Source of the DNA: Kitasatospora sp. MMS16-BH015
Lineage (GTDB): Bacteria > Actinomycetota > Actinomycetes > Streptomycetales > Streptomycetaceae
Reading direction: 5' to 3'
DNA length: 64,000 nt
Assembly: GCF_002943525.1 (NCBI RefSeq)
Contig: NZ_CP025394.1
Span: forward strand, 1,860,001-1,924,000
The notes under the pieces are model-generated. The model searched no databases and was not told the origin of the DNA. It was given only the letters and a program-made list of their open reading frames with translations. The first letter of the stretch is position 1. Each line of letters begins with the position of its first letter. Positions 1 to 64,000 of the stretch are shown here, in pieces. A program made the translations under genes and the position numbers.

Positions 1-30
1 CCCACCCGATCCCTCGACACCCCCCGGCGC

Positions 31-58
31 ACCGAGCCCCTGACACCGAGCCCCTGAC
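31..58. repeat. 14-bp tandem direct repeat
   Basis: The 14-mer ACCGAGCCCCTGAC occurs twice head to tail. It lies in the short stretch between the window edge and the ynfA-like gene. Nothing else is recognisable in bases 1-82. Confidence 0.6.
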
Positions 59-82
59 ACCGTGCCTCCGCCGCAGGGCCCC

Positions 83-418
83 TCACCGCCCCCGTGGGGC
101 GTACATGATGATGCCCACGCCCGCCAGGCAGATGAGGGCGCCCAACACGTCGTAGCGGTCGGGGCGGTAGCCGTCGAGGGCCATGCCCCAGAGCAGGGAG
201 CCCGCGACGAAGACGCCGCCGTAGGCGGCGAGGATGCGGCCGAAGTGGGAGTCGGCTTGGAGGGTGGCCACGAAGCCGTAGGCGCCCAGGGCGATGATGC
301 CGGCGCCGATCCAGGGCCAGCCCCGGTGGTCGCGGGTGCCCTGCCAGACGAGCCAGGCACCGCCGATCTCCAGGACGGCGGCGAGGAGGAAGAGGAGGAT
401 GGAGCGCAGGACGGTCAT
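83..418 (-). CDS. YnfA/UPF0060 family small membrane protein
   Basis: A 111-residue integral membrane protein made of four hydrophobic helices: residues about 4-24, 31-52, 60-80 and 89-107. The N-terminal helix with its [10 protein letters not shown] motif, the YGFVATLQ segment and the [14 protein letters not shown] segment are typical of the YnfA family, and the length matches the family (about 108-112). YnfA proteins resemble small multidrug resistance transporters in topology, but their substrates are poorly defined. The ATG start overlaps the in-frame stop reached by the decayed Uma2 reading frame just upstream. Identification as YnfA is solid; any transport function is inferred from the family only. 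Confidence 0.85.
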
Positions 419-454
419 GGGCGGGAGTCTATGCAGCCGGACGAACCGGGTTGC

Positions 455-741
455 TCAGCGCACGTAGCGGCGCAAGGTCTCGGTGGGCAGGGGGAAGGCG
501 ACCGGGGCGGGAGGGCGAGCGGATCACCGTACGGGGTGGGCAGTGAGGCACGGTACCGCCCGTCGAGAGGGTCGCTGTGCGCGGTGACCTCGCGCCGCTC
601 ACGGTCGATCACCAGGTACACCGGGATGCCCGCCTGCGCGTACGCCGCCGGCTTCTCCGCTCTGATCCGGTGGTCCGTGGAGCGGCAGGAGGTGGTGACC
701 TCCACGACCATCACCACACCCGCCGGGTCGGTGCCACCGTA
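455..741 (-). pseudogene. Remnant of Uma2-type (DUF820) nuclease-fold gene, 5'-truncated and frameshifted
   Basis: The minus strand encodes a clear C-terminal part of an Uma2/DUF820 protein: VVMVVEVTTS, the KPAAYAQAGIPVYLVIDRE core and PYGDPLALP. The family's usual ending continues in another frame (VAFPLPTETLRRYVR then stop at 455-457). The frame break lies in the run of C and G around 504-515 and is explained by one lost base. The N-terminal half, with the first catalytic acidic residues, is absent: upstream of about 741 the sequence runs straight into the terminator of the phosphatase gene. Uma2 genes are abundant and expendable in actinomycetes, so decay here is unsurprising. A sequencing error could explain the frameshift but not the missing 5' half. 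Confidence 0.7.
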
Positions 742-775
742 CCGGCAGAGCAGAGCGGAGCAGGGCGAAAAGCGC

Positions 776-807
776 CGAGGGGCGCGCGGAGAACCGCGCG
801 CCCCTCG
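776..807. terminator. Strong GC-rich hairpin terminator after the phosphatase gene
   Basis: A perfect 14-bp stem (CGAGGGGCGCGCGG paired with its complement) closes a 4-base AGAA loop, about 20 bases beyond the phosphatase stop codon. It has no long T tract, as is common in streptomycetes. Confidence 0.75.
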
Positions 808-827
808 GGACCACCGAGCAGGACGGA

Positions 828-2462
828 TCAGTGCTGGTGGGTGCTCTCGCCCGCGGTGCGGGCGATGGTGTAGTGGTCGACCTGGGAGCCGTTCTCGGCC
901 AGGGCGGTGACCTTCATGGTGGACTTGCCGCCCTTGTGGGCCGGGGTGACGTCGACCTTGATGAAGGAGTAACCGGTGTAGCGGACGCGGGACCACTCGA
1001 CGGTCTCGGTGACCTTCACGCCGCCCTTGGCGAAGTGGAAGGTGTCCACCGAGTCGAGGCGGTTCTCGTGGCCCTCGTAGGTGTCCGGGGCGTCGAAGCG
1101 GTAGAGGCTGCGACCGGCCGCACCGGCGGTGACGTACACGACGCCGTCCTTGGCGGGCTCGACGGTCTCGCCGCTCGGCACGGCCTTGGAGACCTTGTTG
1201 CCGAGGATCGCGTCGGTGCGCTCGTAGACGTGGTTGTGACCGTTGATCACCAGGTCGACGCGGTACTTCTCGAACAGCGGCACCCAGGCCTCCCGGACAC
1301 CGCCCTCGGACGCGTGCTGGTGGGTGGTGGAGAAGGCGCAGTGGTGGAAGAAGATCACGATGAAGTCGACCGTCTCGTCACCGCGGAAGTCGCGGAGCTT
1401 GCGGTCCAGCCACTTGGTCTGCTTGCCCGCCGAGATGCCGAGGTTGGCCGGGATCTCGTAGGAGACGTCGTTGGCGTCCAGCGAGATGACGCCGACGTTG
1501 CCGTACTTGAAGGAGTAGACACCCGGGACGGTGCGCGGGTCCGGGCCGTTGGTCGGCAGGAAGAAGCGGGCGTTCTCGCCGCCGTAGCCGTTCGCCGAGT
1601 ACCAGGCCTCCATGTCGTGGTTGCCGTAGGAGACCATCCACGGGACCGTCGCGGCGACGGTCTCGGTCTGCACCAGGAAGGCGTCCCAGGTCTTGGCGTT
1701 GAACGCGGCGCGGTCCGCGTCCTGGCCCTGGCCCATCGGGTCGGCGTAGCAGATGTCGCCGGCGTGCAGGTGGAACTTGGGGTTCTGCGCCAGGATGACG
1801 TTGTCGTTGCCGGCCGCGTGGGCCGAGACGCCCTGGTCACCGAAGGCGGTGAAGGTGAAGGGCTCGTAGGCCTTGCCGCCGCGCCAGCCGCGGGCCGGGG
1901 CGGTGCGGAAGGTGCGCAGGGTGGAGATCGCCTGCTGCGAGGCCGGGTCGAAGCCGTCGTGGCCGACACCGTAGTAGTACGTGGTGTCGGGCTCGAGGTC
2001 GCGCAGGCCGACGTGGATGTAGTACTGGTCGAGCGCGTCGCCGGTCTGGACCATGGCCGGGGTGTGCAGCACGCGCTGGTCGGCGACCACCTTGTGGCTG
2101 AGGTCCCACGGGGTCTTGCCGTAGCGCAGGAAGGCGCGCTTGACCGGGGCGGGGGTCTGCCAGGAGATGCGCATCTGGGTGTCGGCCTCGCCGCCGAAGG
2201 CGAGGTGGCGGCCGACCGGGGTGACCACGGCGCCGTTGATGCCCTCGGTGACGCCGGAGCCGAGCAGGCCCGGGGTGGCCGGAGCGGCGGCCGAGGCCGA
2301 ACCGCTGCCGAGCACGCTGCCGACCGCCAGGGCGCCGACGGTGACGGCGCCGGTGCGGAGGGCCTTGCGGCGGGAGAACTTGCTGCGCAGGTACTCGTGC
2401 TGCTCAGCCATGCTCATACGGTCGGCGAGCTTCTCGGGCACGCCCATGCGAGGGATATCCAT
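828..2462 (-). CDS. Tat-exported purple-acid-type metallophosphoesterase
   Basis: A 544-residue secreted phosphoesterase. The N-terminus carries a twin-arginine signal (FSRRKALRTGAVTVGA, about residues 29-44) and an Ala-rich hydrophobic stretch ending near SASAAAP. A fibronectin-like region (RISWQTP, TYYYGVG) follows. All five metal-binding blocks of purple acid phosphatases are then visible: GDQG, HAGDICYAD, YGNHDMEAW, FFHHCAF and INGHNHVYERT. The likely role is extracytoplasmic phosphate release by a dinuclear metal centre. The ATG at 2462 (MDIPRMGVPE) is preferred to the upstream frame start at 2498; an internal ATG (MGVPE) is also possible. A GTTCACC heptamer on the coding strand upstream suggests Pho control. 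A hairpin terminator follows the gene. Confidence 0.85.
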   Translation of the reverse strand: MDIPRMGVPEKLADRMSMAEQHEYLRSKFSRRKALRTGAVTVGALAVGSVLGSGSASAAAPATPGLLGSGVTEGINGAVVTPVGRHLAFGGEADTQMRISWQTPAPVKRAFLRYGKTPWDLSHKVVADQRVLHTPAMVQTGDALDQYYIHVGLRDLEPDTTYYYGVGHDGFDPASQQAISTLRTFRTAPARGWRGGKAYEPFTFTAFGDQGVSAHAAGNDNVILAQNPKFHLHAGDICYADPMGQGQDADRAAFNAKTWDAFLVQTETVAATVPWMVSYGNHDMEAWYSANGYGGENARFFLPTNGPDPRTVPGVYSFKYGNVGVISLDANDVSYEIPANLGISAGKQTKWLDRKLRDFRGDETVDFIVIFFHHCAFSTTHQHASEGGVREAWVPLFEKYRVDLVINGHNHVYERTDAILGNKVSKAVPSGETVEPAKDGVVYVTAGAAGRSLYRFDAPDTYEGHENRLDSVDTFHFAKGGVKVTETVEWSRVRYTGYSFIKVDVTPAHKGGKSTMKVTALAENGSQVDHYTIARTAGESTHQH

Positions 2463-2506
2463 GGCGGGGAGTTTTCCGGCGGCGGATGGCGCGCACACGT
2501 ACTTCC

Positions 2507-2513
2507 GGTGAAC
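2507..2513 (-). promoter_or_regulatory. Single PHO-box-like unit upstream of the phosphatase
   Basis: The coding strand has GTTCACC about 45 bases before the chosen start. This heptamer is the conserved core of the streptomycete PhoP direct-repeat unit. A second unit 11 bases on (GTACGTG) is poor, so this is a weak but relevant candidate, given the phosphatase it precedes. Confidence 0.3.
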
Positions 2514-2579
2514 AACCGTCGTCGTGTCGGCCTACCTGCCGGTACGGTCCGATCACATGTGCGTAACGGTCCGTCAAAC

Positions 2580-2628
2580 CGCCCCCGGATTGCCCCGAGG
2601 GTCCTCCCGTCGGGGCAACCCGGGGGCG
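2580..2628. terminator. Long hairpin terminator after the class IV aminotransferase
   Basis: Two 19-base arms (2580-2598 and 2610-2628) pair with one mismatch around an 11-base loop. The structure abuts the aminotransferase stop codon on the minus strand, which fits an intrinsic terminator. Confidence 0.7.
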
Positions 2629-3450
2629 TCAGAGCAGGTCACCCGGCAGGTCGCGGTACGCGGCGAGCAGCTCGCCGAGCACCGGGTGGTCGGCCGCGAA
2701 CCCGGTGCCGTCGATCCGGGCGATCGGCCGCACGCCGATCACCGCGTTGGTCGCGAAGGCCGCCTCGAACCCGCCGAGCCCGTCCACCGCCACCCGCTCG
2801 GTGACGGAGGGCCGCAGGCCCCGGAGCAGCGCCATCGCCGTGCCCGGCAGCGCGGGGGCCTCCGGCCGGACCAGCTCCCCGCCCCGGACGAAGCCGATGT
2901 TCCAGGTGCTGCCCTCGCAGACCGCGCCGGCCGGGTCGAGGAAGAGCGCGTCGCCGTACCCGGCCCGCACGGCGAGGCGGCGCTGGTGCAGCATGCCGAA
3001 CAGGCCGACGCCCTTGACCTCCGGCAGATCGCGGGTGAACCGGCAGGAGCGGACGGTCAGCGCCGGGCCGGAGAGCGGACCGGCCGGCCGGGTCGTCACC
3101 AGCAGCTTCGGGTGGGCCTCGGCCCCCATCGTGCCGAGCTCGATCGCCGGGTCGAGCACGGTGACCCGGACGGCCAGCGCCTCCCCCAGCCCAGACGACC
3201 CCGCCCCCGACGGCCCCGCCCCCGGCAGTGCCGCCGCCGGCAGCGCCCCCTTGACCAGGGCGCGGACCCGGTCCGGGTCGAGCTCGGCGCCGAAGACCAC
3301 CCGGCAGTCGCGGACCAGGCGGGCCAGGTGCAGGTCGAGGCCCCGGACGCGGCCGGCCTCGACGCGCATCGTGGTGAAGTGCCCGTAGTTGGTGAGCGCC
3401 AGGGTCTGCAGCTCCGCCGGGGTCACGTCCCGGCCGTCCAGTGTCGCCAT
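2629..3450 (-). CDS. Class IV aminotransferase / aminodeoxychorismate lyase-like PLP enzyme
   Basis: A 273-residue fold-type IV PLP enzyme. The family marks are the PLP lysine in RDLPEVKGVGLFG and the E-x-S-T-x-N block (VCEGSTWNIGF) that holds the cofactor phosphate side. The NYGHFTTMRVEAGRV start resembles the 'HFTTM' actinobacterial group often annotated as aminotransferase class IV or 4-amino-4-deoxychorismate lyase. The substrate cannot be told from sequence. The ATG at 3450 (MATLDGRDV) is chosen because upstream codons lack coding character. The gene is transcribed with the downstream-facing minus-strand set but separated from the phosphatase by a strong terminator. Confidence 0.8.
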   Translation of the reverse strand: MATLDGRDVTPAELQTLALTNYGHFTTMRVEAGRVRGLDLHLARLVRDCRVVFGAELDPDRVRALVKGALPAAALPGAGPSGAGSSGLGEALAVRVTVLDPAIELGTMGAEAHPKLLVTTRPAGPLSGPALTVRSCRFTRDLPEVKGVGLFGMLHQRRLAVRAGYGDALFLDPAGAVCEGSTWNIGFVRGGELVRPEAPALPGTAMALLRGLRPSVTERVAVDGLGGFEAAFATNAVIGVRPIARIDGTGFAADHPVLGELLAAYRDLPGDLL

Positions 3451-3511
3451 GGGCCCCAACCTATCGGCCCCACCGGCGCACCGGCCGGGTCGGCGGCCCC
3501 GGCACGGCGGC

Positions 3512-4387
3512 TCAGGCGCCGGCCAGCCGCCGTTCACCCCAGGCGGTGTGCCGGGTGCGCAGCTCGGCCGCCGTCAGGTCGGCTCGGCCCAGGTCACGGT
3601 AGTTCGGCACCCAAGTCTCTACCGAACGGTGGGAGTTGGTGAGCGCGAACAGGTCCCAGAGGCGCAGCTCGGCCACGGCCGCCCCGGCCGCCTCCTGGTA
3701 CGCCGCGAGGAAGGACTCGGCCGCGGCCGGGCCGTGCAGCAGTGCCAGGTCGAGTCGGCACCAGCTCACGTCCAGACCGCGGGGCGCCCGGGCCGCGCCC
3801 GACCAGTCGACCACCCCGGTCAGCTCGCCGTCCTGCCAGAGCGCGTTGCCGGTCCAGAAGTCGAAGTGCGTCAGCACCTGCGGCTGACCGGCCAACCGCC
3901 CGACCCCGGCCGCCACCTCACCGGCCGCCGGCCCCGACCCCTCGGCCCGGGCGGCCGTGAAGCCGTCCCGCAGCCCACCGACCCACGCCCCGGTCACCCC
4001 GTGCACCAGGGCCAGCGCCCGCCCGAGCTGCGCCGCCGCGACCAGGGGATCCACCGGATCGAGCTCGGCCCGCCCGGGCAACCGGCTGATCAGCACGGAC
4101 GGCGCGCCCGTCGCACTCCCGTCCTCGTCCACCGCGACCAACTCCGGTGCCCGGCCGCCGAGTCCGGCCAACCCCCGCAGCACCACGGCCTCCCGCCGCG
4201 CCGCCGCATCCCCCACCGGGAACCGCCGCAGCACGACCTCCCGCTCCCCCACCCGCAGCAGCACCGTCTGCGCATGCGTCCCCCCGGCCAACGGCCGGAC
4301 CACCTCCGCACCCCCGGCCCACTCCAGCACGTCCCGGGGACCACCGCAGGCACGATCCGTTGCCGGTGCAACCGGCTCGGAGCTCAT
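3512..4387 (-). CDS. Aminoglycoside phosphotransferase-family (APH) protein
   Basis: A 291-residue protein of the APH/choline-kinase-like superfamily (PF01636). The catalytic Brenner motif is LTHFDFWTGNALW (H-x-D-x-x-x-x-N) and the metal-binding aspartate lies in GVVDWSGA. The N-terminal lobe contains ARLLRVGEREVVLRRF-like strands with a nucleotide-binding lysine replaced by Arg-rich sequence. These proteins phosphorylate small hydroxylated substrates; no specific resistance can be inferred. Start ATG 4387 follows a GAAGAGG-like site. A dispersed GC-rich repeat sits just upstream, separating this gene from the GntR regulator. Confidence 0.8.
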   Translation of the reverse strand: MSSEPVAPATDRACGGPRDVLEWAGGAEVVRPLAGGTHAQTVLLRVGEREVVLRRFPVGDAAARREAVVLRGLAGLGGRAPELVAVDEDGSATGAPSVLISRLPGRAELDPVDPLVAAAQLGRALALVHGVTGAWVGGLRDGFTAARAEGSGPAAGEVAAGVGRLAGQPQVLTHFDFWTGNALWQDGELTGVVDWSGAARAPRGLDVSWCRLDLALLHGPAAAESFLAAYQEAAGAAVAELRLWDLFALTNSHRSVETWVPNYRDLGRADLTAAELRTRHTAWGERRLAGA

Positions 4388-4414
4388 CAGTACGGCACCG
4401 CCTCTTCCGACTTC

Positions 4415-4436
4415 GCGCAGTTCCCCGCGCCCCTGG
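4415..4436. repeat. Single arm of the dispersed GC-rich hairpin repeat
   Basis: This copy has the core GCAGTTCCCCGCGCCCC that also occurs, in either orientation, near 14.2, 24.2, 47.0 and 59.6 kb. Here only one arm is evident, in the 95-base gap between two minus-strand genes. Confidence 0.65.
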
Positions 4437-4482
4437 CTTGTCCATCCCGACACACGTACGCCGTCGCAGTCCTGCCGCGGGC

Positions 4483-5205
4483 TCAGCCGCCCTCGGCCGG
4501 CTTGCGCCGGTGGGCCTTGAGGAGTTCGTCCTCGGCTTCGTCCAGGTACTCGGCGATCGCCGTCGCCGCCGCCCCGCCCTCGCCGGCCTCCAGCAGGCGC
4601 AGGATCAGCCGGTTGCGCTCGAGGTAGCGCCGGTGGAAGGCGAACGGGTCGTCCATGGCCTGGAACGCGAGGCGCAGTTCGGCGATGATCCGCGCCATCA
4701 GCTCGTCCACCCGGGCGCTGCCGGTCAGGGCGGCCAGGCCCTGGTGGAAGTGCAGGTTCGCGGTGCCCAGAGCCCGCCAGTCCTGCCGGGCCTCCGCGAC
4801 CTCCGCCTCCGCCATGGCCTCCGCCATCCGCTCCAGCCCGTCGGGGCGGCCCTGCAGGCCCTGGACCGCGGACAGCTCGACCAGCCTGCGCACGCGGTAC
4901 AGGTCGGCCACGTCCTCGGCGGTGAGCTCGCGTACGAAGACGCCCCGGTTGTGGTGCTGGACGAGCAGCCGCTCGTGCGCCAGCAGCCGGAAGGCCTCGC
5001 GCAGGGTGTTGCGGGAGACCCCCAGCAGCTCGCAGACCTCGTCCTCCACCAGCCGGGCGCCAGGGGCGAACTCCCCATCGGCGATCCGCGCGCGCAGCTC
5101 GGCGACCGCCCATTCGGCGATGCCCTGCGGCTTCGGCCTACCCCCTCCGACCACGGCTGCCTTCCTCTCCTCTGTCCTGGCGTCGGCGTCCTGCCGGACC
5201 GTCAC
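4483..5205 (-). CDS. GntR-family regulator, FadR (FCD) subfamily
   Basis: A 240-residue transcription regulator. The N-terminal winged helix is clear: GIAEWAVAELRARIADGEFAPGARL, the recognition helix around LLGVSRNTLREAF and the RGVFVREL wing. It is followed by an all-helical FCD ligand domain with likely metal-binding histidines (NLHFHQGL, FAFHRRYL). The GTG at 5205 is preferred, with a GGAG site 12 bases upstream; the longer frame would need a TTG inside the probable operator at 5240-5250. Its position divergent from the 5-oxoprolinase operon suggests it senses a related carboxylate or amino acid and controls both transcripts. Confidence 0.85.
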   Translation of the reverse strand: MTVRQDADARTEERKAAVVGGGRPKPQGIAEWAVAELRARIADGEFAPGARLVEDEVCELLGVSRNTLREAFRLLAHERLLVQHHNRGVFVRELTAEDVADLYRVRRLVELSAVQGLQGRPDGLERMAEAMAEAEVAEARQDWRALGTANLHFHQGLAALTGSARVDELMARIIAELRLAFQAMDDPFAFHRRYLERNRLILRLLEAGEGGAAATAIAEYLDEAEDELLKAHRRKPAEGG

Positions 5206-5239
5206 ATCATGCCCCACTCCGGTGATCCAGCGAAATGGA

Positions 5240-5250
5240 TCGTTGAACAA
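5240..5250. promoter_or_regulatory. FadR-type GntR operator in divergent promoter region
   Basis: TCGTTGAACAA matches the FadR-subfamily consensus TNGTNNNACNA at every fixed base and sits inside an ATCGTTGAACAAT near-palindrome. It lies 35 bases upstream of the regulator's GTG and just before the -35 of the divergent operon, an ideal place for autoregulation and operon control. Confidence 0.55.
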
Positions 5251-5263
5251 TCCGACATGAGGA

Positions 5264-5293
5264 TTGACCTCCCCTGCCCTCCGCGCCTATCGT
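5264..5293 (+). promoter_or_regulatory. Candidate promoter of the 5-oxoprolinase operon
   Basis: TTGACC (5264-5269) and TATCGT (5288-5293) are separated by 18 bases. They resemble a housekeeping sigma promoter and lie about 60 bases before the first gene, immediately downstream of the GntR operator. Confidence 0.4.
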
Positions 5294-5355
5294 GGCCGTC
5301 ATCGAGGCCAGGTTCAACAGGGCTACTGGCAAAGGCAGTTGGGCGGGGGCAGTCC

Positions 5356-5763
5356 ATGATCGAGTTACCCGAACCATCGGATCCGACCGAGCCGGGCGGC
5401 GATCGACCCCGGCCGTACCGCGCCTTGCTGCACTGGCTCGCCGCCACGCTCGTGACCAGCGGCGCGCAACTGGTCCAGGGCGGCGGCGCCATCGAGGTCA
5501 CCCTGGGCGTCCTCCTCGGCGCCACCGGCTGGGTGACCGCGACCGGCGGCGCCGCCGTCGTGGCCGCACGCTACGACGCCGACCGGCGGCAGTCGTTCAG
5601 CTGCCGGTTCGCCAGCCGACCGCTCGCAGGAGCGCACGCCCTCGCCTTCGGCGCCGCGCTCGGCCGCCACGGCGCGGGTGTCGCCCTCGTGATCGGCCCC
5701 GCCACCGACGTGACCCTGCCGGCCGCCCTCGGGCTGCGCCGGCACCCGCCCGGCACCAACTGA
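5356..5763 (+). CDS. Small hypothetical membrane-associated protein with a TTA codon
   Basis: A 135-residue protein I do not recognise. Codon usage is strongly GC3-biased from residue 12 on, so it is very likely coding. Hydrophobic stretches lie near residues 24-38, 47-67 and 88-115, suggesting two or three membrane segments. It is first in the oxoprolinase operon, 51 bases before the DUF1445 gene, so it may be a small transport or accessory membrane protein for 5-oxoproline use; that is inference from position only. Codon 4 is TTA (5365-5367), one of only two in-frame TTA codons I found, which would make translation of the operon's first gene depend on the bldA tRNA. A GGGGG site precedes the ATG. 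Confidence 0.6.
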   Translation: MIELPEPSDPTEPGGDRPRPYRALLHWLAATLVTSGAQLVQGGGAIEVTLGVLLGATGWVTATGGAAVVAARYDADRRQSFSCRFASRPLAGAHALAFGAALGRHGAGVALVIGPATDVTLPAALGLRRHPPGTN

Positions 5764-5814
5764 TCAGCGCACCGCATCCGACGCACCGCAGACCTCGGAA
5801 GGAGCCGGACCGCC

Positions 5815-6630
5815 ATGTCCGCACCGCAGGACGGATACGACCCCGCCACCCTCACCGCCGCCCGGGCCCGCGCCCTGTTCCGAGCCGGCACGGTCAGCCC
5901 GACGGCGGGCTGGGCCCTCGGACGCACCCAGGCCAACCTCATCGCCGTCCCGAGCGACTGGGCGGCCGACGTGGCGGAGTTCGCCGAGCTGAACGCCGCG
6001 CCCTGCCCGGTGCTGGAGCGGACCGCCCCCGGCGCCACCACCTCGAGGCTCGCCCCCGGCGCCGACCTGCGCACCGACCTCCCGCTCTACCGGGTCTGGG
6101 AGAACGGCGAGTTGGTCCGCGAGGTGCCCCAGGTCGGCGAGGAGTGGGAGCGCCACGACCTGGTGTCCTTCCTGATCGGCTGCTCGTTCACCTTCGAGGC
6201 CGCCCTCCTCGACGCCGGCGTGCCGCTGCGCCACCTGGAGCAGCGGCGGAACGTGTCGATGTACGTCACCGACATCGCCTGCCGCCCGGCCGGGCGGCTC
6301 AGCGGCCCGATGGTGGTCTCGATGCGGCCGATCCCGGCGGAGCTGGTCGAGACCGCGACGGCGGTCACCGCCCGGATGCCCGAGGTGCACGGCGCACCCG
6401 TACACGCCGGCCCCGCCCGGGAGTTGGGCATCGCCGACCTCTCCCGCCCCGACTTCGGCGACCCGGTCGAGATCAGGCCCGGCGAGGTGCCGGTGTTCTG
6501 GGCCTGCGGCGTCACACCGCAGGCCGCCCTGATCGCCTCCCGCCCGCCGTTCGCGATCACCCACGCGCCCGGCCACATGTTCGTCACGGACGCCAGGGAC
6601 ACGGACTACCTCCGCGACCCCGCCGACTGA
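5815..6630 (+). CDS. DUF1445 / YcsI-family putative hydro-lyase (D-glutamate cyclase-like)
   Basis: A 271-residue protein of the DUF1445 family. Characteristic segments are [66 protein letters not shown] and [11 protein letters not shown]. Members are annotated as putative hydro-lyases, and the family includes the mammalian D-glutamate cyclase domain, which forms 5-oxo-D-proline. That chemistry fits its location directly before the PxpABC 5-oxoprolinase genes. The length equals the family norm (about 260-275). The last codons (LRDPAD plus stop) are part of a 33-bp tandem duplication that continues three times past the stop. Confidence 0.85.
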
Positions 6631-6715
6631 CCCACGCACCGCCTCCGCGACCCCGCCGACTGACCCACGCACCGCCTCCGCGACCCCGCCGACTGACCCA
6701 CGCACCGCCTCCGCC
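6609..6715. repeat. 33-bp tandem repeat spanning a gene's 3' end
   Basis: Three identical 33-base units (6609-6641, 6642-6674, 6675-6707) and a partial fourth. The first unit holds the last codons and TGA of the DUF1445 gene; the copies therefore repeat 'LRDPAD-stop' in the same frame downstream. It fills most of the 120-base gap to pxpA. Confidence 0.9.
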
Positions 6716-6750
6716 GACCCGCCGTCCCCCTCCGAGATCGGAGCACCGTC

Positions 6751-7560
6751 ATGGCCACGGTCACCTCACTCAGCCGTCCCGTCCTGGACCTCAACGCCGA
6801 CCTCGGCGAGAGCTTCGGCACCTGGCGGCTCGGCGACGACGAGGCCCTGCTCGCCGTCATCACCTCCGCCAACGTGGCGTGCGGGTTCCACGCCGGCGAC
6901 CCGGCGACCATGCGCCGGGTCTGCCGGCGGGCCGTCGACGCCGGGGTGTCGATCGGAGCCCACCTCGGCTACCGCGACCTGGTCGGCTTCGGACGCCACC
7001 ACCTCGCCGTGGACCCCGAGGACCTCGCCGACGAGTCGCTGTACCAGCTCGGCGCCCTCGATGCGTTCGCCCGCGCCGCCGGCGACCGGGTGCGGCACGT
7101 GAAACCGCACGGGGCGCTCTACCACGCCGTGACCACCGACCCGGGCCAGGCCGCCGCCGTCGTCGAGGCGGTAAGGCGGTTCGACCCGGCGCTGGTCCTG
7201 GTCGGCCCGGCCGGCTCCGAACTGCTGCGGTGCGCCGAGCGGGCCGGGCTCGCCACGGCCGCCGAAGCGTTCGCCGACCGCGCCCTGGAGCCGGACGGCA
7301 CGCTGCGTTCGCGCCGACTGCCCGACGCCGTCCTGCACGACCCCGAAGAAGTCGCCCGGCGCTGCGTCGAGTTCGCCACCACCGGTGCCTTCACCGCCGT
7401 GGACGGCACCCCCGTCCCCGTCGCCGCCCGGACGCTCTGCCTGCACGGTGACACCCCCGGCGCGGCCGCGCTCGCCCGCCGGGTCCGCACCGCGCTGAGC
7501 GGGGCCGGCGTCGCGCTGCGCCCGCTGGGCGCGCCGCGTCGTGCGGCGGTGAGCGGGTGA
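6751..7560 (+). CDS. pxpA: 5-oxoprolinase subunit A (LamB/YcsF family)
   Basis: A 269-residue subunit of the ATP-dependent prokaryotic 5-oxoprolinase, which opens 5-oxo-L-proline to L-glutamate. The family signature DLNADLGESFG is at the N-terminus, followed by SANVACGFHAGDP, IGAHLGYRDLVGFGRH, VKPHGALYH and LCLHGDTPGA, the usual order of conserved blocks in LamB/YcsF proteins. Length is typical (about 250). The next gene, pxpB, begins on the last base of the stop codon, so the two are translationally coupled. Confidence 0.92.
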   Translation: MATVTSLSRPVLDLNADLGESFGTWRLGDDEALLAVITSANVACGFHAGDPATMRRVCRRAVDAGVSIGAHLGYRDLVGFGRHHLAVDPEDLADESLYQLGALDAFARAAGDRVRHVKPHGALYHAVTTDPGQAAAVVEAVRRFDPALVLVGPAGSELLRCAERAGLATAAEAFADRALEPDGTLRSRRLPDAVLHDPEEVARRCVEFATTGAFTAVDGTPVPVAARTLCLHGDTPGAAALARRVRTALSGAGVALRPLGAPRRAAVSG

Positions 7561-8180
7561 TGCGCGTCCTGCGCTGCGGTGTCCGGGCGGTGCTGGTCGA
7601 GCTGGACGACCTCGACCAGGTGACCCGGCTGCACGCCGCCCTCACCGACCACCCGCTGCCCGGGGTCGGGGAGCTCGTGCCCGCCGCCCGTACCCTGCTG
7701 CTCCGCTACGACCCCGCGCTCACCGACCACGACCGCCTCGGTGCCGCCCTCACCGCGCTGCCGCTCCGCGACCCGGAGCGGACGGCGGGCGGGGCGGTGG
7801 TCGTACCGGTCCGCTACGACGGCGCCGACCTGGGGGACGCGGCCCGGCACACCGGCCTGAGCGTGGCCGAGCTGATCGCCCGGCACACCGCCCCCACCTA
7901 CCGGGTCGCGTTCTGCGGCTTCGCCCCCGGCTTCGCGTACCTCACCGGTCTGGACCCGGTCCTGCGGCTGCCCCGCCGCGCCGCCCCGCGCACCCGGGTG
8001 CCGGCCGGAGCGCTCGCCGTCGCGGGCGAGTTCACCGGCGTCTACCCCCGCGAGTCGCCCGGCGGTTGGCAGCTGCTGGGCAGCACCGCCGCAGTCCTGT
8101 GGGACCCCACCGCCGATCCGCCGTCCCGGCTCACCCCCGGCACCACCGTCCGCTTCGTCGACGTGGCGGCGCCCCGATGA
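7560..8180 (+). CDS. pxpB: 5-oxoprolinase subunit B (KipI family)
   Basis: A 206-residue KipI-type subunit. Diagnostic blocks are HTAPTYRVAFCGFAPGFAYLTGLDP, LPRRAAPRTRVPAGALAVAGEFTGVYP and ESPGGWQLLGST. With PxpA and PxpC it forms the ATP-dependent 5-oxoprolinase; the KipI/KipA names come from the Bacillus kinase inhibitor homologue. The ATG at 7560 overlaps the pxpA stop by one base (a GTG one codon earlier is possible), and its own stop overlaps the pxpC ATG. Confidence 0.9.
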   Translation: MRVLRCGVRAVLVELDDLDQVTRLHAALTDHPLPGVGELVPAARTLLLRYDPALTDHDRLGAALTALPLRDPERTAGGAVVVPVRYDGADLGDAARHTGLSVAELIARHTAPTYRVAFCGFAPGFAYLTGLDPVLRLPRRAAPRTRVPAGALAVAGEFTGVYPRESPGGWQLLGSTAAVLWDPTADPPSRLTPGTTVRFVDVAAPR

Positions 8181-9121
8181 CGGCCCTCCGCACCGGGCGG
8201 ACCGTCCGCGTCCTGCAGCCCGGCTATGGCGCCACCGTCCAGGACCTCGGCCGGCCCGGCCACGGCGCGCTGGGCGTCAGCCCGTCCGGCGCCGCCGACC
8301 CGGACAGCCTGCGGCTGGCGAACCGGCTGGTCGGCAACGAGGAGTCCGCCGCCGCCCTCGAGTGCCTGCTGGGCGGGCTGGTCCTGGCCTTCGACCACCA
8401 CGCCACCGTCGCGCTCACCGGAGCCCCCTGCCCGGCCCGGGCCGGCGGGCGGCCGGTCGGCCCGAACGCCCCTGTCCGCCTCGCGCCGGGCGAGCAGCTG
8501 CGGCTCGGCACCGCGACCGACGGCCTGCGCGTGTACGTGGCCGTGCGCGGCGGCCTCGACACCCCCGCGGTGCTCGGCTCCCGCTCGACGGACACCCTCT
8601 CCGGCCTCGGCCCGGAACGCCTCGCGGCAGGCGGCCTCCTCCCCGTCGGCGACCGGACCACCGGCTGGCCGGCCGTCGACCTCGCCCCGCGTCGGGCCCT
8701 CCCGGCCGAACCGCTGCTGCGGATCCTGCCCGGCCCCCGCGACGACTGGTTCACCCCCGCCGCGCTCGCCGCGCTCTGCGCCGCGCCGTACACCGTGACC
8801 GAGCAGAGCGACCGGATCGGCATGCGGCTGGCCGGCCCCGCGCTGGAGCGCGTCCGCCCCGGCGAACTCCCCTCCGAGGGCACCGTCGCGGGCGCCCTCC
8901 AAGTCCCGCCCTCGGGCCGGCCGATCCTCTTCCTCGCCGACCACCCGGTCACCGGCGGCTACCCCGTGATCGCCGTCGTCCACGAGGACGACCTCCCCCT
9001 CGCCGCCCAGACCCGCCCCGGCCGCACCCTGCGCTTCCGCCTCGCCCAGCGCCCTGGAGCTCCGGGCACTGCAACTGACTCGCCGTCGCCAGTAGCATCG
9101 CCCCGCCGGAAGATCCGATGA
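8177..9121 (+). CDS. pxpC: 5-oxoprolinase subunit C (KipA / biotin-dependent carboxyltransferase fold)
   Basis: A 314-residue KipA-type subunit. Conserved segments include VLQPGYGATVQDLGRPGHGALGVSPSGAAD, ANRLVGN, VALTGAPC, YVAVRGG, SDRIGMRL and LFLADHPVTGGYP. The start overlaps the pxpB stop as ATGA. The conserved domain ends near LRFRLAQR; the last 24 or so residues (Pro/Ser/Arg-rich) look unlike family C-termini and overlap the likely promoter of the kinase gene 17 bases downstream. They may be a readthrough extension after loss of the original stop. Confidence 0.9.
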   Translation: MTALRTGRTVRVLQPGYGATVQDLGRPGHGALGVSPSGAADPDSLRLANRLVGNEESAAALECLLGGLVLAFDHHATVALTGAPCPARAGGRPVGPNAPVRLAPGEQLRLGTATDGLRVYVAVRGGLDTPAVLGSRSTDTLSGLGPERLAAGGLLPVGDRTTGWPAVDLAPRRALPAEPLLRILPGPRDDWFTPAALAALCAAPYTVTEQSDRIGMRLAGPALERVRPGELPSEGTVAGALQVPPSGRPILFLADHPVTGGYPVIAVVHEDDLPLAAQTRPGRTLRFRLAQRPGAPGTATDSPSPVASPRRKIR

Positions 9122-9137
9122 ACACCAGGGGGACGCC

Positions 9138-10784
9138 ATGACGGACGGTCAGCAGAGAACCGAGATGCCGCCGCTGCGGCCGGACGATCCGCGTGAGGTG
9201 GCCGGGTACCAGCTGCTCCGGCGGATCGGGGAGGGCGGGATGGGGGCGGTCTACCTCTCCCGGACCCGGGGCGGGCAGCCGGTGGCGGTCAAGGTGATCC
9301 GGGGGGAGTACGCCCGGGACGAGGAGTTCCGGCGGCGGTTCCAGCAGGAGGTGGCGGCGGCGCGGCTGGTGCAGGGGTACCACGTGGTGCCGGTGGTCGA
9401 CCACGACGCCACCGGGGCGACGCCCTGGCTGGCCTGCCGGTACGTGCCGGGGCTGGCCCTGGACGAGGTGCTGGACCGGTTCGGGCCGCTGCCCACGGAG
9501 ACGGTGCTGCAGCTGATCGGCTGCGCCGCCGAGGCGCTCCGGGCCGTCCACGCCGCCGGCGTGATCCACCGCGACCTCAAGCCCGGCAACGTCCTGCTCG
9601 GCGCGGACGGCCCCTGGGTGATCGACTTCGGCATCGCCCGCGCCGCCGACGCCACCCAACTCACCCGCAGCGGCGGCCTGATCGGCACCCCGCAGTACAT
9701 GTCCCCCGAGCACGCCCTCGGCGAGCCCCTCACCGGCGCCTCCGACGTGTTCTCGCTCGGCCTGATCGCCGCCGTCGCCGCCACCGGGCGGCACCCGTAC
9801 GGAGACAGCGGCGCGATCACCCTCGCCACCCGGATCGCCAACACCGAGGCCCGCCCGCCGAGCCTGGCCGACTATCCGGCCGAGCTCCGCCCACTGCTCG
9901 AACGCTGCCTGGCCGCCGACCCCGCCGACCGGGCCACCCCCGCCGAGATCGCGGCGCTCTGCGAGGCGGCGGCCGGCCGGCCGCTCCGCGACTTCGACCG
10001 CTGGCTCCCCCCGGCCCCGGCCACGGCGATCGCCCAGCGCGAGGCCGCCGTCCAGCGGGCCCTGGCCACCGACGCCACCCTGCCCCCGGGCTACACCCCG
10101 ACCGTCCTCTCGGCCCCGGCGCACCACCCCGCACCGGCCGCCCCGCCCGGTCACTACGCCGCCGCGCCGACGGCAACCGCCGCACCCGCGCCCCACCCGG
10201 GCTACCCGCCGGCCCCGGTCACCCCGCCGACCTCCCGCCGTCGGCGGCAACGGATCATCGGTGCCGCCGTCGCCGCGGTCGTCCTCGCCGGCGTGGTGTA
10301 CTCGGCGACCAACAGCGACAAGACCCCGGGTACGACCGGCGGTCAGCCCACGGCCGGCGCCCCGACGGGGGCCCACGGCACCACCCCGGCCGCCGTCCCA
10401 CCCGCCGTCAAGGTCCGGTACGGCCCGGCCGAGATCACCGCCGAGACCAACAGCTACCTCGACCTCGACACCACCCCGCCGGTCACCGGCGCCCAGCGGG
10501 GTGAGCTCTTTCTGGGGGCCACCGCCGGGGCGCCGACCCTGACCGACGGCAAGTCGCTGGTGGCGATCGTGAAGGTCCCCGCCGCCGCCCCGACCCCGAC
10601 CCCGGTGGACTGCGCCGGCCTGATCAGCCGGGACGGCGGCTACAACATCGACGACCTCACCAAGGGCGACCGCTACTGCTACCGGACCCCCGAGGGCCGG
10701 ATGGCGCTCCTGGTGGTCGACTCCTCCCCCAAGCAGCTCGACTCGGTGCGCTTCACCGTCACCGTCTGGGAGCAGAGCCACTAG
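9138..10784 (+). CDS. Membrane-anchored Ser/Thr protein kinase (PknB-like)
   Basis: A 548-residue Hanks-type kinase. The N-terminal catalytic domain (about residues 15-280) has the glycine loop GEGGMGAVY, the lysine in VAVKVI, the loop HRDLKPGNVLL, DFGIAR, and the activation-segment end GTPQYMSPEH. A Pro/Ala-rich linker (about 300-365) leads to one membrane helix (IIGAAVAAVVLAGVVYSA, about 373-391) and an extracellular domain of about 150 residues with two cysteines (near VDCAGLI and RYCYRT) that could form a disulfide. No PASTA repeats are seen, so it is not a canonical cell-wall-sensing PknB. Start ATG has a GGGGGA site. It is probably transcribed separately from the oxoprolinase genes. Confidence 0.92.
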   Translation: MTDGQQRTEMPPLRPDDPREVAGYQLLRRIGEGGMGAVYLSRTRGGQPVAVKVIRGEYARDEEFRRRFQQEVAAARLVQGYHVVPVVDHDATGATPWLACRYVPGLALDEVLDRFGPLPTETVLQLIGCAAEALRAVHAAGVIHRDLKPGNVLLGADGPWVIDFGIARAADATQLTRSGGLIGTPQYMSPEHALGEPLTGASDVFSLGLIAAVAATGRHPYGDSGAITLATRIANTEARPPSLADYPAELRPLLERCLAADPADRATPAEIAALCEAAAGRPLRDFDRWLPPAPATAIAQREAAVQRALATDATLPPGYTPTVLSAPAHHPAPAAPPGHYAAAPTATAAPAPHPGYPPAPVTPPTSRRRRQRIIGAAVAAVVLAGVVYSATNSDKTPGTTGGQPTAGAPTGAHGTTPAAVPPAVKVRYGPAEITAETNSYLDLDTTPPVTGAQRGELFLGATAGAPTLTDGKSLVAIVKVPAAAPTPTPVDCAGLISRDGGYNIDDLTKGDRYCYRTPEGRMALLVVDSSPKQLDSVRFTVTVWEQSH

Positions 10785-10792
10785 CAGGCCGG

Positions 10793-11209
10793 TCAGCTGA
10801 CGTTCGCGCCGACCCGGCGGGAGACGGTGAAGGACTGGAGGTCGAGGACGCCCGGGGGTTCGGCAATGCCCGGGCCGCCCTCGCGGACCCACTGGCAGAT
10901 GTCGTCGAGCATGTCCTCGGCCAGCACCCAGCCGAGCCAGACCGGGCGGCCGCCCGCCCGGCGGCCCTCGGCGGAGGGGCTGACCACGACCACGTTGGAG
11001 TGGTCGCAGGCGTCGATGCAGGTGACGGCGCGGACCCGGCCCGCCGTGCCGACGCCCGCCTTGAGGCGGTCGAGCTGGGCCGCGTGGTCGACCCCGGGGT
11101 GCTTGGCGGCGGTGCCGCAGCAGCAGCCCCGGCAGACCGTCACCGTGACCGGCGACGCGGCGTCCGCCCCCGTCTCCGTGCTCTTCCCGGCCTTCGTACG
11201 ACGCGCCAT
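10793..11209 (-). CDS. Thioredoxin-like [2Fe-2S] ferredoxin
   Basis: A 138-residue protein with a thioredoxin-fold ferredoxin cysteine pattern: CRGCCCG near residue 26 and CIDACDHSN near residue 68. Such actinobacterial proteins are annotated as (2Fe-2S) ferredoxin-domain proteins and may carry electrons to an unidentified partner. The basic N-terminal tail (ARRTKAGKS) is unstructured by composition. Start ATG 11209 follows GGGAGGGG. It converges on the kinase gene only eight bases away and lies in tandem with the FAD dehydrogenase downstream of its repeat-filled gap; partnership with that flavoprotein is possible but unproved. Confidence 0.75.
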   Translation of the reverse strand: MARRTKAGKSTETGADAASPVTVTVCRGCCCGTAAKHPGVDHAAQLDRLKAGVGTAGRVRAVTCIDACDHSNVVVVSPSAEGRRAGGRPVWLGWVLAEDMLDDICQWVREGGPGIAEPPGVLDLQSFTVSRRVGANVS

Positions 11210-11310
11210 CGGTACCGCCCCTCCCAAGATCAGCTACCCCGGGAAGCTACCAAACGCCGGCAGGCCACCCGAACACCCGGCCACTGCCGGGGCAGTCCCG
11301 CCCGCTCAGC

Positions 11311-11374
11311 CGGTGACCCGCTCAGCCAGTGGCCCGCGCCGCCGGTGACCCGCTCAGCCAGTGGCCCGCGCCGC
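11311..11374. repeat. 32-bp tandem duplication spanning the FAD dehydrogenase 3' end
   Basis: Two identical 32-base units (11311-11342 and 11343-11374) follow each other, with a partial unit before them. The second holds the final codons and stop of the FAD dehydrogenase; the first repeats the same C-terminal codons and stop just beyond. Confidence 0.85.
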
Positions 11375-13009
11375 CGCCCGTCCGGCCGCCCGCCCGGAGA
11401 AGAGGCAGCCCCCGAGGAACGTACCCTCCAGCGAACGGTAGCCGTGCATCCCGCCCCCGCCGAAGCCCGCCGCCTCGCCCGCCGCGTACACCCCCTCCAG
11501 CGGGGCACCGCCCTCCCGCAGCACCCGCCCGTCCAGGTCGGTCTCCAACCCGCCCAGCGACTTGCGGGTCAGCACGTGCAGCCGGACGGCGATCAGCGGG
11601 CCGGCCTTGGGGTCGAGCAGGCGGTGCGGGGCGGCGGTGCGGATCAGCCGGTCGCCCAGGTAGCGGCGGGCGCCCTGGACGGCGGTGAGCTGGAGGTCCT
11701 TGCCGAAGGGGTTGGCCAACTCCCGGTCGCGGGCCTCGATCTCCCGCCGCAGCGCGGCCTCCTCGATCAGCGGCTCGGCGGTCTTGGCGTTCATCCCGGC
11801 CACCAGCTCGGAGAGCGAATCGGCCACCACGAAGTCCGCCCCGTGCCGCTTGAACGCCTCCACCGGCGCGGGGGCGCCGGGCAGGGCGCGGCGCAGCACC
11901 TCGCGGACGCTGCGGCCGGTCAGGTCGGGGTTCTGCTCGGAGCCGGAGAGGGCGAACTCCTTCTCGATGATCTTCTGGGTGAGCACGAACCAGGTGTACT
12001 CGTGGCCCGTGGTCATGATGTGCTCCAGCGTGCCCAGGGTGTCGAAGCCGGGGAAGAGCGGCACGGGGAGCCGACGGCCGCGGGCGTCCAGCCAGAGCGA
12101 GGAGGGGCCGGGCAGGATCCGGATGCCGTGCTGCGGCCAGATCGGGTTCCAGTTCTCGATGCCCTCCGTGTAGTGCCACATCCGGTCGCCGTTGATCAGC
12201 CGGCCGCCCGCCGCGCCGACCTGACCGAGCATCAGCCCGTCCACGTGCGCGGGCACCCCGGAGAGCATCCGCTCCGGCGGTGTGCCGAGCCGGGCCGGCC
12301 AGGCCTTGCGCACCAGCTCGTGGTTGCCGCCGATCCCGCCCGAGGTCACCACCACGGCCTGGGCCCGGAGTTCGAACTCCCCGGCCACCTCCCGCGAGCT
12401 CGCCTCGCCCCGGGCCACCGGGCTCGGCACCAGCACCTCGCCCCGCACGGTGTCCACCGCCCCGGCGGTGGCGGCCAGCCCGGTCACCCGGTGCCGGAAC
12501 CGCAGCTCGACCAGCCCGCGCGCGGCGGCCGCCCGCACCCGGCGGGCGAACGGCTCGACCACACCCGGCCCGGTGCCCCAGGTGATGTGGAACCGCGGCA
12601 CGGAATTGCCCGGCCCGTCGGCGTTCAACCCGCCGCGCTCGGCCCAGCCGACCACCGGAAAGAGCTTCAGCCCCTGCGCACGCAACCAAGCCCTTTTCTC
12701 ACCCGCCGCGAAATCCACGTACGCCTCGGCCCACCGGCGCGGCCACTCGTCCTCGGGGCGGTCGAACCCGGCGGTGCCGAGCCAGTCCTGCCAGGCGAGT
12801 TCGCGCGAATCGCGGATCCGCAGCCGCCGCTGCTCGGGCGAATCGACCAGGAACAGCCCGCCGAACGACCAGTGCGCCTGGCCGCCCAGCGAGGCGGCCG
12901 GCTCCTGGTCCAGCAGGATCACCCGCCGCCCGGCCTCGGCCAGCTCGGCGGTGGCGACCAGACCGGCCAGCCCCGCCCCGATCACGATGACGTCGGCGTC
13001 CAGGGCCAC
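11354..13009 (-). CDS. FAD-binding dehydrogenase (fumarate reductase / ketosteroid dehydrogenase-like)
   Basis: A 551-residue flavoprotein. The N-terminal dinucleotide fold DADVIVIGAGLAGLVATAELAEAG and the E-rich LLDQEPAASLGGQAHWSFGGLF block bind FAD; the C-terminal GVYAAGEAAGFGGGGMHGYRSLEGTFLGGCLFSGR is the second FAD contact. HIMTTGHEYTW and the YTEGIENWNP block are typical of the actinobacterial group annotated 'FAD-binding dehydrogenase'. The electron acceptor and substrate are unknown. The GTG at 13009 is chosen for its GAGGAG site six bases upstream; the longer frame runs through an operator-like palindrome. The gene is likely controlled through that palindrome. Confidence 0.85.
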   Translation of the reverse strand: MALDADVIVIGAGLAGLVATAELAEAGRRVILLDQEPAASLGGQAHWSFGGLFLVDSPEQRRLRIRDSRELAWQDWLGTAGFDRPEDEWPRRWAEAYVDFAAGEKRAWLRAQGLKLFPVVGWAERGGLNADGPGNSVPRFHITWGTGPGVVEPFARRVRAAAARGLVELRFRHRVTGLAATAGAVDTVRGEVLVPSPVARGEASSREVAGEFELRAQAVVVTSGGIGGNHELVRKAWPARLGTPPERMLSGVPAHVDGLMLGQVGAAGGRLINGDRMWHYTEGIENWNPIWPQHGIRILPGPSSLWLDARGRRLPVPLFPGFDTLGTLEHIMTTGHEYTWFVLTQKIIEKEFALSGSEQNPDLTGRSVREVLRRALPGAPAPVEAFKRHGADFVVADSLSELVAGMNAKTAEPLIEEAALRREIEARDRELANPFGKDLQLTAVQGARRYLGDRLIRTAAPHRLLDPKAGPLIAVRLHVLTRKSLGGLETDLDGRVLREGGAPLEGVYAAGEAAGFGGGGMHGYRSLEGTFLGGCLFSGRAAGRAAARATG

Positions 13010-13034
13010 GCAGCGCTCCTCACTCGACAGCACT

Positions 13035-13052
13035 CGATACAGGTGTGTATCG
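13035..13052. promoter_or_regulatory. Perfect 18-bp palindromic operator upstream of the FAD dehydrogenase
   Basis: CGATACAGGTGTGTATCG has 7-bp perfect arms around GGTG, 26 bases upstream of the GTG. TetR-family operators often look like this. No regulator gene is adjacent, so the binder would act from elsewhere. Confidence 0.5.
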
Positions 13053-13203
13053 GATTCTGGGCGCTCGGGCCCCACCGGTCAACCACCAATTCCGCTCCAC
13101 CTCGTAGCCGAATTGCTTTCTGCTACACCCCGGAGCGTAATTCACAGCTTCCACTCAGGAATTGACAATTCAGTGTCCGCAATTTCCTGGACATACACGT
13201 AAC

Positions 13204-13225
13204 CTGACAGTAACTTACTTGTCAG
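13204..13225. promoter_or_regulatory. Imperfect inverted repeat upstream of the secreted lipase
   Basis: CTGACA and TGTCAG flank GTAACTTAC, giving a near-palindrome in the AT-rich promoter region 59 bases before the lipase ATG. It may be an operator; the binder is unknown. Confidence 0.3.
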
Positions 13226-13283
13226 TAGCCGGTAATCCGCTGCTCCCCCACCCACCGCACGTTTCTCTCCCCCAGGAGGAACA

Positions 13284-14189
13284 ATGAAGCGCTCCGCCCT
13301 GTTCGGCGCCGCCGTGTTCGCCGCCGCCCTCGCCGCGCTCGCCCCCACCGCCGCGCACGCCGCCGCCCCGACCGGCAAGTACGTGGCCCTCGGCGACTCC
13401 TACGCCGCCGGCGCCGGGGTGCCCGGGCAGTCCGCCGGGCTCTGCCTGCGGTCGGACCACAACTACGGGCACCTGGTGGCCGCCACCATCGGCAGCTCCG
13501 CCTACACCGACGTGACCTGCTCGGCGGCGAAGGTCAACGCGCTCACCTCGCCGCAGTACGACGCCTTCATCAAGGTCAACGACCCTCAACTCGACGCGGT
13601 GGACTCGGCCACCAAGCTGGTCACCCTGGGCATCGGCGGCAACGACCTCGGCACCTCCGACCTGGGCATCGCCGACGTGATCGCCACCTGCATCGCGGGC
13701 GCCGTGGTCAACCCGCTCGGCACCCCCTGCCACGACCACTACGGCCACGGCTACTGGAACTGGAGCGACTGGGCCTGGGAGTACGGCGACGACACCCTGG
13801 TGGACCGGATCGACGCCGCCGCCCCGCAGCTGGCCGACGCCCTCCAGCGGATCCACGCCAAGGCCCCCGACGCCAAGGTGGTCGTGGTCGGCTACCCCTC
13901 GGTGCTGCCGCAGGACGCCTCGACCTGCTTCGGCAAGCAGCCGATCACCACCGGCGACGTGGCCTACCTGCGCACCGTCCTGCTGAAGCTCAACTCCACA
14001 CTGGCCGACACCTCGGCCGCCAACGGCGCCACCTACGTGGACACCACGGCCGTCACGGCCGGCCACGACGTCTGCTCCGCCGACCGCTGGATCGAGGGCG
14101 CGCTGCCGGGCTCCCCGGCCGTCCCCTTCCACCCCAACGCACTCGGTGAGCAGGCGATGGCCAAGGCGGTACTGAACGCACTGCGGTAA
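13284..14189 (+). CDS. Secreted SGNH/GDSL lipase-esterase
   Basis: A 301-residue exported hydrolase. A Sec signal (residues 1 to about 28, ending AHAAAP) precedes the SGNH blocks: YVALGDSYAAGAG (nucleophile Ser), a Gly-containing block, GIGGNDLG (Asn) and PFHPNALGEQAMA (catalytic His, with Asp three before in the usual layout partly replaced). The overall plan resembles the streptomycete extracellular lipase group, with cysteines spaced to form disulfides (LCLRSD, VTCSA, ATC, PCHD, STCFG, DVCSA). Ribosome binding is strong (CAGGAGGAACA). It converges on the nuclease gene, with a hairpin repeat between. Confidence 0.9.
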   Translation: MKRSALFGAAVFAAALAALAPTAAHAAAPTGKYVALGDSYAAGAGVPGQSAGLCLRSDHNYGHLVAATIGSSAYTDVTCSAAKVNALTSPQYDAFIKVNDPQLDAVDSATKLVTLGIGGNDLGTSDLGIADVIATCIAGAVVNPLGTPCHDHYGHGYWNWSDWAWEYGDDTLVDRIDAAAPQLADALQRIHAKAPDAKVVVVGYPSVLPQDASTCFGKQPITTGDVAYLRTVLLKLNSTLADTSAANGATYVDTTAVTAGHDVCSADRWIEGALPGSPAVPFHPNALGEQAMAKAVLNALR

Positions 14190-14197
14190 GCACAACA

Positions 14198-14266
14198 GGG
14201 GCGCGAGGAACTGCGCGCCCAGCCAGGCAGCACCAGCAGCCCGGCTGACGCCGCTCCCCGCGCCCC
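14198..14266. terminator. Convergent terminator formed by dispersed GC-rich repeat
   Basis: Arms GGGGCGCGAGGA (14198-14209) and TCCCCGCGCCCC (14255-14266) pair with one mismatch between the convergent lipase and nuclease genes. It is a copy of the dispersed repeat family and probably ends both transcripts. Confidence 0.6.
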
Positions 14267-14275
14267 GTCCCGCCG

Positions 14276-16690
14276 CTACGGCCGCACGCGCACGATCTGC
14301 GGATCGTGATCCGAAGCCTGCACGGCGAACTCCGAGTTCACGTGCACCACGTCGTACTGGACGTTGGTCAGCGCCGGGCTCACCAGCGTGTGGTCCAGCA
14401 CCTGCGAGTTGCCCTGGTACACGTAGGTGTACCGCTGGCTCGGGTACAGGTCGTTGACCAGGTCGCGCAGCACCCCACCACCCGTCAGGGTCTGCAGCGC
14501 GGGCGAGAACTGGTAGTCGTTGAAGTCGCCCAGCGAGACGATCTTCGCCTCCGGGTCGGCCGTCTCCAGCTTGCTCACGAAGGCGTTCTCCACCGCGGCC
14601 TGCTTGACCCGCTGCACCTCGGAGCTGCGGGTCGGCGCCTGGAAGCGGCTGTCGATGCCCTGGTCGCCACCCTTGCTGTTGAAGTGGTTGGCGATCACGA
14701 AGACCTTCTTGCCGCGGAAGCTGAACTGGCCCACCAGCGGCTTGCGGCTGGTCATCCAGGCCTCGTTGTTCGGGTCGATCCGGCCCGGCGAAGCGGTGAG
14801 CGCCACCGAGGCCCCGGTGCCGGCCACGTCCACGGCGGTGGTCGAGTCGCCGCCGGGGATGTCGGTGAAGGAGACCCGGGCCGGGTTGAAGAGGAAGACC
14901 TGGCGGATGTTGCCGTCCGGCTCGCCGCCGTCCTTGCCGTCCACCGGGTTGATCGAGCGCCACTCGTACGCCGGACCGCCCGCCGCCTTGACGGCGTCGA
15001 TGAACTTGCCGATGGTGACGCTCGCGTCCACCACGCCGTCGCCGGCCGGCCCGTTGTTGTCCTGGATCTCCTCCAGGGCCACCACGTCGGGCGCGCGCAG
15101 GTTGGTGACCACGCCCTGGGCCAGCTGCGCGAACTTGTCGTCCGGGTCGCCCGGGTCGAGGTTCTCGACGTTGTAGGTGGCGATGGTCAGGGTGCCGTCC
15201 GGCGCGGGGGCGGTGACCTCGCGCTGGAGGTGGTTGTCCTGGTAGCTGCCGACCGTGCCGGCCGCGATGGTGTAGCCGCCGAACTGGTTGTAGTCCAGCG
15301 GGCCCGCGGTGACGCCGAGCAGCTGGTCGCCGACGTTGGCGAGCGGCAGCTTGGCGCCCTGCGTCTGCACCATCAGGCGGCCCGAGTTGGGCGCCTGGTA
15401 GCCCAGGTAGAGCGCGCCGCCGCGGGTCGACTTCACGTCGCCCTTGCGGGCCTCGACCCAGAGCTCGTTGTACTTGTCGGTGGCCTGGACGACCTTGGTG
15501 TCCTTGACCTGGACGAGCATGCCCTCCAGCGACTCGTACTTGTCGAGCGCGTAGGTGTCGGGCTTGAGGGTCAGCCCGTCGATGCTGCCGCCGTTCGCGT
15601 CCGGGGCCAGCACGGCCGGGATGGAGGCGTCGTTCAGCACCACCGGCGCGGGCAGCGCGTTGCCCGAGGAGAGCACGGTGACGGCCGGGTTGCTCAGCTC
15701 GGTGACGGACTGGCTGCCCGAGGTGTAGGCCGGGTAGTACTCACTCACCTTGCCGGTCACCAGCACCGAGTCGCCGACCTTGACGGTCGGCACGGCGCTG
15801 CCGGTGTAGACGAAGATGCCCTCGCTGGTGGCCGGGTCGGCGTCCGGGTGGGTGTCCTGCAGCCAGAAGCCCTTGGTGCCGGAGGTGCGCAGGCCGGTGA
15901 CCACGCCGGGCACGCCGGTGACGACCTTGCCGGCCTCCGGGGAGAGGCGGGTGGTGCCCTGGATGTCGTGGATGCGCAGCGGGCCGGGCTCGGTCGGGCC
16001 GGTCGGGGTGCCGCCGAGGTCGACCGTCTCGCCGCGGCTGTTGACCGGGGTGGGGGTGCCGGCCTTGAGGTCGGCGGCGTTGTCGTCGGTGTCGGCCAGG
16101 CCGGCGGCCCGGGCCACCGAGGCGGTGTTGCCCGCGCCGGCGGCGGCCGCGCTGCCCTCGTGCACCACGGCGGTGCCGAAGCCGACCAGGTCCTTGACCC
16201 GGGCGTCGGCGGCGCAGTCGGCGGCGGTCTTGCAGCTGAGCGGGTCGGTGCCCTGGACCAGCGCGATGGTGCCGTTGGCGGCGGAGAGCGCGAGCGAGCC
16301 GGTGGCGTCCGGGGTCGGCAGGTCGACGGTGCCGCCGGCGCCGGCCGACTCACCGATCAGGTACCGGCCGCCGACCGGGATCGCACCGGTGAGCGGCGTG
16401 ACGGCCCACTGCGAGGTGGCGCCCGGGGTGCCGGAGATGTACTGGACGCTCCAGCCGGCCAGCCCGAAGGCGGCGCCGCCCTTGTTGGCCAGCTCGACGA
16501 AGTCGTTCTTGAGCACGGCGCCGGAGTTGCCGCCGCCGCCGTAGACCTCGGAGATGACGGCGTCGGCCGAGGGGGCCGCGACGGCGCCGGGCAGCGGGAC
16601 GAGGACCAGCGAGGCGGCGACGCCCGCGGGCAGGATCACCGCGCGCAGGACGGAACGACGGACACGGGCAGGCGGCTGGGGGTTGGTCAC
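14276..16690 (-). CDS. Secreted ExeM/NucH-family endonuclease with lamin-tail domain
   Basis: An 804-residue extracellular nuclease. After a signal peptide (about 1-38, ending VAAPSA) comes a lamin-tail-like domain (VISEVYGGGGNSG, NDFVELANKG, WSVQYIS; about 40-200), then an OB-fold domain (IHDIQGTTRLSP, VTGVPGVVTGL, GIFVYTG, VLVTGKVSEY; about 240-480). The C-terminal endonuclease/exonuclease/phosphatase domain has ATYNVENLD, VALEEIQDN, the His in VIANHFNSKGGD, SLGDFNDY and the final QASDHDPQIV. This is the classic ExeM/NucH order and size. It would degrade extracellular DNA or RNA. Secretion, size and length agree with the family. Confidence 0.92.
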   Translation of the reverse strand: MTNPQPPARVRRSVLRAVILPAGVAASLVLVPLPGAVAAPSADAVISEVYGGGGNSGAVLKNDFVELANKGGAAFGLAGWSVQYISGTPGATSQWAVTPLTGAIPVGGRYLIGESAGAGGTVDLPTPDATGSLALSAANGTIALVQGTDPLSCKTAADCAADARVKDLVGFGTAVVHEGSAAAAGAGNTASVARAAGLADTDDNAADLKAGTPTPVNSRGETVDLGGTPTGPTEPGPLRIHDIQGTTRLSPEAGKVVTGVPGVVTGLRTSGTKGFWLQDTHPDADPATSEGIFVYTGSAVPTVKVGDSVLVTGKVSEYYPAYTSGSQSVTELSNPAVTVLSSGNALPAPVVLNDASIPAVLAPDANGGSIDGLTLKPDTYALDKYESLEGMLVQVKDTKVVQATDKYNELWVEARKGDVKSTRGGALYLGYQAPNSGRLMVQTQGAKLPLANVGDQLLGVTAGPLDYNQFGGYTIAAGTVGSYQDNHLQREVTAPAPDGTLTIATYNVENLDPGDPDDKFAQLAQGVVTNLRAPDVVALEEIQDNNGPAGDGVVDASVTIGKFIDAVKAAGGPAYEWRSINPVDGKDGGEPDGNIRQVFLFNPARVSFTDIPGGDSTTAVDVAGTGASVALTASPGRIDPNNEAWMTSRKPLVGQFSFRGKKVFVIANHFNSKGGDQGIDSRFQAPTRSSEVQRVKQAAVENAFVSKLETADPEAKIVSLGDFNDYQFSPALQTLTGGGVLRDLVNDLYPSQRYTYVYQGNSQVLDHTLVSPALTNVQYDVVHVNSEFAVQASDHDPQIVRVRP

Positions 16691-17064
16691 CTGGGCAGGG
16701 CTCCTCAGAAGAGTTCTGACAGCACGTCACTCAAACCTGAGGAGACGGACCGTCACTCGGACGGGGCAAAGATACGCGCGTAGAAAATGACGCGACAAGA
16801 CTCCGTGCGTTAACTCTTGGCGGCCTCCGCTCCCCCGCCCTGCCTCGGTCCAAATATTTTCCAACACCAGAATCCACCAGATGCGGTTTCGGCCAAGCCG
16901 TCTCGAACTGGCCAAAACCCTTGCCGTTGACCTGATCCAGCCACTGTTCGACCTCTTGACGTGAGCCTGAAACGCCGCTGTCATATGTTGCATTCCGTTT
17001 GAACGCGTCGCTTTGCTTGCCTTCGTGTTCATCTCCGCCCACCCACACCTGCTGGAGCCCCACG
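16691..17064. other. 374-bp divergent intergenic region with two candidate promoters
   Basis: The stretch between the nuclease and the alpha-galactosidase is less GC-rich than its neighbours and holds no credible gene. On the minus strand TTGTCG and TATCTT (16793-16798 and 16769-16774, spacer 18) could serve the nuclease. On the plus strand TTGACG (16956-16961) and TCATAT (16981-16986, spacer 19) could serve the galactosidase. No clear sugar-repressor operator was found. Confidence 0.4.
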
Positions 17065-19203
17065 GTGCTGTCCCGCAGAACCACCGGATCCACCTGGCGC
17101 CGCCGAGCCGGCGCCGCCGTCACCTCGCTGGCCCTGCTGACCGGCGGCAGCGCGATCTCCGCGGCCGTCTCGCTGGTCACCGCCCCGCCCGCGATGGCCC
17201 TGGACAACGGCCTCGACCTGACCCCGCAGATGGGGTTCAACAACTGGAACTCCACCCACTGCCGGGCCGAGTTCAACGAGTCGATGGTCGAGGGCATCGC
17301 CGACATCTTCGTCAGCAAGGGCCTCAAGGCGGCCGGCTACCAGTACGTCAACATCGACGACTGCTGGGCCCTGCCGCAGCGCGACGCCGCCGGCAACCTC
17401 GTGCCCGACCCGGTGCGCTTCCCGCACGGGATCAAGGCCGTGGCCGACTACGTGCACGGCAAGGGCCTCAAGTTCGGCCTCTACTCCAGCGCCGGCAGCA
17501 AGACCTGCGACGTGCAGGGCTTCCCCGGCGGCCTGGGCCACGAGCAGCAGGACGCCAACCTGTGGGCCTCTTGGGGCGTGGACTACCTCAAGTACGACAA
17601 CTGCAACAACCAGGGCGTCGACGCCCAGCAGCGCTACAAGACGATGCGGGACGCACTGGCCGCCACCGGCCGCCCGATCCTGTTCTCGATCTGCGAGTGG
17701 GGCGCCAACTCGCCCTGGCAGTGGGGGCAGCCGGTCGGCAACTCCTGGCGCACCACGGGCGACATCAGCGACACCTGGCAGAGCATGATCGACATCGCTC
17801 ACCAGAACGAGGGCCTCGCCCCGTACTCGCGGATCGGCGCCTGGAACGACCCGGACATGCTGGAGGTCGGCAACGGCGGCATGACCGGCACCGAGTACCG
17901 CACCCACTTCAGCCTCTGGGCCGAGATGAACGCCCCGCTGCTGATCGGCAGCGACCTGCGCAGCGCGAGCCCCGAGACGCTGGCGATCCTCACCAACCAG
18001 GACGTCATCGCCGTCGACCAGGACAAGCTGGGCCGCCAAGGCACCGTGGTGCCCTCGGCCCCCGGCACCACGGTGATGACCAAGCCGCTGGCCGACGGCA
18101 GCCGCGCGGTAACCCTGACCAACGAGGGCTCCTACGCGACCACCGTCAGCGCCACGGTGGCCTCGCTGGGCATCGGCGGTGCCAAGCAGTACGCGACCAA
18201 GGACCTCTGGTCCAAGAAGACCGGCTCGGTCACGGACAAGGTCAGCGCGACCGTGCCCGGACACGGCACCGTGATGCTGAGGGTCACCCCGAACGGCCCG
18301 GTCCCGCCGCCGCACGGCATGACCGAGCTGAGCGACCTCTCCTGGCTCTCCGCCGACAACGGCTGGGGCCCGGCCGAGCGCGACCGCAGCAACGGCGACA
18401 CCGCCCTCGGCGACGGCCGCACCCTGGCCATCCGGGGCACCGGCTACGCCAAGGGCCTCGGGGTGCACGCCCCCAGCGACATCACCTACTTCCTGAACGG
18501 CGCCTGCCGTGACCTCACCACCGACGTGGGCGTGGACGACGAGGCGTACGGCAACGGGTCGGTGGAGTTCAAGGTCTACAAGGACGACCAACTGGTGGCC
18601 GACAGCGGCGTGGTGACCGGCAAGGACGCCGCCAAGCAGCTGCACGCCGACCTGACCGGCGGCCAGAAGCTGCGCCTGGTGGTCACCGACGGCGGCGACG
18701 GCACCAGCTGGGACCACGCCGACTGGGCCAACCCGCGGGTGGCCTGCGGCGCCGGCCCGGCCGCCGGGGTGCACGCCGTCTCCGACCTGACCTGGACCAA
18801 CGCCTCCAACGGCTGGGGCCCGGTCGAGAAGGACACCAGCAACGGCGAGAACGGCTCCGGTGACGGCGGTGCGATCACCATCAAGGGCGTCAAGTACGCC
18901 AAGGGCCTGGGCACCAACTCGTACAGCGAGATCACGTACTACATCGGCGGCACCTGCTCGACCCTCGCCACCGACGTGGGCGTGGACGACGAGGCCGGCC
19001 CGCTCGGCTCGGTGAACTTCCAGATCTACCGGGACGGCACCAAGCTGGCCGACAGCGGCCTGATGCGCACCGGCGACGCGGCCAAGCACCTCACCGCCGA
19101 CCTCACCGGCGGCGACGAGCTCCGCCTGGTGGTCACCGACGGCGGCAACGGCTCCAACTCCGACCACGGTGACTGGGCGGCTCCGCAGCTCACCTGCAGC
19201 TGA
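17065..19203 (+). CDS. Secreted GH27 alpha-galactosidase with two NPCBM domains
   Basis: A 712-residue secreted glycosidase that would release terminal alpha-galactose from plant polysaccharides or oligosaccharides. The signal peptide (about 1-45) contains RRRAGAAVTSLALLTGG. The catalytic (beta/alpha)8 barrel starts at LTPQMGFNNWNS and shows the nucleophile Asp in YLKYDNCNN and the acid/base Asp in SWRTTGDI, followed by an antiparallel beta domain. Two tandem NPCBM carbohydrate-binding modules follow (about residues 415-565 and 567-712), each with the pattern SDLxW, NGWGPxExD, YAKGLG and VGVDDEA. The GTG at 17065 with GGAG seven bases before is chosen; the ORF extends upstream with non-coding composition. 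Confidence 0.92.
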   Translation: MLSRRTTGSTWRRRAGAAVTSLALLTGGSAISAAVSLVTAPPAMALDNGLDLTPQMGFNNWNSTHCRAEFNESMVEGIADIFVSKGLKAAGYQYVNIDDCWALPQRDAAGNLVPDPVRFPHGIKAVADYVHGKGLKFGLYSSAGSKTCDVQGFPGGLGHEQQDANLWASWGVDYLKYDNCNNQGVDAQQRYKTMRDALAATGRPILFSICEWGANSPWQWGQPVGNSWRTTGDISDTWQSMIDIAHQNEGLAPYSRIGAWNDPDMLEVGNGGMTGTEYRTHFSLWAEMNAPLLIGSDLRSASPETLAILTNQDVIAVDQDKLGRQGTVVPSAPGTTVMTKPLADGSRAVTLTNEGSYATTVSATVASLGIGGAKQYATKDLWSKKTGSVTDKVSATVPGHGTVMLRVTPNGPVPPPHGMTELSDLSWLSADNGWGPAERDRSNGDTALGDGRTLAIRGTGYAKGLGVHAPSDITYFLNGACRDLTTDVGVDDEAYGNGSVEFKVYKDDQLVADSGVVTGKDAAKQLHADLTGGQKLRLVVTDGGDGTSWDHADWANPRVACGAGPAAGVHAVSDLTWTNASNGWGPVEKDTSNGENGSGDGGAITIKGVKYAKGLGTNSYSEITYYIGGTCSTLATDVGVDDEAGPLGSVNFQIYRDGTKLADSGLMRTGDAAKHLTADLTGGDELRLVVTDGGNGSNSDHGDWAAPQLTCS

Positions 19204-19221
19204 CTCCTCGGAGACGCCCTG

Positions 19222-19277
19222 GGGGCCTGTCTCATGATTCCCCCCCCGGGGGCGACGCGAATCATGAGACAGGCCCC
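19222..19277. repeat. Long perfect hairpin of unusual sequence (possible miniature element)
   Basis: Two perfect 19-base arms (19222-19240 and 19259-19277, each containing CCTGTCTCATGATTC or its complement) flank an 18-base C/G-rich loop. It sits directly before a conventional terminator hairpin. The non-GC-rich arm sequence resembles insertion-sequence ends more than a terminator. Confidence 0.7.
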
Positions 19278-19307
19278 GGGCCGCGACCGTCCCCCCGGTC
19301 GCGGCCC
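19278..19307. terminator. Bidirectional terminator between alpha-galactosidase and nickel permease
   Basis: GGGCCGCGACCG and its exact complement (12-bp stem) close a six-base loop in the gap between these convergent genes. Confidence 0.75.
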
Positions 19308-19331
19308 GCTCTTCTCGGGTCCGAGGACGGG

Positions 19332-20417
19332 TCAGTCCCGCAGGCCGGCCGACCACTTCTGCTCGACCTTGCCGAACTTCCAGAAGGCCATCGCCCCGGC
19401 CCAGGTGAGCACGAAGAGGCCGACGATCGCGTAGCCGACCAGGTTGAGGTCGAGCGAGGAGATCCAGCCGACCGGGCCGGTGGTGATGTCCAGCTTCTCG
19501 CCGAGCAGGCCGATCAGTTCGATCAGGCCGATCACCAGGGCGACCAGCACCGAGAGGCCGGTCACGGTGAGGTTGTAGTAGATCTTGCGGATCGGCTGGG
19601 AGAAGGCCCACTCGTAGGCGAAGTTCATGAACGAGCCGTCGATGGTGTCCAGCAGGCTCATCCCGGCCGCGAACAGCACGGGCAGCACCAGCAGCGCGTA
19701 CCAGGGCAGCGAGAAGGCCGCCGCGCCGCCGGCCAGCACCAGCAGCGAGACCTCGGTCGCGGTGTCGAAGCCCAGGCCGAAGAGCAGCCCGACCGGGTAC
19801 ATGTGCCAGGGCTTGGTGACGGCCCGGGTGACGCGGCCCAGGATGCGGTTCATGAAGCCGCGCTTCTCCAGCTGGCGCTCCAGCTCGGCCTCGTCGTACT
19901 CGCCGTCGCGCATCTTGCGGAAGACCTTGAGGATGCCGTTGAAGGCGCCCAGGTTGATCAGGCCGATCAGTAGCAGGAAGGTGCCGGAGACGCTGACCCC
20001 GATCAGGCCGGTGGTCCTGTGCAGCGAGGAGTCGTCCGACTCGACCTGGCCGGCCAGCGAGCGGATGCCGAAGGCGAGCAGCGCGCAGAGGCCGAAGACG
20101 ATCGAGGAGTGGCCGAGGGAGAACCAGAAGCCCACCGAGAGCGGGCGCTTGCCCTGGCCCATCAGCTTGCGGGTGGTGTTGTCGATGGCCGCGATGTGGT
20201 CGGCGTCGAAGGCGTGCCGCATGCCCAGGGTGTACGCGGTGAGGCCCATGCCCGCGCCGAAGACCTGGCCGCCGACCTGGTAGTGCTGCGGCGCGATGAC
20301 CGCCAGCAGGGTGACCCAGCCGATCACATGCAGGGCGAGCACGAAGCCGCCCATGCCGGCGAGGCGGATCCACTCCTCCCGGGTGAGCCGGTCGCGCAGG
20401 CGGACGGGGGCAGGCAT
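19332..20417 (-). CDS. NiCoT-family nickel/cobalt permease (HoxN/NixA type)
   Basis: A 361-residue membrane transporter. The family metal-binding signatures are present: GMRHAFDADHIAAIDNTTRKL in helix II, FSLGHSSIVF in helix III, LLFGLGFDTATEV and GMSLLDTIDG. Eight membrane helices are expected. It imports Ni2+ (and possibly Co2+) for enzymes such as urease, hydrogenase or Ni-superoxide dismutase. The ATG at 20417 is chosen over an upstream frame start. A near-perfect Nur box 55 bases upstream strongly supports nickel rather than cobalt as the physiological substrate, with repression when nickel is plentiful. Confidence 0.92.
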   Translation of the reverse strand: MPAPVRLRDRLTREEWIRLAGMGGFVLALHVIGWVTLLAVIAPQHYQVGGQVFGAGMGLTAYTLGMRHAFDADHIAAIDNTTRKLMGQGKRPLSVGFWFSLGHSSIVFGLCALLAFGIRSLAGQVESDDSSLHRTTGLIGVSVSGTFLLLIGLINLGAFNGILKVFRKMRDGEYDEAELERQLEKRGFMNRILGRVTRAVTKPWHMYPVGLLFGLGFDTATEVSLLVLAGGAAAFSLPWYALLVLPVLFAAGMSLLDTIDGSFMNFAYEWAFSQPIRKIYYNLTVTGLSVLVALVIGLIELIGLLGEKLDITTGPVGWISSLDLNLVGYAIVGLFVLTWAGAMAFWKFGKVEQKWSAGLRD

Positions 20418-20471
20418 GGCGGGGTCCTTCCAGCAGGCAACCGGGTCATCCTTCCCTCCTTCGGGGGGTAG

Positions 20472-20488
20472 TTGCAAGTTATTCGCAA
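20472..20488. promoter_or_regulatory. Nur box (nickel-uptake regulator operator)
   Basis: TTGCAAGTTATTCGCAA fits the streptomycete Nur motif tTGCaa-N5-ttGCAA with one mismatch and a longer AGTTGC/GCAACT dyad. It lies between the nickel permease and the divergent peptide transporter, 55 bases before the permease start. Confidence 0.7.
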
Positions 20489-20609
20489 CTACAAGCCCCC
20501 CTCAGTGCTGCCGCCGCGCCCGGCCGGGCCGATGGACCACGAATCAGCCGTACTTGCGGGATAAAGTCCACTATTGTCCGACTTTCTCCCGACCCGCAGA
20601 GGCTGCACC

Positions 20610-22094
20610 GTGCTCGACAGCGCCGACACCCAGCGGCCGGAGGCCCCAGGGCTCGACCGGTCGTTCTTCGGTCACCCCAGGGGGCTGCTGACCCTCTTCG
20701 GCACCGAGACCTGGGAGCGGTTCTCCTTCCTCGGCATGCAGGCGATCCTCGCGCTCTACTTCGCCGCGAGCACCGCCGACGGCGGCCTGGGGATGGCCAA
20801 GAACACCGCCTCCTCGGTGGTCGCCGCCTACGGCACGCTGGTCTACCTGCTCTCCGTGGTCGGCGGCTGGCTGGCCGACCGGGTGCTCGGCTCCTACCGG
20901 GCGGTGCTGTACGGCGGGGTGCTGATCGCCTGCGGCCACTACACGATGGCGGTGCCCACCACCGCGACCACCTGGCTGGGCCTGGGGCTGATCATCGTGG
21001 GCACCGGCTTCCTCAAGCCCAACGTCTCCACCATGGTCGGGCAGCTGTACGCCACCGAGGACCAGCGGCGCGACGCCGGCTTCGCCCTCTACTACATGGG
21101 CATCAACATCGGCGCCTTCCTCGGCCCGCTGATCAGCGGCTGGCTCGGCCAGAACCGGGGCTGGCACTGGGGCTTCTCCGCCGCCGCGCTCGGCATGACC
21201 TTCGGCATCGCCCAGTACCTGCTCGGCCGCCGGGGCCTGGTGCGCAGCGGCCCGGTGCACCCGCTGGGCGCTGCCGAGCGCACCCGCTACCTGACCCGCA
21301 GCCTGTTCGGGGCGGCGGCGGTGGCCGCGCTCGGCCTGCTGCTGTGGGCCGTCGGCTGGCTCACCCTCAGCCGGGGCGTGGACGCGATCACCCTGGTCTC
21401 GGTGCTGGCCCCGGCCGTCTACTTCTGGGTGATGTTCCGCAGCCCCGAGGTCAGCGCCGCCGAACGCGGACGGCTGCGGCCGTACCTGGTGCTCTTCCTC
21501 GCCTCGGTGGTCTTCAACCTGGTGCTCTTCTCCTCCTACACCACCCTCGCCTTCCTGGCCCTGGACCACGTGGACAACACCGTCTTCGGCTGGACCTTCC
21601 CCTCCAGCTGGTGGCAGTCGGTGCTCGGCGTGATCGAGGTGCTGGCCGCCCCGCTGGTGGCCGGCCTCTGGGCCCGGCTCGGCAGCCGACAGCCGCACGC
21701 CTCCCGCAAGATCGCCTACTCGCTCTTCGCCGGCGGCGCCGCCTTCCTGGTGCTGGTGCTGCCCACCGCCGGGCGCAGCGGCGAGTACCGGGTGGCCGCG
21801 CTCTGGCTGGTCGGCTGCTACCTCTTCATGGGCCTCGGCGACATCCTGCTCGAGACCACCGGCATGTCGGCCACCACCAAGCTGGCCCCGCGTCACTTCG
21901 CCAGCCAGACCATGGCCCTCTGGTTCCTCTCGCTCGCCCTCGCCCAGGGCGTCTCCGCCCAGCTGGTCCGCCTCTACGGCGAGATCCCGGACGCCGCCTA
22001 CTACGGCTCGATCGGCGTCTTCGCCGTGCTCTGCGGCCTGCTGCTGTGGAGCCTGCTGCCCTGGATGCGCCGCACCATGCACCCCGTCCACTGA
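20610..22094 (+). CDS. POT-family proton-coupled oligopeptide transporter
   Basis: A 494-residue MFS-fold transporter for di- and tripeptides. The POT signature is near the N-terminus (GTETWERFSFLGMQAILALYF, matching ExxERFxxxG), followed by LSVVGGWLADRVLGSYRAV, FLKPNVSTMVGQLY and GFALYYMGINIGAFLGPLISG, the second family block. Twelve to fourteen helices are expected. The GTG at 20610 with an AGAGG site is preferred over TTG 20574. Only 19 bases separate it from the following X-Pro-peptidase-like hydrolase gene, so import and peptide cleavage are probably expressed together. Confidence 0.9.
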   Translation: MLDSADTQRPEAPGLDRSFFGHPRGLLTLFGTETWERFSFLGMQAILALYFAASTADGGLGMAKNTASSVVAAYGTLVYLLSVVGGWLADRVLGSYRAVLYGGVLIACGHYTMAVPTTATTWLGLGLIIVGTGFLKPNVSTMVGQLYATEDQRRDAGFALYYMGINIGAFLGPLISGWLGQNRGWHWGFSAAALGMTFGIAQYLLGRRGLVRSGPVHPLGAAERTRYLTRSLFGAAAVAALGLLLWAVGWLTLSRGVDAITLVSVLAPAVYFWVMFRSPEVSAAERGRLRPYLVLFLASVVFNLVLFSSYTTLAFLALDHVDNTVFGWTFPSSWWQSVLGVIEVLAAPLVAGLWARLGSRQPHASRKIAYSLFAGGAAFLVLVLPTAGRSGEYRVAALWLVGCYLFMGLGDILLETTGMSATTKLAPRHFASQTMALWFLSLALAQGVSAQLVRLYGEIPDAAYYGSIGVFAVLCGLLLWSLLPWMRRTMHPVH

Positions 22095-22113
22095 CGCCCC
22101 GCCGGGAGCTCCG

Positions 22114-24120
22114 TTGTCGTACTCAGTCACCCGCGAAGACCTCCGCATCCCGCTCGAAGACGGTGTCGAGCTGTACGCCCGCGTCTGGCGGCCCGTCACC
22201 GACGAGCCGGTACCGGCCCTGCTGGAGTACCTGCCGTACCGGCTGACCGACTGGACGGCCCCGCGCGACGCCGAGCGCCACCCGTGGTACGCGGCGCACG
22301 GCTACGCCTCCGTCCGGGTGGACATCCGGGGGCACGGGAACTCGGGCGGGCTGCCCGGTGACGAGTACTCCGCCCAGGAGCTGGCCGACGGCGTGTCGGT
22401 GGTCGAGTGGCTGGCCGCGCGGCCCTGGTGCGACGGCAAGGTGGGGATGTTCGGCATCTCCTGGGGCGGCTTCAACAGCCTGCAGATCGCCGCGCTCGCC
22501 CCCGAGCCGCTCAAGGCCGTGGTCACCGTCTGCTCCACCGACGACCGCTACGACAACGACGTGCACTACTTCGGCGGCTCGCTGCTCGCCGTCGACATGC
22601 ACGCCTGGTCGGCCACCATGCTGGCCTTCACCGCCCGCCCGCCGGACCCGCAGTACGTCGGCGACGACTGGCGCCGGATGTGGCTGGAGCGGCTCGCGGC
22701 CGTCGAGCCCTTCACCCACCCCTGGCTGGCCCACCAGACCCGCGACGCGTACTGGCGCCACGGCAGCGTCTGCGAGGACTACGGCGCGATCAAGGCGGCC
22801 GTGCTGGCCGTCGGCGGCTGGGCCGACCCGTACCGGGACACCGTGCTGCGGCTGGTCGAGCACCTCTCCTCGCCCGTGCGCGGCATCATCGGGCCCTGGT
22901 CGCACCAGTACCCCGACCGCGGCCTGCCGCCCGGCCCGGCGATCGGCTTCCTGCAGGAGACGCTCCGCTGGTGGGACCACTGGCTCAAGGGCGTGGACAC
23001 CGGGGTGATGCGCGAGCCCGCGCTGCGCAGCTGGATGAACGAGTCGGTGCCGCCCGCCACCGTCTACGCCAACCGGCCCGGCCGCTGGACCGGCGAGGAG
23101 AGCTGGCCCTCGCCGGACGTGCGGCCGGTCCGCTACGGCCTGGACGACGCGCTGCGCACGGCCGGCACCGCCGACCGCTTCGTCCCGGTCCGCTCGCCCC
23201 AGCACACCGGCATCGACGCCGGGCGGTTCTTCCCGTTCGGCAACGCGGCCGACCTGCCGCCGGACCAGCGCGAGGAGGACGGCCGCTCGGTCTGCTTCGA
23301 CTCCGCCCCGCTGCCCGAGCGACTGGAGATCCTCGGGCGGGCCGGGGTGCGGTTGCGGGTGCGGTGCGACGCCCGGCGCGGCCAGATCGCCGCCCGGCTC
23401 TGCGACGTCGCCCCGGACGGCTCCTCCACCCTGGTCACCCGGGGCGTGCTCAACCTCGCCGCCCGCCGCGGCCGGGACCAGGCGGTGGACTGGGAGCCCG
23501 GCGCCGTCGAGGAGGTGGAGTTCGAGCTGGTCGGCATCGCCCACGCCTTCCCGCCCGGCCACCGGCTGCGGCTGGCCCTCTCCTCCGCCTACTGGCCCTG
23601 GGTCTGGCCCCAGCCGGGCACCAGCGGCTTCGAACTCGACCCTGGCCACAGCGAGTTGAGCCTCCCGGTCCGCCACCTGGCGGCCGACGCGGGCAGCCCG
23701 CCGATCACCTTCGAGGCCCCCGAACACGCCCCCACCCTGGACGTGCGCACCACCGAGCCGCTCACCGCCCGCCCCGAGCGCCTGGTCCACCACGACGTGG
23801 CCACCGGCACCTGGCGCCTGGAGGTCGACCCCAACTACGGCGGCTCCCGCACCTACCCCGACGGCCTGGTCTTCGACGAACGGGCCCTGGAGTGCTACGA
23901 GATCACCTCCGACGACCCCCTCACCGCCCACACCCGCTCCGACTGGACCATCCGCCTCCAACGCCCCGACCTCGGCTGGGACACCACCGTCACCACCCGC
24001 TCCGAACTCACCGCCACCGCCACCCACTTCACCACCCGCAACCACCTCACCGCCCACGACACCGGCTCGGTGATCTTCGAACGCACCTGGGAGCGCCGCA
24101 TCCCCCGCACCGCCTCCTGA
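22114..24120 (+). CDS. CocE/NonD-family X-Pro dipeptidyl-peptidase-like hydrolase
   Basis: A 668-residue S15-family serine hydrolase. The N-terminal alpha/beta domain has EDGVELYARVWRP, RVDIRGHGNSGG, and the nucleophile elbow MFGISWGGFNS (Ser near residue 116); a later His in IGPWSHQYP matches the family's catalytic His. The C-terminal jelly-roll (X-Pro dipeptidyl-peptidase C-terminal domain) spans about residues 330-560 (RLEILGRAGVRLRV, HAFPPGHRLRLALSSAYWPWVWP). The extra 100 C-terminal residues (VDPNYGGSRTYPDGLVF, DWTIRLQRPDLGWDT) are also seen in some actinobacterial members. Without a signal peptide it is cytoplasmic. The TTG start follows GGGAG. Linked to the POT transporter, a peptidase role is more likely than cocaine-esterase-like activity. 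Confidence 0.88.
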   Translation: MSYSVTREDLRIPLEDGVELYARVWRPVTDEPVPALLEYLPYRLTDWTAPRDAERHPWYAAHGYASVRVDIRGHGNSGGLPGDEYSAQELADGVSVVEWLAARPWCDGKVGMFGISWGGFNSLQIAALAPEPLKAVVTVCSTDDRYDNDVHYFGGSLLAVDMHAWSATMLAFTARPPDPQYVGDDWRRMWLERLAAVEPFTHPWLAHQTRDAYWRHGSVCEDYGAIKAAVLAVGGWADPYRDTVLRLVEHLSSPVRGIIGPWSHQYPDRGLPPGPAIGFLQETLRWWDHWLKGVDTGVMREPALRSWMNESVPPATVYANRPGRWTGEESWPSPDVRPVRYGLDDALRTAGTADRFVPVRSPQHTGIDAGRFFPFGNAADLPPDQREEDGRSVCFDSAPLPERLEILGRAGVRLRVRCDARRGQIAARLCDVAPDGSSTLVTRGVLNLAARRGRDQAVDWEPGAVEEVEFELVGIAHAFPPGHRLRLALSSAYWPWVWPQPGTSGFELDPGHSELSLPVRHLAADAGSPPITFEAPEHAPTLDVRTTEPLTARPERLVHHDVATGTWRLEVDPNYGGSRTYPDGLVFDERALECYEITSDDPLTAHTRSDWTIRLQRPDLGWDTTVTTRSELTATATHFTTRNHLTAHDTGSVIFERTWERRIPRTAS

Positions 24121-24124
24121 ACAG

Positions 24125-24239
24125 GCACCCCCACCCGCCAGGGGCGCGGGGATCTCCCGCGAGCACCCCCCACCCGCCAGGGGCGCGGGGATCTCCCGCG
24201 AGCACCCCCACCCGCCAGGGGCGCGGGGAACTGCGCGGG
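24125..24239. repeat. Three tandem ~38-bp copies of the dispersed GC-rich repeat
   Basis: Three units share CACCCGCCAGGGGCGCGGGG; the first two continue ATCTCCCGCGAG and the third AACTGCGCGG. They start five bases after the hydrolase stop codon and fill about half of the 253-base gap. The rest of the gap shows only a GGAGG ribosome site for the next gene. Confidence 0.85.
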
Positions 24240-24373
24240 CATCCCCTGGGGCGAGAGTCCCGCCCACCCCTTCACCCTCCCGCCCCGCGCCCGTGAACTC
24301 CCCCTCATCACGGATTCATCGGCGCGGGTAGGCGGTCGGACAGACCCGTCCCGCCAGCCGCCCGGAGGCCCCG

Positions 24374-25921
24374 ATGCCCACCGAAGACCCCGGCACAGCC
24401 CGCCCCGCCCGCCGCACCATCCTCACCGCCGCCACCACCGCCCTCACCCTCGCCGCCGTCGGTCAAGCGTCCGCCGACCCCGCCATCCCGCCCGACCGAA
24501 CGGTCACCCTCACCGGCCACCTCCCCACCGGCGCCCCCGACTTCGTCTACCTCCCCATCGAAGTCCCCCCGGGCGTCCGCGAGTTGACTGTCTCCTACCA
24601 CTACACCAAGCCCACCGTCCCGCCCGGGACACCGGGCAACTCCTGCGACATCGGCATCTTCGACGAACGCGGCACCACCCTCGGCGGCCGCGGCTTCCGC
24701 GGCTGGTCCGGCGGCTTCCGCACCGAGTTCAGCCTCTCCCGCTCCGCCGCCACCCCCGGCTACCTGCCCGGCCCGGTCAACCCCGGCACCTGGCACATCG
24801 CCCTCGGCCCGTACCAGGTCGCGCCGCAGGGCCTGGACTACCAGGTGCAGGTCACCTTCCGGTTCGGCGACCCGGGGCCGGTCTTCACCCCGCACTACCC
24901 GCCGGAGCGCGCCCGCGGCCGGGGCCGGGCCTGGTACCGGGGCGACTGCCACCTGCACACCGTGTACTCCGACGGCCGACGGCTGCCCGAGGAGGTGGCC
25001 GCCGGGGCCCGGGCGGCGGGCCTGGACTTCATCGTCTCCACCGACCACAACACCAGCTCCTCGCACGGCGTCTGGGGGCCGCTGGCCGGCCCCGACCTGC
25101 TGATCGTCACCGGCGAGGAGATCACCACCCGCAACGGCCACTGGCTGGCCCTCGGCCTCACCCCGGGCGAGTTCGTCGACTGGCGCTACCGCTCCCGCGA
25201 CGAGGCGTTCCCGCGCTTCGCCCGCCAGGTGCACCGCTCCGGCGGCCTGGTGGTGCCCGCGCATCCGTACTGCCCGTACGTGGCCTGCCAGTGGAAGTTC
25301 GGCTACGAGCAGGCCGACGCCGTCGAGGTCTGGAACGGCCCCTGGACCTACGACGACGAATCCGCCGTCGACACCTGGGACGGTCGGCTCGCGGTGGCCC
25401 TCCGCGAGGGCCGCCGCTGGCTGCCGGCGATGGGCAACAGCGATGCGCACAGCGCCCCGCAGGTGATCGGCTTCCCGCACAATGTGGTGCTGGCCGAGGA
25501 CCTGAGCCGGGCCGCCGTGCTCGACGGCCTGCGGGCCGGGCGCAGCTGGCTGGCCGAATCGTCCGCCGTCCAGCTGGAGTTCACCGTCACCGGCCACGGT
25601 CGCCAGGCCGGCATCGGCGAGACCCTGACCGCCCCCGCCGACACCCCGCTCGACGTCCGCCTGACGGTCTCCGGGGTGCCCTCCGGCACGGTCCGCTTCC
25701 TCACCGACGAGGGCCAGCTGCACCAGGAGGCCCTGCCCGCCACAGGCACCGGCACCGTGACCTGGCGTACCACCGCCTCGCTCGCCTCCTACGTCCGGGC
25801 GGAGGTCCGCCACCCCAAGCCCGACGGCACCCCCGGCCAGGGCAACTCGATCACCACCGACCTCCCCTGGGGCCCGATGGCCGCCCTGACCAACCCGATC
25901 GTGATCCGCACCGGCTCCTGA
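24374..25921 (+). CDS. Tat-exported CehA/McbA-family PHP metallohydrolase
   Basis: A 515-residue predicted phosphoesterase/metallohydrolase. A twin-arginine leader (PARRTILTAATTALTLAAVG, about residues 12-31) directs export. A beta-rich N-terminal domain (about 45-175) precedes the PHP domain: GDCHLHTVYSDGRRLPEEV, DFIVSTDHNTSSSHG, VVPAHPYCPY, and MGNSDAHS, which supply the metal-binding His and Asp residues. The family includes carbaryl hydrolase CehA, but most members have unknown substrates. A clear GGAGG precedes the ATG. It converges on the two-component operon. Confidence 0.88.
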   Translation: MPTEDPGTARPARRTILTAATTALTLAAVGQASADPAIPPDRTVTLTGHLPTGAPDFVYLPIEVPPGVRELTVSYHYTKPTVPPGTPGNSCDIGIFDERGTTLGGRGFRGWSGGFRTEFSLSRSAATPGYLPGPVNPGTWHIALGPYQVAPQGLDYQVQVTFRFGDPGPVFTPHYPPERARGRGRAWYRGDCHLHTVYSDGRRLPEEVAAGARAAGLDFIVSTDHNTSSSHGVWGPLAGPDLLIVTGEEITTRNGHWLALGLTPGEFVDWRYRSRDEAFPRFARQVHRSGGLVVPAHPYCPYVACQWKFGYEQADAVEVWNGPWTYDDESAVDTWDGRLAVALREGRRWLPAMGNSDAHSAPQVIGFPHNVVLAEDLSRAAVLDGLRAGRSWLAESSAVQLEFTVTGHGRQAGIGETLTAPADTPLDVRLTVSGVPSGTVRFLTDEGQLHQEALPATGTGTVTWRTTASLASYVRAEVRHPKPDGTPGQGNSITTDLPWGPMAALTNPIVIRTGS

Positions 25922-25961
25922 CCACCCGTCGGGTCCGGGCGGACCTGCCGGGACCCGCCCG

Positions 25962-26612
25962 CTACGGGCTGACCAGCCCGGTCTCGTACGCGAGGATCAC
26001 CAACTGCACCCGGTCCCGGGCGTCCAGCTTGGCCAGCAGGCGGGTCACATAGGTCTTCACCGTGGCCACGCTGATCACCAGCTCGGCGGCGAGCTCGGTG
26101 TTGGACCGCCCCCGTCCGACCAGGGTCAGAATCTCCCGCTCCCGCTCGGTCAGCCCCGCCAGCCGCTCCGCCCCGGCCTGCCGCTGCACCGGTCCGGGGC
26201 GGGCCGCGAACTCGGCGATCAGCCGCCGCGTCACCGCGGGCGCGATCAGCCCGTCGCCCGCGGCCACCACCCGGATCGCGGCCAGGATCTCGGCCAGCGC
26301 CATGTCCTTGACCAGGAACCCGGCCGCGCCGGCCCGCAGCGCGGCGTAGACGTACTCGTCCTCGTCGAAGGTGGTGAGCACCAGCACCGTGGTCTCCCCC
26401 GCGACCGCCCGGGTGGCCTCGATCCCATCCATCCCCGGCATCCGGATGTCCATCACCACCACGTCCGGCCGCAGCTCGGCCACCAACTGCACGGCCTGCG
26501 CCCCGTTGCCGGCCTCCCCCACCACCTCCACGTCGTCCGTCGCCGAGATCACCATCTCCAACGCGGCCCGCACCAGGGGCTGGTCGTCCGCCAACACCAC
26601 CCGCACCGTCAC
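25962..26612 (-). CDS. NarL/LuxR-family response regulator
   Basis: A 216-residue regulator. The receiver domain has acidic residues ADDQPLVR, the phosphoacceptor Asp in DVVVMDIRMPGMDG (near residue 54), Thr in VLTTFDED and Lys in GFLVKDM. The C-terminal LuxR helix-turn-helix is ERLAGLTEREREILTLVGRGRSNTELAAELVISVATVKTYVTRLLAKL. Its GTG overlaps the sensor kinase TGA by four bases (GTGA), and GGAGG is five bases before it, so the pair is co-translated. It probably regulates the divergent ABC exporter. Confidence 0.92.
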   Translation of the reverse strand: MTVRVVLADDQPLVRAALEMVISATDDVEVVGEAGNGAQAVQLVAELRPDVVVMDIRMPGMDGIEATRAVAGETTVLVLTTFDEDEYVYAALRAGAAGFLVKDMALAEILAAIRVVAAGDGLIAPAVTRRLIAEFAARPGPVQRQAGAERLAGLTEREREILTLVGRGRSNTELAAELVISVATVKTYVTRLLAKLDARDRVQLVILAYETGLVSP

Positions 26613-27805
26613 CGTGCCTCCTCCCCCACCGGCAGTCGAGCCGCCACCCGGAACCCGCCACCGGCCTGCGGGCCGGCCTCGAACTCCCCACCCAGCAGAG
26701 CCACTCGCTCCCGCACCCCGATCAATCCGTACCCTCCGCCGCCCGGCCCACCGGTGCCCTGCCCCCGGTCCGTGACCTCCACCTCCACCACCCCGGCCGG
26801 GAGCAGCTCGACCCGCACCCGGCAACTCCCCACCCCGGCATGCCGCACCACGTTCGCCACCCCCTCCTGCGCGATCCGGTACACCGCTTGCGAGGTCTCC
26901 ACCGGCAGACCGCCGAGCTCCCCCACCCGCCGCAGCTCGACCGCCACCCCCGCCTGCGAGGTCACCGCCGCCAGCTCCGCCAACTCCCCTATCCCCGGCC
27001 CGGGTTCCCGCACGGCCCCGACCAGCCGCCGCATCCCCGCCAGTGTCTGGCGCCCGGCGGTCTCGATCACGCCCAGCGCCTCCTTGGCCCGCTCCGGCCG
27101 GGAGTCGATCACCAGCCGCGCCGCGCCCGCCTGGAGCGCGATGACGCCCATGCTGTGCGCGACGGTGTCGTGCATCTCCCGGGCGATCCGCAGCCGTTCG
27201 GCCGTCACCGCCTGCTCCGCGCGCCGGGCGCCCAAGGCCTCGCCGTACTCCCGCGCCTGCCGCACCGACCGCCCCACCAGCCAGGCGATCACCGCCGCCA
27301 GCACGCCCTCGTCGGAGGCCCCGAGGTGCGGCAGACCGCTGGTCACGTGGTAGCGCCCGAGCGTGAAGACGGTGCCCGCCGGCGGCCGCCCGTCGTACGT
27401 GGAGGTGGTCACCCCGACCGTGTTGTCCGCCGTCATGCCCAGGTGCAGCACCAGGACCACCAGCACCAGCCCGAAGGCGGCCCGCGAACGCCGCGCCGGC
27501 TGCCGCGCCGTCACCACCGCCAGCGCCGCGTACACCGCCGCCAGCGAGAGCAGCGAGAGCTGCCCCCCCGCACTGGTCGCATCGGTCACCGCCACGGTCG
27601 CCAGCAGCAGCAGCCCCACGCCGAGCACCGGCCGCCGCCCGAGCAGCGCCGCACCCCCGAAGGCCACCGCCGAGGCGACCAGCAGGAACCCGGCCGACTG
27701 CGGCGCAGCCGGCAGCACCAGAGCGCACCAGGCCGCCGCCACCCACCCCGCGGGTGGCACGCGTCGGAGCAGTGGCAGGCCCAGGGCCGTGGTGGGAGTG
27801 GACAT
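26609..27805 (-). CDS. DesK/NarX-type sensor histidine kinase
   Basis: A 398-residue membrane kinase. Four to six membrane helices fill residues 15 to about 165. The HisKA_3 dimerisation helix holds the phosphorylated His in RLRIAREMHDTVAHSMGVIALQAG, and the HATPase domain has QEGVANVVRHAG (N-box), DRGQGTGGPGGGGYGLIGVRERV (G-boxes). The input domain is almost purely membranous, typical of sensors of membrane or exported compounds. It is transcribed with the response regulator and divergent from an ABC transporter, an arrangement typical of export regulation. Confidence 0.92.
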   Translation of the reverse strand: MSTPTTALGLPLLRRVPPAGWVAAAWCALVLPAAPQSAGFLLVASAVAFGGAALLGRRPVLGVGLLLLATVAVTDATSAGGQLSLLSLAAVYAALAVVTARQPARRSRAAFGLVLVVLVLHLGMTADNTVGVTTSTYDGRPPAGTVFTLGRYHVTSGLPHLGASDEGVLAAVIAWLVGRSVRQAREYGEALGARRAEQAVTAERLRIAREMHDTVAHSMGVIALQAGAARLVIDSRPERAKEALGVIETAGRQTLAGMRRLVGAVREPGPGIGELAELAAVTSQAGVAVELRRVGELGGLPVETSQAVYRIAQEGVANVVRHAGVGSCRVRVELLPAGVVEVEVTDRGQGTGGPGGGGYGLIGVRERVALLGGEFEAGPQAGGGFRVAARLPVGEEAR

Positions 27806-27855
27806 GCGGTGATCGTAACGAGCCGCCCCACCGCCGGGCATCGGACCCAGGTTGT

Positions 27856-27869
27856 ACGACCCTGGTCGT
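27856..27869. promoter_or_regulatory. Inverted repeat between two-component genes and ABC exporter
   Basis: ACGAC and GTCGT flank CCTG in the 124-base divergent gap. LuxR-type response regulators often bind such short dyads, so this could be the adjacent regulator's site. Evidence is limited to symmetry and position. Confidence 0.3.
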
Positions 27870-27929
27870 GACGCACTGTCAACCCCGGCCGGATGCCCGG
27901 AGCCCCGCCGGCCGGGCACCGTGGTGGCC

Positions 27930-28634
27930 ATGATCGAAGTCACCGAGCTGACCAAGCGCTACGGCCGCACCACCGCCGTCGACCAGCTGAGCTTCACCGT
28001 CCACCCCGGCAGGGTGACCGGCTTCCTGGGGCCGAACGGCGCGGGCAAGTCCACCACCCTGCGGCTGATCCTGGGGTTGGACGCCCCGACCGCCGGCCGC
28101 GCGACCATCGACGGCCTGCCGTTCCGCCACCGCCCGCGCGGCCTGCGCCAGGTCGGCGCGCTGCTCGACGCGAACGAGGTGCACGGCGGCCGCAGCGGCC
28201 GGGCCCACCTGCTCGCGCTGGCCCGCAGCAACGGCATCCCCGCCGCCCGGGTGGACGCGCTGCTCACCGAGGTGGGCCTGACCGGCGCCGCCCAGCGGCG
28301 GATCGCCGGGTACTCGCTGGGCATGAAGCAGCGGCTCGGCATCGCGGGCGCCCTGCTGGGCGACCCGCCGGTGCTGCTCTTCGACGAGCCGCTCAACGGG
28401 CTGGACCCGGAGGGCGTGCGCTGGGTCCGCGAACTGCTGCGCCGCCTGGCCGCCGAGGGCCGCACCGTGCTGCTCTCCAGCCACCTGATGTCCGAACTGG
28501 AGCAGACGGCGCATGAGTTGGTGGTCATCGGCCGGGGCCGCCTGCTGGCCACCGGCACGCTGGCCGAGCTCACCGCCCGGACCGGCTCCCTGGAGCAGAC
28601 CTTCCTCGACCTCACCACCGGAGCACCCTCGTGA
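27930..28634 (+). CDS. ABC transporter ATP-binding protein (exporter type)
   Basis: A 234-residue ATPase: Walker A GPNGAGKST (about residue 38), Q-loop in LRQVGALLDANEV, signature YSLGMKQRLGIAGALLG, Walker B VLLFDEPLNGLDPEG and the switch His in VLLSSHLMSE. It matches the DRA/BcrA-type drug or lantibiotic export ATPases. The ATG at 27930 starts the conserved MIEVTELTKRYG; a few in-frame GTGs lie just upstream. Its TGA overlaps the permease GTG. Confidence 0.92.
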   Translation: MIEVTELTKRYGRTTAVDQLSFTVHPGRVTGFLGPNGAGKSTTLRLILGLDAPTAGRATIDGLPFRHRPRGLRQVGALLDANEVHGGRSGRAHLLALARSNGIPAARVDALLTEVGLTGAAQRRIAGYSLGMKQRLGIAGALLGDPPVLLFDEPLNGLDPEGVRWVRELLRRLAAEGRTVLLSSHLMSELEQTAHELVVIGRGRLLATGTLAELTARTGSLEQTFLDLTTGAPS

Positions 28635-29458
28635 ACACCGCGCCCCTGCACCCCACCCCCCTGCACACAGCCTCCCGTTTCCACCACCTGCTCGCCGCCG
28701 AGTGGACCAAGTTCTGGTCCGTGCGCTCGGTCTCCCTGGTGCTCGGCCTGACCACCCTGGGCGTGCTCGCGGCCAACCTGCGGTCGGCGCAGTACATGGC
28801 CGACAACTCCCGGGTCGGCGACGCCTTCAACCCGCAGGCCGCCTTCGACACCGCCTTCACCCTGCTCGGCTCCGACCTGCTGCTCCTGGTCACGGCCGGG
28901 GTCGGCGCGATGGTCTCGGTCAGCGAGTACGCGACCGGGCTGGTGCGCACCACCTTCGTCGCGGTGCCGCGCCGCCGGGCGGTGCTCACGGCCAAGGCGG
29001 TCGTGCTCGCGGCGGTGATGACCGGCTACGGCCTGCTGCTGGCCGGCCTCTCGTTCTGGCTGACCCAGGCGCTGCTCGCCGGGAAGCACCTCGGGCTCTC
29101 GGTCGCCGCCCCGGGCGCGCCGCGTTTCCTCGCGGCCACCGCGCTGTACGCACCGGTCTGCGCCCTGGTCGGCTTCTGCCTCGGTGTCCTGCTGCGGCAC
29201 GGCGCGGCCACCGTGGTGGCGGGGGTGCTGGTGCTCTTCGTACTGCCCTCGCTCTTCACCGACACCCACGCCTGGACGGCCGCCGTCGGCCACGCCATGC
29301 CGCTCAACGCCTGGCGCTTCCTCACCCGGATCGACCTCGGCGACCAGCTGCCGCTGCACCACCCGCCCACCGTCCCCGGCGCCTGGGCCGCCTACGCCGG
29401 CTGGGCCCTCGCCGCGACCGGCCTGTCCGTCCTGGTCGCCGACCGCCGCGACGCCTGA
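28631..29458 (+). CDS. ABC-2-type exporter permease
   Basis: A 275-residue membrane protein with about six helices (LVLGLTTLGVLAANL, LLLLVTAGVGAMVSV, VLAAVMTGYGLLLAGLSF, ALYAPVCALVGFCLGVLL, TVVAGVLVLFVLPSLF, AAYAGWALAATGLSVLV). The N-terminal FHHLLAAEWTKFWSVRS segment is typical of actinobacterial ABC-2 permeases partnered with BcrA-like ATPases. It is translationally coupled to the ATPase through GTGA. Substrate unknown. Confidence 0.88.
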   Translation: MNTAPLHPTPLHTASRFHHLLAAEWTKFWSVRSVSLVLGLTTLGVLAANLRSAQYMADNSRVGDAFNPQAAFDTAFTLLGSDLLLLVTAGVGAMVSVSEYATGLVRTTFVAVPRRRAVLTAKAVVLAAVMTGYGLLLAGLSFWLTQALLAGKHLGLSVAAPGAPRFLAATALYAPVCALVGFCLGVLLRHGAATVVAGVLVLFVLPSLFTDTHAWTAAVGHAMPLNAWRFLTRIDLGDQLPLHHPPTVPGAWAAYAGWALAATGLSVLVADRRDA

Positions 29459-29541
29459 GCCGAACGCCCCCGGCCGGGCCGGTACGGCGAACGTACCGCT
29501 AGGGTCATGATCTGCAAGATCGAACCAGCTCGGAGGGGGCG

Positions 29542-30270
29542 GTGGCGATGGACGTTCTGCTGTTCAACGTGACCACGGCGGCACTGATGGTGGTCATGTT
29601 CAAGGGGGGCCTGGCCCTGATCGGCGAGGGGACGGTGCGCCGGCGCGGCCTCCCCTGGGCGGCGGTGGCGCTGACCGGCCTCGGGGTCGGCGGGGTGGTG
29701 CTCCAGCTCTGCTGGTCCGGCGCGATGGGGGCGCTCGACTCCGACCCCGCCAAGCACGGCTGGTGGCGGGTGCTCACCTCGGTGTTCATGCAGAACGGCG
29801 GCATCGGCGGCACGGTCTGGAACCTGGCCACCCTCGCCGTGATGGCGGCCTTCGCGCAGTGGTTCTGGGGCGGCCCGCTGATGCTCGGGCTCTTCCTCAC
29901 CGGCATCCTGCTGCCCGAGCGGATCGACGCGCTGTTCGGCCAGACCTCGCACAGCACCGACCCGCGCAACTTCGCCGGCAGCTCCGGCGCCACCTACTTC
30001 CTCGGCGCCACCCTGGCCGCCGCCCTGCTGCTCCACGGCGACCAGGCGGGCAAGGGCGGCCCGCAGCCGAAGCTGCTCGCGCTCGGCGTCCCGGTGCTCG
30101 GCCTGGCGCTCTGGTTCGCCCAGTCCAACGGGCACGGCCTGGTCTCCGCGTACGGCTTCGCCGTCGGCGCCCTCGCCTGGCTGCTCTTCCGCCGCCACCT
30201 GCGGCCCGCCCCCGCCACCGACCGCACCACCACCGGCGCCGCCGAGGCCGCCACCGCCGAATCCGCCTGA
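29542..30270 (+). CDS. Divergent rhomboid-family intramembrane protein
   Basis: A 242-residue multi-pass membrane protein that looks like a divergent rhomboid. WWRVLTSVFMQNGGIGGTVWNLATL (about 74-98) parallels the rhomboid W-R-x-x-T-x-x-F segment. GSSGATYFLGATLAAALLL (146 on) matches the catalytic G-x-S-G helix, with Ser148 as the nucleophile. GHGLVSAYGFAVGALAWLLF (197 on) matches the catalytic-His helix H-x-x-x-x-x-G-x-x-x-G, with His198. If correct, it cleaves membrane proteins within the bilayer. The GTG at 29542 follows GGAGGG; ATG 29548 is an alternative. Confidence 0.6.
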   Translation: MAMDVLLFNVTTAALMVVMFKGGLALIGEGTVRRRGLPWAAVALTGLGVGGVVLQLCWSGAMGALDSDPAKHGWWRVLTSVFMQNGGIGGTVWNLATLAVMAAFAQWFWGGPLMLGLFLTGILLPERIDALFGQTSHSTDPRNFAGSSGATYFLGATLAAALLLHGDQAGKGGPQPKLLALGVPVLGLALWFAQSNGHGLVSAYGFAVGALAWLLFRRHLRPAPATDRTTTGAAEAATAESA

Positions 30271-30318
30271 GCGCCTGCCGGTCGGCCCGCCCGCACGGAG
30301 GCCCGTTACCATCGGCCA

Positions 30319-31437
30319 ATGCCCAGCCTGACCGGAGTCCCGCTTCAGATCATCGCCGCCCTCGTCGCGGTCGCCGTCTTCGCCGCCACCATGTGGCTCT
30401 GGCCCCGGCTCGCCGGCAAGGGGTGGCGCAGCTGGCTCGGCCGGTTCGGGGCCTTCCTGGCCGCGCAGGTGGCGGTGCTGGTGGCGATGGGCCTGGTGGC
30501 GAACTCGTACTTCGGCTTCTACACCACCTGGAGCGACCTGCTGGGCACCGACGGCGCCCCGGGCCAGGTGGTGGACCACCAGCCCGGCAAGGCCGTCTCG
30601 CTCACCGGCGAGCAGAAGATGTACTCCGCGCAGGGCTCGGCCAAGGACCGCTCCGGGGTGATCCAGAACGTCACCATCAAAGGAGCCGGCTCGGGCCTGA
30701 GCAGCCAGGCGTACGTCTACCTGCCGCCGCAGTACTTCCAGCCGGGCTACGCGGCGCGGAAGTTCCCGATGGCCCTGGTGCTGGCCGGCTACCCGGGCTC
30801 GGCCGAGAAGCTCATCTCGCTGATGTCGTACCCGACCTCCACGCTCCAGGCGATCCAGGCCGGCCAGCTGCCGCCCACCGTGCTGGTGATGATGCGCACC
30901 ACCCCGGCCGGCGGCAGCCGCGACACCGAGTGCATGGACATCCCGAACGGCCCCAAGGTGGAGACCTACTTCACCGAGGACCTGCCCAAGGCGATGTCGG
31001 CCACCTACCGGATCACCGACCTGCCGCAGGCCCGCGCGGTGATCGGCAACTCCACCGGCGGCTACTGCGCGCTGAAGTTCGCGCTGCGCAAGCCGGACGC
31101 CTACCGCGCGGCCGTCTCGCTCTCCGGCTACTACACGGCCCCGATCGACCCGACCACGGGCGACCTCTTCGAGGGCAGCGCCGAGCTCAAGCGCGAGAAC
31201 GACCTGCTCTGGCGGCTGCACACCCAGCCCGCCGCCCCGGTCTCGCTGCTGCTGGCCACCAGCCCCAACGAGGACAACTACGAGGGCACCCAGAAGATGG
31301 TGGGCGCCTTCAAGGCCCCGACCCAGCTCTCCACCATCACCCTGGACAGCGGCGGGCACAACTTCCACACCTGGACGCGCGAAATCCCCCCGGCCCTCAC
31401 CTGGCTCGGCAAGCGGCTGACGCCCCCGCAGGCCTGA
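30319..31437 (+). CDS. Membrane-anchored esterase-family (antigen 85/esterase D-like) hydrolase
   Basis: A 372-residue alpha/beta hydrolase. Two N-terminal membrane helices (about 8-28 and 44-66) anchor it; the catalytic domain begins near residue 110. AYVYLPPQYFQPGY and FPMALVLAGYPGSAEK form the first strands, the nucleophile elbow is VIGNSTGGYCAL (Ser near 239), and the catalytic His is probably in DSGGHNFHTW. This layout fits actinobacterial membrane-tethered esterases related to mycolyl transferase/antigen 85 proteins. The true substrate is unknown. Confidence 0.85.
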   Translation: MPSLTGVPLQIIAALVAVAVFAATMWLWPRLAGKGWRSWLGRFGAFLAAQVAVLVAMGLVANSYFGFYTTWSDLLGTDGAPGQVVDHQPGKAVSLTGEQKMYSAQGSAKDRSGVIQNVTIKGAGSGLSSQAYVYLPPQYFQPGYAARKFPMALVLAGYPGSAEKLISLMSYPTSTLQAIQAGQLPPTVLVMMRTTPAGGSRDTECMDIPNGPKVETYFTEDLPKAMSATYRITDLPQARAVIGNSTGGYCALKFALRKPDAYRAAVSLSGYYTAPIDPTTGDLFEGSAELKRENDLLWRLHTQPAAPVSLLLATSPNEDNYEGTQKMVGAFKAPTQLSTITLDSGGHNFHTWTREIPPALTWLGKRLTPPQA

Positions 31438-31513
31438 CCCGAATCACTACTCGCCAGTAGACCCGCCGGTAATATTTCGGCGATTTCCCCCGCACACGGC
31501 CCCGGCATTGCCG

Positions 31514-31529
31514 TGTGACGAGCGTCACT
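31514..31529. promoter_or_regulatory. Crp-like operator upstream of the biosynthetic cluster
   Basis: TGTGACGAGCGTCACT contains the perfect palindrome GTGACGAGCGTCAC and agrees with the E. coli CRP half-sites and with the GTG-N6-GNCAC pattern reported for streptomycete Crp. It adjoins a TTGATC/TAGTCA promoter-like pair (31530-31535, 31552-31557, spacer 16), in the 276-base gap before the exporter gene. Confidence 0.45.
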
Positions 31530-31713
31530 TTGATCTTCCCTGGACATGACATAGTCAGATGGATTTCGATGTCATTCGTGCCCGGTCGGCGATCCCGATC
31601 AGGCGCGACGGGGGCAATAAACCCGAGGCTTTTTCGTTGGCAATGGCGCTTAACGAGGGGTACGCGGTGCGCACAACAGTTCATTTCGACCCGGGGCACG
31701 ACCTGCCGTACGG

Positions 31714-32952
31714 ATGTGGTGCGGTACGACCATGCTGAGCCGGCTCCTGCCGCCGCGGGGGGCAGCCCGCACGCTCACCGGCATCACGCTGGTGCACACC
31801 ATGGGTCAGGGCCTGTGGATGGCGCTCAACGCCATCTACGCGACCGCCGTGCTGGGGCTCTCACCCGGCCAGTTCGGCCTCGGCGTCGGGGCCGCCGCCG
31901 CGGTCGCGCTGCTGCTCAGCACCCCCACCGGCCACCTGGCCGACCGGCTCGGGCCGCGGGTGGTGCAGATCTGGTCCTTCGTGGCCCTCGGGCCGCTCAC
32001 CGCGGCCCTCCTGCTGGTGCACGGCTTCCTGCCGTACCTGCTGGTGACCTCCGTGCAGGCGGTCGCCTACAGCGCCAGCCGCAGCGCCCGGATGGCCATG
32101 CTGGCCGGGCTGATCGAGCCCGAGCAGCGGGTCTTCGTCCGCGCCTACCTGCGGGCCACCACCAACGTCAGCGTCTCGGTGGGCGCCCTGGTCGCCGGCC
32201 TGGTGCTGGCCGTCGACTCGCCGCCGGTCTACCGGGCGGCCGTGGTCTTCAACGCCGCCACCTACCTGGTCACCGGCCTGCTGACCCTGCTGCTGCCGGC
32301 CGTGCCGCCGCAGCCGGCCAGGCCAGGCCCGGCCCTGGTGGTGCTGCGGGACCGGCCCTTCCTCGCCTTCGTCGCGCTGGACGGCCTGCTCTCCATGCAC
32401 AACCTGCTGCTCGACGTGGTCCTGCCGCTCTGGGTGCTGCAGCGCACCCACGCGCCGCGCTGGATCGTCGCGGCCATCCTCTTCACCAACACCGTCGCGG
32501 TCGTCCTGCTCCAGGTCAGAGTCGCGCGCGGCACCGACGAGCCCGCCAGTGCGGCGCGGGCCTCGCGGGCCGGATCCCTCTTCATCGGCCTGGCCTGCCT
32601 GGTCTTCGCCTGCACCCAGGGCACCCCGGCGGCCCTGGCCGCCACCCTGCTGGTGCTGGGCGCGGTGGCGCACGTGCTGGGCGAGATCAAGCAGTCGGCC
32701 GGCAGCTGGGGCATGGCCTTCGGCCTGGCCCCCGAGCACGCCCAGGGCCAGTACCAGGGCACCGCCGCGATGGGCGCCGACCTCGGCAAGATGATCGCGC
32801 CGGCCCTGCTCACCTGGCTGGCCGTCACCCACGGCACGCTCGGCTGGCTGGTGATGGCCGCGGGCTTCGCCGCCATCGGCTCGGCCATGCCCCGGATCGT
32901 CACCTGGGCCGCCGCCCGGCCCTCGGCCACACCGGCCGCCGCCACCGTCTGA
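31714..32952 (+). CDS. MFS exporter at the head of the biosynthetic cluster
   Basis: A 412-residue major facilitator with about 12 helices. The motif-A-like loop between helices 2 and 3 reads STPTGHLADRLGPRVVQ, and the second half starts near LVVLRDRPFLAFVALDGLL. It resembles actinobacterial drug exporters. Start is uncertain: ATG 31714 or ATG 31732 (MLSRLLPP), neither with a strong ribosome site; a 59-codon open frame just upstream ends overlapping 31732. As first gene of the cluster, it probably exports the product or gives self-protection. Confidence 0.85.
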   Translation: MWCGTTMLSRLLPPRGAARTLTGITLVHTMGQGLWMALNAIYATAVLGLSPGQFGLGVGAAAAVALLLSTPTGHLADRLGPRVVQIWSFVALGPLTAALLLVHGFLPYLLVTSVQAVAYSASRSARMAMLAGLIEPEQRVFVRAYLRATTNVSVSVGALVAGLVLAVDSPPVYRAAVVFNAATYLVTGLLTLLLPAVPPQPARPGPALVVLRDRPFLAFVALDGLLSMHNLLLDVVLPLWVLQRTHAPRWIVAAILFTNTVAVVLLQVRVARGTDEPASAARASRAGSLFIGLACLVFACTQGTPAALAATLLVLGAVAHVLGEIKQSAGSWGMAFGLAPEHAQGQYQGTAAMGADLGKMIAPALLTWLAVTHGTLGWLVMAAGFAAIGSAMPRIVTWAAARPSATPAAATV

Positions 32953-33072
32953 CGCCTTTTCCCGACACTCTCCACACCTTTTCTGCACGCATTCCCGCAT
33001 GGCCGCTCAGTCGTGCGCTGAGCCCATTTCGCCATGCCCGAATATGCTTCGCAATTGAACACAGGGGGATTC

Positions 33073-36000
33073 ATGCCCGTGGACGAAAACTCCCTCGCCT
33101 CGTCCGCCGATGAAGGAACCACCATGAGCGCCGTACCCGCGCTGCAAATACCCGTCGGGGAATTCGAAAGCCGTACCGCCGACCTCCGCTCGGTCTTCTC
33201 CTGGACCTGTGCCGACTTCCGCGCACTGACCGAGTTCACCGCCGAGCGCGGCCTGGCCGCCACCGAGCTGTTCGGCGCCGCCTTCACGCTGCTGGTCCAC
33301 CGGTACTCCGGCCAGGACGACCTGGTGCTGGCCCGCAGCAGCGGCCCCGACCGGCCGGCCCGGCCGGTGGCCGTCCGCTCCCGGATCGCGGACGACCTGA
33401 CCTTCGCCGAGCTCACCGCGATGCTCTCCGCCCGCTACCGGGCCGGGGTCGAACAGAGCGCCGGGCCCGCCGATCTCGGCAGCGGCCTGCGGGTCGGCTT
33501 CCTGAGCCGGGCCGAGGGCGAACGGGTCGGCCCGCCGGACGGATTCGACCTGCTGCTGGAGGCGGTGGACACCCCCGAGGCGGTGCGCTTCACCCTGCAC
33601 TACGACGCCGGCCGGTTCGGCGAGGGCTTCGTCTCCCGGCTGGCCGCCAACCACCGCGCGCTACTGCTCGACGCCTGCGCCCGCCCCACCGTGCCGGTGC
33701 GCGAGCTGTGCCTGCTGGCCGAGGCGGAGCTGCGGTACCTGGTGGCGGAGGTCAACGCCACCGCGCTGCCCTACCCGGCCGACAGCACGCTGCACGCGCA
33801 GGTCGAGGCCCAGGCCGCCCGCACCCCGGACGCCCCCGCCGTCCGCTGGCGGGAGACCACCTGGAGCTACCGCGAGCTGGACGAGCAGGCCGACCGGCTG
33901 GCCCGGGCCCTGCACGCCCGGGGCATCGCTCCCGGCTCCCGGATCGGCGTCTCCACCGCCCGCAGCCACCGCACCGTCGCCCTGCTGCTCGCCGTACACA
34001 AGGCCGGCTGCGCCTACGTGCCGCTCGACCCGGCCTATCCGGCCCAGCGGCTGAGCGCGATCGCCGCCACCGCCGAACCGGCCGCCGTCGTACTGGACGG
34101 CGAGACGGCCGACTGGCTCGACGGGGTGAGCGCCGCCGCGCTGCCGCTCGATGAGCTCTGGGAGAAGGCGGCGGCCGAGCCCGCCGAGCCGCTCGGGCTC
34201 GCCGTGGCGCCGACCGACACCACCCACCTGATCTACACCTCCGGCTCCACCGGCCTGCCCAAGGGCGTGGTGATCAGCCACCGCAACGTGGTCGCGCTGC
34301 TCGCCTGGGCCCACCAGGTCTACCGGCCCGAGGAGTTGGCCCGGGTCCTGTTCGCCACCTCGCTCAACTTCGACCTCTCGGTCTTCGAGCTCTGGGCCCC
34401 GCTGACCACCGGCGGCTGCGTCCTGGTGGTGGACAACGTGCTCGCCCTGACCGAGGACGAGACGCTCCGCCCCACCCTGGTCAACACCGTGCCCAGCGCG
34501 CTCAACGTGCTGCTCCAGCGCTCGGCCGTGCCCGCCGGCACCACCGTGCTGAACGTCGCGGGCGAGCCGCTGGCCAAGGAGCTGGTCAACGCCGCCTTCG
34601 AAACCACCGGCGTCGAGCGGCTGTTCAACCTGTACGGGCCCTCCGAGGACACCACGTACTCCACCTGGAAGTGCTTCACCGGCCCGCTCGAGAGCAGCCC
34701 CACCATCGGCGTGCCGATCGCCAACACCGTCGCCTACCTGCTCGACCGGTACGGGCAGTTGGTGCCGCGCGGCGTGGCGGGCGAGCTGCACCTGGGCGGC
34801 GACGGCCTGTCCAGCGGGTACACGGGCGATCCCGAGCGCACCGCCGCCGCCTTCGTGCCCGCCCCGGCCCCGCTGCCGCCCGGCCCGCTCTACCGCACCG
34901 GCGACCTCGCCCGGTGGACGGAGGAGGGCGAGCTGGCCTTCATGGGCCGGCGGGACAACCAGGTGAAGGTGCGCGGCTTCCGGATCGAGCTCGGCGAGAT
35001 CGAGTCGGTGCTGCGCGCGGTGGTCGGCCTCAAGGACGTGGCCGCGCTGGCCGTCCGCCAGGGCGAGGACACCCGACTGGTCTGCTACGTGGGCCTGGAG
35101 GGCGAGCCGATCACCGTGGAGGAGATGAGCGCGCACCTGCGGCGCGAGCTGCCGCACTACATGCAGCCCGCCAAGATCCTGGTCACCGACCGGCTGCCGC
35201 AGCTGCCCAACGGCAAGGTGGACCGCAAGGCGCTGGCCGCCCAGGAGGTCGACTGGGCCGCCGGCGAGAGCGGCTTCCACAGTGACGACCCGCAGGAGGC
35301 CGCGGTGGCCCGGGTCTGGGCCGAGCTGCTGGGCGTCACCCGGCTCACCGCCGAGCTGGACTTCTTCTCGGTCGGCGGCCACTCGCTGCTGGCCAACCTG
35401 CTGGCCGCCCGCCTGGGCGACGCGGCGGCCCGCCCGGTGCGGGTGGCCGAGATCTACGAGCACCGCACCCTGGCCGACCAGGCCCGGCTGCTGCGGGCCA
35501 AGCTGGCCCAGGGGCCGGTGAGTACGGCCGGCGGCGAGGCCGCCCGGCGCCGCGCGGTGGCCGAGACGCTGCACGAATCCGGCACCGGCCACGGCGTGCC
35601 CGGCGCCGGCGCGGCCGTCTACCTGGACGGCGAGCTGGAGTTCAGCTACCACGGCGTGGACGACACCGTGACCGGGGCGGAGCGCGACGCGGCCTCCCGC
35701 CAGCGGGTCACCTGCATCACCAAGCCGATGCTGGCCTTCACCGCGCTGCGCCTGGTCGACCGCGGCCTGGTCGGCCTGGACGAGCCGCTGAGCACCCTGC
35801 TGCCGCAGGCCTTCCGCCGCGCCGACGGCTCCACCGTCGAGGTGACGCTCCGTCAACTCCTGACCCACACCAGCGGGATCGACGACTCCTACGAGATCTG
35901 GCACGACACCGACCTGCCAAGCCTCGACGCCTACCTCGACAGCTTCGCCGAGTACGGCCAACTCTTCGAGCCGGGCGAGGTGTTCGCCTACTCCGCCTGC

Positions 36001-36882
36001 GGCACCTCGATCGTGGCCGGGTTGATCGAGCGGCTGCTCGGCATCCCGTGGCGCCGGGCCGTCAACGAGCTGCTGCTGGCCCCGCTCGAGATCGCGCCGA
36101 TCCCCGAGACGCTCACCGAAGGCGGCCACTACGGCGGCAGCATCTCGGCGGGCTACCTGTGGAGCGAGAGCGAGCAGGAGTTCACCCGGCACGACCCGCC
36201 CCGGCAGACCGTGGCGGACGACGCGGCCGGCTCCTTCTCGGTCTGCCTCACCCTGCCCGAGCTGGCGAGCATCGCCCTGCTCGCGCTGAACGACGGCGTG
36301 GCCCCCAGCGGCGAGCGGCTGCTCTCGGCCGAGCTGGCCGAGCAGATGCGCACCCCGCAGATCCCGGTGCCCGGTCACCACTTCATGCACGCCTGGGGCC
36401 TGGGCTGGCTGATGTTCGGCCCGAGCGCCTTCGGCTTCAACTCCAACGGCAGCGGCCACCACAACTTCATCCAGATCTTCCCCGAGCAGCGCTCCTTCCT
36501 GCTCCTGCTGGCCAACGCCTACCCGGCCTTCGGCCTCTACGAGGACCTGCTGCGCGCGCTCACCGGCGAGGGCCTGATCCGCACCGGCCGCCCCTTCGAG
36601 CTCGCCCTGGAGGCCTGCACCGGCCGCTACGAGTCCTCCGGCTACCGCCTGGACGTGCTGCCCGGGGCCGACCACCTCGGCTACCGCTACGCCGAACGCC
36701 GACCCGGCGGTGCCTGGCTGCCGTTGGACGAGGGTGACCTGGTGCTCTCGGGAGCCGGCGGCTTCAGCTCAATGTCCAAGGCCAACGTCCTGGCCGGTTC
36801 GATCTCCTTCATCCCCCTGCCCGGCACCGACACCCCCGGCTTCGTACGGATCGGTCAGCGCTTCGCGAGGAAGGTCCGATGA
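33073..36882 (+). CDS. Single-module NRPS: C remnant, Ala-type A domain, carrier, beta-lactamase-fold C-terminus with C-x-x-K
   Basis: A 1269-residue synthetase. Residues about 30-230 match only the C-terminal half of a condensation domain (LFGAAFTLLVHRYSGQDDLVLA) with no HHxxxDG. The A domain has YTSGSTGLPKG (near 388), FDLSVFE (433), NLYGPSED (about 520), YRTGDLARW, VRGFRIELGEIE and LPNGKVDRKAL. Its specificity pocket reads D-L-F-N-N-A-L-T-Y-K, a known alanine code. The carrier Ser is in GGHSLL (771). From about 836 a class C beta-lactamase/PBP-fold domain follows, with TCITKP (Cys881, Lys884) where S-x-x-K is expected, YSA (Tyr973) and SGHH (about 1128). It may release or transfer the carrier-bound acyl group. 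The ATG at 33073 has an AGGGGG site. The stop overlaps the next gene. Confidence 0.88.
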   Translation: MPVDENSLASSADEGTTMSAVPALQIPVGEFESRTADLRSVFSWTCADFRALTEFTAERGLAATELFGAAFTLLVHRYSGQDDLVLARSSGPDRPARPVAVRSRIADDLTFAELTAMLSARYRAGVEQSAGPADLGSGLRVGFLSRAEGERVGPPDGFDLLLEAVDTPEAVRFTLHYDAGRFGEGFVSRLAANHRALLLDACARPTVPVRELCLLAEAELRYLVAEVNATALPYPADSTLHAQVEAQAARTPDAPAVRWRETTWSYRELDEQADRLARALHARGIAPGSRIGVSTARSHRTVALLLAVHKAGCAYVPLDPAYPAQRLSAIAATAEPAAVVLDGETADWLDGVSAAALPLDELWEKAAAEPAEPLGLAVAPTDTTHLIYTSGSTGLPKGVVISHRNVVALLAWAHQVYRPEELARVLFATSLNFDLSVFELWAPLTTGGCVLVVDNVLALTEDETLRPTLVNTVPSALNVLLQRSAVPAGTTVLNVAGEPLAKELVNAAFETTGVERLFNLYGPSEDTTYSTWKCFTGPLESSPTIGVPIANTVAYLLDRYGQLVPRGVAGELHLGGDGLSSGYTGDPERTAAAFVPAPAPLPPGPLYRTGDLARWTEEGELAFMGRRDNQVKVRGFRIELGEIESVLRAVVGLKDVAALAVRQGEDTRLVCYVGLEGEPITVEEMSAHLRRELPHYMQPAKILVTDRLPQLPNGKVDRKALAAQEVDWAAGESGFHSDDPQEAAVARVWAELLGVTRLTAELDFFSVGGHSLLANLLAARLGDAAARPVRVAEIYEHRTLADQARLLRAKLAQGPVSTAGGEAARRRAVAETLHESGTGHGVPGAGAAVYLDGELEFSYHGVDDTVTGAERDAASRQRVTCITKPMLAFTALRLVDRGLVGLDEPLSTLLPQAFRRADGSTVEVTLRQLLTHTSGIDDSYEIWHDTDLPSLDAYLDSFAEYGQLFEPGEVFAYSACGTSIVAGLIERLLGIPWRRAVNELLLAPLEIAPIPETLTEGGHYGGSISAGYLWSESEQEFTRHDPPRQTVADDAAGSFSVCLTLPELASIALLALNDGVAPSGERLLSAELAEQMRTPQIPVPGHHFMHAWGLGWLMFGPSAFGFNSNGSGHHNFIQIFPEQRSFLLLLANAYPAFGLYEDLLRALTGEGLIRTGRPFELALEACTGRYESSGYRLDVLPGADHLGYRYAERRPGGAWLPLDEGDLVLSGAGGFSSMSKANVLAGSISFIPLPGTDTPGFVRIGQRFARKVR

Positions 36883-38171
36883 CCACCCCCACCCCTGCCC
36901 CCGCCCCCGCCGCCAAGCACGTCCTGTTCGTCACCTGGAAGGCCGGCAACGCCCCCGCCTTCGAGGCCGCCAAGCGCCTGGGCCACCACGTCACCCTGAT
37001 CCGCTCGCTGGCGATGGAGGCGGCCCAGCACATCGACTTCGACGCCTCCCCCTACGGCGAGTTCGTCGACACCGTGCACGTGCTGCCCGACGCCACCGAG
37101 TACGAGGCGCTGCGCGAGTGCGTGCTGGCGGTGCACGCCGAGCGCCCGGTGGACGGCTTCGTGGCCACCGTGGACGCCCTGGTGGTGCCGGTGGCCCGGA
37201 TCGCCGAGGAGATCGGCGTGCCGTTCACCAGCGCGAGCGGCGCGGCGGCGGCCAAGCTGAAGAACCGCTGCCGGGAGATCCTGGCCGCCGCCGGGGTGGA
37301 CTCCACCCGGCACGCGGTGGTGGCCGGGGTCGAGGAGGCGGCCGCCTTCGCGGCGGCCACCGGGTACCCGGTGGTGGTCAAGCCGGCCCGGGGCTCGGCC
37401 AGCGAGGGCGCGCACATCGTGCCCGACGAGGCCCGGCTGCGCGAGCTGCTCGCCGGGGTGGAGCCGGGCACCGGCGTGTACGAGGCCGGGGTGCTGGTCG
37501 AGGAGTACCTGACCGGCCGGTTCGTCTCGGCCGAACTCGGGCTCTCCCGTGGTAAGTTCCTCCGGCTGGCGGTCAGCGAGCGCTCCACCTGGGAGCGGCA
37601 CGAGGCGCTGGAGACCGGCACCACCATCCCGGCCGCGATCAGCGCCGAGGACCAGGCGGCGGTGCTCGACTTCGCCGAGCGGGTGGTCGGCGCGGTGGGT
37701 CTGGGGCTCGGCATCTTCCACGTCGAGATCATGCTCGGCGCGGACGGCCGGCCCCGGCTGATCGAGCTCAACCCGCGGATCATGGGCTCCTGCCTGCCCA
37801 ATCTGTTCAAGCTCGCGGGCGGCGGCGACATCTTCGAACTCCTGGTCCGGATCCACCTGGACGAGGAGGTGGACCCAGGCGAGATCAGCTTCACCCACCA
37901 CGCCACCGTCCGCTGGTTCGGCGCGGCCGACGCCGCCCCGAAGCCGGCCCGCGTCCCGGACCTGGGCTGGGCCGCCGCCGAGTACGGCGACAGCCTGCAC
38001 GCCTTCACCCTGGCCTTCCCCGAGGGCGAGGTGCTGCCGCCCTGCCGGGGCAATCTCGGCAACTTCGGCGAGGTGCAGACCGTCCACACCGACCATGCGA
38101 CATCCATCAGCATCGCCGAGGAGATCGTCCGCCGTACCGCGGACCTGCTCGGCCTCGAGGTGACGAGGTGA
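36879..38171 (+). CDS. ATP-grasp ligase (L-amino-acid-ligase type)
   Basis: A 430-residue ATP-grasp enzyme. The N-terminal Rossmann-like part (HVLFVTWKAGNAPAFEAAKRLGHHVTLI) is followed by the central domain (LKNRCREILAAAGVDS, YPVVVKPARGSASEGAHIV) and the grasp domain with VLVEEYLTGRFVSAEL and the Mg2+-binding FHVEIMLG ... RLIELNPRIMGSC. It would form an amide between a carboxylate and an amine via an acyl phosphate, so in this cluster it probably couples amino acids outside the NRPS. It overlaps both neighbours by four bases (ATGA and GTGA). Confidence 0.9.
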   Translation: MTTPTPAPAPAAKHVLFVTWKAGNAPAFEAAKRLGHHVTLIRSLAMEAAQHIDFDASPYGEFVDTVHVLPDATEYEALRECVLAVHAERPVDGFVATVDALVVPVARIAEEIGVPFTSASGAAAAKLKNRCREILAAAGVDSTRHAVVAGVEEAAAFAAATGYPVVVKPARGSASEGAHIVPDEARLRELLAGVEPGTGVYEAGVLVEEYLTGRFVSAELGLSRGKFLRLAVSERSTWERHEALETGTTIPAAISAEDQAAVLDFAERVVGAVGLGLGIFHVEIMLGADGRPRLIELNPRIMGSCLPNLFKLAGGGDIFELLVRIHLDEEVDPGEISFTHHATVRWFGAADAAPKPARVPDLGWAAAEYGDSLHAFTLAFPEGEVLPPCRGNLGNFGEVQTVHTDHATSISIAEEIVRRTADLLGLEVTR

Positions 38172-39139
38172 CAGTGATGGCGCCCATGAGCACGTTCTTC
38201 GACGAGACCCGGGCCCAACTCACCCGGCTCGGCCTGCCCGGCGGCGACTCCCCGCTGATCGAGGGCTCCTCCCGCACCTTCGAGGACGGCTGCCAGTACC
38301 GGATCGAGGTGCCCACCGTGAACTCGGCCCGGGCCGCCGAGACCCTGCTCTCGGAGAGCCGCCGCCGCGGCTTCACGATCAACCGGATCACCGAGACCCG
38401 CGGCCTCTTCCGGCACACCGCCCGGGAGGTGGCCGAGTACGTGGAGCTGGGCCGCGAGTACGGCGCCGAGATCCTCATGTCGGTGGGCCCCCGGGCCAGT
38501 TACGACACCGGTGCGAGCGCCCACACCCCCGAGGGGATGCGGATCGGCTACCGCCTGCGCGGCCAGGAGCAGATCGTCCGCGCGGTGGAGGACGTCAAGC
38601 GCGGCGTGGACCTCGGGGTGCGCGGTTTCGTGGTCTACGACGAGGGCCTGCTCTGGGTGCTCAACCGGCTGCGGCTGAGCGGCGACCTGCCTAAGCACCT
38701 GCACCTCAAGGTCTCGGCCCACTGCGGGCACGGCAACCCGGCCTCGGCCCAGATGCTGGAGAGCCTGGGCGCGGACAGCTTCAACCCTGTCCGCGACCTC
38801 TCGGTGCCGATGATCGCGGCGCTGCGCCAGGCCGTCTCCATCCCGCTGGACTGCCACGTGGACAACCCGAAGGCCTCCGGCGGCTTCATCCGCACCTACG
38901 AGGCCCCGGAGTTCGTCCGGGTGGCCGCGCCGGTCTACCTGAAGACGGGCAACAGCGCGCTGGAGGGCCACGGCACCTGCCCCACCCCCGCCCAGCTCGA
39001 CGACATCCTGCACCAGGTCGAGATCACCACCGAGTTCCTCGGCCGCCACCACCCGGCCGCGCGGCAGAGCCCCGCCCTCGACCTCGCGAAGCGCCCGGCG
39101 GAGCACCCCGCCCGCCGGCTCGCACCCGTCAGCCCGTAA
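38168..39139 (+). CDS. U32-peptidase-like TIM-barrel protein
   Basis: A 323-residue protein resembling the group annotated as U32 family peptidase. Conserved-looking blocks are RITETRGLFRHTAREV, RGFVVYDEGLLWVLNRL, KVSAHCGHGNPASAQMLESLGADSFNPVRDL, LDCHVDNPKASGGFIRTYEAPEFV and YLKTGNSAL. The fold is probably a (beta/alpha)8 barrel. Peptidase activity is not demonstrated for most of this group, and a lyase, isomerase or hydroxylation-assisting role is equally possible here. GTG 38168 overlaps the ligase stop; ATG 38177 with GAGG is an alternative. Presence in a biosynthetic operon is unusual. Confidence 0.7.
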   Translation: MTVMAPMSTFFDETRAQLTRLGLPGGDSPLIEGSSRTFEDGCQYRIEVPTVNSARAAETLLSESRRRGFTINRITETRGLFRHTAREVAEYVELGREYGAEILMSVGPRASYDTGASAHTPEGMRIGYRLRGQEQIVRAVEDVKRGVDLGVRGFVVYDEGLLWVLNRLRLSGDLPKHLHLKVSAHCGHGNPASAQMLESLGADSFNPVRDLSVPMIAALRQAVSIPLDCHVDNPKASGGFIRTYEAPEFVRVAAPVYLKTGNSALEGHGTCPTPAQLDDILHQVEITTEFLGRHHPAARQSPALDLAKRPAEHPARRLAPVSP

Positions 39140-39164
39140 GCCCGTACCGGAAGGCTCCCCACCC

Positions 39165-40964
39165 ATGTGCCGCATCTACGGCCACTTCGGCGGCGCCCCC
39201 GTCGACCGCGAGGTGCTGCGGGCCGTCGCCCGGGGCATGCACCACGGCGGCCCCGACGAGCAGACCCTGCACCTCGCCGACACCTGGTCGCTGGGCAACA
39301 ACCGCCTCGCCATCCAGGGCATCAGCCACGGCCACCAGCCCTTCACCCTGGGCGAGGCCACCTGCGTCTTCAACGGCGAGATCTACAACCACCGCGAGTT
39401 GCGGGCCGAACTCGCCGCCCAGGGCCACCGGTTCGAGGGCGACTGCGACGGCGACGTGCTGCTGCCGCTCTACCGGAAGTACGGCGACGCCTTCGTCTCC
39501 CGCCTGGAGGGCATGTACGCCATCGCGGTGGTGGACCGGCGCGGGGCCGAGCCCTGCCTCAAGCTGTTCAACGACCACGCCGGCATGAAGTCGCTCTACT
39601 ACCACCTCTCCGCCGACGGCCGCCGGCTCAGCTTCGCCTCCGAGCTCGAATCACTGGCCCGCTTCCCGGACTTCCCGAGCGAGCTCGACCCGCTCGCGGT
39701 GGACCGTTACCTGGGCGGCAAGGCCGTCTGGGGCCCGGGCACCATGTACGCCGGGGTCCGCACCCTGGTGCCCGGCACCGTGCTGACCTTCGCGGGCGGC
39801 AAGCTGACTGAGCGTCAGATCGAACTGGCTCCCGCCGAGTTGGACTGGCCCGGTGGCGAGCCGAGCCTGGCCGGGGCGGGCGAGCTGCTGGACGGGCTGC
39901 TCCAGCGGGAGCTGGGCCGGATGCTGGACGCGGACGTACCGGTCTGTGTGATCACCAGCGGCGGCCTGGACTCCAGCTACACCTCGGCGCTGGCCGCACG
40001 GCTGGTGCCGGACCTGGCCTCCTTCAACATCGCCTACCAGGGAGACTGGCCCAGCGACGAGCGGGAGTTCGCCGCCGAGGTGGCCCGGCACTGCGGCACC
40101 CGGCACCACCAGGTGCTGCTCGACCCGGCCGGCTTCCCGGCGTTGATCGACCGGTTCGTCCGCCACCTGGACCAGCCCAACAACGCCCCGCACAGCCTCT
40201 CCACCTTCGCCCTCTTCGAGGCCATCCACCAGGCCGGCTTCAAGGTGGCGCTGACCGGCGACGGCGCCGACGAGCTGTTCGCCGGCTACGCCCGGTTCGT
40301 CAAGGCGGCCCGGGACGACAGCGCCAGCTGGCACCGCGACTACCAGCCCACCATGGCGGCCGTCCCGACGGCCACCCTGGACGGGCTCTACACCGCCGAG
40401 TACTGGGCCCAAGTCGGCGCCGCCGGCGGTTACTTCGGCGATCGCAGCGCCGATGAGCTCGCCGCCCGGGTGAGCAGCTCCGCGGACAAGCTGGAGACCC
40501 TGCTGCGCTACGACCAGTTCGAGCGCTTCCCGTACTACATCCTGCGCCGGGTCGACCACCTGAGCATGGCGCACTCGGTGGAGGCCCGGGTGCCCTTCCT
40601 CCAGCCGAGCGTGATGCGCTTCGCGCACGCGCTGCCGGCCGGGCTCAAGGTGGTCGGCGAGCAGGTCAAGGCCCCCGTGGTCGAGGCCGCCCGCCGCTGG
40701 GTGCCGCAGAGCGTGATCGACCGCCCCAAGCAGCCGTTCACCCTGCCCATCGCCGCCATGATCAAGCCCGGCCAGGCGCTGCACGAGCTGATCGGCGACA
40801 CCCTGCTCGCCCCCGGCGCCCGCTGCCACGCCTACGTCCGGCCGGAAGCCGTCCGCGAGCTGTTCCGGCTCCAGTCGGAGCGCCCCGGCGCCCACCCGGC
40901 CGAAGTCCTCTGGTCACTCCTGATGCTCGAAACCTGGCTCACCACCAGGCACCTCAACCCCTGA
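39165..40964 (+). CDS. Asparagine-synthetase-type glutamine amidotransferase
   Basis: A 599-residue AsnB-like enzyme. Met-Cys2 at the mature N-terminus (CRIYGHFGG) gives the glutaminase nucleophile, with NGEIYNHRELR completing that domain. The synthetase domain has the PP-loop VCVITSGGLDSSYTSALAARL, LTGDGADELFAGYARF and VPFLQPSVM. It would amidate a carboxylate with glutamine nitrogen via an acyl adenylate. Retention of Cys2 argues against a beta-lactam synthetase, which lacks it. Its cluster location suggests amidation of a precursor or the final peptide. It sits 25 bases after the U32-like gene. Confidence 0.88.
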   Translation: MCRIYGHFGGAPVDREVLRAVARGMHHGGPDEQTLHLADTWSLGNNRLAIQGISHGHQPFTLGEATCVFNGEIYNHRELRAELAAQGHRFEGDCDGDVLLPLYRKYGDAFVSRLEGMYAIAVVDRRGAEPCLKLFNDHAGMKSLYYHLSADGRRLSFASELESLARFPDFPSELDPLAVDRYLGGKAVWGPGTMYAGVRTLVPGTVLTFAGGKLTERQIELAPAELDWPGGEPSLAGAGELLDGLLQRELGRMLDADVPVCVITSGGLDSSYTSALAARLVPDLASFNIAYQGDWPSDEREFAAEVARHCGTRHHQVLLDPAGFPALIDRFVRHLDQPNNAPHSLSTFALFEAIHQAGFKVALTGDGADELFAGYARFVKAARDDSASWHRDYQPTMAAVPTATLDGLYTAEYWAQVGAAGGYFGDRSADELAARVSSSADKLETLLRYDQFERFPYYILRRVDHLSMAHSVEARVPFLQPSVMRFAHALPAGLKVVGEQVKAPVVEAARRWVPQSVIDRPKQPFTLPIAAMIKPGQALHELIGDTLLAPGARCHAYVRPEAVRELFRLQSERPGAHPAEVLWSLLMLETWLTTRHLNP

Positions 40965-40981
40965 CCCCCTAGGAGCTTCCC

Positions 40982-41803
40982 GTGCCCCAGAACCCGCCCG
41001 CCGTACGGTCCCTGCTGGCCGGTGTCACCAAGGACGACATCCGCCGCGACCCCTTCCCGCACATCGTGATCAGCGACGCGCTCCCGCAGGAGCTCTACGA
41101 CGCGCTGGCCGCCACCATGCCGACCGCCGAGTACATCGGCGAGAAGATCGGCAAGAAGATCACCTCGAACGAGCGCTACAACTACATGTCCGAGCACGTC
41201 CTGGGCGACCCGGCGATGGCCCAGGTCTGGAAGGAGTTCGTGACGTACCACTCCTCCCCGGAGTTCTACGCCGAGTTCCTCGACCTCTTCCACGAGGACC
41301 TGGTGGCCAACCTGCCCCAGGTGGAGCAGCAGACCGGCGCCCTGCGCGACCTGCGGGTCGGCCGCCGCAACCGGGACTCCTTCGACACCCACGACATCCT
41401 GATGGACTGCACCGCCGTCATCAACTCGGCCGTCACCGGCCGCCCTTCGGCCTACCGCGGCCCGCACGTGGACAAGCCGTACAAGCTCTTCGGCGGCCTC
41501 TTCTACATGCGCCTGGCCGAGGACGACGCGGTCGGCGGCGACCTGGTGCTCTACAAGTACCGCTCGGATGACCCGAAGTTCCGCACCAGCGCCTCCGAGT
41601 ACGGCGACAGCCGGTTCGACATCGACCCGGAGTACGTGGAGGAGGTGACCACCGTGCCGTACCGCGCCAACACCCTGGTGATGTACCCGATCAACCCGCT
41701 GGCCCTGCACGGCGTCTCGGTGCGCAGCCTGACCGACCACCAGCGCCGGTTCATCGCGCTGGTCGGCGACCTCCAGCACCACCTGTTCGACCTCGCGATC
41801 TGA
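40982..41803 (+). CDS. Fe(II)/2-oxoglutarate oxygenase (prolyl-hydroxylase-like)
   Basis: A 273-residue oxygenase. The iron facial triad is probably His and Asp in GPHVDKPYKLFGG and the distal His in PLALHGVSV, with Arg of HQRRF binding 2-oxoglutarate. NPLALHG and the FYMRLAEDDAVGGDLVLYKY strands fit the 2OG-Fe(II) oxygenase superfamily rather than TauD. It likely hydroxylates an amino acid or carrier-bound residue. GTG start with GGAG seven bases before; 17 bases after the amidotransferase and 10 before the aminotransferase. Confidence 0.85.
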   Translation: MPQNPPAVRSLLAGVTKDDIRRDPFPHIVISDALPQELYDALAATMPTAEYIGEKIGKKITSNERYNYMSEHVLGDPAMAQVWKEFVTYHSSPEFYAEFLDLFHEDLVANLPQVEQQTGALRDLRVGRRNRDSFDTHDILMDCTAVINSAVTGRPSAYRGPHVDKPYKLFGGLFYMRLAEDDAVGGDLVLYKYRSDDPKFRTSASEYGDSRFDIDPEYVEEVTTVPYRANTLVMYPINPLALHGVSVRSLTDHQRRFIALVGDLQHHLFDLAI

Positions 41804-41813
41804 GGTGGCCGAG

Positions 41814-42728
41814 ATGATCCCCTTCGACCAGCGCTCCGGCCGCCTCTGGTACGACGGCAAGCTCGTCGACTGGCCCGAGGCCACCCTGCACGTGCTCACC
41901 CACGGCCTGCACTACGCGAGCAGCGTCTTCGAGGGCGTGCGGATCTACGGCGGCGAGCCGTTCATGCTGCGCGAGCACATCGCCCGGCTGCGGGCCTCGG
42001 CCCGGATCCTCGACTTCGACCTGGAGCACGCGGACGAGACGCTCCGGCTGGCCACCCTGGAGGTGGTGGCCGAGGCGGGCATCACCGACGGCTACGTCCG
42101 GATGAACGCCTGGCGCGGCTCGGAGGTCATCCAGACCGCCGCACTGAAGACCTCGGTGCACACCTCGGTGGCCGCCTGGGAGATCCCGGCCGGCTACTAC
42201 GCGGCGGAGGACGCGCTGGAGACCGGCATCGCACTGGTGACGGCCGACTACCGCCGGCCCTCCCCGCAGTACGCCCCGGTCAAGAGCAAGGCCGCGGGCA
42301 ACTACATGATCGGGACGATCAGCAAGAACCAGGCGCTGCGGGCGGGCTTCGACGACGCCCTGCTGCTGGACGACCGCGGCCTGATCGCCGAGTCCACCGG
42401 CGCGCACGTCTTCTTCACCAAGGACGGCACGCTCCACACGCCGACCACCCGCTGCACCATCGACGGCATCACCCGGGCCTGCGTGCTCGGGCTGGCCGAG
42501 CAGCTGGGCATCCCGGCCGAGGTCGGCGACCTGGCGCCGGAGTTCACGGCCGAGGCGGACGGCGCCTTCGTCTGCGGCACGGCCTGCGAGCTGCTGCCGG
42601 TCTCCCGGATCGACGATCACCGCTACGACCTGCGTGGCAATCTGGTGATCAAACAACTGATCGACGGCTACCGCGAATTGGTGGCCGGTGCCCGCAAGCT
42701 GGAGTTGCACCACCCATGGAAGCAGTAG
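41814..42728 (+). CDS. Branched-chain amino acid aminotransferase (IlvE-type)
   Basis: A 304-residue fold-type IV PLP enzyme. The family start MIPFDQRSGRLWYDGKLV, HGLHYASSVFEGVRIYGG, the PLP lysine in PVKSKAAGNYMIG, the glutamate loop LIAESTGAHVFF and the phosphate-binding TIDGITRACVLGL all match IlvE. In this cluster it probably makes or consumes a branched or modified 2-oxo acid. ATG 41814 fits family N-termini and a GAGG site; GTG 41805 is possible. The AEC transporter gene overlaps its last 13 bases. Confidence 0.88.
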   Translation: MIPFDQRSGRLWYDGKLVDWPEATLHVLTHGLHYASSVFEGVRIYGGEPFMLREHIARLRASARILDFDLEHADETLRLATLEVVAEAGITDGYVRMNAWRGSEVIQTAALKTSVHTSVAAWEIPAGYYAAEDALETGIALVTADYRRPSPQYAPVKSKAAGNYMIGTISKNQALRAGFDDALLLDDRGLIAESTGAHVFFTKDGTLHTPTTRCTIDGITRACVLGLAEQLGIPAEVGDLAPEFTAEADGAFVCGTACELLPVSRIDDHRYDLRGNLVIKQLIDGYRELVAGARKLELHHPWKQ

Positions 42729-43663
42729 CAGCACTCGAAAAGCTCGTCCCCGTCGTGCTCGCCTTCGGGTGCGGCGTGGTCCTCGCGCGGCGGAAGGTGG
42801 TGCCGGCCGAAAGCTCCAAGGTCTTCGCCGACTACGCCTTCCTCTTCGCGGTGCCGTGCTACCTGTTCGGCAACATCTACCGCAGCGACCTCGGCCAGCT
42901 CTTCTACTGGCGGGCGATCGGCGGCTACGCCGCCACCGCGGCGCTGGCCGCCCTGGTGATCGGGCTGGTCGCCCGGGTCGCCGGGACGCGCGAGCCGCGG
43001 GGCATCGCGCTGAGCGTCATGGCGGGGGTGCAGGTGAACACGGCGTACTTCGCCGTGCCCGTGTTCATCATGCTGTTCGGGAACGCGGCGCCGATCTTCC
43101 CGGTGCTGCTCTTCCAGGTCTGCGTGCTCTCCCTCGTGATCATCTCGATCATGGAGCTGGGCCGGCCGACCGCCCAGGGAGGGCCCGTCCAGCGGCTCTC
43201 CCGGGCCGTCGGGGCCTCGCTGGTCACCCCCGTGGTGCTCGCCTGCAACGCGGGCATCCTGTTCAACCTGCTGTCGGTGCCGATACCCAAGCCCTTCCTC
43301 GACAGCTTCGCCTTCGTCGGCGACAGCGCCTCACCGGTCGCCCTCTTCGCCCTCGGCCTGCACCTGGGCGGCTCCGGCCTCTCCATCCGGGGCACCACGC
43401 TCCAGGAGCTCTGGCTGGTCGGCTTCAAGTGCGTGCTCTTCCCCCTGCTGGCCTGGGGGCTCTGCCACTACGCCTTCGGCGTCAGCGGGCCGTGGCTCAC
43501 CTACCTGGTGCTGATCGCCGCGATGCCCGCCCCACAGAACCTGTTCATCTTCGCGCAGCGCTACGACGTCGGTGTCGACATGTCGGCCGCCCTCGTCGTC
43601 AAGAGCTCGCTGGCCGCGCTGCTCCTGCTCCCGCTCTGGGTGCAGTGGGCCGCCCACGCCTGA
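42716..43663 (+). CDS. AEC-family (auxin efflux carrier-like) transporter
   Basis: A 315-residue membrane carrier with ten predicted helices. The repeat structure FGCGVVLARRKVVPAESSKVFADYAFLFAVPCYLF and the inverted second half with SPVALFALGLHLGGSG and AAMPAPQNLFIFAQRYD are typical of the AEC family, which moves organic acids and related small molecules. Inside the cluster, it may take up a carboxylate precursor or export product. It overlaps the aminotransferase gene by 13 bases and is followed 27 bases later by the TauD-like gene. Confidence 0.87.
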   Translation: MEAVAALEKLVPVVLAFGCGVVLARRKVVPAESSKVFADYAFLFAVPCYLFGNIYRSDLGQLFYWRAIGGYAATAALAALVIGLVARVAGTREPRGIALSVMAGVQVNTAYFAVPVFIMLFGNAAPIFPVLLFQVCVLSLVIISIMELGRPTAQGGPVQRLSRAVGASLVTPVVLACNAGILFNLLSVPIPKPFLDSFAFVGDSASPVALFALGLHLGGSGLSIRGTTLQELWLVGFKCVLFPLLAWGLCHYAFGVSGPWLTYLVLIAAMPAPQNLFIFAQRYDVGVDMSAALVVKSSLAALLLLPLWVQWAAHA

Positions 43664-43690
43664 CCCTCTCGTGAAAGGCACAACCACACC

Positions 43691-44653
43691 GTGACCCAGA
43701 CCGCGCACGCCACCCGACTCTCCGTCCGCCAGGTCGCCGGCCGGATCGGCGCCGAGATCTCCGGCGTCGACCTCCGCGAGGAGCTGGACGAGGCCACCGT
43801 GGCCGAGATCCGCCAGGCCGTGCTGGCCCACCGGGTGGTCTTCTTCCGCGACCAGCAGATCGACCACGCCCAGCACGTGGCCTTCGGCCGCCGCTTCGGC
43901 GCCCTGACCCGCCGTCCGGGCAAGAAGCACGGCGTGCACCCCGAGGGCTTCCCGGAGATCCTCACCGTCGACCCGAAGGCCGACGTGGAGCGCTACGGCA
44001 AGGGCTTCGAGGAGCACTACCAGCGCAAGTGGACCTCCCCGCTGGCCGGTTGGCACAGTGACCTGACCCAGGCCGTCAACCCGCCGAACCTCTCCATCCT
44101 GCGCGCCGAATCCACCCCGCTGTTCGGCGGCGACACCCAGTGGACCAACACCGTGGCCGCCTACGAGGGCCTGGCCGCGCCGCTGCGCGCCCTGGTCGAC
44201 ACCCTGCAGGCCGAGCACGCCTTCTTCACCGGCGTGCACCTGCGCCACTCCGACGAGCGCGACCGCGAGATCCTCAAGATCTACTGCGAGGACCCCCAGG
44301 TCGCGATCCACCCGGTGGTCCGGGTGCACCCCGAGACCGGCGAGAAGGCCCTCTTCGTCAGCCCCGGCTCCACCACCCGGATCATGGGCTTCACCGAGCT
44401 GGAGAGCCGCCACCTGCTCGACCTGCTCTTCCAGCACCTGACCAGCGCCGAGTACACCGTCCGCTTCCGCTGGGAGCCGGGCTCGATCGCCTTCTGGGAC
44501 AACCGCGCCACCTGCCACTTCGCGCCCACCGACTTCGCCCACCTGGACGCGGACCGCGTGATGCACCGCGTCACCGTCCTCGGCGAGCCGGCCCTCGGCC
44601 CGGACGGCTTCACCTCCGAGCTCGTCTCCGGCGACCGGCTGGCCGCCTGGTAA
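43691..44653 (+). CDS. TauD/TfdA-family Fe(II)/2-oxoglutarate dioxygenase
   Basis: A 320-residue oxygenase of the TauD family. Iron ligands are His and Asp in LAGWHSDLTQ and the distal His in DRVMHRVTVLGEP; 2-oxoglutarate would be held by the Thr near GGDTQWTN and an Arg after the distal His. Start GTG 43691 follows GTGAAAGGCA. It is the last gene of the cluster. TauD relatives hydroxylate, desaturate or epoxidise amino-acid-derived groups, so with the second oxygenase this implies two oxidative tailoring steps. Confidence 0.88.
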   Translation: MTQTAHATRLSVRQVAGRIGAEISGVDLREELDEATVAEIRQAVLAHRVVFFRDQQIDHAQHVAFGRRFGALTRRPGKKHGVHPEGFPEILTVDPKADVERYGKGFEEHYQRKWTSPLAGWHSDLTQAVNPPNLSILRAESTPLFGGDTQWTNTVAAYEGLAAPLRALVDTLQAEHAFFTGVHLRHSDERDREILKIYCEDPQVAIHPVVRVHPETGEKALFVSPGSTTRIMGFTELESRHLLDLLFQHLTSAEYTVRFRWEPGSIAFWDNRATCHFAPTDFAHLDADRVMHRVTVLGEPALGPDGFTSELVSGDRLAAW

Positions 44654-44692
44654 CCGCCGTCGGTCCGCTTTTAGAGGCGGCTTCCAGGCCCG

Positions 44693-44708
44693 TCTCATGG
44701 GAATCTCA
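44693..44708. promoter_or_regulatory. TCTCA direct repeat upstream of the GT39 gene
   Basis: Two TCTCA pentamers lie 11 bases apart (44693-44697 and 44704-44708), one helical turn, 24 bases before the ATG. OmpR-type response regulators bind such direct repeats; the binder is unknown. Confidence 0.35.
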
Positions 44709-44731
44709 GCGCGGCCCCCGAGCGTGTTCCC

Positions 44732-46981
44732 ATGACCACGACCAGTTCCGTACCTCCGACCAGCGACCCGTGGCCCAAAGCCGCGAACTACCCGCCGCCG
44801 GAGCCTCCGGCGCGGTCCACGGTGCTCTACCCTCCGGTCGACCAGAGCCCGCCCGGCAGCCCGGGCGGGCTACGCACCCTGCCCGCCCGGTTCTGGCGCG
44901 GGCGGCCGGCCGACCCGGCCTGGGTGCGGCCGGCCCTGCTCGGGCTGCTGGCCGCCACCGGGGTGCTCTACCTCTGGGGGCTCTCCGCCTCCGGCTGGGC
45001 CAACGCCTTCTACTCCGCCGCCGTCCAGGCCGGCACCCGCAGTTGGGAGGCCTTCTTCTTCGGCTCCTCCGACGCGGCCAACTTCATCACCGTCGACAAG
45101 CCCCCGATGTCGCTCTGGCCGATGGAGCTCGCCGCCCGGGTCTTCGGCCTCAACTCCTGGACGGTGCTCGGGCCCGAGGCCCTGATGGGCGTGGCCACCG
45201 TCGGCGTGGTCTACGCGACGGTGCGCCGCCGGTTCTCCCCCCTGGCCGGCCTGGTCGCGGGCGCGGCCCTCGCGCTCACCCCGGTCGCCGTCCTGATGTT
45301 CCGCTTCAACAACCCCGACGCGCTGCTCGTGCTGCTGATGGCGCTGGCCGCCTACGGCCTGCTGCGCGCGGTCGAGACCGCCTCCACCCGCTGGCTGCTG
45401 TTCACCGGCGTGATGTTCGGCTTCGGCTTCCTCACCAAGACCCTGCAGGCGGTGCTGATCCTGCCCGCCTTCGCCCTGATCTACCTGGTGGTCGCCCCCA
45501 CCGGCCTCGGCCGCCGCGTCCGCCAGCTCCTGTTGGCCGGCCTGGCCGCCGTGGTCTCGGCCGGCTGGTGGGTGGCCGTGGTCGAGCTGCTGCCGGCCGG
45601 CTCCCGCCCGTACATCGGCGGCTCGCAGGACAACAGCTTCCTCTCCCTCACCTTCGGCTACAACGGCTTCGGCCGGATCACCGGCAACGAGACCGGCTCG
45701 GTCGGCGGCGGTGGCCGCCCCGGCGGCGGCGCGGGCGGCGGCGGGAGCATGTGGGGGTCCACCGGCCTCGGCCGGCTCTTCGGCACCGACATCGGCGGCC
45801 AGATCGCCTGGCTGCTGCCCGCCGCGCTCGCCCTGCTGGTCTTCGGCCTCTGGGCCACCCGCCGCTACGCCCGCACCGACACCGCCCGGGCGGCCTTCCT
45901 GGTCTGGGGCGGCTGGCTGCTCTCCACCGCGCTGGTCTTCAGCTTCATGTCCGGCATCTTCCACCAGTACTACACCGTGGCCCTCGCCCCGGCGGTCGCC
46001 GCCCTGGTCGGCATGGGCGTGGACGGCCTCTGGCGGGCCCGGCACCGGCTCCCGTACGCGGCGGTGCTCGCCGTGGTGGTCGGCGGCACGGCCGTCTGGT
46101 CCTACCTGCTGCTCGGCCGCAGCTCCGGCTTCCAGCCCTGGCTGCGCGGCGCCGTCCTGATCGGCGGCCTGGCCGCCGCGGGCACCCTGCTGCTCGCGTC
46201 CAGGATCACCGGCCCGGCGGCCCGCCGCACCGCCGCCGTCGGCGGCCTGATCGCCCTCGCGGCCACCTTCGGCGGCCCCACCGCCTACGCCCTCGACACC
46301 GCCGCCACCGCACACACCGGCTCCATCCCCACCGCCGGCCCGCGCGTGGCCGACGCCCGCGGCTTCGGCGGCGGCGGCGGCGGCCCGGGCGGCTTCCCCG
46401 GCGGCAACCGCACCGGCCGCACCCGCGGCACCTTCCCGAACGGCGGTCTCCCCGGCGGCGGTTTCCCCGGCGGCACCCGGAACGGCACCGGCCAGACCGG
46501 CAGCCTCCCCGGCGGCGGCACCTTCCCCGGGGGTACGTTCCCCGGCGGCACCTTCCCCGGCCGCACCGGCGAACGCGGCGGCTTCGGCGGCGGTGGCGGC
46601 ATGGGCGGCCTGCTCGACGGCGCCCGGGTCAGCACCGAACTCGCCACCCTCCTCAAGCAGGACGCCGCCAAGTACACCTGGGTCGCCGCCGCCGTCGGCT
46701 CCCAGAACCAGGCCAGCTACCAACTCGCCACCGACGAACCGGTGATGGCCCTCGGCGGCTTCAACGGCACCGACCCCTCCCTCACTCTCGCCGCCTTCCA
46801 GCAGTACGTCCAGCAGGGCCGCATCCACTACTTCATCGGCGGCGGCATGGGCGGCTTCGGCGGCGGCAACCGCTCCGGCGGCTCCACCGAATCCCAGCAG
46901 ATCACCACCTGGGTCGAATCCCACTACACCGCCAAGACCATCGGCTCCGCCACGGTCTACGACCTCACCACCCCCAAGTAA
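44732..46981 (+). CDS. GT39/ArnT-like membrane glycosyltransferase (YkcB-type)
   Basis: A 749-residue polytopic transferase using a lipid-linked sugar. The first extracytoplasmic loop has the family motif WANAFYSAAVQAGTRSWEAFFFGSSDAANFITVDKPP with the catalytic Asp in VDKPP. Helices continue to about residue 510 (LLGLLAATGVLYLWG; AALALLVFGLWATRR; YAAVLAVVVGG). FNNPDALLVLLMAL is another family block. Two Gly-rich inserts are present (GGGGRPGGGAGGGG near 327, and repeated TFPGG units near 590-610). A C-terminal soluble domain follows (WVAAAVGSQNQASYQLATDEPVMALGGFNGTDPSLTLAAF), typical of the YkcB/mannosyltransferase group. Target is unknown. Confidence 0.88.
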   Translation: MTTTSSVPPTSDPWPKAANYPPPEPPARSTVLYPPVDQSPPGSPGGLRTLPARFWRGRPADPAWVRPALLGLLAATGVLYLWGLSASGWANAFYSAAVQAGTRSWEAFFFGSSDAANFITVDKPPMSLWPMELAARVFGLNSWTVLGPEALMGVATVGVVYATVRRRFSPLAGLVAGAALALTPVAVLMFRFNNPDALLVLLMALAAYGLLRAVETASTRWLLFTGVMFGFGFLTKTLQAVLILPAFALIYLVVAPTGLGRRVRQLLLAGLAAVVSAGWWVAVVELLPAGSRPYIGGSQDNSFLSLTFGYNGFGRITGNETGSVGGGGRPGGGAGGGGSMWGSTGLGRLFGTDIGGQIAWLLPAALALLVFGLWATRRYARTDTARAAFLVWGGWLLSTALVFSFMSGIFHQYYTVALAPAVAALVGMGVDGLWRARHRLPYAAVLAVVVGGTAVWSYLLLGRSSGFQPWLRGAVLIGGLAAAGTLLLASRITGPAARRTAAVGGLIALAATFGGPTAYALDTAATAHTGSIPTAGPRVADARGFGGGGGGPGGFPGGNRTGRTRGTFPNGGLPGGGFPGGTRNGTGQTGSLPGGGTFPGGTFPGGTFPGRTGERGGFGGGGGMGGLLDGARVSTELATLLKQDAAKYTWVAAAVGSQNQASYQLATDEPVMALGGFNGTDPSLTLAAFQQYVQQGRIHYFIGGGMGGFGGGNRSGGSTESQQITTWVESHYTAKTIGSATVYDLTTPK

Positions 46982-47015
46982 CCCCTCGGAAGTAGCCCCT
47001 CGGACGCGCCGAGCA

Positions 47016-47075
47016 GGGGCGCGGGGAGCCGCGCGGCCCGTCATCGTCACGGCCGCACACTGGTCCCCGCGCCCC
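47016..47075. terminator. Convergent terminator formed by dispersed GC-rich repeat
   Basis: Perfect 12-bp arms GGGGCGCGGGGA (47016-47027) and TCCCCGCGCCCC (47064-47075) lie between the convergent glycosyltransferase and the 48-residue gene. This is another copy of the dispersed repeat. Confidence 0.65.
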
Positions 47076-47082
47076 AGCTGCG

Positions 47083-47229
47083 CTATCCGAGCCAGCCGCC
47101 GCCCTCCTCCACGGCCGCCAACAGCCGCACCTGGTACTCCTGGTGCACCGTCAGCACCGTCGCGTGCGCCCGCTGCAGCGCCACGATCAACTCGGCCACC
47201 AGCTCGGCCGACTCCTGTGCCTCGCTCAT
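47083..47229 (-). CDS. 48-residue helical protein co-translated with the PfaA-like gene
   Basis: This short gene encodes a 48-residue, mostly helical protein (begins MSEAQESAELVAELIVALQ, ends EEGGGWLG). Its ATG overlaps the TGA of the large upstream gene as ATGA, the usual sign of coupling. The amphipathic pattern AxxTVLTVHQEYQVRLLAAV recalls the helix after the AT domain in the large protein (LELHHRFLTTQLETARAL), so it may be a docking or dimerisation helix for it. No homologue is recognised. Confidence 0.6.
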   Translation of the reverse strand: MSEAQESAELVAELIVALQRAHATVLTVHQEYQVRLLAAVEEGGGWLG

Positions 47230-50200
47230 CGCGCCTTCTCCTCCTCCGCCACCGCTGCACCGACCACCGTCACCAACTCGCCCGCCCGGCCAGGGCCGAG
47301 CTGGCGCACGAAGGAATCCACCCCCGCCGTCCGGCTCAACCAGCGCTCTCCCGTGCGGCCCCGGGACTTCCGCCAGGGGCCCCAGGCGATCGAGGAGACC
47401 CTGCAGTGCGGGTGGTCCGCCCGCCAGGCGCAGGCGAAGCGGTCCAGCGCCTCGTTGGCGAGGGCCTGGTCGATCGCCCGGCCGCTGCCGTCGGGCCCGG
47501 CGGCCGAGCTGAAGAGGACCAGCTCCCGCAACCGCTCGTGCTCCAACACGTCGAGCAGCTGCACCAACCCGGCCAGTCGGGCATCCACCACCCGCGCGGC
47601 CCCTCGCACCGTCCGCCCTGCCGACGGGCCGGCCGAGGGTGCCCCGGCACCGTGCACCAGGCCGGTGATCCGCCCCGCGTAGGGTTCGAGCACGGCCCGG
47701 ACGGCCTCCGCGTCCGCGAGGTCCACCGCCAGGTACTCCGCCCGCACGCCCGACTCGGCCAGCCGGGCGAGCGTCGCATGGATCTCGGCCAGCGCGGCGA
47801 GTTCGGCCGCCTGCCGGTCCAGCCGCCGCTGCGCCGCCGGGGCCTCGACCTCCCGACCGGCCCGCCGCAGTCGCTCCGCCAGCCCGGCCCTGAGCTCCGC
47901 CTCTCCCGCCAAGCCGAGGGCCCAGTCCGGGAGTTCGGTCAGCGGGGTGCGCCCGATCAGCACCAGCCCGCACCCGGCCTGCTCGGCCAGCCGCTGCACG
48001 CACCAGGAGGTGATCCCCCGCGCCCCGCCGGTCACCAGCAGCAGGTCCTCGGGTCCCAACTCCCGCACCGGACCGGCCGCCAAGGCCTGATCCGGCGCCG
48101 ACTCCAGCCGCACCACCCGTCGGCCCGCCGGCCCGTGGGCGACCTCCGTCACCCCGGGGTCCTCGTCCTCGATCTCGGCCAGGAACAGCTCACCGAGCCC
48201 CTCCGCCGCCAGCTCCGGCGCGAAATCCACGGCCCGGCTGAACAGCCAAGGCTCCTCCCGGGCCAGCGTCTTGGCCAGGCCGCCCAGCCCGCCGGCCAGC
48301 GCCGCCGGCCACCGCCCGTGCGAACCGGCCAGCCCGAGCGCCCCGTCCAGATCGGTCACCGTGACGAACCCGGCCCGCTGCTCCGCCCCGGCCCAGCTCC
48401 GCAGCGGCGCCATCGCCTGCTCGGCCACCAGCACCGAGTGCCGCAGCCTGGCCACCACCCGCTGCGGATCAGCCAGCGTCTCATGCCCGGCCGTCAACAC
48501 GCAGAGTCCGAACTCGCCTACCCCACCCAGTACTTCGGCCAGCGCCGACTCACTCCAGTCGGCGAGCACCGCCGCCTTCCCCCGCGCCACCGTCCCGGGC
48601 ACCCCGACACTGGTCACCGCGAACCCGGCGTACCGCAGTGCTGCCCGGCAGAGCCGCGCCAACCGACTGTCGTCGTCCAACAGCAGCGCCGCCGGCCGCT
48701 CCCCGTACGCCTCCCGCCACCGCACCGCCGCCCCCTGCTCCCGCAGCACCGGATGCCACCGCTCGGCCGCCCCGCCCGGTTCCGGCTCGCCCCCAGCCTC
48801 CGACTCCCCCGCCCCGCCAGGCTCACCCGCACCGCCCGCCGGCCCCACCACCACGCCGACAGCCCGGCCCGCCTCCGGCTCACCCCCATCCGGCTCGCGC
48901 CCGGCCCACTCGCGCCCGACCGCCTCGCCCTCCCCGGAGTCACCCCCGACCGCCTCGCCCTCCGCCCACTCGTCAGCGGCGACCGCCTCGGACGGCCCCG
49001 CTCCCCCCTCCCGGCTCCCCCAGCCCACGCCGGCCCCGTGGCTCTCCACCCGGCCCTCGTAACCCTTGCCCTTCCCCGCGTCCCACCAGGCCGACAGCCC
49101 CACGGCCGAGTCCCCCTCGCCCGCCGCCCGCAGCGCCGCACCGGGCAGCCCGAGCAGCGCCGAGAAGACCTCCGCCGCCCGCGCGTGCGCCTCGCTCAGC
49201 GCCAGGCTGTGCCGCTGCAGGGCCTCCGCCCCGGCCCGCCGCGCGGGTTCGGGGCTGGCCAGCAGACCGCCGAGTGCGCGGGCGGTCTCCAACTGCGTGG
49301 TCAGGAAGCGGTGGTGCAACTCCAGGTGGGCCGCCACGGCCTCCGCCATCCTCCCCCCGCCCGCGACGGCCCCGCCCTTCACCTCCGGGCCCGGCGCACC
49401 CGACTCCTCCGCCTCGATCAGCACTCCACCCACGACCTCTCCCTCTCCCGTTCCACCCAAGCTCTCCGCCGCCGCCGGCGCGTACGTCCGGGACGGGTCC
49501 GGCACCGTCACCCGCACCCCGAGCACGGCCAACCGCACCACTGCCGCCCGGATCCCGGTCGCCGCGTCCGCGCCCGGCCCCGGATCCACCGCCACGTACT
49601 CCGCTGCCCCGCCCAGCGCCCGCCGGACCACCTCACCGATCCCCGCCCCCGGCCCGAACCCGACGAACACCCGAGGCCCGTCGGCCGCCAACTCACGCAA
49701 GCGGTCGACGAGTTCGTCCTGCTGCTCAGCCGGAGCGGACGCCCGCGCCCGCTGGCAGCGCTGCCCGGGCAGCCGTCGCGCCCCGCCGCCACCCGGCCCG
49801 TCCGGGCCGGCGGCCACCAGCCCCATCAGCGCCTCGTCCTCGAAGCCCCCAGCCGCGCCTAGTGCCGTCAACTCCCCGACCCCCCAACCGAGTACGGCCA
49901 CTGGCCGCAACCCAGCCCCGGCCAGCACCCGGTACTGCCCGAGGGCCAAGGCGGCCACCGCCGGTGCGGCCACCCCGGGCCGCCGCAGACGGGCCGCCGC
50001 CACGGCCGGCACCGTGCCACCCACCGGGAAGACCGCCTGCGCCAGGGACGGTTCGTCATCAGCGGAAGCAGCGGCACAGTTGGCGGCGTCGAAGGCCGCC
50101 CGCACGGCGGGGAAGGCCATCGCGGCCGACCGGCCCATGTCGGGGTACCGGCCGTCCTCCGCGCCGAACAGTGCGACCACCTCGGTCTCCGCCGCGAGCC

Positions 50201-51557
50201 CCCGCCTCCGGTAGTGGATGCCCTCGGGGTGCTGCCAACTCTCCGCCTCCGGCCGGGCGTCCAGCTCGGCAGCGGCCAACCGCCGCAGCCGCCCGGCCAC
50301 TTCCGGATCCTCGGCCACGAACCCCAGCCGGGCGTGCCCCACCGGCACCGCGCCCCCGACCGGCGGCGCCCCGCTCGCCAGCAGCGACCAGAGCGCGTCC
50401 GGATCCGGCGCGTGCCAGAACCAGGCCTCCGCCGTCGCGTGCCCGGCCACCTCCGGGGCCGCCCCGCCCCACTCCTCCAGCACCGCGTGGTGCAGCTCCC
50501 CGCCGAGGCCAAGCGCCGAGACCCCGGCCCGCCGCACGGGTCGGCGCGGATCGCGGATCCAGGGCCGCGCCTCGGTGTTGAGGTAGAGCGGCCGCCCGGG
50601 GCCGGGAGCCAGGGCCTCGATCGGGCGCTCGACGCCGCCCGTCGGCGGCAGCAGCCGGTGGTGCAGCGCGAGCACCGCCTTGATCAGCCCGGCTGCCCCG
50701 GCCGCCGCCCCCAGGTGCCCGACCAGCGACTTCACACTGCCGACCGCCGACCGCTCCCGCTCGCCGCCACCCCCGAAGCACTCGACCAGCAGGGCGGCCT
50801 CGGCGGCATCCTCCGCCGGGCAGCCACTCCCGTGCGCCTCGACCAACTCCACGCTCTCCGGGGGCAGTTCACAGGAGTCGTACACCCCCCTCGGCCCCCC
50901 ACCCCCGACCCCCCGCAGCACCGCGTACACCCGGTCGCCGTCCCGCTCCGCGTCCGCCAGCCGCTTGAGCACCAGCAACCCGATGCCCTCGCCGGACACC
51001 GCACCCTCCGCATCCCGGTCGAACGGCCGCACCAGGCGGCCGCGACCGACCGCACCCTCGGCCGACCCCGGGTCCCCCAGCGAGCACCCCCCGGCCAGCA
51101 TCAAGTCGACTCGCCCAGCCAGGAGTTCACCGACGGCCTTGGCCAGCGCGACCATCGCCCCCGCCGCCCCGGCCGTCACCTCGCGGCAGACCGCCCCCAG
51201 CCCGAGCCGGTCGGCCAGCCACCAGACCGGCGAAGCCCCGCCGCCCCCGCCGAGCACCACCCCGGCCCGCACCGGCACCGGGCAGCCCGCGTCCGCCAGC
51301 GCCGCCCGGGCCACCGCCAACCCGGCCGCCCGCACCCGGGCAGCGCCGTCCGCACCGCCGCCCTCCCAACCTGCGTCTTCTCCGGGTAGGTTGACAGGCA
51401 TCCCGACCGACCCTCGGCCCGCCACCACCTGCGCCCAGTACGCCCCGAGGTCGGCGGCCCCGGGGAACGCCCCGGCCAGACCGACCACGGCCACCACGGC
51501 CGGCTGCGGCGCCACCGCACCGGAGTCGCTCGTCGGCTTGCTCTGCGGATTCTGCAC
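47226..51557 (-). CDS. PfaA-like KS-AT-KR protein with all three catalytic sites apparently lost
   Basis: A 1443-residue protein laid out like the PUFA-synthase subunit PfaA without ACPs. The KS domain (about 18-400) has VEAHGSG, GSVKSLVGHLGAAAG and PPTGG, but the nucleophile position reads TAGAAGA rather than TACSSS. The AT domain (about 490-680) has GWGVGE instead of GHSxGE. A linker rich in Gly/Glu (about 840-950) leads to the KR region: the structural half (FVTVTDLDGALGLAG, GGLGGLAKTLAREEPW) and the NADPH half (LLVTGGARGITS), with FSSAAG but Gln in place of Tyr (IDQALANEALD) and Arg in place of the usual Lys (DARLAGL). The frame is fully open with normal codon bias, suggesting it is maintained. 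The GTG start follows GGAGAGG. A structural or regulatory role is possible. Confidence 0.82.
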   Translation of the reverse strand: MQNPQSKPTSDSGAVAPQPAVVAVVGLAGAFPGAADLGAYWAQVVAGRGSVGMPVNLPGEDAGWEGGGADGAARVRAAGLAVARAALADAGCPVPVRAGVVLGGGGGASPVWWLADRLGLGAVCREVTAGAAGAMVALAKAVGELLAGRVDLMLAGGCSLGDPGSAEGAVGRGRLVRPFDRDAEGAVSGEGIGLLVLKRLADAERDGDRVYAVLRGVGGGGPRGVYDSCELPPESVELVEAHGSGCPAEDAAEAALLVECFGGGGERERSAVGSVKSLVGHLGAAAGAAGLIKAVLALHHRLLPPTGGVERPIEALAPGPGRPLYLNTEARPWIRDPRRPVRRAGVSALGLGGELHHAVLEEWGGAAPEVAGHATAEAWFWHAPDPDALWSLLASGAPPVGGAVPVGHARLGFVAEDPEVAGRLRRLAAAELDARPEAESWQHPEGIHYRRRGLAAETEVVALFGAEDGRYPDMGRSAAMAFPAVRAAFDAANCAAASADDEPSLAQAVFPVGGTVPAVAAARLRRPGVAAPAVAALALGQYRVLAGAGLRPVAVLGWGVGELTALGAAGGFEDEALMGLVAAGPDGPGGGGARRLPGQRCQRARASAPAEQQDELVDRLRELAADGPRVFVGFGPGAGIGEVVRRALGGAAEYVAVDPGPGADAATGIRAAVVRLAVLGVRVTVPDPSRTYAPAAAESLGGTGEGEVVGGVLIEAEESGAPGPEVKGGAVAGGGRMAEAVAAHLELHHRFLTTQLETARALGGLLASPEPARRAGAEALQRHSLALSEAHARAAEVFSALLGLPGAALRAAGEGDSAVGLSAWWDAGKGKGYEGRVESHGAGVGWGSREGGAGPSEAVAADEWAEGEAVGGDSGEGEAVGREWAGREPDGGEPEAGRAVGVVVGPAGGAGEPGGAGESEAGGEPEPGGAAERWHPVLREQGAAVRWREAYGERPAALLLDDDSRLARLCRAALRYAGFAVTSVGVPGTVARGKAAVLADWSESALAEVLGGVGEFGLCVLTAGHETLADPQRVVARLRHSVLVAEQAMAPLRSWAGAEQRAGFVTVTDLDGALGLAGSHGRWPAALAGGLGGLAKTLAREEPWLFSRAVDFAPELAAEGLGELFLAEIEDEDPGVTEVAHGPAGRRVVRLESAPDQALAAGPVRELGPEDLLLVTGGARGITSWCVQRLAEQAGCGLVLIGRTPLTELPDWALGLAGEAELRAGLAERLRRAGREVEAPAAQRRLDRQAAELAALAEIHATLARLAESGVRAEYLAVDLADAEAVRAVLEPYAGRITGLVHGAGAPSAGPSAGRTVRGAARVVDARLAGLVQLLDVLEHERLRELVLFSSAAGPDGSGRAIDQALANEALDRFACAWRADHPHCRVSSIAWGPWRKSRGRTGERWLSRTAGVDSFVRQLGPGRAGELVTVVGAAVAEEEKAR

Positions 51558-51738
51558 GGGCTGCCTCTCCGGCGGGGACGGTGGACGTGAGCCCCAACCA
51601 CCGCCCCCACCCCCAGGTCACCACCAGCCACCCGCACGGCGGGTACCAAATGGTCCGTCCAGCAGACAGCGCGTACGAATCGTCCGCCCGGACGGTCCAG
51701 TGCCGCGCACCGCGCCGCGCGGCGTCCCGGCCCAGCCC

Positions 51739-52485
51739 TCAGCCGCCGCAGAGCTGGAGCATGGTCTTCTTGTCGGCGGGCTGCACGGGCAGCTTGTACT
51801 TCAGCGAGACCTGGGCGAACCGGACGGCGTACGAGCAGCGCACCGCCTCGTTGGCGGGCAGCCAGGTGGACGGGCCGGAGTCACCCTTGGAGGCGTTCTG
51901 CGAGCCGTCGGCGGGGATCAGGTTGAGCGGGTCGTTGGCGATCTGCACCCGCTTGGCCTTGTCCCAGGTGGCGGCGCCCATCTGCCAGTCGTAGGAGAGC
52001 GGCATCACGTGGTCGATCTGGATCTTCGTGGCCTGCTGCTTGGTCCACTGCACGGTCTTGCCGGTGTAGGGGTCGTAGATCGACATCCCGGTCACCACGC
52101 AGCTGGAACCCTCCTTGTGCTCCAGCCGCTTGCCGTCGCGGGCGAGCAGGTCGTCCCGGGTGTCGCAGTTGTTGCGGGCCAGCGCCACGCCGTCGGCGGT
52201 GTCCGTCCAGGCGGGGCCGAACTGGTCGCGGTCGTAGCCGGCCCTCGGGCCGGGGTCGGCGGTCTTCACCTTGGCGATCAGCTCCCGGGCGGCCTTCCGG
52301 TCCGCGTCCGAGGTGAGCGGCGCCAACCCCGGCTTGGTGCCGTCCGGGTTGTCCAGCGGGCTGGCGCCGAGCTCGGCGGGCGGCGGCGCCGCGTCCTGCG
52401 AGGTCTTGGCACTGCTGCACCCGGCGAGCACCGGAGCGGCGAGCAGCAGGACGGCAACGGGCAGGGCGGTACGGCGCAGGCGCAC
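51739..52485 (-). CDS. Secreted HNH-family (DUF1524) nuclease-like lipoprotein
   Basis: A 248-residue lipoprotein with a lipobox (PVLAGCSS, Cys about 22). The mature part has the His-Asn-His-type block QIDHVMPLSYDWQMGA, then NDPLNLIPADGSQNASKGDSGPSTWLP, which is the DUF1524/GmrSD C-terminal nuclease motif used by many secreted actinobacterial HNH endonucleases. Two cysteine pairs (NNCDTR/SSCVV; VRCSY/LQLCGG) may form disulfides. GTG 52485 is preferred, with GAGGGA before it. The upstream 181-base gap to the PfaA-like gene shows no gene. Confidence 0.85.
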   Translation of the reverse strand: MRLRRTALPVAVLLLAAPVLAGCSSAKTSQDAAPPPAELGASPLDNPDGTKPGLAPLTSDADRKAARELIAKVKTADPGPRAGYDRDQFGPAWTDTADGVALARNNCDTRDDLLARDGKRLEHKEGSSCVVTGMSIYDPYTGKTVQWTKQQATKIQIDHVMPLSYDWQMGAATWDKAKRVQIANDPLNLIPADGSQNASKGDSGPSTWLPANEAVRCSYAVRFAQVSLKYKLPVQPADKKTMLQLCGG

Positions 52486-52592
52486 GGAATCAATCCCTCG
52501 AAGGTGTGACAGCTGACGGCCCACCAGCAGACCAGTCGGCCCACACCGGGTCAAGTCACCACAACGAGGACACCCCTAGCGCAGGTGCACCG

Positions 52593-53603
52593 TCAGCCGC
52601 CGATCGCCGACATCGGCCGGTCCGGCTGGACGAAGTCCGCCGAGCCGATGTCATGGCCGGGGCCCTTGCGGGCGATGGTGGCCCGCCAGGCCCGCTCGAT
52701 CTCGGCGTCGTCCGCGCCGCCGCGCAGCAGCGCCCGCAGGTCCGACTCGGTGGTGGCGAACAGGCAGTTGCGCAGCTGGCCGTCGGCGGTCAGCCGGACG
52801 CGGTCGCAGCCGCCGCAGAACGGCCGGGTGACGGAGGCGATCACGCCGACCACGGTGTCGGTGCCGGCGATCCGCCACTCCTCGGCCGGGGCGTTGCCGT
52901 GCCGGCCGACCGGCACCAGCTCCCAGCGGGCGCCGAGCACGGCGAGGATCTCGTCGGCGGTGATCATCTTGGTCCGGTCCCAGGCCCCCTGCGCGTCCAG
53001 CGGCATCGACTCGATGAACCGCATCCGGTACCCGTGCCCGGCGGCGAACTCGACCAGGTCGAGCAGCTCGTCCTCGTTGACCCCGCGCACCGGCACGGCG
53101 TTGACCTTCACCGGGGCCAGCCCGGCGGCCTGCGCGGCGGCCAGGCCGGCGAAGACGTCGGCGATCCGGTCCCGCCGGGTGATCGCGGCGTACCGCTCGG
53201 GGCGCAGGGTGTCCAGGCTGACGTTGACCCGGTGCAGCCCGGCCTCCTTGAGGGCGAGGGCCTGCCGGGCCAGGCCGATCCCGTTGGTGGTGAGCGATAG
53301 CTCGGGGCCGATCTCGGTGAGGCGGGCCACCAGGCCGGGCAGGCCACGCCGCAGCAGCGGCTCGCCGCCGGTCAGCCGGATCGAGGTGATGCCGAGCCGC
53401 CGGACGGCGATCCGGACCAGCCGGACGATCTCCTCGTCGGTCAGCACGTCCGGCTTGGGCAGCCAGTCCAGGCCCTCGGCGGGCATGCAGTAGGTGCACC
53501 GCAGGTTGCAGCGGTCGGTGAGCGACACCCGCAGGTCGGTGTGGACCCGGCCGAAGCGGTCGACCAGCGGTGCGGGTGCGGGGTCCAGGTGCCAGGTGTC
53601 CAT
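52593..53603 (-). CDS. moaA: GTP 3',8-cyclase (molybdenum cofactor biosynthesis)
   Basis: A 336-residue radical SAM enzyme that makes 3',8-cH2GTP, the first step of molybdopterin synthesis. The SAM cluster is CNLRCTYCMP, then the GGEPLLRRG block, and the C-terminal [4Fe-4S] ligands are in GGCDRVRLTADGQLRNCLF. It ends in the usual GG (MSAIGG). ATG 53603 (MDTWHLDPAPAPLVDRFGR) suits family N-termini; the frame extends upstream without coding character. It is divergent from a MobA-like gene 130 bases away. Confidence 0.94.
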   Translation of the reverse strand: MDTWHLDPAPAPLVDRFGRVHTDLRVSLTDRCNLRCTYCMPAEGLDWLPKPDVLTDEEIVRLVRIAVRRLGITSIRLTGGEPLLRRGLPGLVARLTEIGPELSLTTNGIGLARQALALKEAGLHRVNVSLDTLRPERYAAITRRDRIADVFAGLAAAQAAGLAPVKVNAVPVRGVNEDELLDLVEFAAGHGYRMRFIESMPLDAQGAWDRTKMITADEILAVLGARWELVPVGRHGNAPAEEWRIAGTDTVVGVIASVTRPFCGGCDRVRLTADGQLRNCLFATTESDLRALLRGGADDAEIERAWRATIARKGPGHDIGSADFVQPDRPMSAIGG

Positions 53604-53733
53604 CGCCCCAGTGAAGAGCCCGCCACCCGGAATCTCCAGCGGCGGATGCCCCGGCGACCCGCCCCGACCTGCGGCAACGGCTTGGACGATCATCCAACTA
53701 CCGCCCCCACCCCAAGCCCACCAGACTGGCCCC

Positions 53734-54351
53734 ATGGCAGCCACCCCCTCCTCTCCCGTCCCGGCCCTGATCCTCGCGGCGGGCGGCGGCCGCCGCCTCG
53801 GCGGACGGCCCAAGGCGCTGCTGCCCTACCGGGGTCGGCCGCTGGTCGAGCATGCGGTGGGGGTGGCCCGGGCGGGCGGCTGCGCCGAGCCGGTGGTGGT
53901 GCTGGGCGCGGCGGCCGAGCAGGTCCGGGCCACCGCCCGGCTGGACGGCTGCCGGCTGGCGGAGAACCCCGACTGGGAGTCCGGCATGGGCTCCTCCCTC
54001 CGCGCCGGCCTGGCCGCCCTCCCGCCGGAGGCGCCGGCCGTCCTCGTCCTGCTGGTCGACACCCCGGGCGTCACCCCGGCGGCCGTCTCCCGCCTGCTCG
54101 CCGCCCACGCGGCCGGCGCCGGCCTGGCCGCCGCCGCCTACGCCGGCCGCCGCGGCCACCCCGTCCTGATCGCCGCCCACCACTTCGCCGAGACCCTCGC
54201 CACCGCCCGGGGCGACGTCGGCGCCCGCGCCCTGCTCGCCGCCCACGCCGAGGAGCTCACCCTGGTCGAATGCGGCGACATCGCCACCCCGGACGACCTC
54301 GACACCCCCGAAGACCTCGCCCGCTGGACGGCCCGGAGCCACCTCGACTGA
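53734..54351 (+). CDS. MobA-like nucleotidyltransferase (MocA-type)
   Basis: A 205-residue NTP-transferase-fold enzyme. The NTP loop is ALILAAGGGRRLGGRPKALLPYRGRPLV, with the metal-binding Asp in LLVDTPGV and a substrate block AAYAGRRGHPVLI. It matches the MobA/MocA-like group that adds CMP or GMP to molybdenum cofactor (for xanthine-dehydrogenase-type enzymes) or cofactor precursors. Its divergent pairing with moaA agrees. CTP versus GTP use cannot be told. Confidence 0.85.
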   Translation: MAATPSSPVPALILAAGGGRRLGGRPKALLPYRGRPLVEHAVGVARAGGCAEPVVVLGAAAEQVRATARLDGCRLAENPDWESGMGSSLRAGLAALPPEAPAVLVLLVDTPGVTPAAVSRLLAAHAAGAGLAAAAYAGRRGHPVLIAAHHFAETLATARGDVGARALLAAHAEELTLVECGDIATPDDLDTPEDLARWTARSHLD

Positions 54352-54520
54352 ACGCAGGACACCCGGATCCGGCCAGCGGAGGAGGGTTTCCCGCCGGACG
54401 GCGGGGGTGCCCCTGAACTGTCCCTGAGGTCTTGGGGCAATCGGGCCCGGCCCCGGCGGCGATCGGGGACGATGGGCGGGAAAGCCACCCGACCCGACCC
54501 CCGAACGGACGGTGTGCGTG

Positions 54521-55465
54521 ATGCCCGGCCTGCCGCTACCCGACGACTTCGGCGACGCCGACCGGTACGAGGCGGCCCGGTACGCCGACCCCGACCAGCC
54601 GGGCGCCGCACCGCCCGGAGCAGCACCGCCCGCCGGCACGCCGCAGGTCGGCGACCGGTACGGCACCCTCGACCGGTACGGCGCCGACGGCGGCCAGCCC
54701 GCCGGGGTGAGCGCGATCCGCTGCCCGGCCTGCCGCCGCGAGCACCTGTACGAGCCTCCCAGCCTGCCCTGCCCGTGCGGGGCGAGGCTGCGGGTGCCGC
54801 TGCTGCGCGGCGGGGTGCCGGTGCAGGTGCGGTTCCGCTCCTGGGAGGACTCCTGGCTGAGCATGCGCTGCCCGCACTGCGGCCGGGGCGACCAGTGGCC
54901 GCAGCCCGAGTTCACCTGCAACTGCGGCGCCACCGTCCGGCTCCCGGTCGACCGCGCGACCCGCGCGCAGAGCACCGGCCCGCTCGGCCTCCCCGCCACC
55001 CCCCGGGCGCCGCTGCCCTTCGGCGGCCACCCGACGGCCGAGCCCGCCTACCGGGTGCCGCCGCAGGGCGAGGCCCGCCCGCCCTTCCGCCCGCACCCGG
55101 TCCGCACCGCCGAGGACGCGGTGCTCACCGCCGCCCGCTACCTGCGCTGGCTCGGGTTCGAGGACCTCGAACTGACGGACGACCAACCGGGGCGCGCGGC
55201 CATGCTGTTGGGCGGTCGGATGGTCGCCCAGGTCGACCCGGGCCCGGGCCAGGCGGACGTGAAGACCATCGAGTGCCTCTGGCTGCAGACCCTGCACGCG
55301 GAGGAGATCGCCGCCGCGCTGTTCGCCGTCGGCGGCTTCTCCCACCAGGCCGCCGTGCGCGGCGAACAGCTGCTGGTGGCCCTGTTCCACCTGGACTCCG
55401 CCGGGCTGCCGCAGCCCGCCAACGGGGCCGCCGAGGCACTCACCGAGACCGGTTGGACCTCCTGA
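54521..55465 (+). CDS. Zinc-ribbon protein with Mrr-like C-terminal domain
   Basis: A 314-residue protein of unknown role. The middle has two zinc ribbons: CPAC...PCPCG (about residues 68-86) and CPHCG...CNCG (about 114-138). The C-terminal domain (about 205-300) follows the Mrr/restriction-endonuclease-like order: AARYLRWLGFEDLELTD, AMLLGGRMVAQVDPG, TLHAEEIAAALFAVGGFSHQAAVRGEQLLVALFHLDSAGL. However, the usual D...QxK residues are altered (QVD for QxK), so nuclease activity is doubtful. Asp/Tyr/Ala-rich repeats (DRYEAARYADPD) fill the N-terminus. ATG 54521 or GTG 54512; neither has a strong site. Confidence 0.6.
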   Translation: MPGLPLPDDFGDADRYEAARYADPDQPGAAPPGAAPPAGTPQVGDRYGTLDRYGADGGQPAGVSAIRCPACRREHLYEPPSLPCPCGARLRVPLLRGGVPVQVRFRSWEDSWLSMRCPHCGRGDQWPQPEFTCNCGATVRLPVDRATRAQSTGPLGLPATPRAPLPFGGHPTAEPAYRVPPQGEARPPFRPHPVRTAEDAVLTAARYLRWLGFEDLELTDDQPGRAAMLLGGRMVAQVDPGPGQADVKTIECLWLQTLHAEEIAAALFAVGGFSHQAAVRGEQLLVALFHLDSAGLPQPANGAAEALTETGWTS

Positions 55466-55578
55466 AACTCCGTCCCCATTCACCTCGGCGTCACCTGAAA
55501 CCTGTGCGACACGCCGAAGAATCTGCCGCTCGTGATCTGGTGCACAAGCTCACCCCCGTGTTGAATTGCCGCCACGGT

Positions 55579-55595
55579 GGCAGCCTCGGGCTGCC
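55579..55595. other. Hairpin in the leader of the TPR gene
   Basis: GGCAGCCTCGGGCTGCC forms a 7-bp stem with a 3-base loop, about 35 bases before the TTG start. It may be an attenuator or terminator of the upstream gene; nothing more can be said. Confidence 0.35.
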
Positions 55596-55628
55596 GCCAT
55601 GCCGGGCACCGCACACAAGGAGGTGGCG

Positions 55629-56438
55629 TTGTCGGAGCACCGTACGGCCTCGGGGGGAGAGGCGGAGGCGGTCTGGCGGCTGAGGTCGCGGGGCTGCTGG
55701 CAGGAGGCCGCCGAGTTACTCCGCCCGAGTGCCGAGACAGATCCGGAAGCGGCCCTCTGCCGGGCCGAACTCCTCATCGAACAGTGCCTGTTCACCGCCG
55801 GCCACTGGCAACAGGCCGAGGACGCGCTCCGGCTGGCCGAGGCCGGGGTGACCGGCACCGCGCAGCGCGCGGCGGCCTCCTGCGCCCGGGGGTTCCTCGC
55901 CTACCTGGCCAGCGTGCTCGGCCGCCGCGACCGGCTGGACGAGGCCCAGGCCGCCCTCGGCCGGACCTCCGCACTGCTGCCGCCGAACGCGCCCGGCCGG
56001 CCGCTGCTCGACTTCCGCCGGGGCCTGGTCGCCGAGAACCTGCTGCACGATCCGCAGGCCGCCCGGATGGCCTACCACCGGGCGCACGAGGGGGCGGTCG
56101 AACACGGCGACGCACTGCTCAGCTCGTACACCTGGCGGCACCTCGCCACCCTCGCCCTGGCGGCCGGCGACCAGGAGCGGGCCCGGGAGGGCTTCCGGGC
56201 CTCGCTGCGGCTGCGCGAGGAGCTCGGCTTCACCGTCGGGGTGGCGCCCGCGCTGGCCGCGCTGGCCGAGGTCTCCGAACCGGAGGAGGCGGCGCGCCTC
56301 CGAGCCGAGGCGGCCCGGCTGGTGCAGGCTCTCGGGGGCGTACCGGTCTGGCTCTCCCGGGGCTCGGGCGCCGTGCCCGGGCCGGGGGCTCCCCCGGACG
56401 GCCGCATGCGGCAGGACGCGGGCGGCACCGTCGGCTAA
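55629..56438 (+). CDS. TPR-repeat protein with a TTA codon
   Basis: A 269-residue all-helical protein with several tetratricopeptide-like helix pairs (e.g. CRAELLIEQCLFTAGHWQQAEDALRLAEAG; ARGFLAYLASVLGRRDRLDEAQAALGRTSALL; HLATLALAAGDQERAREGFRASLRLREELGF). No catalytic residues are evident, so a scaffold role is likely. The TTG start has a perfect AAGGAGG five bases before it. Codon 30 is TTA (55716-55718), one of only two in-frame TTA codons seen in this window, suggesting bldA control. The stop overlaps the iron box of the next gene. Confidence 0.75.
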   Translation: MSEHRTASGGEAEAVWRLRSRGCWQEAAELLRPSAETDPEAALCRAELLIEQCLFTAGHWQQAEDALRLAEAGVTGTAQRAAASCARGFLAYLASVLGRRDRLDEAQAALGRTSALLPPNAPGRPLLDFRRGLVAENLLHDPQAARMAYHRAHEGAVEHGDALLSSYTWRHLATLALAAGDQERAREGFRASLRLREELGFTVGVAPALAALAEVSEPEEAARLRAEAARLVQALGGVPVWLSRGSGAVPGPGAPPDGRMRQDAGGTVG

Positions 56439-56454
56439 GGTGAGGCTAACCTGC
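56436..56454. promoter_or_regulatory. Iron box (DmdR/IdeR operator)
   Basis: TAAGGTGAGGCTAACCTGC matches the actinobacterial iron box TTAGGTTAGGCTAACCTAA at 15 of 19 bases and keeps the AGGCTAACCT core. It begins on the stop codon of the TPR gene and lies 115 bases before the FhuF-like gene. Confidence 0.65.
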
Positions 56455-56569
56455 CCCGGGTGCGCGGCACTTGACCTGCCGTCAGTCCGCTACCCGGGGT
56501 CGCCTCCCCAGCCGCCCCGCGCGCCCCGCCCCCACCCGGAGCGCCGGACGACCCGATGGGCCTCGCACC

Positions 56570-57388
56570 ATGACCACCGGCACCACCGCGCCGCCCGTCG
56601 CACCCACCACACCCGCCGCTCCCCTGCTCGCCTCCTACGGCAGGTTGCGCGAGGTCTTCCCCGCGCTCCGCGTGCACCACCGCGCGCCGCGAGCCGGCCA
56701 GGGCTGGATCCGCACCGCCGACCTGCTCCGCCACCGCCCCACCCTGCGCGCGCTGATCGCCGTGGACGCCCACCAGGGCCTGGCCCGCTACGGCACCCCG
56801 CTGCGCCCGGACGTGGCGGCCGGCTTCTGCCTGCACCGCTACTGCTGGCCGGTCTCGCTGCTCTTCACCCTCCCCTGGTTCCTCGAGCGCCGGGTGCCCC
56901 GGATCCCCGCCGAGGCCGTCGCGCTGCGCCGCCGCAGCAACGAACTCTCCTTCCGCTACGAGGAGTTCAGCTGCCTCCCGGACGACCCGGCAGCCGGCCT
57001 GCCCGCCGCCCGGGTGGTGCCGGACGAGGCCGCCCTGCGCGAGCGGCTGCTCGCCGCACTCGCCGAGCACCTGGCCCCCGTCCTGACCGCCTTCCGCCCC
57101 GAGCTGCGGCGCGGCCCGCACACCCTGCGGGCGATGGCCACCGACGACGTGATCGAGGCGCTCTGGTACGCGGGCAGCCTGCTCGGCGCCGAGGACCGGG
57201 CCGCCGAAGAACTCACCGAGCTGTTCGGCCAGGCGAGTTCGGAGTTCTTCACCCCCGGCGGCACCGGCTTCCGACGGACCGAACGGCCCGCCGCCCCGCC
57301 CGTCCGCTCCCGCACCAGGCTCAGCTGCTGCCTCTACTACACCGTCCGCGCCGAGGACGCCTGCGCCGGCTGCCCCCGTCGGAAGTGA
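56570..57388 (+). CDS. FhuF-like [2Fe-2S] siderophore-iron reductase
   Basis: A 272-residue protein of the FhuF family. The C-terminal cysteine block RLSCCLYYTVRAEDACAGCP (C-C-x(10)-C-x2-C) is the family's [2Fe-2S] signature. HRYCWPVSLLFTLPWFLERRVP is the membrane-proximal conserved segment. It would reduce ferric siderophores to release iron. ATG 56570 is chosen; the frame extends upstream through the promoter. The iron box upstream fits expression under iron starvation. No siderophore genes are in this window. Confidence 0.85.
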   Translation: MTTGTTAPPVAPTTPAAPLLASYGRLREVFPALRVHHRAPRAGQGWIRTADLLRHRPTLRALIAVDAHQGLARYGTPLRPDVAAGFCLHRYCWPVSLLFTLPWFLERRVPRIPAEAVALRRRSNELSFRYEEFSCLPDDPAAGLPAARVVPDEAALRERLLAALAEHLAPVLTAFRPELRRGPHTLRAMATDDVIEALWYAGSLLGAEDRAAEELTELFGQASSEFFTPGGTGFRRTERPAAPPVRSRTRLSCCLYYTVRAEDACAGCPRRK

Positions 57389-57426
57389 TTGCCCGTCAAG
57401 GACGGTCGTTCATCCTACTGATATGC

Positions 57427-57436
57427 CCGTATACGG
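57427..57436. promoter_or_regulatory. CCGTATACGG palindrome before the DUF2637 gene
   Basis: A perfect 10-bp palindrome in the relatively AT-rich 162-base gap, 115 bases upstream of the ATG. It may be an operator, but chance occurrence is possible. Confidence 0.2.
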
Positions 57437-57550
57437 TACGGAATTCCCTCTCCCCGGTACTTTGCCGTCAAACCGGCCATACCGCACCCACGCCTGCGCC
57501 ATGATGGGCTCCGCCTTTCACTACGCAGGAAAGCGAGGCTGGTCAAGGCC

Positions 57551-58531
57551 ATGAAACTGTCCGACATACCACTGGGCTGGGCCATCACCGGTGTGGCCGT
57601 GCTGGTGGTGACCGCCGTGCTGGTGGCCGTCGCCCGCACCCGGGCCGCCGCCCCCACCGGCGCCGCGGACTCCTGGGAGCGCAGCGAGGACCGTCGCCGC
57701 CGCAAGGAGTCCCTGTACGGGGGAGCCTCGTACACCCTGCTGTTCTGCTGCGCGGCCGTCGCGGCCGCCCTCTCCTTCCACGGCCTGGTCGGCTTCGGCA
57801 TCCAGAACCTCGACCTCTCCGGCGGCTGGGAGTACCTGGTGCCCTTCGGCCTCGACGGCGCCGCGATGTTCTGCTCGGTGCTCGCCGTCCGGGAGGCCAG
57901 TCACGGCGACGCGGCGCTCGGCTCGCGCCTGCTGGTCTGGCTCTTCGCCGGCGCCTCCGCCTGGTTCAACTGGGTCCACGCCCCACGGGGGTTCGGCCAC
58001 GCGGGCGCCCCGCAGTTCTTCGCCGGGATGTCGCTCTCGGCCGCGATCCTCTTCGACCGCGCGCTCAAGCAGACCCGCCGGGCCGCCCTGCGCGAGCAGG
58101 GCCTGGTGCCGCGCCCACTGCCGCAGATCCGGATCGTCCGCTGGCTCCGGGCCCCCCGGGAGACCTACGCGGCCTGGTCGTTGATGCTGCTGGAGAACGT
58201 CCGCACCCTGGACGAGGCGGTCGAGGAGGTCCGCGACGACAAGCGCGAGGCCGCCGCCAACCGCGAACGCCAGCGCCTGGCCAGCCGCCGCGAGCGCGCC
58301 GAACTCCGCGCGATCGGCCGGGCGAACGGCGGTGTCTGGCGCCAACGCGCGGCCCCCCGCCCCGAGTTGGAGCCCACCCCCACGGAGCCCGCGATAACCG
58401 AGGACCCCACCCAACCCGGCCTCCCGGCCCGCCCCGCGCTCGACCTGACCCCGGACGAGGAGACCATGACCATCCCCCGCCTCGACTCCCTGGAACAGAA
58501 ACTCAAGGACCTGGAACAGCAATTCGGCTAG
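57551..58531 (+). CDS. DUF2637-family membrane protein
   Basis: A 326-residue protein with about five hydrophobic helices: one at residues 8-27, then YTLLFCCAAVAAALSFHGLVGFGI, YLVPFGLDGAAMFCSVLAV, LLVWLFAGASAWFNWVHA and FFAGMSLSAAILFDRAL. This pattern and the ASAWFNWVHAP motif are typical of DUF2637. The C-terminal 120 residues are charged, with a helical RERQRLASRRERAELRAI part and a closing coiled coil (LDSLEQKLKDLEQQFG). DUF2637 proteins occur both near conjugative elements and in core chromosomes. The stop codon is part of the target duplication of the adjacent IS element. Confidence 0.78.
   Translation: MKLSDIPLGWAITGVAVLVVTAVLVAVARTRAAAPTGAADSWERSEDRRRRKESLYGGASYTLLFCCAAVAAALSFHGLVGFGIQNLDLSGGWEYLVPFGLDGAAMFCSVLAVREASHGDAALGSRLLVWLFAGASAWFNWVHAPRGFGHAGAPQFFAGMSLSAAILFDRALKQTRRAALREQGLVPRPLPQIRIVRWLRAPRETYAAWSLMLLENVRTLDEAVEEVRDDKREAAANRERQRLASRRERAELRAIGRANGGVWRQRAAPRPELEPTPTEPAITEDPTQPGLPARPALDLTPDEETMTIPRLDSLEQKLKDLEQQFG
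58528..58531. repeat. IS target-site duplication CTAG (left)
   Basis: CTAG flanks the element on the left and contains the TAG stop of the DUF2637 gene; the matching copy is at 59532-59535. CTAG-like targets are usual for IS5-type elements. Confidence 0.75.
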
Positions 58532-58584
58532 GAGCTGTCCGGCCGATCATGTGACTTTCGCTTGCTCTGGTCGTTGGTTCGGTC

Positions 58585-59516
58585 ATGGGGCGGGGTGATC
58601 TGACAGATGCCGAGTGGGAACGGCTGCGGCCGTTCCTGCCGGTCAGCAACAGGCGTTGCGGGCGGTGGCGGGACCACCGGCAGGTGATCGACGGGATTCT
58701 GCACCGGGTGCGGACCGGTGTGCACTGGCGTGACCTGCCCGAGCGTTTCGGTCCCTGGAAGACCATCTACGAACGCCACCGACTGTGGTCGGCCGACGGG
58801 ACCTGGGAGCGCCTGCTCCAGCGGGTCCAGGCCGAGGCGGACGCGAGCGGCGACATCGACTGGGACATCTCGGTCGACTCCACCGTCGTGCGGGCCCACC
58901 AGCACGCGGCCGGCGCCCCTACCGACCTGCCGCCAGCCCTCGCCCCAAAGGGGGATGGGCCAGGAGAACACCAGGACGAGACACCGTGGCAGAGCCTCGT
59001 CGCCCGTCTGGCGGAGGTGGTGCTGGAGGTGAGGGCCTGGGCCGCTCGCGCGGCGGGTTCACCACCAAGGTCCACCTGAGCGCGGACGGCCGGTGCCGCC
59101 CGCTGTCCCTGGTCGTCACCGCGGGGCAGCGGGCTGACTGCACGCAGTTCGAGCCCGTGCTGGAGAGGATCCGCGTCCCGCGGACCGGCCCGGGCAGGCC
59201 CCGCAAGACGCCCGACAGCCTGGCCGCCGACAAGGCCTACAGCAACGGGCCGTGCCGCACCTACCTGCGCAGGCGCGGCATCCCGCACACCATCCCGGAG
59301 AAGACCGACAGCCGGGCCGCCCGCCTGCGCAAGGGATCACGCGGCGGACGGCCACCGGGCTTCGACGAGGAGCGGTACAAGAAGCGGAACACCGTCGAAC
59401 GGGCCATCAACAAGCTCAAGCACGCCAGAGCCGTCGCCACCCGATACGACAAACGCGGCTACGTCTACCTCGGCACTGTCACCGCGGCAGCCCTCGTCAT
59501 CTGGCTCCGAACATGA
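58585..59516 (+). CDS. IS5-family transposase made by -1 frameshifting
   Basis: Two overlapping frames together encode a DDE transposase. The first (58585-59079) gives the N-terminal DUF4096 part (LTDAEWERLRPFLP, GRWRDHRQVIDGILHRVRTGVHWRDLPERFGPW) and the first catalytic Asp (SVDSTVVRAHQHAAG). The second, in the -1 frame, supplies GRSRGGFTTKVHL, the second Asp (LAADKAYSN) and Glu (KKRNTVERAINKLK). A slippery heptamer A_AAG_GGG lies in the first frame at 58947-58953, before the overlap, so a fusion of about 310 residues is expected. It is a typical feature of this IS group. Confidence 0.88.
58947..58953 (+). other. -1 frameshift slippery site in the transposase gene
   Basis: A AAG GGG in the zero frame fits the canonical X-XXY-YYZ rule; slipping back one base continues as G-W-A-R-R-T in the second frame, joining the two halves of the transposase. 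Confidence 0.6.
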
Positions 59517-59531
59517 TCGACCGGACAGCCC

Positions 59532-59535
59532 CTAG
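59532..59535. repeat. IS target-site duplication CTAG (right)
   Basis: This is the right-hand copy of the CTAG duplication. Removing the element and one copy restores the DUF2637 gene with the same stop codon. Confidence 0.75.
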
Positions 59536-59559
59536 CCGATGCACCCAGGGCGACCACCA

Positions 59560-59659
59560 GGGGCGCGGGGAACTGCGCGGGCAAGCGAGGGGGCGCGAGT
59601 CCCGCCGTACGCACAGATCCTCGCGCCCCAAGGGATACCCGCGCAGTTCCCCGCGCCCC
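59560..59659. terminator. Nested 22-bp-arm hairpin, fullest copy of the dispersed GC-rich repeat
   Basis: Perfect 22-base arms (59560-59581 and 59638-59659, containing GGGGCGCGGGGAACTGCGCG or complement) surround an inner pair GGGGCGCGAG/CTCGCGCCCC (about 59590-59599 and 59620-59629). It lies between the IS element and the SpoIIE-type gene and probably terminates its transcript. Confidence 0.7.
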
Positions 59660-59665
59660 CAATAG

Positions 59666-61915
59666 TCAGAGCCCCAGTTCGAACCACATCCGCTTGCCCG
59701 TCCCGCGAGGCTCCACGCCCCACCCGTCCGCCAGTGCCTCGACCAGCATCAACCCCCGCCCGGAGGAGGCCTGTTCGCCCGGAGTGCGCCGGGTCGGCCA
59801 GAGGTCCGACTCGTCCTCCACCTCCACCCGCAGGCGGGTGCCGGCGGCCGGCTCCCGGTACAGCCGGGCGGTGAACATCGCGTCCCGGTCGGTGTGCCGG
59901 ATGGCATTGGTCACCAGCTCCGAGGCCAGCAGCTCCGCCGTGTCGACCAACTCCGGTACGCCCCAGCGGCGTAGCGCGTCCCGCAGCTCGCCCCGCAGCT
60001 CGGAGATCCGGGCCAGATCGGCCTGCCCGATCCGCCGCCGGAGCTGCTGGGCGGCCAGCCCGCCCGCCGGGCCGTCCCAGCGGAGCAGCAGCAGCGCTAT
60101 GTCGTCCTCGCGCTCGGTGGAGTCGGCGGCCTGCGAGGCGATCCGGTCGGCCAGCAGCTCCAGCGGGTCCTGGGCGGACTCGCCCCGGGCGGGCAGCGGC
60201 CGCCCGACGGCCTCGCAGAGCCGGGCGAAGCCGGTGTCCAGGTCCATGTCGCGGGCCTCGACCAGGCCGTCGGTACAGAGCACCACCGTCTCGCCCGGGT
60301 CCAGGCTGAACCGGGTGACCCGGTACTCCTCGTCGGGGGCGACCCCGAGCGGCAGCCCGCCGACCACCGGCATCACCACACCGGTGCCGTCGGAACGGCG
60401 CAGCACCGGGTCCAGGTGGCCGGCCCGCACCGCGTAGACCACGCCGTAGTCCACGTTGACCTCGGCGTAAGTGCAGGTGGCGAAGTGGTCGGTGTCCAGA
60501 TCGGCCAGGAAGCGGGAGGCCCGGGCCATCACGGCGGCCGGCGGGTGGCCCTCGGCCGCGTACGCGCGCAGCGCGATCCGCAGCTGGCCCATGATCCCGG
60601 CCGCGTGCACGTCGTGCCCCTGCACGTCGCCGATCACCAGGCCGACGTGCCCGCCGGGCAGCGGCACCACGTCGTACCAGTCGCCGCCGATCTGCAGGCC
60701 GGAGCCGGCCGCGAGGTAGCGGACGGCGGTGGTGACGCCGGGCACGGACGGCACCGTCCGGGGCAGCATGACCCGCTGGAGGCCGGCGGCCAGCTCGTGC
60801 TCGGCGTCGTGCAGGCGGGCCCGGGCGAGCGACTGGGCGACCAGGCCGCCGAGGGTGGTGAGCAGGGTGCGCTCGTCGGTGTCGAGCTCGCGGTCGTCGT
60901 CGAAGCTGACCAGGCAGACGCCGATCACCCGGCCGCTGGCGATCAGCGGCAGGAAGGCCCAGGCGCTGCGCGGGAAGCGCTCGGCGAGCAGGCCCCAGGC
61001 CTCGGGGTAGCGCTCGCGGTACTCCTCGCGGCTGCCGATGAAGACCGGGAGCCGGGTGCGGACGGCCTCCGCTCCGGGGTGGATGGGCAGCAGCGGGGAG
61101 CGGTGGAAGGGGTGCATGTCCTCCGAGCGGTAGCCGCTCGCGCCCAGCACGTGCAGCCGGCCGGCCTCCAGCGAGGCGAGCACCAGGCCGTCCGGCGGCA
61201 GGCCGGGCAGCGGCAGCTCGGTGAAGACCCGCGCCACGTCGCGGACGGTGACGGCCTCGGAGAGCGCCCGGGCGGCCTCCTTGATGAACCGCGAGCGTTC
61301 CTCGCGGAGCATCGCCAGCTCGCCGGCCCGCTCGCGCTTGTGCAGCTCGACGGTGGCGTCCCAGACGAAGCCGACCATCCGGGAGGCCCGCCCGAAGGCG
61401 TCGGCCAGCACCCGGCCGCGGAAGCGCACGGCGTGCAGCTCGCCGCCGGGGAAGACGGTGCGGTAGTAGGCGCCGCACTGGCCGAGCTCGGTGACCGCGC
61501 GCTCGACCCGGCGGCGCACCACGGGGGCGTCCTCGGGGTGCAGCATGGCCAGGAAGGCCCCGGAGCTGCGGTCGAAGCGGCCGGCGTCAAGACCGAGGAT
61601 GGCGCAGGCGCGCGGATCGCCCTCCAGCACGTCCCGGCGGATGTCCCAGTCGAAGGAGCCGATGCCGTTGGCGGCCATCGCCGGTTCGAGCCAGTCGGGG
61701 GTGGAGTCGCCGCTGCGGGTGGGCAGGCCCCGGGAGACCACTGGGGTGATCCGCCCGGCGGCCAGCCCGGCGGGTCTGCGGGAGCCGCCGACGGCGCCTT
61801 CGCGGGCGGCGCGGGCGGGGCTCTCCACGGGCGCCGGGGTCTCGGCCCGGGCCGCGCTCCGGCTGGTCTGGGCCGGTGGGGTGCGGCGTGCGGGCGGCTC
61901 GGGCTCTGTCGCCAT
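59666..61915 (-). CDS. PAS-GAF-SpoIIE (PP2C)-HATPase multidomain regulator
   Basis: A 749-residue signalling protein. After a disordered N-terminus (1-80), a PAS domain (about 85-190; GSFDWDIRRDVLEG, RRRVERAVTELG), a GAF domain (about 225-370) and a PP2C/SpoIIE phosphatase domain (about 375-610; GGDWYDVVPLPGGHVGLVIGDVQGHDVHAAGIM, DDIALLLLRW with metal-binding Asp) are followed by an anti-sigma-type ATPase (about 635-749; TAELLASELVTNAIRHT, SSGRGLMLVEALADGWGV). Such proteins dephosphorylate anti-sigma antagonists, and here also carry an anti-sigma-like kinase domain, in partner-switching stress control. ATG 61915 follows GGAGAAGC. Confidence 0.9.
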   Translation of the reverse strand: MATEPEPPARRTPPAQTSRSAARAETPAPVESPARAAREGAVGGSRRPAGLAAGRITPVVSRGLPTRSGDSTPDWLEPAMAANGIGSFDWDIRRDVLEGDPRACAILGLDAGRFDRSSGAFLAMLHPEDAPVVRRRVERAVTELGQCGAYYRTVFPGGELHAVRFRGRVLADAFGRASRMVGFVWDATVELHKRERAGELAMLREERSRFIKEAARALSEAVTVRDVARVFTELPLPGLPPDGLVLASLEAGRLHVLGASGYRSEDMHPFHRSPLLPIHPGAEAVRTRLPVFIGSREEYRERYPEAWGLLAERFPRSAWAFLPLIASGRVIGVCLVSFDDDRELDTDERTLLTTLGGLVAQSLARARLHDAEHELAAGLQRVMLPRTVPSVPGVTTAVRYLAAGSGLQIGGDWYDVVPLPGGHVGLVIGDVQGHDVHAAGIMGQLRIALRAYAAEGHPPAAVMARASRFLADLDTDHFATCTYAEVNVDYGVVYAVRAGHLDPVLRRSDGTGVVMPVVGGLPLGVAPDEEYRVTRFSLDPGETVVLCTDGLVEARDMDLDTGFARLCEAVGRPLPARGESAQDPLELLADRIASQAADSTEREDDIALLLLRWDGPAGGLAAQQLRRRIGQADLARISELRGELRDALRRWGVPELVDTAELLASELVTNAIRHTDRDAMFTARLYREPAAGTRLRVEVEDESDLWPTRRTPGEQASSGRGLMLVEALADGWGVEPRGTGKRMWFELGL

Positions 61916-62214
61916 GCTTCTCCTGCCGCTGCCGTGCCACCCCGTCCCGTGGGCGGGCGTGGCCGTGTGGTGGTGGGGCGATGCGTCGGACGGTGCGAGG
62001 GGTCTCGGGGGTTGGTCGAGGATCCGTTCTCCCCGCCGCCCGTCCCGGGCACACATTCTCACTATCCCATCGAAAGATTACTAGTATCGCCTCACCTGGA
62101 CGGATGCACTGGAGCGCACCCACCCCACCCAGGTCAGCACAGCCCTGGCCCCGAAGGCAACGGGCGCGGCCGTGCCGCTACAGACCCGCAACGCTCCCCC
62201 GGGCCGCGTCGCGC

Positions 62215-62790
62215 TCAGGCCGGGCCGAGCTCGAACCAGGTGACCTTGCCGTCCCCGCGCAGCTGCACGCCCCAGTCGTCGGCCAGCGCCTCCACCAGCA
62301 GCAGGCCCCGCCCGGAGGTGGCGAACTCGCCCACCGCCCGACGCCCCGGCAGCCTGGCCGCGCCGTCCTGCACCTCCACCCGCAGCCGCGCCTCACCCGT
62401 CAGCACGGCGTCGAAGACCGCGCCCCGACCGGTGTGCAGCAGCGCGTTGGTCACCAGCTCCGAGGCCAACAGCTCGGCGGTGTCGGCGAGTTGCGGGACG
62501 CCCCAGCGCACCAGCGCCGCCCTGAGCCGGTGCCGCACCTCGCGCACGGCCGGCAGGTCGGCCGGCTCCAGCAGGGCGTGGATCCGCCGGTGCAGCGCGC
62601 AGCCGGCGCTCTGCACCGGCGCGGTCTCCGCCCGCGCGGGCGCCGCGAGCCTGTCACTGCCCGAAGCCGTCCGCTGCCGCGGAAACCTGGCCTGGCCATC
62701 CTTCACCGCACGCCCCCCGCCCTCTCCCGGGCGACGACCGACCGACCCCCACCGATCGGGCCGCCCCTTCTTGCCGACGACCATCCTCAT
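62215..62790 (-). CDS. Anti-sigma (RsbW-like) ATPase
   Basis: A 191-residue protein whose C-terminal 130 residues form an HATPase domain: TAELLASELVTNALLHTGRGAVF (N-box), VEVQDGAARLP and TSGRGLLLVEALADDWGV (G-box). The domain closely resembles the ATPase domain of the neighbouring SpoIIE-type protein, pointing to a local duplication. Such proteins act as serine kinases of anti-anti-sigma factors. The start is uncertain: GTG 62706 (VKDGQARFPR) and ATG 62784 are alternatives to 62790. The 299-base gap before the SpoIIE gene holds an AT-rich patch with a TACTAGTA palindrome (near 62079-62086), probably promoter sequence. Confidence 0.8.
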   Translation of the reverse strand: MRMVVGKKGRPDRWGSVGRRPGEGGGRAVKDGQARFPRQRTASGSDRLAAPARAETAPVQSAGCALHRRIHALLEPADLPAVREVRHRLRAALVRWGVPQLADTAELLASELVTNALLHTGRGAVFDAVLTGEARLRVEVQDGAARLPGRRAVGEFATSGRGLLLVEALADDWGVQLRGDGKVTWFELGPA

Positions 62791-62899
62791 GCCCGCCGGG
62801 CGCGCTCCGCAACAGTGCGTGGACGCTCACCTGGGGTGAAGCGGTGGTACGGGGGCGCGTCCGTGATCCAACTCCCGGCCCCGAACAGGTTTACTCCGC

Positions 62900-62983
62900 G
62901 CACCACCCGATCCCGGGGCCCCACCACCCGATCCCGGGACCCCACCAGCCGATCCCGGGGCCCCACCAGCCGACCTCAGCGGC
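62900..62983. repeat. 21-bp tandem repeats beside the carbonic anhydrase 3' end
   Basis: Three good units (about 62900-62920, 62921-62941 and 62942-62962, sharing CCACCA-CCGATCCCGGG) and a degenerate fourth that covers the carbonic anhydrase stop codon. Arms of the CCCGGGGCC type could also help termination. Confidence 0.75.
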
Positions 62984-63719
62984 CGAAGGTCACCTCACCG
63001 GTGTCCAGCGAGTAGTACCCGCCCACCACCTCGAGCTTCCCGGCCTCGACCAGCGGGCGCAGCAGCGCGTCCCGGCGCAGCCGGGCCACCGTCTGCCGGG
63101 TCTGGGCCCGGATCACCGCGTCCACCAGCGCCTCGGCCGGGGCGGTGCGGCGCGCCTCCTCGTACGGGCCGCGCAGGTCCTGCCCGATGTCGGCGAGGTG
63201 GCCGGGCAGGCGCTCGCCGGTCCGGAAGGACCGCACGGCCGCCGTCACGGCGCCGCAGCGCTGATGGCCCATCACCACCAGGAGCTTGGCGCCCAGCTCG
63301 GCCGGGCCGTACTCGAGGCTGCCGGTGACCAGGCCGTCGGCGGTGTGCGCGGCCGTCCGGATCACCATCAGGTCGCCCAGGCCCTGGTCGAAGACCAGCT
63401 CCGGGGGCACCCGCGAGTCGATGCAGGTGAAGACCACCGCGAAGGGCTCCTGATGGGTGGCCACGTCCCGGCGCCGGGCCGCCGAGGAGTCCGGGTGCAC
63501 CACCCGGCCGGCCACCCAGGCCGCGTTGCCCGCCTCGAGGCGGGCCAGCGCGAGCGCCGGGGTGCCCACCGGCCCGACCGTACTGCCGGGCGCCGTCTCC
63601 GGGGCCGCGCGCAGGCCCTCCGCCGAGGCCCGCGGCCCGGGCAGCAGGCCGACCCCGGCCGCCAGCCCGGCCACCGCCACCGTGCCGGCCCGCAGCACGC
63701 CCCGCCGATCCGTCCGCAC
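62976..63719 (-). CDS. Tat-exported beta-carbonic anhydrase
   Basis: A 247-residue beta-class carbonic anhydrase. The twin-arginine leader reads RTDRRGVLRAGTVAVAGLAAGVG. Zinc ligands are in FTCIDSRVPPE (Cys, with Asp-Arg dyad) and MGHQRCGAVTAA (His and Cys). It converts CO2 and bicarbonate, here probably outside the membrane, which is unusual for the beta class. GTG 63719, with GGAGAGG directly before, is preferred: codons upstream to GTG 63791 lack GC3 bias, though that GTG overlaps the MarR-type stop (GTGA) and would allow coupling. Confidence 0.85.
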   Translation of the reverse strand: MRTDRRGVLRAGTVAVAGLAAGVGLLPGPRASAEGLRAAPETAPGSTVGPVGTPALALARLEAGNAAWVAGRVVHPDSSAARRRDVATHQEPFAVVFTCIDSRVPPELVFDQGLGDLMVIRTAAHTADGLVTGSLEYGPAELGAKLLVVMGHQRCGAVTAAVRSFRTGERLPGHLADIGQDLRGPYEEARRTAPAEALVDAVIRAQTRQTVARLRRDALLRPLVEAGKLEVVGGYYSLDTGEVTFGR

Positions 63720-63787
63720 AAGCCTCTCCCCACCGTCGGAACGCCCTGACGGCGAGTCACCGTACCCGGCTTCTGCGGACGCCTTGC

Positions 63788-64000
63788 TCACTTGCGCAGT
63801 GCGGCGGTCGCTCTCTGGAGGAAGCCACGGAAGAGCTCCCGCTCACCCTCCTCGAAGGCTGTCCAGAGCACCGATTCCACTTCCACCGCCCGGGCGTCCG
63901 CGGCGGCCACCAGCACCCGGCCGGCCGGGCTGAGCCGGGTGACCAGCACCTTGCCGTGCAGCTCGGAGGGCTCGCGCTCGACCAGGCCCTTGGCCTCCAG
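63788..64000 (-). CDS. MarR-type transcription regulator (C-terminal 70 residues, cut by window end)
   Basis: The minus strand encodes the end of a MarR-like regulator: LEAKGLVEREPSELHGKVLVTRLSPAGRVLVAAADARAVEVESVLW then FLQRATAALRK and stop. LEAKGLVERE...TRLSPAGR is the wing and following helix of the family. The start lies beyond the window. It may regulate the carbonic anhydrase gene, which begins just after it. Confidence 0.75.
   Translation of the reverse strand: MEAKGLVEREPSELHGKVLVTRLSPAGRVLVAAADARAVEVESVLWTAFEEGERELFRGFLQRATAALRK

Follow-up and report, generated by a model that had tools for sequence, protein, structure and literature searches.

Nine plus-strand genes at 31714-44653 of the window (the whole 64,000-nucleotide stretch of Kitasatospora sp. 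MMS16-BH015 DNA that was analysed) form one compact unit, and its reading as a conserved biosynthetic cluster is well supported, since the gene order is kept in 13 genomes and the window's flanking genes are unmatched in the stretches of flank compared in the relatives. We consider it reasonably probable that the cluster is self-contained and yields a small exported peptide-like metabolite by way of an alanine-loaded module of adenylation (A), carrier (T) and Cys-type penicillin-binding-protein (PBP) domains. More tentatively, and as a joint proposal that we would call possible rather than probable, two parts of the cluster may be biochemically new: a cis-fused PBP-type aminoacyl transferase with a Cys nucleophile, and a multi-phylum module of a TIM barrel with an AsnB of the MCR type. 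The nine genes are:

31714-32952, plus strand: MFS exporter gene, first in the cluster (PF07690, 90.6 bits; present in 13 of 13 clusters)
33034-36882, plus strand: single-module NRPS of 1282 aa, comprising condensation remnant, A, T and fused PBP-type domain (13 of 13 clusters)
36879-38171, plus strand: ATP-grasp carboxylate-amine ligase (PF13535, PF18130; best solved relative 3vot, the L-amino acid ligase BL00235)
38168-39139, plus strand: U32-like TIM-barrel enzyme (weak PF01136; model pLDDT 82.9; TIM-barrel matches)
39165-40964, plus strand: AsnB-type glutamine-dependent amidotransferase with an MCR N-terminus (TIGR01536, 343 bits vs. a cut-off of 267)
40982-41803, plus strand: 2OG/Fe(II)-oxygenase-like protein (HxD...H motif only)
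41805-42728, plus strand: branched-chain-aminotransferase (BCAT)-like PLP enzyme (PF01063, 150 bits; PRK07544, 344 bits, below its cut-off of 396)
42716-43663, plus strand: AEC-family transporter (PF03547, 82 bits)
43691-44653, plus strand: TauD-family 2OG/Fe(II) oxygenase, last gene (PF02668, 207 bits; WHSD and CH[FL]A in 13 of 13 clusters)

An earlier note on this DNA had claimed this gene set, and all nine genes were found on the plus strand in the order listed above; its "nine or ten genes" are nine, ending with TauD, and its start at 31514 must give way to 31714, where the MFS frame has its first start codon, 200 bases further in. The gaps in gene order are 81, -4, -4, 25, 17, 1, -13 and 27 bases; thus the tight spacing that it described holds for seven of the eight neighbor pairs (overlapping or less than 30 bases apart), but not for the MFS/NRPS gap of 81 bases. 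No RNA families were found in 29000-47000.

Of 80 loci that a genome scan retained, 12 show the identical nine-gene order, so that with the window it is shared by at least 13 streptomycete genomes; several of these belong to named species, and a product can be sought in all of them. The scan was seeded by two peptide patterns from close barrels (YRLRGQEQ and HLK[VI]SAHC), kept 80 of 257 relatives and may omit the window's own record; because the seeds came from close barrels, the scan favors these, and the numbers it yields are minimum values. All nine genes also occur in three of the 20 loci L031-L050, but these coincide with the contigs of L053, L060 and L061 and were counted once. Protein identity to the window is 57-87% in the 12 relatives, except for the condensation remnant (35-52%), and across clusters single gene gaps range from -13 to 296 bases. 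The esterase gene before the cluster and the glycosyltransferase gene after it have no match in the 12 relatives within about 3-4 kb of flank per side (downstream in L060, only about 0.5 kb was compared). A comparison of 56 flank genes showed sharing only between the near relatives L052/L055, L057/L058/L059 and L060/L061, plus one exceptional gene family at differing places in L051, L058 and L059. The proposal of one compact biosynthetic cluster, conserved as a group in related strains, is thereby borne out. The NRPS, MFS and ATP-grasp genes are present in 13 of 13 clusters, as are the catalytic motifs that we read: the A-domain code, the carrier Ser, Cys-x-x-Lys, Cys2 and SGGLDSS of AsnB, and both HxD...H sets. 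Gene content, order, conservation, domain architecture, motif retention and the Ser-to-Cys change described below are matters of direct observation. Our searches of the literature and of protein families turned up no described cluster with this gene set and no known product to match it.

The "single NRPS module" of the earlier description stands as one A-T pair, although its condensation domain is only a remnant and its C-terminal PF00144 domain had gone unmentioned:

33034-33768, plus strand: condensation-domain remnant, NRPS residues 1-245, C-terminal part only (PF00668 match to profile positions 390-455 of 456)
33769-35268, plus strand: adenylation domain (PF00501; code D-L-F/Y-T-N-A-L-T-Y-K, read by hand)
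35269-35523, plus strand: carrier (T) domain with GGHSLL phosphopantetheine site (PF00550, 37.8 bits; GGHSLL in 13 of 13 clusters)
35524-36879, plus strand: fused PBP-type (SurE-like) offloading domain (PF00144, 127 bits)

Because the N-lobe of the condensation domain is lacking, loading is probably all that the module can do; the HHxxxD motif is absent from the first 400 NRPS residues in 13 of 13 clusters. The nearest solved relatives of the A domain are LgrA and McyA, and its code residues are constant in the 13 clusters except for the F/Y alternation. This code probably specifies alanine or glycine, and the description of the module as "alanine-activating" is plausible on the same footing; no publication carrying the code was found in the literature search.

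The PBP-type domain lies in the same frame as A-T and is thus fused, not stand-alone. Its best solved match is 6ksu (80 bits, E 1e-21), a SurE structure, and it also matches 8fek, the PBP cyclase Ulm16 (45 bits). It shares with SurE and Ulm16 this sequence relation and the motif Lys and Tyr, but differs in being fused to a carrier within a one-residue module, in having Cys for Ser, and in its second and third motifs. The serine of SxxK is replaced by Cys894, and the motif reads TC[IV][TS]K in 13 of 13 clusters; by contrast, 34 of the 36 other distinct PBP-type matches read (part of a longer list) have Ser, and the remaining two are gapped there. The second motif has become YSA, losing the Asn of YSN in 6ksu, and the third is GHHN; with both motifs thus altered, its activity may be low or absent. 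We dropped fusion as a unique trait of this domain, because PBP domains are fused to much larger NRPSs at four loci of the same genus, with Ser at the SxxK position in L167 and L169 and an alignment gap there in L166 and L168. In PMC11735501, the PBP-type thioesterase class forms amides and its members are described as stand-alone macrocyclases, so that action on a single residue would, by that account, be new. If our reading is correct, the domain would move a single aminoacyl group from carrier to free amine, a one-residue transferase evolved from peptide cyclases. The enzyme question that it raises is whether an offloading domain of PBP type can operate with Cys and join a single residue to an amine.

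It is unlikely, though the best of the alternatives, that the NRPS-bound amino acid serves instead only as a transient handle or protecting group, or that the PBP domain hydrolyses, such that the end product is a modified amino acid and not a peptide. The lone module, whose condensation domain does not function, would suit this, as would the carboxypeptidases and esterases found among the solved relatives of PF00144; yet family searches (Pfam/NCBIfam) recognised no separate peptidase among the nine genes, and the ATP-grasp ligase has been kept in all 13 clusters alongside the module.

For the peptide-like product that we prefer, we infer every reaction, the step order, the product itself and the alanine specificity. 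The barrel would make, cleave or rearrange a di- or tricarboxylic 2-oxo acid (no gene fixing the starting acid was recognised among the nine), which the BCAT-like enzyme would transaminate to an unusual amino acid. AsnB would convert a side-chain carboxylate to an amide with nitrogen from glutamine, and TauD and the orphan oxygenase-like protein would carry out two oxidations of the amino acid. The NRPS would charge its carrier with a small amino acid, probably Ala; the fused PBP-type domain would accept it on Cys894 and, by intermolecular aminolysis, couple it to the amino group of the modified amino acid to form Ala-X. The ATP-grasp ligase might then add another amide bond or residue, the MFS protein would export the product, and the AEC protein would move precursor or product. 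The "amide-rich" character predicted earlier for the product is not established by a gene set with one amidotransferase and one ligase.

The barrel was called U32-like in the earlier note, and the TIM barrel holds, but its PF01136 score (19.8 bits) is below the Pfam cut-off of 22.4 bits and it is not a typical U32 enzyme. Peptidase U32 proteins and the related O2-independent hydroxylases have four conserved Cys for an Fe-S cluster. Among the four Cys of the barrel only Cys186 is invariant in six close sequences, and it is not invariant in 13 wider ones; we therefore rejected U32 hydroxylase or Fe-S chemistry. The solved U32 protein Mk0906 matches the barrel model (Z 14.6, 3.0 A, 185 aligned), but CutC and RuBisCO-like proteins match it roughly equally well or better (Z 14.8-15.8). 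Foldseek returned methylisocitrate lyase (TM about 0.4), and VIA-align CutC, RuBisCO-like proteins and class II aldolases; that is, comparison of the model yields general TIM-barrel neighbors only, a fold that does not fix the reaction. Gene neighborhoods were clustered from an input of 68 loci (L062-L130 without L067), of which eight were dropped as having no barrel frame called (L064, L069, L074, L076, L116, L118, L124 and L130), and the barrel tree had 54 rows, a chosen subset of loci. In anaerobes, barrel relatives adjoin genes for fumarase, PrpD, malic enzyme and dehydrogenases, a setting consistent with a carboxylic-acid substrate. When a motif was used to look for a PEP-mutase origin of the phosphonopyruvate-decarboxylase-like genes beside Clostridia barrels, a single neighbor protein matched (L092, 669 aa). 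Since conserved operons of gut and rumen anaerobes carry the barrel as well, working out its function in this cluster would aid the annotation of those operons.

The ATP-grasp ligase is related to 3vot and to BacD among the bacilysin-type dipeptide ligases (BacD, BL00235), but its scores are low (47-57 bits, and 37 against the BacD cut-off of 850 bits). The dapdiamide pathway employs TauD, an NRPS (A/T protein), ATP-grasp, amidotransferase and MFS proteins, and these classes all recur here. This likeness and the fumarases beside barrel relatives would agree with a dapdiamide- or E-64-like route, in which TauD would epoxidise a linked and amidated fumarate-type diacid, leaving an epoxysuccinamide warhead. 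We nonetheless hold such a route to be improbable, for the ligase reaches only 30 bits against the cut-off of 840 for dapdiamide synthase DdaF (NF041595) and family searches recognised no diaminopropionate-making genes among the nine. Compared with the dapdiamide pathway, the barrel, the aminotransferase and the PBP domain are extra.

In the BCAT-like enzyme the PVKSKAAGN segment, with the putative PLP Lys, is kept in 13 of 13 clusters. Its location within a biosynthetic cluster might mark it as a self-resistance copy of the target of a product that inhibits branched-chain aminotransferase, to which we assign only a slight probability. The genome's three other BCAT matches are only 27-32% identical to it, ruling out a recent housekeeping duplicate, and BCAT also belongs to a smaller core in Streptacidiphilus (AsnB-BCAT-TauD-ATP-grasp-barrel), suggesting a biosynthetic role.

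Of the two Fe(II)/2-oxoglutarate oxygenases claimed earlier, TauD matches PF02668, whereas the 40982-41803 product matched no Pfam/NCBIfam family at the thresholds used, so its label as a putative 2OG/Fe(II) oxygenase comes from the HxD...H motif alone. Its HVD and distal His are kept in 13 of 13 clusters; its structure model (pLDDT 46) is unusable, and no solved relative was found by sequence better than E 0.089.

Beta-lactam synthetase has lost the glutaminase Cys2. The AsnB of this cluster type retains it, together with SGGLDSS, in 13 of 13 clusters, as the earlier note had seen for Cys2, and its argument against beta-lactam synthetase chemistry stands. In these residues, in passing the TIGR01536 cut-off and in its best solved relative, the hydroxyamidotransferase 7ylz (148 bits vs. 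116 for AsnB), the protein resembles AsnB/TsnB9-type amidotransferases, but its N-terminus is MCR[IV] and not MCGI. The 7ylz match, one amidation, two oxygenases and probable Ala loading together recall alahopcin, in which Ala is linked to an amino acid with a 1,5-dihydroxy-2-oxopyrrolidine ring and which is reportedly a dipeptide antibiotic. The cluster hosts are not known as alahopcin producers, and a cyclic hydroxamate of this type seems very improbable. The one alahopcin paper that was found (PMC9712658) describes alahopcin as a cyclic hydroxamic acid and concerns an oxygenase structure. The TsnB6/7/9 set, as presented in PMC13418202, includes the amidooxygenase partners TsnB6/7, whereas family search recognised no such partner among the nine genes here.

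The least probable reading is an operon that serves the catabolism or uptake of an amino-acid-like compound, for although AEC and TauD families occur in catabolism too and the distant barrel relatives L036 and L043 adjoin sugar-type ABC transporter genes, NRPS and MFS are constant in the 13 clusters and Pfam/NCBIfam searches recognised no regulator or binding protein among the nine genes.

The barrel and the MCR-type AsnB recur together in Kutzneria, Reinekea, an alphaproteobacterium and a Hyphomicrobiales contig, with exporters, aminotransferases or A/carrier proteins as neighbors; neither this recurring pair nor the fused Cys-type PBP domain appears in the earlier note. The pair is not obligatory, since barrels without AsnB in the stretch examined occur at the actinomycete loci L062 (only 4 kb), L063, L065 and L066; in all, 61 of the 80 loci had no MCR-type AsnB in the stretch examined, some stretches being short. 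What a barrel with an MCR-type AsnB makes is the second enzyme question raised: under our proposal, they would convert central carboxylic acids to an amidated amino acid by a chemistry so far undescribed, and the module would define a family of small antimetabolite clusters. C-R-[IV] was present in 20 of the 20 barrel-linked AsnB copies read (one with a non-ATG start), and in the AsnB tree, from which L105 was left out because the N-terminal motif was absent, a 100/100 branch separated the barrel-linked type from the genome's four other full-length AsnB proteins that were tested.

The cluster is real, conserved and compact, and family searches gave it the following content:

31714-44653, + strand: nine genes in the order MFS, NRPS, ATP-grasp, U32-like barrel, AsnB, oxygenase-like, BCAT-like (branched-chain-aminotransferase-like), AEC, TauD

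Of the earlier note's description, nine or ten genes at 31514-44653 with neighbours mostly overlapping or less than 30 bases apart, the compactness holds (seven of the eight intergenic gaps are below 30 bases), but the start and count change, to nine genes within 31714-44653. Conservation of the gene group in several strains, which that note had proposed as a check, was also found. A genome scan with the barrel, over contigs of 84,980 species, yielded 257 relatives, of which 80 loci were kept; 12 of these 80 carry the full set of nine, with gene order and strand unchanged, making 13 clusters with that of the window. The hosts are Streptomyces lavendulae CCM 3239, S. albiflavescens, Wenjunlia vitaminophila, S. 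physcomitrii, S. sp. Tue6028, ISL-10, DI166 and YS415, S. cupreus, Streptantibioticus parmotrematis, S. sp. ICBB 8177 and S. sp. Isolate_45. The window's flanking genes (an esterase before, a glycosyltransferase after) had no match in the 12 relatives, across the roughly 3-4 kb compared on either side of the cluster (downstream in L060, about 0.5 kb). Among 56 flank genes compared, sharing was limited to near relatives, except for one gene family found at differing places in three nine-gene loci (L051, L058 and L059). Hence the limits 31714-44653 are well set, and the nine genes behave as one inherited or transferred unit.

The cluster is uncommon, since the carrier-PBP part of its NRPS (PBP, penicillin-binding-protein-type) scores above 700 bits in only 4 of 200 family genomes, its own included (next score 134), and, of 396 genomes sampled across the phylum, just one, its own, yielded the oxygenase-like protein. 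Within the genus, 4 of 70 genomes have the barrel, again counting its own (one match being a 25-residue fragment only), as do 58 of 200 family genomes, mostly at about 33-42% identity; sugar-type ABC transporter genes adjoin the annotated ones among these distant relatives (L036 and L043). TTA codons are absent from the window's nine genes, and one or two occur in the clusters of 4 of the 12 relatives. No tRNA gene was found in the 64 kb searched, nor any Rfam match in 29000-47000; the host genome is of 8.96 Mb. Near the cluster, at 47226-51557 on the - strand, lies a 1443-aa frame of odd PKS-like architecture, whose only recognised parts were pieces of ketoacyl synthase and a KR domain.

The NRPS retains only a remnant of a condensation domain: the Pfam match (residues 171-236) covers just the last 66 profile positions and the HHxxxD motif is missing from the first 400 residues in all 13 clusters. 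The closest solved structures to its A domain are linear gramicidin synthetase A and McyA. The code read by hand, D-L-F/Y-T-N-A-L-T-Y-K, is invariant across the 13 clusters except at F/Y, and is probably of the alanine or glycine type; a literature search gave no match to the code. The C-terminal 450 residues form a PF00144 domain whose top solved match is 6ksu, SurE of the surugamide pathway. Here Cys replaces the Ser of SxxK (TC[IV][TS]K in 13 of 13 clusters). Outside this cluster family the same place holds Ser in 34 of 36 distinct matches (L135-L160 and L166-L176, each place counted once, part of a longer match list from 200 family genomes), the other two (L166, L168) being gapped. Large NRPSs of the same genus (L166-L169) also bear a C-terminal fused PBP domain, with Ser in two and a gapped alignment in two, so what sets the window's domain apart is not the fusion but its Cys form, carried by a one-residue module. 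The second and third PBP motifs are changed, to YSA and GHHN, which would count against full activity of the domain. As a side observation, the fused domains of L166-L169 contrast with the PBP-type thioesterases described as stand-alone in a review (PMC11735501).

The AsnB passes TIGR01536, keeps Cys2 and begins MCR[IV]; the four other full-length AsnB tested from its own genome begin MCGI. An MCR-type AsnB is present at 19 of the 80 loci, and R stands at position 3 in all 20 copies (19 loci and the window; the L057 copy has a non-ATG start), which lie on one side of a 100/100 branch from those four others. Against 396 phylum genomes, a model of this type scored 939 bits in its own genome and at most 322 in the other 14 matches. 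Seven of the 19 loci lie outside the nine-gene set:

L064, Streptacidiphilus
L069, Kutzneria: with MFS, ATP-grasp + LAL_C2, aminotransferase, alpha/beta hydrolase, A and carrier
L072, alphaproteobacterium: with Asp-hydroxylase-type oxygenase and MFS
L073, Reinekea: with ABC exporter and two A proteins (one bearing a carrier)
L078, uncultured proteobacterium
L079, short Bacteroidetes contig
L083, Hyphomicrobiales: with aminotransferase

Strict pairing of barrel and AsnB is disfavoured by four loci (L062, L063, L065, L066) with a close barrel and no AsnB within the stretch examined; the barrel's neighbours there include MFS (L062, L063) and MATE with a PLP enzyme (L066; L035 is this place too). 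In the latter (Kitasatospora aureofaciens, L035:9350-13137) a 67% barrel relative adjoins the MATE exporter and PLP enzyme (PALP), possibly a three-gene amino-acid-analogue cluster. On the alphaproteobacterial contig L072, barrel, MCR-type AsnB, Asp/Asn-hydroxylase-type oxygenase and MFS (1435-6339) may form a minimal four-gene cluster.

Judging every step from family and motif, we consider it most likely that the pathway runs from a 2-oxo acid to an exported product: after transamination, amidation and two oxidations, the Cys-PBP domain would transfer an alanyl group, the ATP-grasp enzyme would carry out a ligation, and export would follow. In Streptacidiphilus a smaller core (AsnB-BCAT-TauD-ATP-grasp-barrel) adjoins PKS and carrier-condensation genes, which suggests that the building block is the work of these five, the ATP-grasp then going with it, and that the A-T-PBP protein, oxygenase-like protein and transporters are the cluster-specific part. 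Dapdiamide, E-64, bacilysin, trichostatin and alahopcin each have parts in common with the cluster, and in each case an expected feature is missing here. A literature search, mostly without subscription papers, named no such cluster, although one already described could exist; by the means available, it is no known one. It holds two enzymes worth bench work.

The barrel is modelled as a TIM barrel (pLDDT 82.9). Charged residues invariant in a set of 13 barrel sequences (e.g. E47, R73, R109, D158, K181, D228, K259) lie in model strands or at most three residues away, and might face a pocket that takes a substrate rich in carboxylate or phosphate groups. Proteins 48-58% identical occur in anaerobes, inside conserved operons. 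Neighbours were clustered at 60 loci (68 given, 8 dropped), each family name being that of one or two members of its group: FumA-like at 38, FumB-like 37, PrpD-like 34, PF15617 C-C lyase 32, ATP-grasp 26, aldo-keto reductase 21 and phosphonopyruvate-decarboxylase-like 20. Sedimentibacter (L093) has barrel-FumA-FumB-malic enzyme-Ldh2, with L086 and L087 alike by clustering, and a DASS-type transporter gene lies next to the barrel in the cyanobacterium Hyella. In a tree of 54 chosen rows, with long branches flagged, a 100/100 branch separates the 18 streptomycete rows from the rest. Barrels linked to AsnB in other phyla are not one group, and are partly intermixed with fumarase-linked ones. What these neighbourhoods share points to acids of the di- or tricarboxylic and 2-oxo kinds, which we offer as context, not proof.

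The single row of five genes in L093, L086 and L087 (around 10000-14700) looks like a dicarboxylate-use operon. Across Clostridia and other anaerobes (L080-L129; most have the barrel at about 10001-10900), an operon is strongly conserved, frequently next to capsule-type genes, and takes two forms: PrpD, aldo-keto reductase, phosphonopyruvate-decarboxylase-like, U32-like barrel, PF15617 C-C lyase, FumB, FumA; or PrpD, barrel, ATP-grasp, C-C lyase, 2-hydroxyacid dehydrogenase, FumB, FumA. The canonical PEP mutase motif had a single match among these neighbours, in a 669-aa protein of L092. This operon has the look of a new route to a decoration derived from a carboxylic acid.
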